35,493 bases of DNA from Dehalococcoidia bacterium. GTDB lineage: Bacteria; Chloroflexota; Dehalococcoidia; GIF9; AB-539-J10. Of this stretch, positions 1 through 35,493 are shown piece by piece (position 1 is the first letter of the stretch; each line of letters begins with the position of its first letter). The notes beneath the pieces were generated by a model. That model had not been told where the DNA came from. It was given only the letters and a program-made list of their open reading frames with translations, and did not search any database. The DNA lies in assembly GCA_003556385.1 (NCBI GenBank), contig PWRA01000169.1:1-35493 (forward strand), read 5' to 3'. Both the position numbers and the translations under genes were made by a program.

Positions 1-594
1 CTAGATCTCGAACTCGTCCTTGGTCTCCACAGCTGCGAGGCTATCCCTTAACCCCTCGGCTGCTTGCAGGGCTTCCCTGAAGGCCAGGACGTTCTTCTCC
101 ACCTTGGACGGAGGGAGTCTTTTTCCCATGACTGCAACCAGCGAATCGGCAGTTGCGATGGGGCAGAGCGATGCCACCGCGCCAAGAGCTGCCATGTTGA
201 CGGCTCTTATCTCACCTGCGTTTCGGGCTATCTGCTCGAAAGACACCCGTGCCACCCTGTTCCAGGGCACCCATCCCACCCGGCTCGAGTCCACGATAAC
301 CAGCGCTCCTTCTTTCAGGGCCCGCAGGTTCTTGACGCACGCCTCCTGCGTCAGGGCCAAAAGGAGATCCAGCTGTACCGCCTGGGGATAATCGATCTCC
401 GTATCGCTTACCACCACCTCCGAGACCGAATTGCCTCCCCGGGCTTCCGGACCGTAGTTCTGAGTCTGGGCCACGTACTTACCGTCAAGAATGGCGGCCT
501 CCGCCAGTATTATCCCGGCCAGGATTATACCCTGGCCCCCGGACCCGGCTATCCTGACCTCATACCTTGAGTTTTTCTCTGGCGAGTTTCCCAT
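1..594 (-). CDS. korC: 2-oxoacid:ferredoxin oxidoreductase, gamma subunit (KorC)
   Basis: 197-residue gamma subunit of a ferredoxin-dependent 2-oxoacid oxidoreductase, last gene of korDABC. The N-terminus carries the glycine-rich GSGGQGI motif followed by QTQNYGPEARGG, both hallmarks of the KorC/PorG gamma fold. The family catalyses CoA-dependent oxidative decarboxylation of a 2-oxoacid, or the reverse reductive carboxylation, in the cytoplasm with ferredoxin as electron carrier. The start codon lies inside the end of korB (35-base overlap), implying translational coupling. The TAG stop occupies bases 1-3, so the gene is complete but anything downstream is outside the window. A 2-oxoglutarate preference is inferred from the delta-alpha-beta-gamma order; a branched-chain 2-oxoacid enzyme (Vor) cannot be excluded. 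Confidence 0.93.
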   Translation of the reverse strand: MGNSPEKNSRYEVRIAGSGGQGIILAGIILAEAAILDGKYVAQTQNYGPEARGGNSVSEVVVSDTEIDYPQAVQLDLLLALTQEACVKNLRALKEGALVIVDSSRVGWVPWNRVARVSFEQIARNAGEIRAVNMAALGAVASLCPIATADSLVAVMGKRLPPSKVEKNVLAFREALQAAEGLRDSLAAVETKDEFEI

Positions 595-1387
595 ATTCCT
601 TATCGTAGATCGGTCTCTCCCGGTCGACGAGGACGCCGATGACCACCTTTCCGGCCAGTTCGGTCTCGTTCATCTCCGCGGCTTTTTCCACAGTTATGGC
701 ATTGTCCCGCTGCCATGCCATCATCTCGACGGGTGACGCCAGTCCCATCCAGCGTCCCGAGTAGGTCACACACTGAGCAAGCACTTCGACCATGGAGAAC
801 CCATCCTTCTTAAGAGACTTTTCTATCAGCCGCTCCAGTTGAGGCGTATGATAGACGGTGGTTCTGCCCACAAAGACCGCCCCGGCTGCTTCTACTAGCC
901 GGGATATGTCAAAGGGAGCCTCGAGGTTTCCGTATGGGGCCGATGTGGTCTTAAGGCCATAGGGAGTGGTGGGGGAGGATTGGCCGCCGGTCATGCCGTA
1001 GACCTGATTGTTGATCACGAAACTAACAATCTCCACGTTGCGCCTGGCAGCATGGATGAGGTGATTGCCTCCGATGGACGCGGCATCGCCGTCACCCATT
1101 ATGGTGATCACCTTCAGACGCGGGTTCGCCAGCTTCACTCCGGTGGCGAAGGTGAGCGCCCTGCCATGGGTGGCATGCAGCGTATTGAAATCGACATACA
1201 CGGGAAGCCGGCTCGAACACCCAATGCCGGATACCAGCACCACCTCGTCCTTGCTGTATCCGATCTTGTCGATGACCCTGATCAGCGCCTGCATGAAAAT
1301 CCCTATGCCGCAGCCGGCGCACCAGATGTGTGGAAATCTCTTGCTGGAGCGAAGATACTTGTGGACGAAGTGGCTTGATTCCTTCAC
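560..1387 (-). CDS. korB: 2-oxoacid:ferredoxin oxidoreductase, beta subunit (KorB)
   Basis: 275-residue TPP-binding beta subunit. Visible motifs are WCAGCGIG near residues 22-29 (Cys pair of the [4Fe-4S] site), GIGCSS, and the TPP/Mg signature GDGDAASIGGNH followed by NNQVYGMTGGQ. Length fits KorB. Its ATG overlaps the TGA stop of korA by four bases (ATGA), and its end overlaps korC, so the complex is made from one tightly packed message. The family transfers electrons from the hydroxyethyl-TPP-type intermediate to ferredoxin. Substrate assignment to 2-oxoglutarate is inference from overall similarity and operon order. Confidence 0.95.
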   Translation of the reverse strand: MKESSHFVHKYLRSSKRFPHIWCAGCGIGIFMQALIRVIDKIGYSKDEVVLVSGIGCSSRLPVYVDFNTLHATHGRALTFATGVKLANPRLKVITIMGDGDAASIGGNHLIHAARRNVEIVSFVINNQVYGMTGGQSSPTTPYGLKTTSAPYGNLEAPFDISRLVEAAGAVFVGRTTVYHTPQLERLIEKSLKKDGFSMVEVLAQCVTYSGRWMGLASPVEMMAWQRDNAITVEKAAEMNETELAGKVVIGVLVDRERPIYDKEYGKLAREKLKV

Positions 1388-2529
1388 CGATAGACCTCCT
1401 CGATCTTGCTCAGGATCTCCCCGGGGGTTATGGCTGTTCCATCTATCTTGTTCAGGGTCGCTATCTCACAGCTGCCCTGGTTGACCCTCTTCACCTCACG
1501 GGAGATCTGCCCGACGTTCATCTCCGGCACCAGTATCACCCGGGAACTCTCTGTGATCCCGGTGATGGTGCGGCGCATGAACGGCCAGAGTATCTTGAGC
1601 TTCACAAGCCCGACCTTAAGACCCTTCTGGCGGGCCTCCTTCACGGCCTGCAGTCCGGCGCGGGCGACGCAACCGTAGGCGATCACCGTCATTTCCGCGT
1701 CCTCAGTGAAATAGGAATCGCACCACTGCAGGCGTTCGAAGTCGTTGGATATCTTGGAGAAAAGCCGCCGCATCAAGGCCTGGACTTCATCCGGCCGGGT
1801 AGTGGGATAGCCGCGGACATCGTGATGCAGGCCGGTCACGTGGTAGCGATACCCTTCTCCAAAGGCCGGCATTGGGGGCACACCGGTGCCGGGATCGCCA
1901 TAGGGAACATGCCATTCAGGGGGTACGGTCGGCCGGGGCCTGTTCTCGATCTCAAGCTCTCCTTGAGGCGGGAGCGACACCCCTTCTCTCATGTGGCCTA
2001 CTATCTCATCAGCGAGTAAGATGGTCGGGGTACGGTATCTTTCAGCAAGGTTAAAGGCCTGGATAGTCAGTTCGTAGAACTCATAGACCGAAGATGGAGC
2101 GAGGACTATGATCGAATGGTCGCCGTGTGTTCCCCAGCGGGCCTGCATAACGTCGCCCTGGGCTGCCTGGGTGGGAAGACCTGTGCTCGGCCCGGCCCGC
2201 ATGACATCGACGACAACGCAGGGGACTTCCGCCATGCAGGCATAGCCGATATGCTCCTGCATGAGCGAGAACCCCGGCCCGCTGGTCGCGGTCATGCTCT
2301 TCGAACCGGCCAGCGAGGCCCCGATGATGGCCCCCATGCTGGCGATCTCGTCTTCCATCTGGATACAGACTCCGCCGGCCTCCGGCAACTGCCGGGCCAT
2401 GTATTCCATGATCTCAGTCGCTGGAGTGATGGGATAGCCGGCATAGAAACGGCAACCGGCGGCGATAGCGCCCCTTACGCAGGCTTCGTTACCCTGCAGC
2501 AGAACCTGACTTTGTTTTCTGCTTTTCAT
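1384..2529 (-). CDS. korA: 2-oxoacid:ferredoxin oxidoreductase, alpha subunit (KorA)
   Basis: About 381 residues. Domain I begins LLQGNEACVRGAIAAGC and contains AGYPITPATEIMEY, the conserved pyrimidine-domain motif of alpha subunits, then MEDEIASMGAIIGASLAG and TATSGPGFSLMQE. The C-terminal half holds the transketolase-C-like domain. I chose the ATG at 2529 over an in-frame TTG at 2541; even so the gene starts 41 bases inside korD. No good Shine-Dalgarno precedes it, which fits translational coupling to korD. Together with KorB it forms the catalytic core that binds the 2-oxoacid and CoA. Confidence 0.93.
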   Translation of the reverse strand: MKSRKQSQVLLQGNEACVRGAIAAGCRFYAGYPITPATEIMEYMARQLPEAGGVCIQMEDEIASMGAIIGASLAGSKSMTATSGPGFSLMQEHIGYACMAEVPCVVVDVMRAGPSTGLPTQAAQGDVMQARWGTHGDHSIIVLAPSSVYEFYELTIQAFNLAERYRTPTILLADEIVGHMREGVSLPPQGELEIENRPRPTVPPEWHVPYGDPGTGVPPMPAFGEGYRYHVTGLHHDVRGYPTTRPDEVQALMRRLFSKISNDFERLQWCDSYFTEDAEMTVIAYGCVARAGLQAVKEARQKGLKVGLVKLKILWPFMRRTITGITESSRVILVPEMNVGQISREVKRVNQGSCEIATLNKIDGTAITPGEILSKIEEVYR

Positions 2530-2713
2530 CCTTGGTGACAACTATGGCGAAATCCGGGCATCTCATCTCGCACAACCTGCAGCCCGTGCAACTCTCGAGG
2601 TCTGTTATGGTGGGGACTGAGTCTTTGTCGGCTACAAGCGTCTCCTTGGGGCAGAAGGCGATGCATATACCACATTTCTTGCACCAGCCTCGATAGATGT
2701 CAACCCTTGTCAT
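2489..2713 (-). CDS. korD: 2-oxoacid:ferredoxin oxidoreductase, delta (ferredoxin) subunit KorD
   Basis: 74-residue dicluster ferredoxin, first gene of the operon. Two CxxCxxCxxxC-type motifs are visible: CKKCGICIAFCPK and CTGCRLCEMRCPD, each expected to bind one [4Fe-4S] cluster. It passes electrons from the TPP site to external ferredoxin. The ATG at 2713 lies eight bases after a TATAAT hexamer with no convincing Shine-Dalgarno, suggesting a leaderless or almost leaderless transcript. The C-terminal tail (KDEKQKTKSGSAAG) overlaps the start of korA. Confidence 0.93.
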   Translation of the reverse strand: MTRVDIYRGWCKKCGICIAFCPKETLVADKDSVPTITDLESCTGCRLCEMRCPDFAIVVTKDEKQKTKSGSAAG

Positions 2714-2721
2714 GCGGCCCT

Positions 2722-2727
2722 ATTATA
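2722..2727 (-). promoter_or_regulatory. -10 box of the kor operon
   Basis: On the minus strand TATAAT is followed by eight bases and then the korD ATG. The -35 region (around GGCCAA at 17 bases) is poor. The preceding bases, TGGTG, are shared with the -10 region of the corrinoid activator gene. Expected start of transcription falls at or within a few bases of the ATG. Confidence 0.45.
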
Positions 2728-2792
2728 CACCATTCTGAACAATTTGGCCTGTCCGGAATCTCCGCGCACAGCATATAGGCCCGTGGCCGTTC

Positions 2793-2836
2793 CGGTATAC
2801 CGCTTCACGGTACCCGGGGTTGTCCGGAAACCGTGA
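2793..2836. repeat. Inverted repeats between the corrinoid activator gene and kor operon
   Basis: Seven-base arms TCACGGT (2805-2811) and ACCGTGA (2830-2836) form a hairpin just past the stop of the activator gene. Next to it is the 10-base palindrome CGGTATACCG (2793-2802). There is no U-tract on either side, so a standard intrinsic terminator is not supported; a Rho-dependent end, RNA-stabilising hairpin or operator for kor are alternatives. The 9-mer TGTCCGGAA also occurs twice here (2750 and 2821). The remainder of the 128-base gap shows only the kor promoter. Confidence 0.4.
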
Positions 2837-2841
2837 GATAG

Positions 2842-4809
2842 TTACCAGGGATTGTCCTCATGAAAAGTCATGTGATCAATGAAATACTGGTTGAAGTCAA
2901 AGCGCCACGATAGCTCGATGTGTTCGATGAACCCGGTGAGCTCGAACGCTGTCTGCCAGTAGTGCTTCGCCAGCAGGACCATAGCTGCTCCGGTACTCGC
3001 GGCGTTACCCAGGGATCTGACGATCTCCGAATCCACCCGCGGCATCAGTCCCGTGCGCATGGCGCTGTGATGGTCGATGTAGTTCCCCAGCGCCCCGGCC
3101 AGATATACACGGTCGATATCCGACACCCCGACGCCAAGGTGGTCCATCAAGGTCTTAATACCGGCGGCAATCGCTGCTTTGGCGAGCTGGAACTCTCGAA
3201 CGTCTTTCTGAGTAAGATAGATCGGTCGTTCGCGTGCGCTCTCCTCGGCGGGGACGACCAGAAAGCTACTGAGTCCGGAGCGGGTAACCACTCTTGAGTT
3301 CAACTCGCGGCAGTCTGCTCGCGGTGAAGGACTAATCAAGCCGTTTTCATCGATGATGCCGCACTCCAGGAGCACGGCGACCAGGTCTACCAGCCCGCTT
3401 CCACAAATGCCTTCCGGTTTGACGTTGCCGATGACCCGGTAACGCAGGTTGCCGTCTTCCAGGGCTACACCCTCGATGGCTCCTGCGCGGCCGTTCATGC
3501 CGTGCGTGATCCTGGCCCCTTCCAGTGCCGGACCGGCCGCCGCCGAGCATGTCAGCAATCGTTTGCCATTGCCCAGGAATATCTCCCCGTTGGTGCCCAT
3601 GTCCAGTCCCAATATGGTCTCATCCTGCTGTTCGGCAACCCCGGAAGCGATGATAAAGCTGAGTAGGTCGCCCCCGATATAGCCTGACTTCATGGGCATG
3701 GTATACAGGATAGCGGCCGGATGCAGGTGTAGACCCACGTCGGCCGCATCGAGAACCAGCCCGTCGGTCACGACCGGAGAGAATGGCGCCTGCGCAATGC
3801 CGGTGGGGGACAGGCCGAGGAGAAGATGCTGCATGGTGGTGTTGCCCGCGGCAACGGCAACGAAGATATCCTCCGGATTGATGGTGGCCGTTTCCAGCAG
3901 GTTTGCTGTGATCTGGTTCAGGTCCTTGAGTATGAGTGACTGCATTGTTTTCAGGCCCCTCGGGTGTTCCTGGCAGTACTGGAGACGGCTGATCAGGTCT
4001 GAGCCGTATCTCTTCTGGCTGTTCAGGCACGAGCCGACCGCGACCTCACTTCCGTCCGCCAGGCTGAACAGCTTGCCGACCAGTGTGCTGGTTCCGAGGT
4101 CGAAGACCAGTCCGTATCTGCGGTCGATCTGCTCCTCATCCTGCCAGTCCAGGAGGCAATGGTCGTGTAGGACTGCCACGCCGCGGAAACTGCCTTCCTC
4201 GAGATCGTCACGTAACGTGCGAAGGCAGTAGAGCGATGCCTGCAAGTCCCGGTACTCCGAGCCCAGTCCCAGCTTTATCATGTCCAGGTCTGAGAGACCC
4301 TCATGTTGAAGGCTGAACGGCAAAGTGACCAGCTGCTTGCTTATCAGGGGCTCAAGCTGGTCCTGCGGTATATACCTTTCGCTCAGAACGTGACTGGTGG
4401 TGAGGATGCTGAAGTATTCGGCGGCGGCCTCTTCTTCCTCGCTGATGGAGATCGCAAGGTCCCGGTTTATCCGGGTCCGACAGGCAAGGCGTATACCTTG
4501 CTCCAGTTCGTCCTCGTCCAGGAGTGCTCTTTCCGCGTCGGATGGCGCCTCTATTTCGGACAGCACCTTCACCTTGCACTTGCCACACCTCCCCAGTCCG
4601 TAGCAGTCGCCTTCTAGCTCTACGTCCGTGGACTGCAGTGTCTCCCAGATAGTCTCCCCGAGGGCCACATGGAACCACCTATCGTCCGGCAGGACGTGCA
4701 GCCAGACATCACTGGTGTGGCGCTTTCTCTTGCCCGGTCTTCTGGGGCGCCGACGGCTCATGCTCATGGGCGCAGCCGGGGGGCCATCCTGCTTTGAGGT
4801 ACGAAGCAT
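2842..4809 (-). CDS. [2Fe-2S]/ASKHA corrinoid activator (RACo/RamA-like, DUF4445 family)
   Basis: 655-residue protein of the reductive activator of corrinoid proteins type. Order seen: a basic N-terminal tail (residues 18-30), a plant-type [2Fe-2S] ferredoxin domain with Cys69, Cys75, Cys78 and Cys110 (CYGLGRCGKC ... LACRT), a linker, then a large ASKHA-type ATPase region with FDLGTSTLVGKL, AGNTTMQHLLLG, GLDMGTNGEI, and a C-terminal AGALGNYIDHHSA motif. In CoFeSP-dependent systems such proteins use ATP to return inactive Co(II) corrinoid to Co(I). Here it sits after the MttB/corrinoid genes, so the nearby corrinoid protein is a likely client. It has its own -10 box and probably a leaderless ATG. 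It could instead serve a CODH/ACS CoFeSP encoded elsewhere. Confidence 0.88.
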   Translation of the reverse strand: MLRTSKQDGPPAAPMSMSRRRPRRPGKRKRHTSDVWLHVLPDDRWFHVALGETIWETLQSTDVELEGDCYGLGRCGKCKVKVLSEIEAPSDAERALLDEDELEQGIRLACRTRINRDLAISISEEEEAAAEYFSILTTSHVLSERYIPQDQLEPLISKQLVTLPFSLQHEGLSDLDMIKLGLGSEYRDLQASLYCLRTLRDDLEEGSFRGVAVLHDHCLLDWQDEEQIDRRYGLVFDLGTSTLVGKLFSLADGSEVAVGSCLNSQKRYGSDLISRLQYCQEHPRGLKTMQSLILKDLNQITANLLETATINPEDIFVAVAAGNTTMQHLLLGLSPTGIAQAPFSPVVTDGLVLDAADVGLHLHPAAILYTMPMKSGYIGGDLLSFIIASGVAEQQDETILGLDMGTNGEIFLGNGKRLLTCSAAAGPALEGARITHGMNGRAGAIEGVALEDGNLRYRVIGNVKPEGICGSGLVDLVAVLLECGIIDENGLISPSPRADCRELNSRVVTRSGLSSFLVVPAEESARERPIYLTQKDVREFQLAKAAIAAGIKTLMDHLGVGVSDIDRVYLAGALGNYIDHHSAMRTGLMPRVDSEIVRSLGNAASTGAAMVLLAKHYWQTAFELTGFIEHIELSWRFDFNQYFIDHMTFHEDNPW

Positions 4810-4815
4810 AGTCTA

Positions 4816-4821
4816 AATATA
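4816..4821 (-). promoter_or_regulatory. -10 box of the corrinoid activator gene
   Basis: Minus-strand TATATT ends six bases before the ATG at 4809; the context TTTGGTGTATATT resembles that of korD (AATGGTGTATAAT). No Shine-Dalgarno is present, so a leaderless message is the simplest reading. No clear -35 box. Confidence 0.4.
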
Positions 4822-4890
4822 CACCAAACTGCGTGTGTCGGGAATGTCTGACGGCGTCGGTCGTGCCCGCACACATCCTCTTCTACTGCC

Positions 4891-5487
4891 CTAGAGGAGA
4901 GCGGTCAGCATTCTCTCCAGGTACGAGTAATCGACGTCACCTACGTCAAGCGACAGCCCCAGGAACTCCGACACCTCGTCGGCCCGGGGCATCAGGTCGG
5001 GGTCTGATGGTTGTCGTAAGTAAAGCAATCTGCGGTACTGGCCGAAACAATATCTCTTCATCTCCTCATCCCTGAGTTCGAGGGGTTCAACACAGTATTC
5101 CTCGAAGTTGAGCAGGAAGTTTCTCTCAACGAAATAGGTACCGGCCATTTCCCTGATGAGTTCCTGGAACCGCCCTTCGCCGAGCAGCATCTCATAGCAG
5201 TAGTGCCCAGGTACCCTGTATACGCTGTGTCGCCGGCAGAATTCATCGATGTCGGGGAAACACTCTCCGTAGACGCATATTATCCGTTCACCCTTCCGCC
5301 TGGCGGCGGCAATCGCTTTCTTAAGGCGTTTCTTCAGCTCCTGCGGGTACAGATGAAGGTGCGACGGCAGGTACGTGAAACGCAGGTAGGGATACCTGTG
5401 CTCCAGTGCAAGGTCGTCGAAAGCGGGTTTGAAGACCGAACACGCGATGACACGCGTAATGCTTTGTGGCGGATCGGATATCGTCAT
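4891..5487 (-). CDS. DUF1638 protein of the methyltransferase cluster
   Basis: 198-residue cytoplasmic protein matching the DUF1638 pattern: N-terminal VIACSVF, LPSHLHLYPQELKKRLKKAI, a central VYGECFPDIDEFC, then VPGHYCYEMLLGEGRF and a GTYFVERNF segment. Function is unknown. Conserved-looking Cys and His residues (in ACS, GEC, EFC, GHYC) could bind a metal or corrinoid, but that is a guess. Its ATG directly abuts the TGA of the upstream mttB-like gene, so it is co-translated with the methyltransferases, and family members are known near corrinoid methyltransferase genes. This points to a role in methyl transfer, cofactor handling or substrate activation rather than housekeeping. Confidence 0.8.
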   Translation of the reverse strand: MTISDPPQSITRVIACSVFKPAFDDLALEHRYPYLRFTYLPSHLHLYPQELKKRLKKAIAAARRKGERIICVYGECFPDIDEFCRRHSVYRVPGHYCYEMLLGEGRFQELIREMAGTYFVERNFLLNFEEYCVEPLELRDEEMKRYCFGQYRRLLYLRQPSDPDLMPRADEVSEFLGLSLDVGDVDYSYLERMLTALL

Positions 5488-6942
5488 TCAAATGCTGTAT
5501 ATGCCGGGGTTGGTTCTCGCTATCTCGGCAGTGAGGTCGAGGTCAAGAAGCCCTTCCGTGTTCTCCCTCAGGATGCTCCGCACCACGTCGCTGGCCCGGC
5601 TCAGCATGTTGGGACGGCCTCTTTCCTCCCAGACATCGAAATTGTGCCTCACACTCAATTCGGGATAGAAGAACTCCGTCATCATGTGCTCGACGGTATG
5701 GTCTTCGGCGATGTAGTTGCCGCCGGGGCCCACCTTCTCGATCACATCGAAGGCCAGGGTGTCCTCAGTCACCTTTATGCCTGCCAGCATCCTGTGAATT
5801 ATGCCGATGATCTCGTTATCGATGACGAACTGCTCGTAGGAAATCGAGTTCCCCGAGTCGAGTATTCCGGCAGCCAGGCGGACGCAGTCGGCTCCCGCCA
5901 TGGCGACTGTCAGACTGGATATGCTCTTCTCAACGCCTGCCTGGATGTCGGGCCTCTTCGCCTCCGTGATTCCCCCGGAGGCGTAAACAGGCAGTTTGTA
6001 GTGCTTGCCTAGCTGCACTGTGGCGGCATTCATAATGGCCATCTCCACTGAGCCGAGCGCCAGTTCCATTCTGCGCAGATCCATGGTCATCGGGACGGCA
6101 CTGTAGATTACCCTGGCGCCCGGGGCCAGTATCTGGGCTATGGCGATCCCGGCCAGCGCTTCGGCATGCATCTGGGCGAGCGTCCCGGCCAGGGTAGCCG
6201 GCGCGGTGGCCCCCGAGATAGGAGCGGGCGCGCAGGTGACGGGAATACCGTGGGCGGCGCAGAACTCGAGCACGTTCAGCGTGTTCATCTCGATCGTGAG
6301 CGGGCTGACCGGGTTCGTGATCACCGAGACGAAGGGCTTCTCTCTAAGTTTCTCTTCTCCACCCGCGATCAGACTGGCCAGTCTGTGCATTTGCCTGGCG
6401 CCTTCTACGTCACCGCAACCTCCCATCACATGTTTCGCGGTACGGTTGAAGGCATGGTAGAAATCGTTCAGATGGTAGTTCCGCGGGGGCATGTCGTGAA
6501 CCTCGCAGGCGATAACGTAGAAACGGATGTGGTCCAGGCGCTCGACTAGTGTGGCGGTGTTCGCCACGTCCCTGAGCATGGTGAGACGGTAACCGCCTGT
6601 TTTCATATCGAGGATACGGAACACGCGTCCGCCGTTGGCGAAGTAGACGCCGCCCTCTCCCAGTTGCAGGTCGTTCTTGCCATCTCTGGAATAAAGGGTG
6701 AAACGGGAGGGGGCGCGAGTAAGGACCTTGTCGAGGAGGTCGCCGTCGAACCGCACTCTCTGTTCGTCGCAGTCCACCCGAGCCCCGGCCTTCCTCAGTA
6801 TGTCGAGGTAAGTGCTGTCCAGGATTCTCACGCCGACGCATTCCAGTATACGGCGTCCGGTCCGGTCGATCTGGGCTATGTCGGAGCGTGTCGGCGGTCT
6901 GTAATGCGGCATACCTGATCCCATATCGGAACTCACCTTCAC
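5488..6942 (-). CDS. MttB-family (non-pyrrolysine) methyltransferase, copy 1
   Basis: 484-residue member of the trimethylamine methyltransferase MttB superfamily (COG5598-like). The frame is open throughout, with no in-frame amber codon, so it is the pyrrolysine-free type whose characterised members demethylate quaternary amines such as glycine betaine. Visible segments include GDLLDKVLTRAPSRFTLYSRD, GGRVFRILDMKTGGYR, PVSPLTIEMNTLNVLEF, and a C-terminal DHTVEHMMTEFFYPELSVR. Start GTG at 6942 overlaps the upstream stop as GTGA; an ATG at 6924 preceded by AAGGTGAG is an alternative. It should pass a methyl group to the corrinoid protein encoded two genes upstream. The substrate cannot be told from sequence. 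Confidence 0.9.
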   Translation of the reverse strand: MKVSSDMGSGMPHYRPPTRSDIAQIDRTGRRILECVGVRILDSTYLDILRKAGARVDCDEQRVRFDGDLLDKVLTRAPSRFTLYSRDGKNDLQLGEGGVYFANGGRVFRILDMKTGGYRLTMLRDVANTATLVERLDHIRFYVIACEVHDMPPRNYHLNDFYHAFNRTAKHVMGGCGDVEGARQMHRLASLIAGGEEKLREKPFVSVITNPVSPLTIEMNTLNVLEFCAAHGIPVTCAPAPISGATAPATLAGTLAQMHAEALAGIAIAQILAPGARVIYSAVPMTMDLRRMELALGSVEMAIMNAATVQLGKHYKLPVYASGGITEAKRPDIQAGVEKSISSLTVAMAGADCVRLAAGILDSGNSISYEQFVIDNEIIGIIHRMLAGIKVTEDTLAFDVIEKVGPGGNYIAEDHTVEHMMTEFFYPELSVRHNFDVWEERGRPNMLSRASDVVRSILRENTEGLLDLDLTAEIARTNPGIYSI

Positions 6943-8387
6943 CCGGCCTTGACGATTCGGTCGATTTCTGCCAGCACTCCATCGGGCTTGGCCGCCACCT
7001 GATGCTCGGAGAGTATTCTCCTGGCTTCGGTGTTGCAGGCCCGGTAGAGGTCGGCGGCCCCGGCCTCGTTCCAGGAATCGTAGCGGGAGCGGTCCAGAAG
7101 CCGCGGCAGGAACTGCGCTTTCATGAAGTGCTCGAACGTATGGTCATCCAGGAGGAAGATCGAACCAGGTCCGCCGCCGGCTACCCTCTGTATTGCGTCG
7201 AGCGCCAGCGTTTCTTGGTTGACCGGGATCCCGCGGGTGAAGAAGCGGCTCATTGCCACCAGCTCGTCGGCCATCGTCACCATCTCAAGCGAAGAAGTGT
7301 TGCCGTATTCCAGAAAGCCTACGTCATGAATCAGGTTGGCCCTGGAGAGCAGGGCGGTGACTATGGAGAACATGGCCTCGGCACCTGCCTGTGCGTCCAT
7401 GACCTTGGCGTCGGAGGCCCCGGCGAAGGCCCATATAGGGAGACCGTAGATTTCGTCACGCATATCGGCGAGCGCCGCCTGGGTGAGACTCCACTCGGGG
7501 CAGCCGTACGAAACGACGGTCGACTTCATATCCAGGACGCTGCAATTTGGTCCGAAAAGGAAAGGGGCCCCCTTTCCGGCCAACTGGTGTACAGTTAGTC
7601 CCACCAGGTTCTCGGCAATCCCTATCGCCATTGCTCCGGCAAGCGTGACGGGTGCGCCACCTCCGGCATTGGAACCGGAGGGAAGGCAAATGGGCACTCT
7701 ATGCTCCGCACAGAAGATCAGTTTCTCCATTACGTTCTGGGGGAAGCGCAGCGGACTGATGGCCTCAGAGTAGTTGAGCAAGAACGGCTTGCGCTGCAGG
7801 TTTTCCTCTCCTGATGCCACCTGACAGGCGATGTCGTGTATCCTGGCGATGTCGTTGCCGCTGTCGGCGATGAATACGATCGGCTTACTGGAGTTTCTGA
7901 CCATCTCGGCAAAGACGTAAACGTAGATGGATTCCACAGGGACGTCATCGGGGTTGGCCATGGACATGGCAAAGCTCATGTTCTCCAGTCCGTCGACCAG
8001 CCTGGCAAAATTTGCTACGTCCTTAAGGACGGTCCGACGACGCTCGCCACTCTCCAGGTCCAGTGTGAATGTGGCGTCGGATCCGGTTCCGTAGTAAGCG
8101 TTGCCGTTCGTGAGGCACATCGCTTCATTGCCCTGCTGGTCGTACAGGTCGATCTGCCGGGGGGCTGATTCGAGAGCCTTCTCCACCACGGAGGCGGGTA
8201 GCTTGACCCAGCCGCCCTCGCTGGATTCAGCCCCGGCGTCAAGCAGCATCTCCAGCGCCCCGCGATGCTCCATCCTGACGCCGGTCTTTCCCAGGATCTC
8301 CAGCGCCGCCTCGTGAATTGCCCACGCCTGGTCACGGTTCAGCACCTTCAGTCGAGGTTCGAATGTGTCTGCCTTCAATGCCTTCAT
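6939..8387 (-). CDS. MttB-family (non-pyrrolysine) methyltransferase, copy 2
   Basis: 482-residue paralogue of the next gene, again with no internal amber codon. Family features include GGWVKLPASVVEKALESAPRQ, NAYYGTGSDATFTLD, NYSEAISPLRFPQNVMEKL and the C-terminal DDHTFEHFMKAQFLPRLLDR, followed by YDSWNEAGA. A strong TAAGGAGG precedes the ATG by five bases. It lies 23 bases after the corrinoid protein gene and overlaps copy 1 by four bases, so both methyltransferases are made together. The two copies clearly differ in sequence, so they may have different methylated substrates or act sequentially on one substrate. Confidence 0.92.
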   Translation of the reverse strand: MKALKADTFEPRLKVLNRDQAWAIHEAALEILGKTGVRMEHRGALEMLLDAGAESSEGGWVKLPASVVEKALESAPRQIDLYDQQGNEAMCLTNGNAYYGTGSDATFTLDLESGERRRTVLKDVANFARLVDGLENMSFAMSMANPDDVPVESIYVYVFAEMVRNSSKPIVFIADSGNDIARIHDIACQVASGEENLQRKPFLLNYSEAISPLRFPQNVMEKLIFCAEHRVPICLPSGSNAGGGAPVTLAGAMAIGIAENLVGLTVHQLAGKGAPFLFGPNCSVLDMKSTVVSYGCPEWSLTQAALADMRDEIYGLPIWAFAGASDAKVMDAQAGAEAMFSIVTALLSRANLIHDVGFLEYGNTSSLEMVTMADELVAMSRFFTRGIPVNQETLALDAIQRVAGGGPGSIFLLDDHTFEHFMKAQFLPRLLDRSRYDSWNEAGAADLYRACNTEARRILSEHQVAAKPDGVLAEIDRIVKAG

Positions 8388-8410
8388 GGTTACCTCCTTA
8401 GCCCCGGCGC

Positions 8411-9061
8411 CTACTCCTCTGAGCGGTCGATGCCGAGCAGTTCCTTGGCTCTGGTGACGGCGGATCCTGCGTCCGATCCGTAGGCGTCTGCGCCGATCTT
8501 CTGAGCATACCTCTCAGTGACCGGTGCTCCTCCGATCATGATCTTGACCTTCTTCCGGAGGCCCGCCTTCTGCAGGGCCTCGATGGTGTCGGCCATGGCA
8601 GGCATGGTCGTGGAAAGCAATGCCGACATACCCACGATATCCGGTTCGACCTCTCTCACCTTCTCAACGAATATCTCCGGCGCAACGTCTACGCCCAGGT
8701 CCGTGATCGTGAATCCGGCACCCTCCAGCATCATGGATACGAGGTTCTTGCCGATATCATGCAGGTCGCCCCTGACGGTGCCCATCAACACCTGTCCCTT
8801 GGAAACGACGTCTCCTTCCTGAAAGTACGGCTTGAGGAGCTTTGTGCATTCCTGCATCGTCTTGGCAGAACGCAACATCTGGGGCACAAAGATCAGGCCC
8901 TTGGAATACCGATCGCCCACCTCGTTCATAGTAGCGATCAGCCCCTGGTTGAGGATGTCCTGCGCACTGATGCCTGCCTCCAGGGCGCTCTTCGTCTCGG
9001 CCACCGCCTTGTTGATGTCTCCTTTGCTAATAGCTTCCGAAAGCGCTTTGAAATCGTTCAT
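8411..9061 (-). CDS. Methyltransferase corrinoid protein (MtbC/MttC type)
   Basis: 216-residue B12-binding protein. The N-terminal helical cap (about residues 1-80) precedes a Rossmann-like cobalamin domain with the DxHxxG motif in GTVRGDLHDIGKNLV (His101 in this numbering, the expected lower cobalt ligand), then GMSALLSTTMPAM and a MIGGAPVTERYA segment. It shuttles methyl groups between the MttB-like enzymes and the methyl-THF methyltransferase. I chose the ATG at 9061, six bases after AGGAGG, over an in-frame TTG at 9067. It needs reductive reactivation, fitting the ASKHA activator in the cluster. Confidence 0.95.
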   Translation of the reverse strand: MNDFKALSEAISKGDINKAVAETKSALEAGISAQDILNQGLIATMNEVGDRYSKGLIFVPQMLRSAKTMQECTKLLKPYFQEGDVVSKGQVLMGTVRGDLHDIGKNLVSMMLEGAGFTITDLGVDVAPEIFVEKVREVEPDIVGMSALLSTTMPAMADTIEALQKAGLRKKVKIMIGGAPVTERYAQKIGADAYGSDAGSAVTRAKELLGIDRSEE

Positions 9062-9152
9062 ATCCAACCTCCTTCAGGCTTGATCCACTGTTCATCCGCC
9101 ACACGCATCGGGCCAGTGTTTTCTCAAGAGTGTCTTCAACAAAGTCCTGTTT

Positions 9153-9170
9153 GCCGGATTATTATCCGGC
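9153..9170. repeat. Intercistronic hairpin at the end of the MeTr gene
   Basis: GCCGGAT and ATCCGGC form a perfect seven-base stem with a four-base loop; the TAA stop of the methyl-THF methyltransferase gene lies at the loop. No U-tract follows on the minus strand, so it is more likely an RNA-processing or stabilising hairpin than a terminator. It lies in the longest gap (about 100 bases) inside this operon and could set the ratio of corrinoid protein to methyltransferase. Confidence 0.5.
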
Positions 9171-9959
9171 TATGCGACCACTCTGATAGGCATCTATGAA
9201 ATTGCCGCAGTACTCGTCCCGTCCAAGAAGGAGCTCCACAGAGAGCAGAGTGGCCATGAGTTGTCTGTCCGTCGGGTCCAGGATGACCGCCGAAAGACCG
9301 TAGGCCATACAGAGAGCCAGGAAACTGCGGTTGATCAAACGCCGCTCGGGCAGACCGAAGGAGATGTTCGAAAGGCCGCAGATTGCATTCACGCCCGGGA
9401 AATCCTCCATTATCCTTCTGATGGCGCCGAGGGCGGCGACCCCCATGTCAGTATTCACAGAAACGGGCTGTATCAGCGGGTCTACATAGATCTTCTCTCG
9501 AGGAACGCCTTCGGCAGTAAGCGTCTCGACCAGTTCCGACCCGACCTGGACCCTTTCTTCGGTGGTCACGGGCATCGACGTCCTCGCCATACAGAGGGCG
9601 ACTACCGAACAGGGTTGAGAGGTGATCACGGGCAACAGTGAGTCGAGTCGCTCCTGCTCTAGCGAGATAGAGTTGACCATCGGTTCACCCCTGTGAAGCT
9701 TCATCGCCTCGGCCAAGGCTACGGGGTTGGGACTATCCAGACTCAAGGGCAGAGGCATCGCCTGTTGCACCGTCTCTGTAAGCCAGCACAGGCAGTCCAC
9801 TTCCTCGTCGACGAAAGTGCCGGCGTTGATGTCGATGTAGTGGGCTCCGGCCTCCGCCTGCTCGCGAGCCATCGCGGCTATGGCCGCGGCATCCCGTCTC
9901 CTGACCGCGTCTTCCACGTTCTTCCGGCTCGTGTTAATCTTCTCACCGACTATGACCAT
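9162..9959 (-). CDS. Methyl-THF:corrinoid protein methyltransferase (pterin-binding, AcsE/MtgA-like)
   Basis: 265-residue TIM-barrel pterin-binding enzyme. It begins MVIVGEKINTSRKNV and contains GAHYIDINAGTF, DPLIQPVSVN and the family signature CGLSNISFGLPERRLINR. Such enzymes move a methyl group between methyl-tetrahydrofolate and the cobalt of a corrinoid protein. First gene of the methyltransferase operon, so the likely flow is methylated amine, MttB, corrinoid, this enzyme, methyl-THF; the reverse direction is chemically possible. It could also serve the CoFeSP of an ACS complex as AcsE, but its position next to MttB genes favours a catabolic MtgA-like role. A GGGCAGAGG Shine-Dalgarno-like stretch precedes the ATG. 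Confidence 0.92.
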   Translation of the reverse strand: MVIVGEKINTSRKNVEDAVRRRDAAAIAAMAREQAEAGAHYIDINAGTFVDEEVDCLCWLTETVQQAMPLPLSLDSPNPVALAEAMKLHRGEPMVNSISLEQERLDSLLPVITSQPCSVVALCMARTSMPVTTEERVQVGSELVETLTAEGVPREKIYVDPLIQPVSVNTDMGVAALGAIRRIMEDFPGVNAICGLSNISFGLPERRLINRSFLALCMAYGLSAVILDPTDRQLMATLLSVELLLGRDEYCGNFIDAYQSGRIAG

Positions 9960-10033
9960 AATAGACCTCTGCCCGATGGAACTGACGCCGCAGCTCGCTC
10001 TCGCCGGCCTCAGGGGATCCGCCGCGGGATGAG

Positions 10034-10056
10034 ATACTGGCAGAACCCTGCAGTAT
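10034..10056. promoter_or_regulatory. Inverted repeat at the predicted start of the methyltransferase operon
   Basis: Arms ATACTG (10034-10039) and CAGTAT (10051-10056) are perfect, with an inner CAG/CTG extension and one bulged base. On the minus strand it starts about five bases after the -10 box, so it overlaps the expected +1. It could be an operator or a 5'-end hairpin protecting the mRNA. Confidence 0.5.
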
Positions 10057-10061
10057 GGCTA

Positions 10062-10091
10062 ATTGTAGCAATCCGGAACCGGGATATGCAA
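10062..10091 (-). promoter_or_regulatory. Promoter of the methyltransferase operon
   Basis: Minus strand TTGCAT (10086-10091), 18-base spacer, TACAAT (10062-10067), with a TGC extended -10 just upstream of TACAAT. Leader to the ATG at 9959 is about 95 bases; no B12-box or other riboswitch core was recognised in it. Confidence 0.65.
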
Positions 10092-10165
10092 CGATAAGCA
10101 ACGTCTAAGATGGATCTACTTATGCGGCGCACGTCGCTTCGGCTGGCGTGTCATCCGACTGCCTG

Positions 10166-10195
10166 TTGACTTGCCCTCTCGCCGCGGGTTAGAAT
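10166..10195 (+). promoter_or_regulatory. Promoter of cooC-like gene
   Basis: TTGACT (10166-10171), 18-base spacer, TAGAAT (10190-10195). The ATG at 10210 is 14 bases past the -10, so the leader is about seven bases and there is no Shine-Dalgarno. The -35 overlaps an in-frame TTG at 10171, which argues against that codon as the start. Divergent from the methyltransferase promoter; the -35 boxes are about 75 bases apart. Confidence 0.65.
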
Positions 10196-10209
10196 TCTGC
10201 CGTCCGGGC

Positions 10210-10977
10210 ATGAAAGTCGCTGTAAGTGGCAAAGGAGGCGTCGGCAAGACGATGCTAGTCTCCCTCCTTTCTACCCTATTCAGCGAGTCCGGATACTCCG
10301 TTCTCGCTATAGACGCCGATCCCAACGCGACTCTGGCCGGCGCGCTCGGCTTCACCGAACCCGAGAAGATAACCCCCATATCTGAGATGGGAGACCTGAT
10401 TGAAGAGAGGACGGGTGCGCGTCCGGGGCAGGCCGCGCCCTACTTCAAGCTTAATCCGAAGGTGGATGATATACCGGAAAAGTACTGGGTCGATGCTAAC
10501 GGGGTCAAGCTAATGGTGATGGGCGGGCTCAAGCGGGGCGGCAGCGGGTGCTACTGCCCGGAGAATGCCCTGGTTGAGGCCCTGGTCGCTCATCTACTAC
10601 TGAACAGAGATGAGGTCGTGATCATGGATATGGAGGCGGGGGTGGAGCATTTCGGGCGGGCGACGGCGAAGGCGGTGGACCAGTTGGTGGTGGTGGTAGA
10701 GCCCGGCAGGGGAAGCATAGAGACGGCGCGGCGGATACGAGAACTGGCAAAGGATATCGGCCTAGAACGCATCGGGGTGGTGGGCAACAAGATTCGTAGC
10801 GAAGAGGACAGGCAGTTTCTGCTCGAAGCATTACCCGATTTTGAGTTCCTGGGCTTCATTCCCTACGACCAGACGATAATAGACGCCGGGCTGGGCAGGT
10901 TTCCTCTCAGTCAGGCCAGCGCAGCAGTGGTCGGTGTGGTTAAGGACATAGCGGCGCGGCTCGGTGCCGGCCGATAG
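10210..10977 (+). CDS. cooC: CooC-like nickel-insertion ATPase for CODH
   Basis: 255 residues from the ATG at 10210. The deviant Walker A of the SIMIBI class is at residues 7-14 (GKGGVGKT), followed by AIDADPNATL. A CxC motif, Cys114 and Cys116 in GSGCYCPENA, matches the metal-binding pair of CooC dimers, and MDMEAGVEHFGRAT is the switch region. CooC hydrolyses ATP while delivering Ni to carbon monoxide dehydrogenase. No CODH gene is in the window, so this gene is indirect evidence that CODH/ACS exists elsewhere in the genome. It leads the folD-fhs gene row; the gap to folD is 47 bases with a fresh Shine-Dalgarno. An ArsA-like or generic MinD role is less likely because of the CxC. Confidence 0.88.
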   Translation: MKVAVSGKGGVGKTMLVSLLSTLFSESGYSVLAIDADPNATLAGALGFTEPEKITPISEMGDLIEERTGARPGQAAPYFKLNPKVDDIPEKYWVDANGVKLMVMGGLKRGGSGCYCPENALVEALVAHLLLNRDEVVIMDMEAGVEHFGRATAKAVDQLVVVVEPGRGSIETARRIRELAKDIGLERIGVVGNKIRSEEDRQFLLEALPDFEFLGFIPYDQTIIDAGLGRFPLSQASAAVVGVVKDIAARLGAGR

Positions 10978-11024
10978 ATGGGTCCGGCTAGCCAAAGAAG
11001 CAATTGTCAAGAAAGGAGGTCTAG

Positions 11025-11933
11025 ATGACGGCAAAAATCATATCGGGGACGGAGGTGGCGAAGGAGATCCGGGCTGAGCTCACAGAGCGGGTGTCAAAAC
11101 TCAAGGATCGGGGCGTAACGCCCGGACTGGTCATGATCCGGGTGGGCGAAGACCCTGCGTCGGTTTCCTACGTGTCCGGCAAGGAGAAGGCGGCGGTGGA
11201 GATCGGCGTATGGTCGGAAACCATCGTTCTGCCCGAGAGCGCCTCGGAGCAGGAACTCATCTCCAGGGTGGAGGAGATGAACAGGGCCGGGCATGTCGAC
11301 GGCATACTCGTTCAGCTGCCGTTGCCCAAACAGATCGACGGGAACAAGGTACTGAATCTCATCGATCCCGCCAAGGATGTGGATGGATTCCATCCCGTCA
11401 ATGTGGGCAAGATGCTGATCGGCGATCCGTTCTTCATGCCCTGCACGCCGCACGGAGCGTTAGAACTGATGATCCGCAGCGGCAATCCCCCCGAAGGCAA
11501 GCACGTGGTCATATGCGGCCGCAGCAACATTGTAGGTAAGCCTCTCATGGCTATGCTGGTGCAGAAGAGCAAACGTGCCAATGCAACTGTGACGGTTGTC
11601 CACACAGGGACTAAGAACATGGCTGAGATCACCAGACAGGGCGATATTCTGGTCGCCGCGATGGGCGCTCCGGAAGTGATCAAACCGGACATGGTGAAGG
11701 AGGGGGCTGTGGTTATCGACGTAGGTGTAAACCGCGTGGGCTGGAAGCAGAGCAAGAAGGACCCCAGCAAGCAGGTCGCCGACCTGCGGGGCGATGTGGA
11801 GTTCGAGACGGTCAAGGAGAAAGCCAGCGCCATTACCCCGGTGCCGGGAGGAGTTGGCCCCATGACTATCACTATGCTCATGGTCAACACCGTAGTAGCG
11901 GCCGAGCGCAGGGCCGATCGTACGGGAAAATAG
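11025..11933 (+). CDS. folD: Methylene-THF dehydrogenase / methenyl-THF cyclohydrolase
   Basis: 302-residue bifunctional FolD. Visible motifs: VGEDPASVSYVSGKEKAA with the catalytic lysine region, VDGILVQLPLPKQID, PAKDVDGFHPVN, CTPHGALELM, the Rossmann segment ICGRSNIVGKPLMAML, and a C-terminal TPVPGGVGPMTI. It interconverts methylene-, methenyl- and formyl-THF with NAD(P) in the cytoplasm. A near-perfect AAAGGAGG precedes the ATG. It lies directly before fhs, the classical pairing in the methyl branch of the Wood-Ljungdahl pathway. An insertion-like KQSKKDPSKQV near residue 245 is somewhat longer than in many FolD proteins. Confidence 0.97.
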   Translation: MTAKIISGTEVAKEIRAELTERVSKLKDRGVTPGLVMIRVGEDPASVSYVSGKEKAAVEIGVWSETIVLPESASEQELISRVEEMNRAGHVDGILVQLPLPKQIDGNKVLNLIDPAKDVDGFHPVNVGKMLIGDPFFMPCTPHGALELMIRSGNPPEGKHVVICGRSNIVGKPLMAMLVQKSKRANATVTVVHTGTKNMAEITRQGDILVAAMGAPEVIKPDMVKEGAVVIDVGVNRVGWKQSKKDPSKQVADLRGDVEFETVKEKASAITPVPGGVGPMTITMLMVNTVVAAERRADRTGK

Positions 11934-11954
11934 CGAACGAATAAGGAGGTTATG

Positions 11955-13718
11955 ATGGCTTATGACGCAACAAAACTGAAGGACTGGCAGATCTCGGAAG
12001 CTGCCGAACAGAACATGCCGATGCCGGATGAGTGGCGGGAGAAGCTCAACCTGCAGAAGGATGAGGTCATTCCCTATGGCAGGCTGTGCAAAGTCGACTT
12101 CATGAAGGTGGTCGACCGTCTCAAGGACAGGCCGGACGGCAAGTATATCGAGGTGACGGCCATTACTCCCACACCCCTGGGAGAGGGCAAGACGACGACC
12201 AGTATGGGCCTCCTGGAAGGCATGGGCAAGCGTGGCTGGAATGTGGGTGGCTGTATCCGGCAGCCGTCGGGTGGCCCGACCATGAACATCAAGGGAACCG
12301 CTGCCGGGGGCGGCAACGCGTTGCTTATCCCCATGACAGAGTTCTCCATGGGTCTTACCGGAGACATAAATGACATAATGAACGCCCACAACCTGGCCAT
12401 GGTTGCGCTTACATCGAGGATGCAGCACGAGCGCAACTACAACGATGAGGAGTTGACCAAGCGCACCAGGATGCGCCGGCTGAACGTGGACCCGACAAAA
12501 GTAGAGATGGGCTGGATCATAGACTTCTGTGCGCAAAGTCTGAGGAACATCGTCATCGGCCTGGGGGGCCGCATGGACGGCTACACGATGCAGTCCAGGT
12601 TCGGTATTGCCGTCAGTTCCGAGTTGATGGCAATGCTATCCATCGTCACGGACCTCGCCGACCTGCGCAAGAGGATGGATAACATCACTGTGGCTTTCGA
12701 TAGAGACGGCAAGGCTGTCACCACCGGTGATCTGGAGGTGGGAGGCGCCATGACCGCCTGGATGGTCAACACCATCAATCCCACGCTAATGTGCACGGTA
12801 GAGTATCAGCCCTGTCTGGTACACGCCGGGCCCTTTGCCAACATCGCCGTGGGGCAGTCTTCGATCATCGGCGACCGTATAGGGCTGAAGATGTTTGACT
12901 ATCACGTTACCGAGAGCGGATTTGCCGCCGACATAGGGTTTGAGAAGTTCTGGAACGTGAAGAGCCGGCTGAGCGGTCTCAAGCCGCATGTGTCGGTATT
13001 GACGACCACTATTCGGGCCTTGAAGATGCACGGCGGCGGGCCGACGGTGGTGGCCGGCCGACCCCTGCCTGAGTCCTACACCAAGGAAGATTTGGGACTG
13101 CTTGAGAAGGGTCTTCCCAATATGCTGCATCATATCAACACGATTAGAGCATCGGGCATCAACCCCGTGGTGTGCATAAACGGCTTCCACACGGATACCA
13201 AGGACGAGATCGCTATGGTGCGGAAGGCGGCTGAGGCTGCCGGGGCACGCTGTGCACTCAGTGAACACTGGCTCAAGGGTGGTGACGGTGCGCTCGAACT
13301 CGCCGACACGGTTAAGGAAGCCTGTGAGGAAAAGAGTGAATTCAAGTTCCTCTATCCCATGGACATGAAACTGCGAGAGCGGGTCGAGAACATCGCCAGG
13401 GTCGTCTACGGGGCCGATGGAGTGTCATGGACCGCCGATGCCGAGGCCAAGGCCAAGATGCTCGAGTCCGACCCCAAGTATGACGATTACGCTACTATGA
13501 TGGTTAAGACCCATCTGAGCCTGTCGCACGATCCGAGCCTGAAGGGCGTTCCCAAGGGATGGACCCTGCCTATCCGTGATGTGTTGATCTACTCGGGGGC
13601 GAAATTCCTCTGTCCCTGCGCCGGGACGATCAGCCTGATGCCCGGGACGAGCTCGGACCCGGCCTTCAGAAGGGTGGATGTGGACACCAAGACCGGCAAG
13701 GTGGAGGGCCTTTTCTAG
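11955..13718 (+). CDS. fhs: Formate-tetrahydrofolate ligase
   Basis: About 587 residues, typical for monofunctional Fhs. The P-loop-like [14 protein letters not shown] lies near residue 70, followed by [19 protein letters not shown], and [21 protein letters not shown] around residue 280. It activates formate with ATP to 10-formyl-THF. I prefer the ATG at 11955, five bases after AAGGAGG (11943-11949), over the ATG three bases earlier, which would sit too close. It follows folD by about 20 bases. In an organism with CooC and corrinoid methyltransferases this enzyme can run either into acetogenesis or, in reverse, recover ATP during methyl oxidation. Confidence 0.97.
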
Positions 13719-13789
13719 GCCGCCGACGGCTCGGAACTGGAATATGAGTATGTGCGGGGATCGTCCCTCCCGGATGGGAGGAAACAGAG

Positions 13790-14455
13790 GTGAGGGTACT
13801 GGCAAAGACCAAGAGCGTTTGGCTGATAGTTGACGATAGGGAAATCAGGGCTGCCCCTGGTGAGATGATCCTGTGGGCAGCCCTGGACAATGACATCTAC
13901 ATCCCCAACCTGTGCGCCATTCGGGAGAACAGCGAGCCTTTTGCCTCCTGCCGTCTCTGTTTCGTGGAGGTCGAAGGTACGGATGCCCCTGTCATCGCCT
14001 GCGCCACACCCGTGACGGAGGGCATGGTGGTCAGTACCACGGGGGCAAGGGCCCGGACGCTGGCCCGGACCGCCCTGGAACTGCTTCTGGCAAGCCATTC
14101 CGTAGATTGTGCCAACTGTCTGAAGAGCGGCTCTTGCGAGCTCCAGAACGTAGCCAAACACCTCGGCGTCAAGCTTACCACGAAGAGGTTCAGAAAGATC
14201 CTGCGGGAGCTTCCGGTAGACGATAGCAATCCTGTGTTCATCTACGATCCGGACAAGTGTGTGCTCTGTGGTCGGTGCATATGGGTGTGCGGGGAGAAGC
14301 TGGGCAAAGGGAGCATAGGCTTTGCTTACCGGGGCTTTCGGAAGATGGTGACCACCTTTGGTGATGAGCCGATGGGCAGGGGCGCCTGTCTGGACTGCAG
14401 TGAATGCGTTGTGGTGTGTCCCGTCGGTGCCCTGGTTTTGCGGAAGATGACATAA
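13790..14455 (+). CDS. NuoG/HoxU-type iron-sulfur electron-transfer protein
   Basis: 221 residues holding only the N-terminal Fe-S part of NuoG or formate dehydrogenase alpha, close to HoxU in size. In order: a [2Fe-2S] domain with Cys42, Cys54, Cys57, Cys71; the His-ligated [4Fe-4S] motif His103, Cys107, Cys110, Cys116; then two ferredoxin motifs, CVLCGRCIWVC and CLDCSECVVVCPVGA. No molybdopterin domain follows. The start is GTG, eight bases after GGGAGG (13776-13781). Placement right after fhs suggests it carries electrons for formate dehydrogenase, a hydrogenase or methylene-THF chemistry. Its catalytic partner and a flavoprotein (NuoF/HoxF) are absent from the window. Confidence 0.85.
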   Translation: MRVLAKTKSVWLIVDDREIRAAPGEMILWAALDNDIYIPNLCAIRENSEPFASCRLCFVEVEGTDAPVIACATPVTEGMVVSTTGARARTLARTALELLLASHSVDCANCLKSGSCELQNVAKHLGVKLTTKRFRKILRELPVDDSNPVFIYDPDKCVLCGRCIWVCGEKLGKGSIGFAYRGFRKMVTTFGDEPMGRGACLDCSECVVVCPVGALVLRKMT

Positions 14456-14467
14456 AGCTTGGCCAGG

Positions 14468-14485
14468 GGCATGGCTTGCCATGCC
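14468..14485. repeat. Hairpin abutting the ald -35 box
   Basis: GGCATGG (14468-14474), loop CTTG, CCATGCC (14479-14485), perfect seven-base stem just after the end of the Fe-S gene at 14455. The next base begins TTGACA of the ald promoter. No U-tract. It may end the upstream message or act as an operator. Confidence 0.5.
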
Positions 14486-14514
14486 TTGACAGGGCATTGG
14501 GGGTGATGTATATA
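14486..14514 (+). promoter_or_regulatory. Promoter of alanine dehydrogenase gene
   Basis: Consensus TTGACA (14486-14491), 17-base spacer, TATATA (14509-14514). Leader of about 90 bases to the ATG at 14612, without a recognised riboswitch. Confidence 0.72.
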
Positions 14515-14611
14515 GGCCGTAGGAGCAGTTGTTTGCTATATGGTTGTGGGTGGTGAGTGTGCGCCGGTATTCTTGCCGGTACAGGTTGAACGGTGGTTAT
14601 AAGGAGGAGAC

Positions 14612-15715
14612 ATGATTGTCGGTGTTCCCAGGGAGATTAAGAACCATGAATACAGAGTGGCCCTGGTGCCTGCCGGGGCGAGAGTGCTGGCTGATAACGG
14701 CCACAGGGTGCTGGTAGAGAGGTCTGCCGGTGAGGGGAGCGGCATATCGGACGACGAATACCTGGAGGCAGGGGCTGTGATTGGCGACGGTGCGGAAGAG
14801 GTCTACCGGGAGAGCGACCTGATAGTGAAAGTGAAGGAACCTTTGCCTCCGGAATACGATCTGCTTCGGGAGGGACAGATACTGTTTACTTTTCTGCACC
14901 TGGCGGCGGCGGCGGACCTTACCAGGGCGTTGCTGGAACGGAAGGTTACCGGAATCGCCTATGAGACGGTGCAGCTGAAGGACGGTTCTCTGCCGTTGTT
15001 GACCATCATGAGCGAGATTGCAGGGAAGATGTCCGTGCAGATCGGGTGCCACTATCTGGAGAGACAGAACGGGGGGAGCGGAATCCTGCTGGGCGGTGTT
15101 CCGGGCACCGGTCCCGGACGTGTTGCTATCATCGGTGGAGGTAGCGTGGGCATGAACGCGGCTAAGGTGGCCTTAGGGATTGGCGCTAATGTAATCATCC
15201 TGGATGTAGACCTGGAGAGAATCAGATATTTGTCCGATGTCCTCCAGGGCAGAGCCGTTACCCTGGTGTCGAACAACAGCAACATACAAGACGCGGTAGT
15301 CAACGCCGATCTGGTCATAGGGGCAGTGTTGATCCCCGGGGCAAGGGCGCCACGACTGGTCACGAGGGCCATGATTGCCGGGATGAGAAAGGGTTCGGTA
15401 GTTGTAGATGTCTGTATCGACCAGGGGGGATGCGTCGAAGGCGCTGTGCCCACTACGTTCGACAATCCGACCTATGTTCTGGACGGCGTGATTATCTGCG
15501 GTCTGGCCAATATGCCCGGTGCCGTCGCGCGAACCTCGACCTTCGCTCTGAGCGATGCCACCTTCCCCTATACTCTGAAGCTGGCGAACCTGGGCTATGA
15601 ACAGGCGCTGTCATCCGACAGTGCATTGAGGAAAGGAGTCAACACATTTTTGGGGAGACTGACCAACAAGGCTGTCGCTGAATCGTTGGGCCTGGACTGT
15701 GCGCCGCTGCCGTAG
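14612..15715 (+). CDS. ald: Alanine dehydrogenase
   Basis: 367 residues, the usual Ald length. It starts MIVGVPREIKNHEYRVAL, with FTFLHLAAAADLT (catalytic-His region), ITGAYETVQL-like YETVQLKDGSLPLL, the Rossmann motif IIGGGSVGMNAAKVALG, and the conserved end segment NLPGAVARTST-like NMPGAVARTSTFAL. It interconverts L-alanine with pyruvate and ammonia using NAD. AAGGAGGA lies at a good distance before the ATG. The tyrosine phenol-lyase gene follows after 180 bases; both release pyruvate and ammonia from amino acids, so a shared fermentative role is plausible. It has its own strong promoter. Confidence 0.95.
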   Translation: MIVGVPREIKNHEYRVALVPAGARVLADNGHRVLVERSAGEGSGISDDEYLEAGAVIGDGAEEVYRESDLIVKVKEPLPPEYDLLREGQILFTFLHLAAAADLTRALLERKVTGIAYETVQLKDGSLPLLTIMSEIAGKMSVQIGCHYLERQNGGSGILLGGVPGTGPGRVAIIGGGSVGMNAAKVALGIGANVIILDVDLERIRYLSDVLQGRAVTLVSNNSNIQDAVVNADLVIGAVLIPGARAPRLVTRAMIAGMRKGSVVVDVCIDQGGCVEGAVPTTFDNPTYVLDGVIICGLANMPGAVARTSTFALSDATFPYTLKLANLGYEQALSSDSALRKGVNTFLGRLTNKAVAESLGLDCAPLP

Positions 15716-15895
15716 GTCCGGACACGTGTGCCCCAGCGCACCAGGAAGGCCGCAACGCGTTGATAGCCTGTGTCGCATGGGCCGGGATCGGACGATGTGC
15801 TGTCCCTGGTCGGTGAGCCTGTCGTGGTCTGGTTACGTTTCAGGTGAAGACAACACGGGGTTGTGACCAGCGATCGTATGTGTTGAGTTGAGAAT

Positions 15896-17329
15896 ATGAA
15901 CGAGAACATGAAAGAAAGAGAGTTTCAAATTATCCCGCCGCCGTACCGAATCAAGGTAGTGGAACTCTTATCAAGTGAACAAATCGATATCGCCGACAAC
16001 AGAGAGAGGAGAGAGAAGGCGATCAAGCAGGCCGGCTATAACACCTTTCTGCTAAAGGAGAACCAGGTCTACATCGATTTTCTCACCGATAGCGGGACCA
16101 ATGCCATGTCGGACAATCAGTGGGCAGGCATGATGCTGGGCGATGAAGCCTACGCCGGAAGCAAGAACTTCTATCACCTGGAGAAGGCTATGCGGGACGT
16201 CTACGGGTATAGGTACCTTGTCCCTACCCATCAGGGCAGGGCGGCCGAACACATGATGTCGGAACTCCTCATACAGCCCGGCGATTTTGTGCCCAACAAT
16301 ATGTACTTCACTACCCGCAGGGTGCATCAGGAGCTTGCCGGCGCTACGTGGGTCGATGTCAGCATCGACGAAGCCCATGAGCCGGAGACGTGGCACCCTT
16401 TCAAGGGCAATGTCGATATAACGAAACTGGATGCCCTGATTCGCGAAGTCGGTGCCGGGAAGATCCCCTATATGTCCCTCGAGGCGAACGTGAATATGGC
16501 CGGCGGCCAGCCTTTCTCCATGGAAAACCTGCGTGCGCTGAAGGCCCTCTGTGACAGGCACAGAATCCCTATCATGCTCGATGGGACAAGGCTGGTGGAG
16601 AATGCCTACTGCATCCAGCAGCGAGAAGACGGCTACCAGAACAGGTCGGTAAGGCAGATCGCCAGGGAGATCTGCTCCTGCACCGGCGGCGTGACTGTCT
16701 CGGGCAAGAAGGACACCCTGGTGAATATCGGGGGGTTCCTGGCCTGCAACGATAAGAAGCTCTTTCTCGAAGCCAGGGCCATGGTCGTCGTTTACGAAGG
16801 GCTGCACACTTATGGAGGCATGTCCGGCCGCGATATGGAGGCAATGGCGCGCGGCATCTATGAGATGGTTCAGGACAGGCATGTGGCGGCGAGGGTCAAC
16901 CAGGTGGAGTACCTGGGGCATCAGCTTATCCAGGCCGGTGTTCCGGTCGTTGTGCCCATCGGCGGCCATGCCGTGTTTCTCGATGCCAGTAGGTTCTTGC
17001 CTCATATTCCGCAGGAGCAATACCCGGCTCAGGCGCTGAGCGCTGCGCTGTATGTTGAGTCAGGCATCAGGGGCATGGAGAGAGGGCTCGTTTCTTCGGG
17101 TAGAGACCCGATAACCGGCCAGGAGAGGAAGCCGAAACTGGAACTGGTTAGACTGGCAATTCCGCGCCGGGGCTACACCCATACGGACATGGACTTCGTG
17201 GCTCAGGCCATCGTGAGGCTCTACAGGGCGCGAGATAAGATCTCCGGTCTGCAGATGGGATACGAACCGAAGCGGCTCAGGTTCTTCCAGGCCAGGTTCA
17301 AGCCTGTTGGCGCGAAGCTGATGGGATAA
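15896..17329 (+). CDS. tpl: Tyrosine phenol-lyase (beta-eliminating PLP lyase)
   Basis: 477-residue PLP enzyme of the tryptophanase/tyrosine phenol-lyase family. Motifs: LTDSGTNAMSDNQWAGMM, GDEAYAGSKNFYHLE (conserved Tyr), PTHQGRAAEH, and the PLP lysine in VSGKKDTLVNIGG (Lys271/Lys272). Two positions that separate the families by my recall favour TPL: a Thr at 139 (MYFTT; tryptophanases carry Asp) and Arg396 in GMERG (tryptophanases carry Ile). TPL splits L-tyrosine into phenol, pyruvate and ammonia. The Shine-Dalgarno is poor; an ATG at 15908 is an alternative start. About 20 residues longer than the enterobacterial enzyme, mostly at the ends. The 180 bases upstream show no clear promoter, so read-through from ald is possible. 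Confidence 0.85.
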   Translation: MNENMKEREFQIIPPPYRIKVVELLSSEQIDIADNRERREKAIKQAGYNTFLLKENQVYIDFLTDSGTNAMSDNQWAGMMLGDEAYAGSKNFYHLEKAMRDVYGYRYLVPTHQGRAAEHMMSELLIQPGDFVPNNMYFTTRRVHQELAGATWVDVSIDEAHEPETWHPFKGNVDITKLDALIREVGAGKIPYMSLEANVNMAGGQPFSMENLRALKALCDRHRIPIMLDGTRLVENAYCIQQREDGYQNRSVRQIAREICSCTGGVTVSGKKDTLVNIGGFLACNDKKLFLEARAMVVVYEGLHTYGGMSGRDMEAMARGIYEMVQDRHVAARVNQVEYLGHQLIQAGVPVVVPIGGHAVFLDASRFLPHIPQEQYPAQALSAALYVESGIRGMERGLVSSGRDPITGQERKPKLELVRLAIPRRGYTHTDMDFVAQAIVRLYRARDKISGLQMGYEPKRLRFFQARFKPVGAKLMG

Positions 17330-17350
17330 TAGGGATCCAGCAGATCCTAT
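17329..17350. repeat. Inverted repeat abutting the subtilase promoter
   Basis: ATAGGGATC (17329-17337) pairs with GATCCTAT (17343-17350) with one bulged G and a five-base loop. It begins at the tpl stop codon and its last base is the first base of TTGACA. No U-tract, so either a weak terminator for tpl or an operator. Confidence 0.45.
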
Positions 17351-17377
17351 TGACATCTCGGCAGCAGATGGTATCAT
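17350..17377 (+). promoter_or_regulatory. Promoter of the subtilase gene
   Basis: TTGACA (17350-17355), 16-base spacer, TATCAT (17372-17377). Expected start near 17384, giving a leader of about 185 bases. Confidence 0.68.
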
Positions 17378-17383
17378 GTATCT

Positions 17384-17468
17384 AAGGGGTCGAGGTCGGC
17401 ACCGTTACGACCCGGGAGACGAAACTGCGCCGACATACGATGGTGCCGCCAGCCTGGCAAGGCCCTTG
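17384..17468 (+). promoter_or_regulatory. Structured 5' leader of the subtilase mRNA
   Basis: Right after the predicted start, AAGGG (17385-17389 region) can pair with CCCTT (17463-17467), enclosing a stem GTCGGC (17395-17400)/GCCGAC (17429-17434) and a small GCCA/TGGC hairpin (17448-17458). An alternative pairing GGCACC (17398-17403)/GGTGCC (17442-17447) competes with the first stem. It does not match the c-di-GMP-I, THF or cobalamin riboswitch cores as I know them. Competing stems suggest a switch, but this is by eye only. Confidence 0.3.
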
Positions 17469-17486
17469 ATTACTACAAGGCAGGAG

Positions 17487-17573
17487 GTGAGAGCGAGCGT
17501 ATATAACGCATTTTTTCACATTACAAAGCCAGTCCAGTATCCTACTTATCACTATGAAAGGAGTGAACCATGA
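17487..17573 (+). other. Possible leader peptide upstream of the subtilase
   Basis: A 28-codon frame from GTG at 17487 ends in TGA overlapping the subtilase ATG (ATGA). It holds four Tyr and two Phe codons (VYNAFFHITKPVQYPTYHYE region). The same frame could start at ATG 17376. The ribosome site before the GTG is weak and the subtilase has its own AAAGGAG, so this may be chance. Confidence 0.2.
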
Positions 17574-19900
17574 GAATCAGGAGTGTTTTTGCTGTTGGTC
17601 TTACGCTAGCGCTTGTGGTCTGTCTGCTGGCATCGGCAGGCCTGGCCGCCGCGCAGCCGGAGAAGGCTGATTTCCTGGTCGGATTTCACGTGACTCCCGG
17701 TCCTGCGGAACAGGCCCTGGTACGTGGTGTTGGTGGTGACATCTTCTGGCAATTCAGCACAGTCAATGTTATTGCTGCACATATGACCCCTCGGGCCGCG
17801 GATGCTCTGGCTCGAAGTCCCAGTGTAGCCTACGTCGAGCCGGATGGTCGTGTGTATGCCCTGGAACAGACGGTTCCCTGGGGAGTTGACCGCGTGTTCG
17901 GCGACGAGGAGTATTCATTCCCCACCTGGGGGACATCTGAAGGGCTGGGTATCGGCGTAGCCGTGCTTGATACCGGCATAAGCACCACTCATCCGGACCT
18001 TGAAGTAGTTGGGGGCCGAAGATTCTACACCGTTACTACTGGCCCGCCCCAGAGTAGATTGCGCGAGGATGGCAACTACGAGGATGATCACGGGCACGGC
18101 ACCCATGTTGCGGGTAGTGTTGCCGCCCTGGACAATGAGTTTGGCGTGGTAGGTGTTGCTCCTAAGGCTGCGCTCTATGCCGTGAAGGTCCTCAGCGCTG
18201 ACGGCAGCGGCAGTGTTTCCGCTATAGCAGCCGGTATCGATTGGGCTGTGGATAACGGCATACCGATCATAAACATGAGCCTGGGGAGCCCCCAGCACTC
18301 GCAGACGCTTAAGGACGCCTGCGACAACGCCTATGCTGCCGGGCATCTTGTGGTATCTTCGGCCGGCAATGAGGGCGAGGGCTCGGATACCGTCGGCTAC
18401 CCGGCCAAGTACGACTCGGTGATTGCCGTGGCGGCCTCGAATATCAATGATGCGCGGGCCGGCTTCTCCAGCACGGGGCCAGCGGTGGAGCTGATAGCAC
18501 CCGGCGATGGCATACTGAGCACGATCCCCTGGACGGACGAGAACAGCCTGACGGTAGGCGGGGTATCCTACCAGGCCCATTACATCGAGAATGCGGCCAG
18601 GACTGATAAATCCGGGGTGACCGCCGAATTGGTCGATGGGGGCTTCGCCACTTCTACGGATACCGCCTGGTCCGGCAAGGTGGTACTGGTCGAGAGAGGT
18701 GAAATCAGCTTCTACGATAAGGTCATGAATGTTCAGGACAGCGGCGGGGTGGCAGCGGTCATCTACAACAACGAACCCGGCGAATTCTTCGGGACCCTGG
18801 GAGACGGCTCCAGCACCATCCCTGCTATCAGTCTGAGCCAGGAGGACGGGCAGTATCTGGTTGAGAACAAACTGGGGTCCGACGGCACTGTGGTAAGCCT
18901 GTACGATCCGGATACGCCGGGATATGCGTCCTGGGGCGGCACCTCCATGGCCTCGCCGCACGTGGCTGGTGTTGCTGCCCTGGTCTGGGCGGCCGATCCT
19001 GCTCTTACCAATGTCGAGATAAGGGCTATCCTTCAGGGTACAGCGGAAAACCTGGGGCTGTCTTCGGATCATCAAGGCTATGGACTCGTTCGTGCTGACC
19101 TTGCGGTAAGCGAGGTGGGCGAGGTTGAGCCACCGGTGACTTATACAATCACAGCCACCGCAGGTGAGGGTGGTTCGATCGATCCTTCGGGTGATGTAGT
19201 GGTTGATGAAGGTGACAGCCAGACCTTCACCATCGCACCTGATGCGGGCTACCAGATAGACGACGTTCTGGTTGATGGCAGCTCGGTGGGAGTGGTCTCA
19301 AGCTACACCTTCGAGAACGTGACCGCCGACCACACGATCAATGCCGCTTTCAGTTCGGTGCCCACCTATACCATCACGGCCACCGCAGGTGAGGGTGGTT
19401 CAATCGATCCTTCGGGTGATGTAGTGGTGAATGAAGGTGACAGCCAGAGCTTCACCATCGCACCTGATGCGGGCTACCAGATAGACGACGTTCTGGTTGA
19501 TGGCAGCTCGGTGGGGGCGGTATCGAGCTACACCTTCGAGAACGTGACTGATGACCACAGCATCCATGCCACCTTCGCAGAGGCCGTTGCAGAAGGGGTG
19601 GTCAGGGTTGAGTCGATCACCTATTCCACCAGCGGTGGACGCCTTCAGGACAGGCATCTGAGTGTTACGCTGCTCTTGCGAGACGACCAGGACAACGTGG
19701 TGGCGGGGGCCTCGGTTTCGGCCACGTTGTACCGCAATGGAACCTCCTGGAGCTTCCAGGGTACAACCGGCTCCAATGGCACCGTTAGCTTTACCCTCAA
19801 CAACCACGGGAGCGGCTCGTACTACACGGAGGTGACCGCCGTTGTAGCGGAAGGCCTTGAGTGGGACGGTATCACTCCGGAAAACGGATACACCAAGTAA
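17570..19900 (+). CDS. Secreted subtilisin-like protease (S8) with PA insert and InlB-like repeats
   Basis: 776 residues. A signal peptide (hydrophobic stretch, LAAAQP cleavage region near residue 29) is followed by an I9-type propeptide (about 33-110) and the S8 domain with Asp134 (VLDTGIS), His176 (HGHGTHVAG), Asn267 (SAGNEG) and Ser459 (GTSMASPHVAG), a full catalytic set. A protease-associated domain is inserted between Asn and Ser (about 335-425). After the catalytic domain come two nearly identical 75-residue repeats (525-599, 600-672) of the divergent InlB B-repeat type, then an Ig-like domain (about 675-776). No sortase motif, membrane anchor or cell-wall domain is visible, so it is probably exported and free or loosely attached. 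AAAGGAG precedes the ATG. It likely supplies peptides for the amino-acid lyases nearby. Confidence 0.93.
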   Translation: MRIRSVFAVGLTLALVVCLLASAGLAAAQPEKADFLVGFHVTPGPAEQALVRGVGGDIFWQFSTVNVIAAHMTPRAADALARSPSVAYVEPDGRVYALEQTVPWGVDRVFGDEEYSFPTWGTSEGLGIGVAVLDTGISTTHPDLEVVGGRRFYTVTTGPPQSRLREDGNYEDDHGHGTHVAGSVAALDNEFGVVGVAPKAALYAVKVLSADGSGSVSAIAAGIDWAVDNGIPIINMSLGSPQHSQTLKDACDNAYAAGHLVVSSAGNEGEGSDTVGYPAKYDSVIAVAASNINDARAGFSSTGPAVELIAPGDGILSTIPWTDENSLTVGGVSYQAHYIENAARTDKSGVTAELVDGGFATSTDTAWSGKVVLVERGEISFYDKVMNVQDSGGVAAVIYNNEPGEFFGTLGDGSSTIPAISLSQEDGQYLVENKLGSDGTVVSLYDPDTPGYASWGGTSMASPHVAGVAALVWAADPALTNVEIRAILQGTAENLGLSSDHQGYGLVRADLAVSEVGEVEPPVTYTITATAGEGGSIDPSGDVVVDEGDSQTFTIAPDAGYQIDDVLVDGSSVGVVSSYTFENVTADHTINAAFSSVPTYTITATAGEGGSIDPSGDVVVNEGDSQSFTIAPDAGYQIDDVLVDGSSVGAVSSYTFENVTDDHSIHATFAEAVAEGVVRVESITYSTSGGRLQDRHLSVTLLLRDDQDNVVAGASVSATLYRNGTSWSFQGTTGSNGTVSFTLNNHGSGSYYTEVTAVVAEGLEWDGITPENGYTK
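19142..19581 (+). repeat. Tandem 225-base repeats within the subtilase gene
   Basis: Units 19142-19366 and 19367 to about 19581 share long identical DNA runs, including many synonymous positions, showing recent duplication or gene conversion of one InlB-like domain. Confidence 0.85.
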
Positions 19901-19922
19901 GGGCAGAAACCTGTGATACAAG

Positions 19923-19949
19923 AGGGGCCGGGTCGAAACCCCGGCCCCT
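19923..19949 (+). terminator. Intrinsic terminator after the subtilase gene
   Basis: GGGGCCGGG pairs with CCCGGCCCC (ten-base stem with the flanking A-T pair, seven-base loop), followed by TTTCT. It ends 20-odd bases after the subtilase stop. The complementary strand has only a short T stretch, so action on the convergent speDE message is less certain. The remaining 155 bases up to 20104 show nothing recognisable. Confidence 0.85.
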
Positions 19950-20104
19950 TTCTCAATCCTCCCTTGTGACTGCACCTCCGGGAGTGTTTGCGCTTGTTAT
20001 CGATCTGTGTGATGGCGCCTGCCACGTTAGGATTGGAGGCTGCGCTATACTCCGGTAAATGGGTGGTGTGTAGAGACTGAGGCCACGTGGAGCGCGGGTG
20101 AAGG

Positions 20105-21040
20105 TCAGTACGCCGATATCGGCTCTTGGTCGGTGATGACTCGGCCATCGGCAGCTAACTGCCGGCGTATGTGCCTGGGGACGCCGAACAGAGTCCGATG
20201 AGTGAGTCCGTCGTAGGATTTCAGTTCTCGCGACACTCTGGCCGCGATCCTGGTATCGACTTCCTCGGGAGCTAACTCGAGAGGGTCAAGGGTCTGAGAG
20301 GCAGAGACAAAGCCCCACAAGCCCAGAAAGGCGGGCACGTGGACCTGATAGGGACGGGCTATGGAGAAAACACTTCTCAGTGTGCTGGCGATTGCTGTGT
20401 GATTGCCCAGGTTGGTCCACTCGGCCGATTCAGCCTGCACCGATATAATGCCGCCGGTCCCCAGCTTCCCTTCAACTGTCCGGTAGAACTCCCTCGTGTA
20501 AAGCAGGCGCGCCGGCCCTTCCTCTAGAGGGTCCACCAGATCGATGATGATCACATCGAACGTGTCGGTGGTCTGCTCCAGGTATTGTCTGGCATCGGCA
20601 AAATGAAGCTCGGTTCTGGGGTCATCGAAGGCGCCGCGATGCCAGGAGGGCAAGTAGCGGCGACATACATCTACCACTTCCTGATCGATATCCACCATGA
20701 CGGCCCTTTTCACCGTCTTGTGCGCCACGACCTCTCTTAGCGTGGCGCCTTCACCCCCTCCGACTACCAGCACCTGCTCGGGCTGGGGATGGGTAAGCAT
20801 GGCCGGATGTACCAGGGCCTCGTGGTAGATGAACTAGTCGACCTCGCTGGACTGGATCTTGCCATCCAATACCAGACAAACGCCGAAGCCATCGGTGTCG
20901 ATTATCTCCACCGACTGGAACGGGGTTGTCCCTGAATATATCTTCTCCCGAACCCTGTGCAATGCAGTGAGGTTGGGGGTTATCCGGTCACGAAACCACT
21001 CGTGGGTATTATCAGGGTCGCTATCCTTCATGTTGAGCAC
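20105..21040 (-). pseudogene. speE: Polyamine aminopropyltransferase (thermospermine-synthase-like) with in-frame amber
   Basis: A single reading frame of 311 codons encodes a full-length spermidine-synthase-family protein except for a TAG at 20834-20836. The N-terminal part (68 residues) ends KIQSSEVD; after the TAG the frame goes on FIYHEALVHPAM, then LVVGGGEGATLREV, VDIDQEVVDVC and FADARQYL. The family normally has Glu at the stop position (DEFIYHE), so GAG to TAG is one base change. DLVDPLEEGPARLLYTREFY resembles plant ACL5-type thermospermine synthases more than classical SpeE. The start overlaps speD by 13 bases. The product would use decarboxylated SAM from SpeD. UAG is an ordinary stop in many neighbours, so recoding is unlikely; nonsense mutation or sequencing error fits best. 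Confidence 0.85.
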
Positions 21041-21402
21041 CCGGCCTGGCTATCTTGCATGATTCCCCTGCGAAGCTCGATCAGGGAGTGACTCTGTGCC
21101 CCCAGGCGTTCGGTTATCAAGCCGGCGGCCTTTTCAGGGTCCACATCGTCCCCGCATGTGAAGACGTCCACGGCAGCATATTGAAATTCCGGCCAGGTGT
21201 GAATGGCAATATGCGATTCAGCGATATTGACCACTCCGCTCACCCCGTAGGGGGAGAAATGATAGAACGACTCGCCCACTACGGTTGCGCCACTCTGGAC
21301 GGCGGCTTCGGTAAGACAAATTCTGATAAAATCTAGGTCATCGAGCACCTCCTCATTACATATTTTCAGTTCTAGTAGCAGATGTCTTCCAAGCGCATTC
21401 AA
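21028..21402 (-). CDS. speD: S-adenosylmethionine decarboxylase proenzyme
   Basis: 124 residues from a TTG start. The self-cleavage region reads VVNIAESHIAIHTWPE; the Ser in ESH becomes the pyruvoyl cofactor. FYHFSPYGVSGV and DVFTCGDDVDPEKA are also conserved. I chose TTG at 21402 because AGGAGG (plus-strand 21412-21417) lies nine bases upstream and the protein then begins MNALGRHLLLEL, as in other bacterial SpeH-type enzymes. An ATG at 21456 would lie upstream of the predicted transcription start. It makes decarboxylated SAM for aminopropyl transfer, and its partner gene speE is broken. Confidence 0.93.
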   Translation of the reverse strand: MNALGRHLLLELKICNEEVLDDLDFIRICLTEAAVQSGATVVGESFYHFSPYGVSGVVNIAESHIAIHTWPEFQYAAVDVFTCGDDVDPEKAAGLITERLGAQSHSLIELRRGIMQDSQAGCST

Positions 21403-21432
21403 ATCACCTTCCCTCCTTAAGACTTTAGATTT

Positions 21433-21461
21433 GCTATAGAGCCCGTCAGGCGCCACGGCAA
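21433..21461 (-). promoter_or_regulatory. Possible promoter of speD
   Basis: Minus strand TTGCCG (21456-21461), 17 bases, TATAGC (21433-21438). Moderate match; start expected near 21427, which agrees with the TTG translation start. Confidence 0.4.
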
Positions 21462-21483
21462 ATTTTATAGGATGTGTGCCCTT

Positions 21484-21513
21484 TTATCAACACTAGAAGG
21501 TTTCTGCTAGAAT
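21484..21513 (+). promoter_or_regulatory. Possible promoter of the first DUF2007 gene
   Basis: TTATCA (21484-21489), 18 bases, TAGAAT (21508-21513), 17 bases before the ATG at 21531. No Shine-Dalgarno is visible. Confidence 0.38.
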
Positions 21514-21530
21514 AGGCCAGAACAGCGACC

Positions 21531-21752
21531 ATGTCGGTAGAAGAAGATCTGGTTACCGTGTATACTGCGGCGCAGATGGAGGCACACATAAGTAAGAGGC
21601 GGCTGGAGAGCGAGGGCATACCGGTTGCCCTGGGCTCTGAAGGCACAGGCATTGTCGAGTGGTTATCCGGTCCCGGGCTCGCGCGTGTAGCCGTTATGGT
21701 GCCCAGACGTATGGCAGAGGAGGCCCGGCGGATCCTTGAGGAGCCGGCGTGA
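21531..21752 (+). CDS. DUF2007 small protein, copy 1
   Basis: 73 residues matching the DUF2007 pattern: LVTVYTAAQMEAHISKRRLESEGIPV followed by RVAVMVPRRMAEEARRILEE. The fold is a small ferredoxin-like alpha/beta domain of unknown function, sometimes described as a putative signal-transducing protein. It has no catalytic motif, signal peptide or membrane segment. The next gene is a close paralogue. Its promoter seems to be shared with the tRNA-synthetase genes further downstream only if transcription reads through. Confidence 0.75.
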   Translation: MSVEEDLVTVYTAAQMEAHISKRRLESEGIPVALGSEGTGIVEWLSGPGLARVAVMVPRRMAEEARRILEEPA

Positions 21753-21800
21753 AGGCAACGGACTCGAACCGGGGATTGCTCTTATAGCAGGTCAAGTACT

Positions 21801-22055
21801 ATGTCTGGAGAAGAACGATTGGTCACCGTGTGTACAGCCATGCAAATGGAGGCACAGATAATCAAGGGGCGGCTGGAGACCGAGGGCATACCGGTGCTCC
21901 TGAGCTATGAGAGCGCCGGCCTGGTATACGGTATCACAGTGGACGGAATTGGCGAGGTAAGGATAATGGTCCCCCGGCAGCTAGCCGGGCAGGCGCGAGA
22001 GATTCTTGGTCTTGGTGGAGAGGACCATGAGCGTTCCGAAGCGGGGGAGGGTTAG
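21801..22055 (+). CDS. DUF2007 small protein, copy 2
   Basis: 84 residues, paralogous to the previous gene (LVTVCTAMQMEAQIIKGRLETEGIPVLL; VRIMVPRQLAGQAREIL). DNA identity is high around 21574-21641 and 21842-21909, pointing to a fairly recent tandem duplication. A short charged tail (EDHERSEAGEG) follows the domain. Function unknown. The 107 bases between it and lysS show no clear promoter. Confidence 0.75.
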   Translation: MSGEERLVTVCTAMQMEAQIIKGRLETEGIPVLLSYESAGLVYGITVDGIGEVRIMVPRQLAGQAREILGLGGEDHERSEAGEG

Positions 22056-22201
22056 GGATAGGCTGATGGGTTGTGTCCGGAGTGCCCGCCGGCCGGTCCG
22101 GTAGGAGGATTGGTTCTTGGCTTTGTCGGCGACTATCTGAGGCATCGGCGAGAAGGGGCTAGATGATGCGGTGGCAACGGCAGGACTGGCTCTTGATTTG
22201 T

Positions 22202-23674
22202 ATGAGTTCAAGACTGGAACGCATAACTGAACAGCGCCTCGAGAGCCTGAACAGGCTTCGAACCCGGGGTATGGACCCGTATCCCCACTCATATCGGGTC
22301 ACCCATACGGTTCGAGAGGCGATGGCCGTTTTCGAGCAACAGGGAGAAGGGGCGGAGGGGATTGCGCTGGCCGGTCGCGTCATGGCCAGGCGGTCGATGG
22401 GCAAGATGTCGTTTCTTGATATTCGCGATGCGTCGGGGAAGATACAGCTTTCGCTGCGTCGTGACCTGCTGGGTAGCGAGAAGTACGGCCTGCTCGAGGA
22501 GATCGATATCGGCGACATCGTTGGAGCTGGGGGCACGCTGTTTCGGACGAGGTCGGGAGAGATCACGGTGGAGGTCTCCGATGTCACGATGCTGTGTAAG
22601 GCGCTCAGGCCGCTGCCGGAGAAGTGGCACGGGCTGGCCGACGTCGAGAAGCGCTATCGTCACCGACATCTGGACCTCATCTCCAACGAAGAGAGCAGGC
22701 GGATTTTCGCACTGCGCAGCAGGATCATCACGGCAATTCGGAGCGTTTTGGATAGCCAGGGGTTTCTGGAGGTAGAGACGCCGGTGCTTCAGCCTCAGGC
22801 CGGGGGGGCTCTTGCACGCCCCTTTGTCACCCATCATCATTCGCTTGGTCAAGACCTCTATCTCCGGATAGCCCTGGAACTGTATTTGAAGAGATTGGTC
22901 ATAGGAGGGTTCGACAGGGTCTATGAGATAGGGCGCGTCTTTCGTAACGAGGGCCTTTCTGTGCAGCACAATCCGGAATTCACGTTGCTTGAGTGCTATC
23001 AGGCTTATACCGATTACACCGACATGATGAGATTGGTGGAGGAGGTGTACGTTCGGACGGCTCAGGAGGTCTTGGGTACGACGAGTGTTATCTGGCGGGG
23101 GCAGGCCGTCGACTTCGGTGTGCCATGGCAGAGGACCACCTTGCGGCTGGCGATAGAGGACCATTGCGGAATCGATTTCGAGGACTACCGCGATGCCGCC
23201 TCTCTCCGGCAGCGGATGACGGAACTGGGGATGGACGTAGACCCGAAGAAGGGAAGGGGCCGGTTGATCGATGAACTGCTCTCAACCTTTGTCGAGCCAA
23301 GGCTTATCCAGCCGACTTTCCTTCTGGACTACCCGGTGGAGATGTCGCCTCTGGCTAAGAAGAAGCGGGGCAATGATCGGTTGGTGGAGCGATTCGAGGG
23401 CTTTGTGGGGGGGATGGAGGTTGCCAATGCCTTCACCGAGCTCAACGATCCCGTGGATCAGAGGGAAAGGTTCCTCGAACAGCTAAGAGAACAGGCCGGT
23501 GACGATGAGGCAGAGGTCGCCGATGAAGGCTTTCTCCAGGCTCTCGAGCATGGCATGCCGCCTACAGGCGGCCTCGGAATGGGCATCGACCGCCTCGTTA
23601 TGCTGCTTACGGATCAGCATTCTATCCGGGAGGTCATTCTATTCCCGCAGCTGAAGACGAGGTCGGACTCCTGA
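22202..23674 (+). CDS. lysS: Lysyl-tRNA synthetase, class II
   Basis: 490 residues from the ATG at 22202. An N-terminal OB-fold anticodon-binding domain (GRVMARRSMGKMSFLDIRDASGKIQL) precedes the class II core: KRYRHRHLDLI, VETPVLQPQAGGALARPF, motif 2 VFRNEGLSVQHNPEFT, and motif 3 GLGMGIDRLVMLL. It charges tRNA-Lys. The homologous N-terminus (SSRLERITEQRLESLNRLR) fits the 22202 start; in-frame ATGs at 22163/22166 have GAGAAGGGG upstream and would add 12-13 unusual residues. serS follows after 17 bases. Confidence 0.96.
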   Translation: MSSRLERITEQRLESLNRLRTRGMDPYPHSYRVTHTVREAMAVFEQQGEGAEGIALAGRVMARRSMGKMSFLDIRDASGKIQLSLRRDLLGSEKYGLLEEIDIGDIVGAGGTLFRTRSGEITVEVSDVTMLCKALRPLPEKWHGLADVEKRYRHRHLDLISNEESRRIFALRSRIITAIRSVLDSQGFLEVETPVLQPQAGGALARPFVTHHHSLGQDLYLRIALELYLKRLVIGGFDRVYEIGRVFRNEGLSVQHNPEFTLLECYQAYTDYTDMMRLVEEVYVRTAQEVLGTTSVIWRGQAVDFGVPWQRTTLRLAIEDHCGIDFEDYRDAASLRQRMTELGMDVDPKKGRGRLIDELLSTFVEPRLIQPTFLLDYPVEMSPLAKKKRGNDRLVERFEGFVGGMEVANAFTELNDPVDQRERFLEQLREQAGDDEAEVADEGFLQALEHGMPPTGGLGMGIDRLVMLLTDQHSIREVILFPQLKTRSDS

Positions 23675-23691
23675 ACAGGAGGAGAGAAGCG

Positions 23692-24951
23692 ATGATCGAT
23701 ATCAGGCTAATCCGCGAGAATCCCGACCTGGTGCGCCGGGAACTGGAGAAGAGAGGCGATACCTTTGCCCTGGACGAAATCCTGGAGCTGGACGTCCGCT
23801 ATCGCGGCTTTCTGCGACACTCGGAGGAGTTGCGTGCCCAGCACAACGAGACAAGCAAGCAACTGGGCATGAAGAAGGAGAAGCCACCCGGGCTGATCGC
23901 CGAGATGCGTCTGGTGGGTGAGCAGATATCCGCACTGCAGCAGCAGACCAGGGAGGCAAGGGCGGCTTTGGACGCTCTGTTGCTGGAGCTACCCAATATG
24001 CCTCACAGCGGCGTTCCTGTAGGTCGAAGTGAGAGCGACAACGTCGTGGTTCGTACCTGGGGCACGCCGAAGGAATTCGCATTCGAACCCTTGCCTCATT
24101 GGGAACTGGGTGAGAAGCTGGGGATAATCGATTTCCAGCAGGGCGTGAAACTATCGGGTAGCAGGTTCTATGTTCTGAAAGGGCTGGGGGCGCAGTTACA
24201 GCGGGCCCTTATCTCGTTTATGGTCGACGTGCATGTGCGCGAACATGGCTATCGGGAAGTGTACGTTCCGGCCATGGTGAGGCGAGAATGTATGGTCAGC
24301 TCTGGCAATCTGCCCAAGTTTGGGGACAATCTGTATCGTGACGAGCAGGACGATTTCTGGTTCATACCCACGGCCGAGGTGCCGTTAACCAATCTGCACC
24401 GTGAGGAGATCCTGAAACTTGAGGACTTGCCTCTCAACTACGTGGCCTACACGCCCTGTTTTCGTAGAGAGCAGTTGGCTGCCGGGTCAGATACCAGGGG
24501 TATTAAGCGTGGACATCAGTTCGAGAAGGTGGAGCTCTACAAAGTCACCGACCCACAAAGCTCCGATAGCGAACTCGAGAATCTGGTCGCCGACGCCGAA
24601 GCTATCTGTCGGAAGGTGGCCATACCTTACCGCGTGGCGCAGTTGTGCACCGGGGAGCTTGGGTTTGCCGCGCACAAGACGTACGATATTGAGATGTGGG
24701 CGCCCGGCTGTGGCGAGTGGCTAGAGGTCAGCTCTTGCAGCAATTGCAGCGATTTCCAGGCGCGACGGGCGGGCATCCGCTATCGACCCGGGCGCGGTGC
24801 TGGAACGCAGTTTGTTCACACGCTGAACGGCTCGGGGCTTGCTCTACCGCGGGTTGTGATCGCCGTGCTGGAGAACTACCAGCAGGCCGACGGCACAGTG
24901 CTGGTGCCTGAGGTGTTGAAACCCTATTTGCAAGTCCAGTCCGGATGCTGA
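23692..24951 (+). CDS. serS: Seryl-tRNA synthetase
   Basis: 419 residues. The N-terminal long antiparallel coiled-coil arm (about 30-105) is followed by the class II core with PTAEVPLTNLHREE, motif 2 FRREQLAAGSDTRGIKRGHQFEKVE, EVSSCSNCSDFQARRAGIRYR, and motif 3 LNGSGLALPRVVIAVLENYQ. It charges tRNA-Ser and selenocysteine tRNA where present. GGAGGAGAG precedes the ATG, and only 17 bases separate it from lysS, so the two are one transcription unit. Confidence 0.97.
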   Translation: MIDIRLIRENPDLVRRELEKRGDTFALDEILELDVRYRGFLRHSEELRAQHNETSKQLGMKKEKPPGLIAEMRLVGEQISALQQQTREARAALDALLLELPNMPHSGVPVGRSESDNVVVRTWGTPKEFAFEPLPHWELGEKLGIIDFQQGVKLSGSRFYVLKGLGAQLQRALISFMVDVHVREHGYREVYVPAMVRRECMVSSGNLPKFGDNLYRDEQDDFWFIPTAEVPLTNLHREEILKLEDLPLNYVAYTPCFRREQLAAGSDTRGIKRGHQFEKVELYKVTDPQSSDSELENLVADAEAICRKVAIPYRVAQLCTGELGFAAHKTYDIEMWAPGCGEWLEVSSCSNCSDFQARRAGIRYRPGRGAGTQFVHTLNGSGLALPRVVIAVLENYQQADGTVLVPEVLKPYLQVQSGC

Positions 24952-24958
24952 AGGACGC

Positions 24959-24984
24959 TGCTTTGACAGGTGCTTTGACAGGTG
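24959..24984 (+). repeat. Tandem 12-base duplication carrying two -35 boxes
   Basis: TGCTTTGACAGG is repeated in tandem, giving two TTGACA hexamers at 24963 and 24975. Only the first is correctly spaced from the -10. Confidence 0.8.
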
Positions 24985-24991
24985 TTATCAT
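24963..24991 (+). promoter_or_regulatory. Promoter and palindromic operator candidate of the CorC-type gene
   Basis: TTGACA (24963-24968), 17-base spacer, TATCAT (24986-24991). The -10 lies inside the 17-base near-perfect palindrome GGTGTTATCATATCACC (24981-24997), in which seven of eight half-site positions match. A repressor bound there would block RNA polymerase. Leader of about 80 bases follows. Confidence 0.68.
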
Positions 24992-25077
24992 ATCACCCAT
25001 AGGATACATTGGATTCAGACTCGATTGTGGCAGCATGCTCAGTTCGGTTGAGGCGGGGGCGTAGGGCACGGTAAGAA

Positions 25078-26352
25078 GTGGATGCCGGCGATAGTTGGCT
25101 TCTGGCCGTTTTTCTAGCGTGCCTGGCACTTTCAGCCTTCTTCTCCAGTGCGGAGTCGGCCCTGGTTGCAATGCCCAAGCTCCGTCTGCGCTATCTCGTG
25201 GAGAGCGGGGTAAAAGGTGCCGACAAGCTAGCCAAAATCGCTGAGAAGCCCGAGCGATTCCTTGCTACGGTGCTGCTCGGCAACAATCTGGTTAACGTAG
25301 CTGTGGCCACACTGGGCACTATCATGGCGGTGGCCTCTTTCGGTCCCGAGAGGGGCCCCATCATCAGCATTTTCGGCGTCACGGTGCTGATTCTGATATT
25401 CGGAGAGGTCATCCCCAAGACACTGGCTGTTCATCATTCTCAGCGGCTTGCTCTGGCGTACGTAAACCCACTGAGAATAATAGAACTGTCTCTGTACCCT
25501 TTCGTGCTGGCGCTGGACCGGATCGGGTTTGGTTTCAGCAGGCTGATAGGCGTGTCGGACGAGGATAAGAAGCTGGTCAGCGAGGGCGAGATACTGTCTG
25601 CGATAAGTGCCGGGGAGAGTGAAGGTGTAGTGGAGGAAGGTGAAGCGAAGATACTGCAGAAGGTGTTCGAGTTCACCGATCGTCCGGTAAGCAAGGTGAT
25701 GGTGCCCAGGACAGAGATCACGTGGGTGGAGCAGGGGACGACGCTGAGTAGCTTCCTGGAACTCTACTCCAGGATGCGGTACAGTCGATTCCCTGTATAC
25801 AGGGAGAACACCGATAATGTGGTAGGGATGCTGCACGCCAAGGATGTGCTGATGAAGCTGACCGAGGATGCTGCGGGTAGAGAGAGCATCATCGATGATC
25901 TGGTACGGCCCACCTATTTCGTCCCCGAGAGCAAGCACCTGGGAGAACTCCTGGCCGAGATGCGAGATGGCGGACACCATGCAGCGATAGTTGTGGATGA
26001 GTTTGGCGGCGTGGCCGGAATGGTTACCCTCGGACTGCTAACCGAGGAGATCGTCGGCGATATCCACGACGAGTTGACAGGCCATGAAAGGGACTTCATA
26101 GTAACCGGTGATAGTACTTACCAGCTTGACGGCGGATTCAGAGTTGATGATGCGAATGAGGAGCTGGATCTGGAGCTGCCGAGCGGAGACTACGAAACGG
26201 TAGCCGGGTTTATCCTCAGTCACCTTGGCCGAATACCCAAGCAGGGCGAACAATTCAGGTATCAGAACCTCAAATTCGTGGTCACCGAAATGCGCGGCCT
26301 GAAGATATCGAAAGTCATACTGACCAGGGAAAAGGGGGACACTCCGTGCTGA
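25078..26352 (+). CDS. CNNM/CorC-type membrane protein (hemolysin-C family)
   Basis: 424 residues. N-terminal CNNM (DUF21) membrane domain with hydrophobic segments at about 7-25, 60-80, 92-112 and 125-145, and the motif AFFSSAESALVAM. Two CBS repeats follow (about 200-325: VMVPRTEITWVEQGTTL; PTYFVPESKHLGELL), then the CorC/HlyC C-terminal domain (DGGFRVDDANEELDLELPSGDYETVAGFIL). Such proteins sit in the inner membrane and are linked to Mg2+/Co2+ or other cation efflux and homeostasis, not true haemolysis. The start is GTG; the Shine-Dalgarno is weak. It is the first gene after a strong promoter with a palindrome on its -10, so it may be regulated. Confidence 0.92.
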   Translation: MDAGDSWLLAVFLACLALSAFFSSAESALVAMPKLRLRYLVESGVKGADKLAKIAEKPERFLATVLLGNNLVNVAVATLGTIMAVASFGPERGPIISIFGVTVLILIFGEVIPKTLAVHHSQRLALAYVNPLRIIELSLYPFVLALDRIGFGFSRLIGVSDEDKKLVSEGEILSAISAGESEGVVEEGEAKILQKVFEFTDRPVSKVMVPRTEITWVEQGTTLSSFLELYSRMRYSRFPVYRENTDNVVGMLHAKDVLMKLTEDAAGRESIIDDLVRPTYFVPESKHLGELLAEMRDGGHHAAIVVDEFGGVAGMVTLGLLTEEIVGDIHDELTGHERDFIVTGDSTYQLDGGFRVDDANEELDLELPSGDYETVAGFILSHLGRIPKQGEQFRYQNLKFVVTEMRGLKISKVILTREKGDTPC

Positions 26353-26418
26353 GGCCTGTAGGCATACACCGGGTGAGACGCTGATGCAGGGTCAGGACCA
26401 CGTTCGTTTTCTCCGGGA

Positions 26419-27054
26419 ATGGGGGTGCTACCGTTGAAGCTGATTCTGGTGAGACACGGTGAGACCGACTGGAACAAGGACAAGCGTGTCCAGGGATGGG
26501 ACAGCGATATTGAGTTGAACGAGACCGGACTTGAACAGGCCAGGAAGGTGGCCGCCTTTCTCAAGGATGAGAAGATCGTTGCCGTACTCGCCAGTCCCAT
26601 GCGGCGAGCGCGAGCTACCGCAGAACCGATAGCGAGATGTCACGGACTGCAGGTAGAGGTTGATGAAATGCTCAAGGAGATTAGAGTCGGAGAACTGGAG
26701 GGCATGTCCGTTGCCAACCTGGGGACCACGTTCAGCCAGTTTCTGGTGCGGCGATGGCGGGAGGGACAGCCGGCGGCGACAACCGGCGGAGAGTCGCTGC
26801 TGGAACTGCAGGAGAGGGCCTGGGAAGCGGTTGAACGTCTGCTGGAAAGGCACATAGGCAATCCGGGGCATGACGATGAGAAGGCAGTTGTCATAGTCAG
26901 CCACTTCTTTGTCACGTTGGCCATCATAATGAGGGCCCTAAACCTACCCCCGGACTGCTTTGCGAGGTTCAAGGTGGATCTCGGGGGAGTGAGCGTGCTG
27001 GAGTTTGCGCACTACGGGACTCGCCTGTTGACGTTCAACGACACCTCCTATTAG
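26419..27054 (+). CDS. Histidine phosphatase family protein (phosphoglycerate-mutase-like)
   Basis: 211 residues. The phosphoryl-accepting RHG motif lies in LILVRHGETDWNKDKRVQGW, with SPMRRARATAEPI, EIRVGELEGM and the second catalytic His in VIVSHFFVTL. The family includes phosphoglycerate mutase, alpha-ribazole phosphatase (CobC) and broad phosphatases; the sequence alone does not decide. A CobC role would suit a corrinoid-dependent organism, but no cobalamin genes adjoin. An in-frame TTG at 26434 (giving MKLILVRHG) is an alternative start. It lies between the CorC-type gene and tilS in a compact row. Confidence 0.88.
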   Translation: MGVLPLKLILVRHGETDWNKDKRVQGWDSDIELNETGLEQARKVAAFLKDEKIVAVLASPMRRARATAEPIARCHGLQVEVDEMLKEIRVGELEGMSVANLGTTFSQFLVRRWREGQPAATTGGESLLELQERAWEAVERLLERHIGNPGHDDEKAVVIVSHFFVTLAIIMRALNLPPDCFARFKVDLGGVSVLEFAHYGTRLLTFNDTSY

Positions 27055-27091
27055 TATCGATGGCGGAGAGCGATTCCACGTAGGAGTCCCT

Positions 27092-28603
27092 ATGACCGAA
27101 AGTGGGATTGAGGCACTAGTCCTGGCCTTCATTTCGCGGCATCGGCTCGTCGCCGGCGATGAGACCGTGGTGGTGGGTGTATCAGGCGGTGCCGATTCGG
27201 TCTGCCTGCTTCACATACTGGCGGGATGCCGGGGCCGATTAGGGATAGGGCTGCACGTGGCTCATCTCAACCATGAGCTCCGGGAGGCTGAGGCTGAGGC
27301 TGATGCTGAATATGTGTCTGCGCTTGCCGGTTCGCTAGGGATTCCAGTTACGATCGGTAGGGAGGGCGTAGCTGCTTACAGGGCTGAAAGGGCCTGCTCT
27401 CTTGAGGAGGCGGCCCGCGAACTGCGGTATCGTTTTCTGATCAGGGTGGCTGCGGAGATAGGGGCCAATCGGATAGCCGTCGGTCATACCAGGGACGATC
27501 ACGTCGAGACGATCCTCATGCATATCCTGCGCGGTACAGGCACGAGTGGTCTGCGGGGACTCCTGCCCTGCAGGTCGCTGCCCGGGTGGGGGCAGGATTG
27601 GGTGCCACAGTCCGGTGATGCCCTGGTGATCAGGCCTCTTCTTGAGACTGCTAGAGAGGAGACTGTGCGTTACTGCCAGGAACAGCGACTGTACCCGCGT
27701 GTCGATGCTTCCAATGTGTCGCTGTCGTTCTTCCGTAATCGCCTACGCATCCACCTTCTGCCGGCGCTGAGGGAGTACAACCCGGCCATTGATCGGGCCC
27801 TGCTTCGTCTGGCTGATGTGTCCCAAGAGGATAGCGCCTTCATTGAACTACAGGCGGCACGGCTCTGGGATGAAGCGGCCGGTCAGGAGGAACACGGTGC
27901 TGTTCAGCTGGATGTAGAGAAGACTGCGAACTCGCCGATAGCGCTGCAGAGGCAGTTATTGCGGATGGCCCTGGGCACGGTGGCAGGGAATACAAGAGAC
28001 ATAGAGATCAATCATGTCGAAGCCGTCAGAAGACTGCTGGAGAGACCTGTGGGAAAGTGGCTGTTGCTGCCTCACGGGGTTGTCTGCTGGCGTGAGTACG
28101 GCCGGCTGGTGGTCGGCAGACTGACGCCGCCAGACGATGAGGCCGCAAGAGAGCGACCATGGCTTGCGCCGGTGCCTTTCGCCCGGCTGGAAGGACAGTT
28201 TTCTCTCAATGTGCCTGGAGAGACGGCCCTGCCGGGATGGAGGGTGCGGGCCAGCATACTCCGCGACCAACAGGTTTCTTCGTTATCCACGAGTATTCCT
28301 CCCGCGGATGAGGATGATGGCCCGTGCGGCTTTGTTGCCGATTTCGATCTGCAGAAGACAGGTAGCAACCTTTTCGTCCGTACCCGTCGGCCGGGGGACC
28401 GGTTTTACCCCCTGGGCATGGACTCCCCCAAGAAGCTTCAGGATTTCATGGTCGATTCCAAGATACCTCGTTCATGGCGGGATTATGTCCCGATAGTGTC
28501 TTCCGAAAGGCACATTGCCTGGGTCGTGGGATGGCGTATCGATGATAGGGTCAAGGTGACAGCGGACACCAGGCATGTGCTTCGTCTGGAGTTCATTGGA
28601 TGA
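27092..28603 (+). CDS. tilS: tRNA(Ile)-lysidine synthase
   Basis: 503 residues. The PP-loop VVVGVSGGADSVCLLHIL near residue 30 binds ATP; HLNHELREAEAEAD, AVGHTRDDHVETILMHILRGTG and SFFRNRLRIHLLPAL are typical of TilS. The C-terminal TilS domain (GDRFYPLGMDSPKKLQDFMVDSKIPRSWRD ... WVVGWRIDDRVKV) is intact. The enzyme converts C34 of the AUA-reading tRNA-Ile to lysidine and is essential. GGAG lies six bases before the ATG. It overlaps the Smr gene by four bases. Confidence 0.96.
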   Translation: MTESGIEALVLAFISRHRLVAGDETVVVGVSGGADSVCLLHILAGCRGRLGIGLHVAHLNHELREAEAEADAEYVSALAGSLGIPVTIGREGVAAYRAERACSLEEAARELRYRFLIRVAAEIGANRIAVGHTRDDHVETILMHILRGTGTSGLRGLLPCRSLPGWGQDWVPQSGDALVIRPLLETAREETVRYCQEQRLYPRVDASNVSLSFFRNRLRIHLLPALREYNPAIDRALLRLADVSQEDSAFIELQAARLWDEAAGQEEHGAVQLDVEKTANSPIALQRQLLRMALGTVAGNTRDIEINHVEAVRRLLERPVGKWLLLPHGVVCWREYGRLVVGRLTPPDDEAARERPWLAPVPFARLEGQFSLNVPGETALPGWRVRASILRDQQVSSLSTSIPPADEDDGPCGFVADFDLQKTGSNLFVRTRRPGDRFYPLGMDSPKKLQDFMVDSKIPRSWRDYVPIVSSERHIAWVVGWRIDDRVKVTADTRHVLRLEFIG

Positions 28604-28863
28604 CCGGGAAGGCAGTGGACACAGAGTTGCTTTTGCGTCATCTCACCGTCGATGAAGCGCTAAGCCGCCTTGACCAGTATCTCTACGATGCGTATATGGC
28701 GGCCCTGTCATGCGTGCGGATTGTGCACGGCAAGGGAGAGGGGAGGTTACGCGGTGCGGTGCATCGCGCGCTTGCCAGGCACCCTCTGGTGAAATCGTAT
28801 CGCCTGGGCGACTACGGAGAGGGAGGCTACGGTGTCACTATGGTGGAGTTGAGGGAGCGTTGA
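28600..28863 (+). CDS. Stand-alone Smr domain protein
   Basis: 87 residues. VDEALSRLDQYLYDAYMAAL is followed by the Smr core VRIVHGKGEGRLRGAVHRAL, RHPLVKSYRLGDYGEGGYGVTMVEL. It resembles the C-terminal Smr domain of MutS2, a nucleic-acid-binding or nicking module also linked to ribosome rescue. The MutS2 ATPase is absent, so this is the isolated form. The usual LDLRG-like N-terminal motif is altered (LLLRHLTVDEA). The ATG overlaps the tilS stop, so the two are co-translated. Confidence 0.88.
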   Translation: MTGKAVDTELLLRHLTVDEALSRLDQYLYDAYMAALSCVRIVHGKGEGRLRGAVHRALARHPLVKSYRLGDYGEGGYGVTMVELRER

Positions 28864-28875
28864 GTTCGTATCGGT

Positions 28876-28903
28876 AATGGCGGGGTTTGGACCAGGCGCC
28901 ATT
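28876..28903. repeat. Inverted repeat abutting the coiled-coil gene promoter
   Basis: Perfect seven-base arms AATGGCG (28876-28882) and CGCCATT (28897-28903), with an inner GGT/ACC. It begins 12 bases after the Smr stop and overlaps the -35 (28902) by two bases. No U-tract. Confidence 0.5.
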
Positions 28904-28931
28904 GCTTATCTGCGGCGGAAGGTATTATAAT
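28902..28931 (+). promoter_or_regulatory. Promoter of the coiled-coil protein gene
   Basis: TTGCTT (28902-28907), 18-base spacer, TATAAT (28926-28931); leader about 20 bases with GGGGGTGA before the ATG at 28959. Confidence 0.65.
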
Positions 28932-28958
28932 GAGTGAGTTGGCCATGGGGGTGAAAGC

Positions 28959-29561
28959 ATGGATACGGTAAAAGAAGCAGTGCTGGGAGAGCGGGTTGTT
29001 GCCGGGAGAGAAGATCTGACAGGCAAGGTCGGGGAAGCGCAAAGCGAGGTAGCATTCCTGAAGAGGCGGCTTGACAGGCTGTCAAAGCTGCAATCGCTGC
29101 TCAAGGAGAAGTACTACAGCAGACTCGATAGCCTATCGAGTGAGCTGGATAGCCTGGAGAAGCAGCAATGGGAGCTAAAGAGCCTGGAGAAACAAACCAA
29201 AACTAACAAAGTAAGGCGCTCGATTATCAAGAGACAAATAGAAAGTCTTGAGAGGCGCAAGAAGACCATTAGTGAGGCCATAAAGCAGGTGGCCGGGTAC
29301 GAGAAGGCGAGTAACTCGCAGGCTGCACTGATTGAAGATGAACGGGAGGTCCTGGCCCAACGGATTCACGACCTGGAGCAGGTGTTGGAGCTTGCGGGTC
29401 AGGCGGATCTCAACAAGAAGGAACTGGACATCGTTAGTCGGCGGGTAGATGCTACACAGGCATTGCTGAAAGAGCAGGAAATGGACCTGAGTAAGAGGAC
29501 CATAGACCTGCTCTTCGAATTCTACATACCACCTAAGAACAATAGGCGTATCAAGTTCTAA
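28959..29561 (+). CDS. Coiled-coil protein of unknown function
   Basis: 200 residues, not assigned to a family. Almost the whole chain (about 20-180) is heptad-rich helix: AFLKRRLDRLSKLQSLLKEK, LSSELDSLEKQQWELKSLEK, IKRQIESLERRKKTISEAI, IHDLEQVLELAGQADLNKKE. No signal peptide, membrane segment or Cys is present. The C-terminus becomes basic (PPKNNRRIKF), which might contact nucleic acid or membrane lipids. It has its own good promoter and is convergent with the radical SAM gene, so it is probably monocistronic. A DNA-associated or structural role is possible but unproven. Confidence 0.75.
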   Translation: MDTVKEAVLGERVVAGREDLTGKVGEAQSEVAFLKRRLDRLSKLQSLLKEKYYSRLDSLSSELDSLEKQQWELKSLEKQTKTNKVRRSIIKRQIESLERRKKTISEAIKQVAGYEKASNSQAALIEDEREVLAQRIHDLEQVLELAGQADLNKKELDIVSRRVDATQALLKEQEMDLSKRTIDLLFEFYIPPKNNRRIKF

Positions 29562-29597
29562 ATCGTTCGCCGGTGTCAAACGGTGGTTTCGCTGCTT

Positions 29598-30725
29598 CTA
29601 TCTCAGCTTTCCGATCGTCACCGGCCGGGGGCTTATCAGTTTCGGTTGGCGGCAGGGTGGATTGGACAGGTGCCGGCACGAGACATGGCAGTTGGCAGTG
29701 CAGCCCGGCACAGGTCTGAAACGGCCATCGAGTTGCTTACGGGTAAAGGGTACGGGTAGCCCTTCACAGTGAGGAATACTCCCTGAGTCGCTCTCGGCGG
29801 CGGATAGCTCCTGGCAGGAGGCATAGGTCAACCCCCGGGCTTCAGCCAGGTCCTTCACCGCGCGGTGAAAGCGGAGCCTCAAATCCCTTCGCAGGCGGTA
29901 GCCTCTTCCCGACCAATCCGCCTCGTATACGTAATCCTGTTCGAATGCCCTGGCCGCCAGGGGCGATAGATGTCGGATTGTGTTGTGCATGCGCTGCCAG
30001 GTGCCGGCGCCTCCGTCGCCCGTCGATCCTGAGCGCCTGCCGAATAGCCTGCCCGTGCCGGCAGTGACATGCCTGGTGCCGGCCGAAGCGAACAGGTCAA
30101 GCAATCCAGCTATATTGGTAAGCCATGAATCGCCGTACAGGGCATAGAGTAGATGGACAAAGACAGGGTCAAGGCGAACCACTGTGTCAATGCCGTTTGT
30201 CGAGAGTCTGCGAAGTGCGCCTGCTCTGACCTCCAGCGAAGGTGCCCCGGGCGACAGAGTCTCCAGCATCTCCTTAGTGCCTTCGATGGTGAGCGCCACA
30301 AACTTGGGTCTGTATTGGGCGAACCGGGGCAACTCCAGGAGAAACGAGGCATCGTTCTTTGTCGTGACGAAGAAGGAAACACCGTAGTCCATCAGAAGCT
30401 GTATCAGCCTCTTCACCTCTCTCCTCAGTTCCGGTATCGCCTGGCAGGGATCGGAGACATTAGACACCGAAACGGGAGGGCACAGATCGAGTTTGCTGAG
30501 GTCCCTGTCCACCAGCTCCGGCAGGTTGCTGTAGACAAGGGTATCCCGGGAGTGGTTGGAGTATATCGCTTTGCTGGCGTAGCAGTAGATACAGCTGTGG
30601 AGGCATTGGTTCGGTCCTGGAGGCGTGACATTGATGATCCAGCAATGGAGGCACTTGCGCTCGGGCGATGAGTAGGGGAAGTCATGGAAGGTCGAGCTCT
30701 TTTTGGGTACTAGCCTGACCGGCAT
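29598..30725 (-). CDS. SPL-like radical SAM protein
   Basis: 375 residues. The radical SAM cluster is Cys41, Cys45, Cys48 (CLHSCIYCYAS). The N-terminal region and PVSVSNVSDPCQAIPE, FFVTTKNDASFL, VRLDPVF resemble the spore photoproduct lyase family. A C-terminal cluster, Cys342, Cys346, Cys350, Cys358 (CTANCHVSC ... PPC), could bind another Fe-S centre. Another Cys pair, CLHC at 25-28, precedes the radical SAM motif. Since no sporulation gene is present here, thymine-dimer repair of spores is unlikely as the role; the reaction is unknown. The -10 box lies just before the ATG, so a leaderless message is likely. Confidence 0.82.
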   Translation of the reverse strand: MPVRLVPKKSSTFHDFPYSSPERKCLHCWIINVTPPGPNQCLHSCIYCYASKAIYSNHSRDTLVYSNLPELVDRDLSKLDLCPPVSVSNVSDPCQAIPELRREVKRLIQLLMDYGVSFFVTTKNDASFLLELPRFAQYRPKFVALTIEGTKEMLETLSPGAPSLEVRAGALRRLSTNGIDTVVRLDPVFVHLLYALYGDSWLTNIAGLLDLFASAGTRHVTAGTGRLFGRRSGSTGDGGAGTWQRMHNTIRHLSPLAARAFEQDYVYEADWSGRGYRLRRDLRLRFHRAVKDLAEARGLTYASCQELSAAESDSGSIPHCEGLPVPFTRKQLDGRFRPVPGCTANCHVSCRHLSNPPCRQPKLISPRPVTIGKLR

Positions 30726-30731
30726 GCCGTA

Positions 30732-30737
30732 ATTCTA
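30732..30737 (-). promoter_or_regulatory. -10 box of the SPL-like gene
   Basis: Minus strand TAGAAT ends six bases before the ATG at 30725; no Shine-Dalgarno and no clear -35. A leaderless message is expected if used. Confidence 0.38.
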
Positions 30738-30833
30738 GCAGCTAACGCGATTTCTGATCTTCATCTCGCTCCCAGACTAGCTTAGCGAAAGAAGACTTCG
30801 TCCCCGTATGATTACCGTGGCGCATGGCGGTCA

Positions 30834-30863
30834 TTGCCTGTACGCAGCCAGAGATTCTATAAT
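30834..30863 (+). promoter_or_regulatory. Promoter of the CoA-transferase gene
   Basis: TTGCCT (30834-30839), 18-base spacer, TATAAT (30858-30863). Leader of about 110 bases to the ATG at 30982 with GAGGTG before it. A short inverted repeat (ACCG 30814-30817 / CGGT 30828-30831) ends two bases before the -35. No riboswitch core recognised in the leader. Confidence 0.7.
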
Positions 30864-30981
30864 GCAGCTATCAGCGATCGACAGCCGGAGTAGAGATGCG
30901 GTATTCTTCAGGCGTTTCCTCCGGGCCAGAGTGATGAATGGATGCTTGTGTCGGTAGAGCCTATGAGATTGAGGTGTACCT

Positions 30982-32757
30982 ATGGAGACTGATCAGCTGA
31001 AAGCGTTTCTAGACTCGAGGTTTCGGGTACCTGTGATCGAGGGTGAGGACAAGGTCTGCTCCCTGGATGAGGCTGTGGGAAGGCACGTTAAGAAGGGGAT
31101 GTCGATCAGCTTTGGTGGACGTGGGGGAGCCCTGTTCTACCAGCTCGTGAGGGAGTTCTGGGGCAAAGATCCGCAGTTTACCATCATCAACAACGGTATC
31201 TCGGCAACCATGATATCGCTCATTCATGGCAGGCTGGCCAGGAAGATTATCGCCAGTTTCATCGGTGACGTATACCCGTCGCCTGGGCCCAATCCGCTGG
31301 TGCAGAGTGCCTACCTCTCGGGTGCAGTAGAGTTCGAGAACTGGACGATGCTGACGATTCCACAGAGGCTGCTGGCGGGAGCCATGGGATGGAGCGTGAT
31401 TCCCACCCGGTCGATTATGGGCAGTTCGATGGAGGTGGAAAACAAGGACTCCTTTGCGATCATTGATGACCCGTTTGTGCCCGGGGAAAGGATAGGGTTG
31501 ATGAGAGCCCTCAGACCGGATGTGACTATGGTACACGGGGTATGTGCGGATCGTTGTGGGAATACGATTCTCACCTACCCGCTGGGGGCCGACGTATTCG
31601 GTGCCTGGGCAGCGCAACACGGAGTCATTGTCAGCGTGGAGAAGATCGTGCCCACTGAATATATCCGCGCCCACTCGCATCTTGTGCGGATCCCGTCGTA
31701 TATGGTGAAGGCCGTGTGCGAGGTGCCTTATGGCGCCCACCCTGTTGGTATGACCAACTTCGGATTGCCCGGGTTTGAGCATTATTTCGAGGACTACGAG
31801 TTCATCATTGAGGTCACGGAGGCATCGAGGGACGAGCAAAGATTCTCACAGTGGATAGAGCGCTGGATTCTTGGTTGGAAATACCACGATGAGTATCTGT
31901 CAAAGCTGGGGAGCGAGAGGTTGCTCTACCTCAAAGGAAAGGCTCAGGTGGGTTCGTGGAGGGACAGAGCACTTGGCGAGTTAGCGAACCTGGACATGGA
32001 ACGAGGACCCAATTCGCTGGAGAGGTTGATAGCCTGTGCTGCGCAGGTTGTCAGAGCCAGGTTTGTGGCTGGAAGATACCGGACGATTCTCGCCGGCGTC
32101 GGCCTTTCCAACCTGGCGGCATGGCTCGCTGCCTACAGTCTGAGGGAGCAAGGTTATGACGTGGACCTTATGGCTGAAATCGGGATGTACGGCTACCTGC
32201 CGAGAGCTTCGGACCCTTTCATATTCAGTCAGCACAATATGCCCACGTGCAAAATACTCAATAATATCGAGACCCTGCTTGGGGTCTTTGTGGGTGGCTC
32301 AGCGAATCAATGCATGGGCGTTCTGGCAGGCGGCCAGATAGACAGATACGGAAACGTGAACTCCACCAAAGTTCCGGGAATAGCGTATCTGGTGGGCTCT
32401 GGGGGCTCCAATGATATAGCCAGCGGCAACAGAGAGACTGTGGTGGTGATGAACTCGGGAAAGCAGAGATTGGTGGAGAGGGTACCCTATGTGACGTTTC
32501 CCGGCGAGAAAGTGACGACGGTGGTAACGGACGTCGGAGTCTTTGAGAAGCTCGGCGGTGATGATACCTTCGCGCTGACCGCGTATATCCCGGGCCACCC
32601 GGACCAGACGGCGGAGGAGGCGCTGGCAGGGATAAGAGAACGGGTCGGCTGGGAGCTGGAAATCGGTGGGGATTTGAGAAGGATTGAGCCGGTTGGTACA
32701 GACGAGTTGGCGCTGCTAAGGCTGTTCGATCCGGACGGGTTCTACATCGGACGCTAG
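30982..32757 (+). CDS. Fused alpha-beta class I CoA-transferase (glutaconate CoA-transferase-like)
   Basis: 591 residues comprising both subunits of a glutaconate/IpdAB-type CoA-transferase. The alpha half (about 1-300) has GMSISFGGRGGALFYQLVRE and IGDVYPSPGPNPLVQ; the beta half (about 340-591) has ILAGVGLSNLAAWLA, LMAEIGMYGYLPRA and GVFVGGSANQCMGVLAGGQID. The Glu in AEIGMYG occupies the place of the catalytic glutamate that forms the acyl-CoA intermediate. The two halves are usually separate genes; here there is no stop or frameshift between them, so it is a true fusion. Substrate is unknown. The convergent MFS carrier gene (74 bases away) may bring in the matching carboxylate. Confidence 0.87.
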   Translation: METDQLKAFLDSRFRVPVIEGEDKVCSLDEAVGRHVKKGMSISFGGRGGALFYQLVREFWGKDPQFTIINNGISATMISLIHGRLARKIIASFIGDVYPSPGPNPLVQSAYLSGAVEFENWTMLTIPQRLLAGAMGWSVIPTRSIMGSSMEVENKDSFAIIDDPFVPGERIGLMRALRPDVTMVHGVCADRCGNTILTYPLGADVFGAWAAQHGVIVSVEKIVPTEYIRAHSHLVRIPSYMVKAVCEVPYGAHPVGMTNFGLPGFEHYFEDYEFIIEVTEASRDEQRFSQWIERWILGWKYHDEYLSKLGSERLLYLKGKAQVGSWRDRALGELANLDMERGPNSLERLIACAAQVVRARFVAGRYRTILAGVGLSNLAAWLAAYSLREQGYDVDLMAEIGMYGYLPRASDPFIFSQHNMPTCKILNNIETLLGVFVGGSANQCMGVLAGGQIDRYGNVNSTKVPGIAYLVGSGGSNDIASGNRETVVVMNSGKQRLVERVPYVTFPGEKVTTVVTDVGVFEKLGGDDTFALTAYIPGHPDQTAEEALAGIRERVGWELEIGGDLRRIEPVGTDELALLRLFDPDGFYIGR

Positions 32758-32830
32758 AGATGACACGGGGGGCTGCCCGGTAACAGACTATGGGACGCTG
32801 CTCCTGCCAGGACATCAGCACTGCGGAGTT

Positions 32831-34057
32831 CTAAGCCTGTTCATTCGTGGGGTCCAGGACGGGTTTGGCTCTGGGTGAGATGTAGATGAGCAGGATGGCC
32901 AGCAAAGTGATAGCCGTGGCGCTTATGAAGGCGGCAAAGTAGCGTCCGGTGCTGTCATATATCCATCCACCATAGAATGGGCCCACCATCACACCCACGG
33001 CCAGCACCACGTATGAGGCTCCGTATATAGAGCTGAAGTGTTTTCTTCCGAAGTGGTCAGAGAGGATGCCGGGCAAAATCGGCGTTAGCCCGCCGATGCC
33101 AAAACCGAGGAGGCCCGAATAAAGGTACAGCACGGGCAGACTAATGGTCTGCAGGAGAAGGGCGAAGGCCGTCACCTGCAGGCTGGCTGCCACCATCATC
33201 ACGTACCTCTTGTCGATGACGTCACCGAGCCTGCCGAACGTGAGGCGGCCCGGAATGCTGAAGGCACTGAGCAGGCCCACCGCGCCGGCGGCTGTCAACG
33301 GAGGTATTCCTTCATCGACGGCGAATGCCACTTGATGTGTCAACCCCAGCGTGAAGCCCCAATACCACAGCATAGCGGCGATGGCTATCAACCAGAATGC
33401 CTTGCCCTTCAGCGCCTGCCTCAGCGTGATGGCTCTTGCCGGAGCGGTCTCCTGTTGCGCCGGACCAGGCGCGGTCTTCCGTTCTTGTGGTGTGCGCATT
33501 ATGAGCGCGCTTATGGGAATGCCAACCAGCACTACGATTCCGGCCATGAAGGCAAAGGCGGTCTGCCAGTCGTAGCGCGCGATCAGCCATCCGGCCAGAG
33601 GGGCCATGACCACTCCCCCCATCCCCATCCCGGTTGTCGCTATACCCAGAGCCGTGCTTTTGCTGCGGTCAAACCAGCTTTCGACAGCCGTCAGATTGGG
33701 TATCTCATAAATACCCGCCACGCCTGCGGCGAGGACAAGGCCGTAGTAGACGTAGAACTGCCAGAGCTCCGTCACGGTCGTGAGCAAGAGGAAGCCCAGC
33801 CCGGCTATGATCGTGCCGCCCACCATCACCGACCGGAGTCCGATCCTCCGCATCAAGACTCCGATGAGCAGGCCGGTGATGGCGATGACAAGGCTTCCCA
33901 GCGTCATGGCCAGGGCAGTCTCTGCGCGGGTCCATTCCATGTCCTCAAGCATTGCGGCAAAGAACACGGGAAAGGCGTAGAACTGTGCTCCCGTTGCACA
34001 GAACAGCAGAAGAAAGGACCCAGCCACTACCCACCAACCGTAGAATACGCTCTTCAT
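32831..34057 (-). CDS. MFS transporter (OFA/monocarboxylate type)
   Basis: 408 residues, twelve predicted membrane segments, starting MKSVFYGWWVVAGSFLLLF as in oxalate/formate antiporter and monocarboxylate carriers. The central cytoplasmic loop lies near residues 190-220 (MRTPQERKTAPGPAQQE), and the second half has FGRLGDVIDKRY, matching the MFS GxxxDxxGRR-type loop. It probably moves a small organic acid across the inner membrane. The adjacent CoA-transferase supports this, but the substrate is not defined. No Shine-Dalgarno; a TCTAAT hexamer lies ten bases before the ATG inside an inverted repeat. The ATG is supported by the conserved YGWWVV start. Confidence 0.9.
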   Translation of the reverse strand: MKSVFYGWWVVAGSFLLLFCATGAQFYAFPVFFAAMLEDMEWTRAETALAMTLGSLVIAITGLLIGVLMRRIGLRSVMVGGTIIAGLGFLLLTTVTELWQFYVYYGLVLAAGVAGIYEIPNLTAVESWFDRSKSTALGIATTGMGMGGVVMAPLAGWLIARYDWQTAFAFMAGIVVLVGIPISALIMRTPQERKTAPGPAQQETAPARAITLRQALKGKAFWLIAIAAMLWYWGFTLGLTHQVAFAVDEGIPPLTAAGAVGLLSAFSIPGRLTFGRLGDVIDKRYVMMVAASLQVTAFALLLQTISLPVLYLYSGLLGFGIGGLTPILPGILSDHFGRKHFSSIYGASYVVLAVGVMVGPFYGGWIYDSTGRYFAAFISATAITLLAILLIYISPRAKPVLDPTNEQA

Positions 34058-34060
34058 ACT

Positions 34061-34078
34061 ACTGGCTATTAGACCAGT
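34061..34078 (-). promoter_or_regulatory. Palindrome on the -10 box of the MFS gene
   Basis: ACTGG (34061-34065) and CCAGT (34074-34078) flank an eight-base centre; on the minus strand TCTAAT (34068-34073) lies within it, ten bases before the ATG. It resembles a GntR-type operator shape (ACTGGT ... ), but the match is short. The rest of the 203-base gap to the QueG-type gene shows nothing recognisable. Confidence 0.35.
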
Positions 34079-34260
34079 CTGCTAGCGACCCCGACCGCCG
34101 CGTGTGCCTATTCGCGGCGGGATGTCGGTGGTCAAACCGGTATCTCCTGAGTGCGGGCATGGGCCTGTCTCCGCATTCTCACCTGCGTGGTGGTCTCTCC
34201 GGATGCAACCGGGTGCCGGCGCCGGATGCGATAACCGGCCGTGGCCATGAGAGGCCGCCC

Positions 34261-35385
34261 TTAGCGGGCGAGGGCTGCGCTGATCTCATCCCGTACGTAC
34301 TCTGAGGATTCTCGTGCAAGGCTCGATTCCAGGATTGTCCGCGCCGTCGCTCCGCCTATCTTGCCCAACGCCCAGGCCGCATGGCCGCGGAGCGCTTCGT
34401 CCGGGGACTCCATCGCTCGGGTGAGCGCAGGCACAGCTTCGCCATTGCCTCTGTTGCCCAGGGCTACGGCGGCGTTTCTCTGCAGGTAGCGCTTGTTGTC
34501 GACATAGTTCAGCAACCCATACAGCCTGCCGAAATACTCATCCGACATGTCGACCAGCCTCTCTAGCTGGAAATCCGCAGCCAGGTGCTCGAGGTATGGA
34601 TTTGAGGGCAGCCTGGACTTCAGCCTTGGCTGATTACGGGGGCACACCTGCTGGCAGATGTCGCAACCGTAGATCCAGGTGTCCATGCGCTCTCTGATAT
34701 CGAGTGGAAGAACTGTCTGGGTACCACCGAACCAGGATCCTTGCGCATTGTACGTGTTGTAGGCGATGCAACGGCGGGGGTCGATTCTAAGCGGCTCGTA
34801 CAGTGCTCCGGTTGGGCAGGCCTCGAGGCACAGGTTGCAGTTCTCCAAGCACGTCATCTCCAGAGTCGGTTCGTCGTATTGCAGTTCCCTGTCTATAACC
34901 AGAGTGCTAATGACGAGGAAGGAACCACCTCCTCTGGCGAAGGCGAAGGTGTTCTTGCCATAGGTGGTCACCCCGGCACGGGCGCCTGCGAGGCGCGCCG
35001 GAAGGTCAACTGCTGCTCGCCCTACCGTGGCGCCGTGTTGCTCCAGGAACTCCCTGAGCAAGCGGTAGCGGGCACGGTGTATGGGGATCGGCGGTGCGCC
35101 GCCCAGGGACTGGTAGGCCCGACCCACTTTGCCCACCATTTCCGGAGGATAGGAGTGCTTGTAGTAGTCGAAGGCGACGACAACGACCGATCGCGCTTCG
35201 GGCAGGAGGTTCCTGGGGTCGGTTCCCTGTGCCAGGCCCCAGTCGGGACCGGTGGCCCAGCTGTACATCTCTTGTCGTGATTGCAGCTCTTCCTTGTAGA
35301 GGGGGAATGTGTCTGCGGTGGTAAATCCAACCAGGTCATAGCCTAGACTGCGGGCGTATTCCTTGACATCTGAACTAAACGACAT
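34261..35385 (-). CDS. QueG-family cobalamin/Fe-S reductase (epoxyqueuosine reductase-like)
   Basis: 374 residues from the ATG at 35385. The N-terminus (VKEYARSLGYDLVGF) and GKNTFAFARGGGSFLVISTLV belong to the QueG cobalamin-binding fold; two [4Fe-4S] motifs follow, CLENCNLCLEACPTGAL (about 180) and CDICQQVCPRNQP (about 235), then HEAT-like repeats (about 285-374: AAVALGNRGNGEAVPALTRAM, HAAWALGKIGG). QueG reduces epoxyqueuosine in tRNA. The first Cys spacing is C-x3-C rather than the usual C-x2-C, so a different electron-transfer role in this corrinoid-rich organism is possible. The 35436 ATG lies upstream of the predicted transcription start and was rejected. Confidence 0.85.
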   Translation of the reverse strand: MSFSSDVKEYARSLGYDLVGFTTADTFPLYKEELQSRQEMYSWATGPDWGLAQGTDPRNLLPEARSVVVVAFDYYKHSYPPEMVGKVGRAYQSLGGAPPIPIHRARYRLLREFLEQHGATVGRAAVDLPARLAGARAGVTTYGKNTFAFARGGGSFLVISTLVIDRELQYDEPTLEMTCLENCNLCLEACPTGALYEPLRIDPRRCIAYNTYNAQGSWFGGTQTVLPLDIRERMDTWIYGCDICQQVCPRNQPRLKSRLPSNPYLEHLAADFQLERLVDMSDEYFGRLYGLLNYVDNKRYLQRNAAVALGNRGNGEAVPALTRAMESPDEALRGHAAWALGKIGGATARTILESSLARESSEYVRDEISAALAR

Positions 35386-35426
35386 CTTTTCTGCCTTTCC
35401 GTGCGGTGAAAGAGAACCTGCCTGTA

Positions 35427-35435
35427 ATTGTAGCA
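35427..35435 (-). promoter_or_regulatory. Extended -10 promoter of the QueG-type gene
   Basis: Minus strand TGC followed by TACAAT (35427-35432) is an extended -10, identical in TGCTACAATTA to the methyltransferase operon promoter. No clear -35. Leader about 35 bases to the ATG at 35385, with GGAAAGG before it. The rest of the window end (35436-35493) has no gene. Confidence 0.5.
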
Positions 35436-35493
35436 CGCGCCCGGACGTCGTACATAATCGTTCGGTGTGCCATGCTCTCGCACAAATGACACA

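Follow-up and report, generated by a model that had tools for sequence, protein, structure and literature searches.

Non-pyrrolysine MttB proteins have thousands of members, and to our knowledge substrates have been established for only a handful of them. In the anaerobe Desulfitobacterium, the MtgABC system combines a non-pyrrolysine MttB with a corrinoid protein and methyl-THF, its MtgA being MtrH-like. In PMC7154762, MtgA is described as being without sequence identity to previously known structures. The non-pyrrolysine MttBs known so far take quaternary amines as substrates, and the Eubacterium limosum system (MtpB/MtcB/MtyB-MtqC-MtqA-RamQ) joins several MttB paralogues to a single corrinoid protein, a single activator and a single THF methyltransferase (PMC8604678). 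The same superfamily and corrinoid protein architecture is found in pyrrolysine MttB-MttC (7xcl, 7xcn). The closest described parts list to that of the module studied here is the proteobacterial betaine-demethylation cluster (MtgB/MtgC/MtgD with RamA-like and DUF1638 proteins; PMC12478193, PMC5764234), which likewise has an MttB-superfamily protein, a corrinoid protein, a PF00809 methyltransferase, a DUF4445/ASKHA activator and a DUF1638 protein with the same three cysteines, and feeds methyl-THF. In Sinorhizobium meliloti and Azoarcus, the betaine clusters contain a corrinoid protein, DUF1638, MetF, a PF00809 MeTr and an ASKHA protein, together with an MttB in S. meliloti, and adjoin bmt or betaine ABC transporter genes. 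DUF1638 and DUF4445 proteins have also been found to co-fit with a split methionine synthase (PMC5764234).

In this study, we analysed a 35,493-nucleotide stretch of DNA from a Dehalococcoidia bacterium (contig PWRA01000169.1; hereafter the window). Compared with the proteobacterial cluster, its six-gene module is a single tight operon with a pair of MttBs from other clades and without a linked MetF, its hosts are anaerobic and use the Wood-Ljungdahl pathway, its MttBs do not retain the betaine pocket of the model, and the proteins are only 27-42% identical. It differs from Desulfitobacterium MtgABC in its AcsE-like PF00809 MeTr and its MttB pocket residues, and from pyrrolysine MttB-MttC in having no amber codon, a replaced Pyl334 column and a genome without PylS. 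Relative to E. limosum with its many MttBs, a comparison of parts and not of sequence placement, the module holds a fixed A-B pair embedded with its partners and DUF1638.

Results

Six intact, uninterrupted ORFs were found at 2842-9959 on the reverse strand (Table 1), and their Pfam matches and invariant motifs bear out the row of genes proposed by an earlier sequence-only reading of this DNA. They are transcribed in the order MeTr, CoP, MttB-A, MttB-B, DUF1638 and RACo with intergenic spacings of 94, 23, -4, 0 and 81 bp, consistent with a single operon. MttB-B starts with GTG, overlapping the MttB-A stop by 4 nt, and the called start of CoP is TTG, with an ATG two codons further in. A search for a riboswitch found none, and promoter and terminator scans gave results not above shuffles. 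The divergent folD and fhs were also confirmed, with the CooC/ParA-like ATPase gene intervening. The 2-oxoacid:ferredoxin oxidoreductase genes are probably neighbours and not members of the module, and oxidoreductase subunit genes also lie directly 3' of RACo in two other loci, L068 and L078.

Table 1. Position and assignment of the module genes and their neighbours in the window
Feature	Position	Strand	Remarks
MeTr	9162-9959	-	operon gene 1; AcsE-like PF00809 methyl-THF:corrinoid protein methyltransferase
CoP (corrinoid, B12-binding protein)	8411-9067	-	PF02607+PF02310
MttB-A	6939-8387	-	non-pyrrolysine MttB superfamily, PF06253
MttB-B	5488-6942	-	second non-pyrrolysine MttB paralogue, PF06253
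DUF1638 protein, putative accessory	4891-5487	-	PF07796
RACo-type reductive activator for corrinoid proteins (ATP-dependent; 2Fe-2S and ASKHA domains)	2842-4809	-	Fer2 + RACo_middle + RACo_C_ter
2-oxoacid:ferredoxin oxidoreductase alpha/beta/gamma	1384-2541 / 560-1387 / 1-594	-	3' of RACo
CooC/ParA-like ATPase	10171-10977	+	divergent, between module and folD/fhs
FolD	11025-11933	+	divergent; identified from reading translation
Fhs	11952-13718	+	divergent; identified from reading translation

All six proteins score above the curated Pfam cut-offs used for the family calls. MeTr matches PF00809 at 78 bits and NF005719 at 323 bits (cut-off 259); aligned with its best solved relatives, 4o0q and 2yci, it carries the AcsE/MeTr folate site as D75/N96/D160/N198, invariant in 31 orthologues and equivalent to D75, N96, D160 and N199 in Moorella numbering. 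CoP resembles 1y80 and MttC 7xcn, and combines the helical cap domain with a DxHxxG motif whose D101 and H103 are invariant in 32 sequences, as in corrinoid proteins. RACo matches PF14574 (260 bits), PF17651 (172 bits) and Fer2 (37 bits) as well as the RACo structure 3zyy (E 3e-90), and its C69/C75/C78/C110 are invariant in orthologues, giving the RACo/RamA-like combination of 2Fe-2S domain, ASKHA domain and four cysteines. The module thus does contain an activator, as had been noted, but exclusive use of it does not follow, since this RACo is the sole copy in the assembly and may be shared. The DUF1638 protein matches PF07796 at 99 bits, with Cys16, Cys76 and Cys97 invariant and His45 near-invariant in an alignment of 42 sequences; its AlphaFold2 model has a pLDDT of 93, and fold and profile searches gave no meaningful Foldseek or profile match and no solved relative.

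MttB-A and MttB-B are about 31% identical to each other and belong to the MttB superfamily (PF06253/COG5598; 266 and 382 bits against a PF06253 cut-off of 25). In the superfamily tree, which had MtgB, SMc04330 and pyrrolysine MttB as references and did not include MtpB, MtcB, MtyB and MthB, MttB-A forms a separate, highly conserved clade on a long stem (n=45) and MttB-B a separate clade with support 1.0 (n=38); MtgB pairs with SMc04330, and neither of our proteins groups with MtgB or pyrrolysine MttB. The modelled contacts of MtgB are likewise not kept by either. At positions Y94, N199, R309 and F353 of the MtgB pocket modelled by docking (PMC6855144), all 45 MttB-A sequences have S/E/W/G (S103/E208/W319/G) and MttB-B has G/N/mostly Y/mostly G. 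In the column of H345, which the docking puts in contact with betaine together with Y94, N199 and R309, a nearby His is ambiguously aligned in MttB-A and MttB-B has Leu, and the S. meliloti enzyme keeps all four modelled contacts Y, N, R and H. Both proteins fall below the pyrrolysine MttB cut-off of TIGR02369 (525), the Pyl334 column holds Ala/Ser in MttB-A and Val/Leu/Ile/Thr in MttB-B, no in-frame UAG occurs within either ORF, and no true PylS was found in the genome; the designation as a pyrrolysine-free module with a reductive activator is supported. Plasmid records held no close relatives of either MttB, the best being about 31-35% identical.

Nearly all untruncated relatives, in Dehalococcoidia (Chloroflexota) and in Desulfobacterota including sulfate reducers, have the same gene order, thus the six-gene arrangement is more than a chance one. 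The genes of the module evolve together: their pairwise distances are correlated at r 0.75-0.89, and a tree built on the concatenation of all six splits Chloroflexota from Desulfobacterota with support 96/95. The MttB-A single-gene tree intermixes the two phyla with 5 changes; repeated inter-phylum transfer of MttB-A was considered and dropped, since the concatenated operon places the phyla on two sides of one branch. 'Myxococcota' labels in the MttB-A tree are probably due to the NCBI filing of unclassified Deltaproteobacteria. No transporter is consistently linked across the module loci.

A second module contains genes for another two MttBs, for a MetH-activation protein and for an asparagine-synthetase-like protein without the N-terminal cysteine. 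It is present in 15 of the 16 Dehalococcoidia genomes carrying the six-gene module and in 23 of the 278 others (p = 4e-14, a statistic that ignores the relatedness of genomes). In the cultured Desulfoferrobacter suflitae, both modules lie within about 30 kb and flank genes for a SAM-methyltransferase, AsnB, a Cys-less AsnB-like protein, MAT (SAM synthetase), SahH (SAH hydrolase) and TrkAH (K+ uptake). The two fixed MttB clades, the cross-phylum gene order, the near-obligate module 2 and the match with betaine-cluster parts all go beyond the sequence-only reading.

Discussion

Read from its sequence, the locus is likely a conserved six-gene operon for corrinoid-dependent demethylation, passing methyl groups to THF, partnered by module 2 and using a substrate that is probably not glycine betaine. 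MttB-A and MttB-B would each bind a methylated compound, probably quaternary and possibly a sulfonium, and move one methyl from it to Co(I) of the common corrinoid protein, from which MeTr would pass it to tetrahydrofolate. RACo would use ATP and electrons from a low-potential donor to re-reduce corrinoid that had slipped to Co(II), with DUF1638 as an accessory, perhaps in re-activation, and the operon would normally act together with the second module bearing two more MttBs. Running presumably in the catabolic direction, it would deliver methyl-THF to the genome's Wood-Ljungdahl pathway. The genome encodes CODH/ACS with its own AcsE (contig C84), two MetF, FolD and Fhs, thus the suggested feeding of C1 units into the methyl branch is reasonable, its chemistry being plausible. 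As for the proposed quaternary or tertiary amines, the former are plausible and the latter unlikely, since known non-pyrrolysine MttBs use quaternary amines (PMC8604678) and the genome is without PylS.

The default reading, in which one or both MttBs convert glycine betaine to dimethylglycine as MtgB does, draws on a parts list equal to that of the proteobacterial clusters, on an OpuAC/OsmF-type betaine ABC transporter close to the module in two relatives (L052 and L065), and on betaines being common substrates of non-pyrrolysine MttBs (PMC8604678). It is weakened by the position of both proteins outside the MtgB/SMc04330 group and by the modelled pocket not being kept, and we regard it as improbable; judged from the pocket positions of the docking study, glycine betaine is probably not what these enzymes use. 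In Phaeobacter inhibens, which has a split methionine synthase, methionine synthesis is supported by a DUF1638 protein along with RamA-like, corrinoid and pterin-binding ones (PMC5764234), and a roseobacter corrinoid protein has both roles (PMC12478193); this could point to methyl supply for methionine or other biosynthesis. However, no homocysteine methyltransferase (PF02574) is among the families of the operon genes and their window neighbours, the full operon always carries two MttBs, and the distribution is patchy (16/294 Dehalococcoidia genomes), unlike that of essential biosynthesis, making this role very improbable. There is similarly little chance that RACo and MeTr serve mainly the Wood-Ljungdahl CoFeSP and stand beside the MttBs by happenstance. 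The single RACo of the assembly does lie near CooC, folD and fhs, but in both phyla MeTr and RACo stay together with the MttBs, and the CooC/ParA-like ATPase gene, folD and fhs were seen beside the module in none of the other loci. The CODH/ACS contig also has its own AcsE, which leaves MeTr free to serve the module; a role of MeTr in the CODH/ACS complex was rejected on the same finding.

With respect to the demethylation operon as preferred here, the near-obligate module 2 and the clustering of both modules in D. suflitae suggest a four-MttB system for a methylated, perhaps osmolyte-type, compound. A more specific form of this is doubtful: one system would comprise MttB A-D with a pair each of corrinoid proteins and methyl-THF methyltransferases, plus activators of two types, and would act on an undescribed amide- or betaine-type methylated substrate, probably an osmolyte, made in some sulfate reducers by a linked SAM-methyltransferase and the Cys-less asparagine-synthetase-like ligase and consumed by Dehalococcoidia. 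A SAM-linked cycle in which both modules turn over a methylated compatible solute, made in some hosts by the SAM-methyltransferase and AsnB-like amide synthetases, is equally tentative. The D. suflitae neighbourhood argues for it, as do several solo MttB-A loci that carry a SAM-methyltransferase, joined in Desulfamplus by MAT and SahH. Against it, the SAM-methyltransferase is absent from module 2 of the window's genome and was seen in none of the examined Dehalococcoidia loci, no matching solute is on record, and SAM-recycling genes accompany other methylation too. SAM-methyltransferases c1 and c5 have no informative PDB relative.

The module brings together two sharply defined, slowly evolving MttB clades, which in the full operon occur as a pair next to all of their partners, and D. 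suflitae DRH4 offers a cultured host in which MttB-A and MttB-B can be tested. The DUF1638 family, with its invariant set of three cysteines, is now tied to corrinoid methyltransferase systems of anaerobes as well as aerobes, and the feeding of methyl groups may contribute to energy metabolism in sediment Dehalococcoidia.

Results

Organization and conservation of the operon

The source MAG (1.66 Mb in 171 contigs, of which the window is C32) has close relatives carrying the names Dehalococcoidia or Chloroflexota. The gene anatomy given in the sequence-only reading was right: module 1 consists of six intact, consecutive ORFs in that row (see table), separated from MeTr to RACo by 94, 23, -4, 0 and 81 bp. 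Alignment of orthologues showed that D75, N96, D160 and N198 of MeTr, D101 and H103 of the corrinoid protein CoP, and all four iron-sulfur cysteines of RACo are invariant. CooC-like, folD and fhs genes are divergent from module 1, and KorA/B/C genes lie 300 bp beyond RACo. Genes for 2-oxoacid:ferredoxin oxidoreductase repeatedly adjoin RACo in Dehalococcoidia (window:1-2541 and loci L068, L078 and L055) and are a possible source of reduced ferredoxin. Elsewhere in the window, 17570-19900 (+) reads as a secreted subtilisin-like protease, the C-terminal part of which has two near-identical repeats of ~70 residues (TYTITATAGEGGSIDPSGD...).

Coordinates of the module 1 genes and of AsnB-like proteins without the N-terminal cysteine
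Feature	Position	Strand	Remark
MeTr	window:9162-9959	-	first of six consecutive ORFs
CoP (corrinoid protein)	window:8411-9067	-	second ORF
MttB-A	window:6939-8387	-	third ORF
MttB-B	window:5488-6942	-	fourth ORF
DUF1638	window:4891-5487	-	fifth ORF
RACo	window:2842-4809	-	sixth ORF
Cys-less AsnB-like protein	L091:3416-4900	-	own-genome C87
Cys-less AsnB-like protein	L148:6355-7878	-	

A scan of named genomes with exact 8-residue patterns, and thus biased to close relatives, identified MttB-A relatives (63-82% identity) at 51 loci. These come from Dehalococcoidia and a wide range of Desulfobacterota; one Spirochaetaceae MAG also yielded a fragment. Nearly all loci with both MttB-A and MttB-B that are uncut by a contig end hold the same six-gene order. 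Across the 18 loci with all six genes, mean identities were 75% (MttB-A), 71% (MeTr), 70% (CoP), 66% (MttB-B), 60% (RACo) and 52% (DUF1638). At these loci, pairwise distances were correlated from gene to gene (0.75-0.89), and a tree of the concatenated genes split Dehalococcoidia from Desulfobacterota loci with 96/95 support, which indicates that all six genes are inherited together as one unit. A lineage of solitary MttB-A was also found in Desulfobacterota (L059, L067, L069, L070, L072, L075, L079 and L085), often preceded by genes for a SAM-methyltransferase and a MarR regulator; it had no adjoining MttB-B, and no MttB-C was found in those genomes.

A linked second module

At many loci module 1 adjoins module 2, composed of a MetH-activation-like protein (PF02965), MttB-D, MeTr2, MttB-C, CoP2 and an asparagine-synthetase-like protein, at some loci together with a SAM-methyltransferase; in the own genome module 2 is on C87, without the SAM-methyltransferase. 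The activators differ, being ATP-type RACo in module 1 and of MetH-activation type in module 2. With DUF1638 as marker, module 1 was patchy within Dehalococcoidia (16 of 294 sampled genomes, in a comparison that includes incomplete MAGs), its carriers spanning six family codes. MttB-C occurred in 15 of these 16 genomes versus 23 of the 278 without module 1 (Fisher p = 4e-14, uncorrected for relatedness); among named genomes, it occurred in 33/42 with both MttB-A and MttB-B versus 0/8 with solitary MttB-A (p = 4.5e-5). The AsnB-like protein linked to module 2 starts with MSG, MAG or MAS, and therefore has no glutaminase cysteine at its N-terminus, but retains an intact PP-loop (SGGxDSS); such a protein is possibly an amide ligase independent of glutamine. 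Near module 2, L091:15858-19999 (C87) reads as histidine ammonia-lyase, glutamate formimidoyltransferase and urocanase genes, which would be a further source of folate-bound C1 units.

Discussion

The sequence-only reading proposed that C1 units from quaternary or tertiary amines enter the Wood-Ljungdahl methyl branch through MttB, corrinoid protein and THF. The outline of this chemistry, corrinoid-dependent demethylation yielding methyl-THF, appears right from the gene content, but a betaine or tertiary-amine substrate should not be assumed. FolD and Fhs are encoded in the window itself, AcsE, CoFeSP subunits, CODH and ACS on own-genome C84, and two MetF, with MetV-like partners, elsewhere in the genome. 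The four PF00809 proteins of the genome are AcsE (C84), MeTr2 (C87), the window MeTr and a C89 protein labelled DHPS-like on score only. RACo is present as one copy in the assembly, which is 90% complete, and may therefore serve CoFeSP too.

As to substrate, MttB-A and MttB-B share ~31% identity, and in a tree of 115 MttBs to which MtgB (9yce), SMc04330 of S. meliloti (4yyc) and the pyrrolysine MttB (7xcl) were added, neither joined MtgB: MtgB paired with SMc04330, while MttB-A fell in a clade of 45 sequences (stem 1.2 changes per site) and MttB-B in a separate clade of 38 (support 1.0). At the MtgB betaine contacts derived by docking, Y94/N199/R309/F353 (PMC6855144), SMc04330 retains Y, N and R, whereas MttB-A has S/E/W/G without exception and MttB-B has G/N/Y (35/38)/G (33/38). 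The H345 column is a gap in MttB-A, adjoined by a conserved His, and Leu in MttB-B; the pyrrolysine column holds Ala/Ser and Val/Leu/Ile/Thr, respectively. The acidic and aromatic pocket of MttB-A (E208, W319) would thus favour a cation without the carboxylate contact of MtgB, and MttB-B may use its own invariant R106. A fifth, solitary MttB of the own genome (L092:7518-9014 (-), C98), adjoining an amidohydrolase-like gene, falls in a distant clade.

True PylS was found in 5 of 52 genomes of the window's Dehalococcoidia family, two of them in its genus (326-346 bits, cut-off 178). In G020 (C54, L140), the PylS match at 6570-7292 adjoins MttB-like and MtbB-like ORFs (L140:830-2371 and 2454-3851 (-)) with in-frame TAG near codons 346-349. 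Use of pyrrolysine among Dehalococcoidia seems likely.

The closest known parts list for module 1 is in Proteobacteria. In S. meliloti, the bmt neighbourhood on pSymB encodes MttB, DUF1638, MetF, an ASKHA protein, a PF00809 methyltransferase and a protein that binds cobalamin; an Azoarcus plasmid carries this set among genes for glycine betaine transport, though the stretch has no MttB. These proteins share 27-42% identity with those of the window. The C/C/C set of DUF1638, invariant in an alignment of 42 sequences, is also legible in the proteobacterial proteins; no resembling fold was found when the confident AlphaFold2 model of DUF1638 (pLDDT 93) was compared with solved folds. Genes for an ABC transporter whose betaine-binding protein is of the OpuAC/OsmF type are located at L052:2690-5591 and in the upstream part of L065, near the operon and outside its gene row.

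In the cultured Desulfoferrobacter suflitae DRH4, both modules are in one stretch: MarR, PF02965-like, MttB-D, MeTr2, MttB-C, CoP2, SAM-methyltransferase, AsnB with Cys2, AsnB-like without Cys2, SAM synthetase, SAH hydrolase, TrkH/TrkA on the opposite strand, then module 1. The solitary MttB-A of Desulfamplus is accompanied by a SAM-methyltransferase, with SAM synthetase and SAH hydrolase downstream. These neighbourhoods suggest, without showing, that the module substrate belongs to methylated-solute metabolism. The system is of interest for the fixed pairing of MttB-A with MttB-B, for its link to a second module and for DUF1638.
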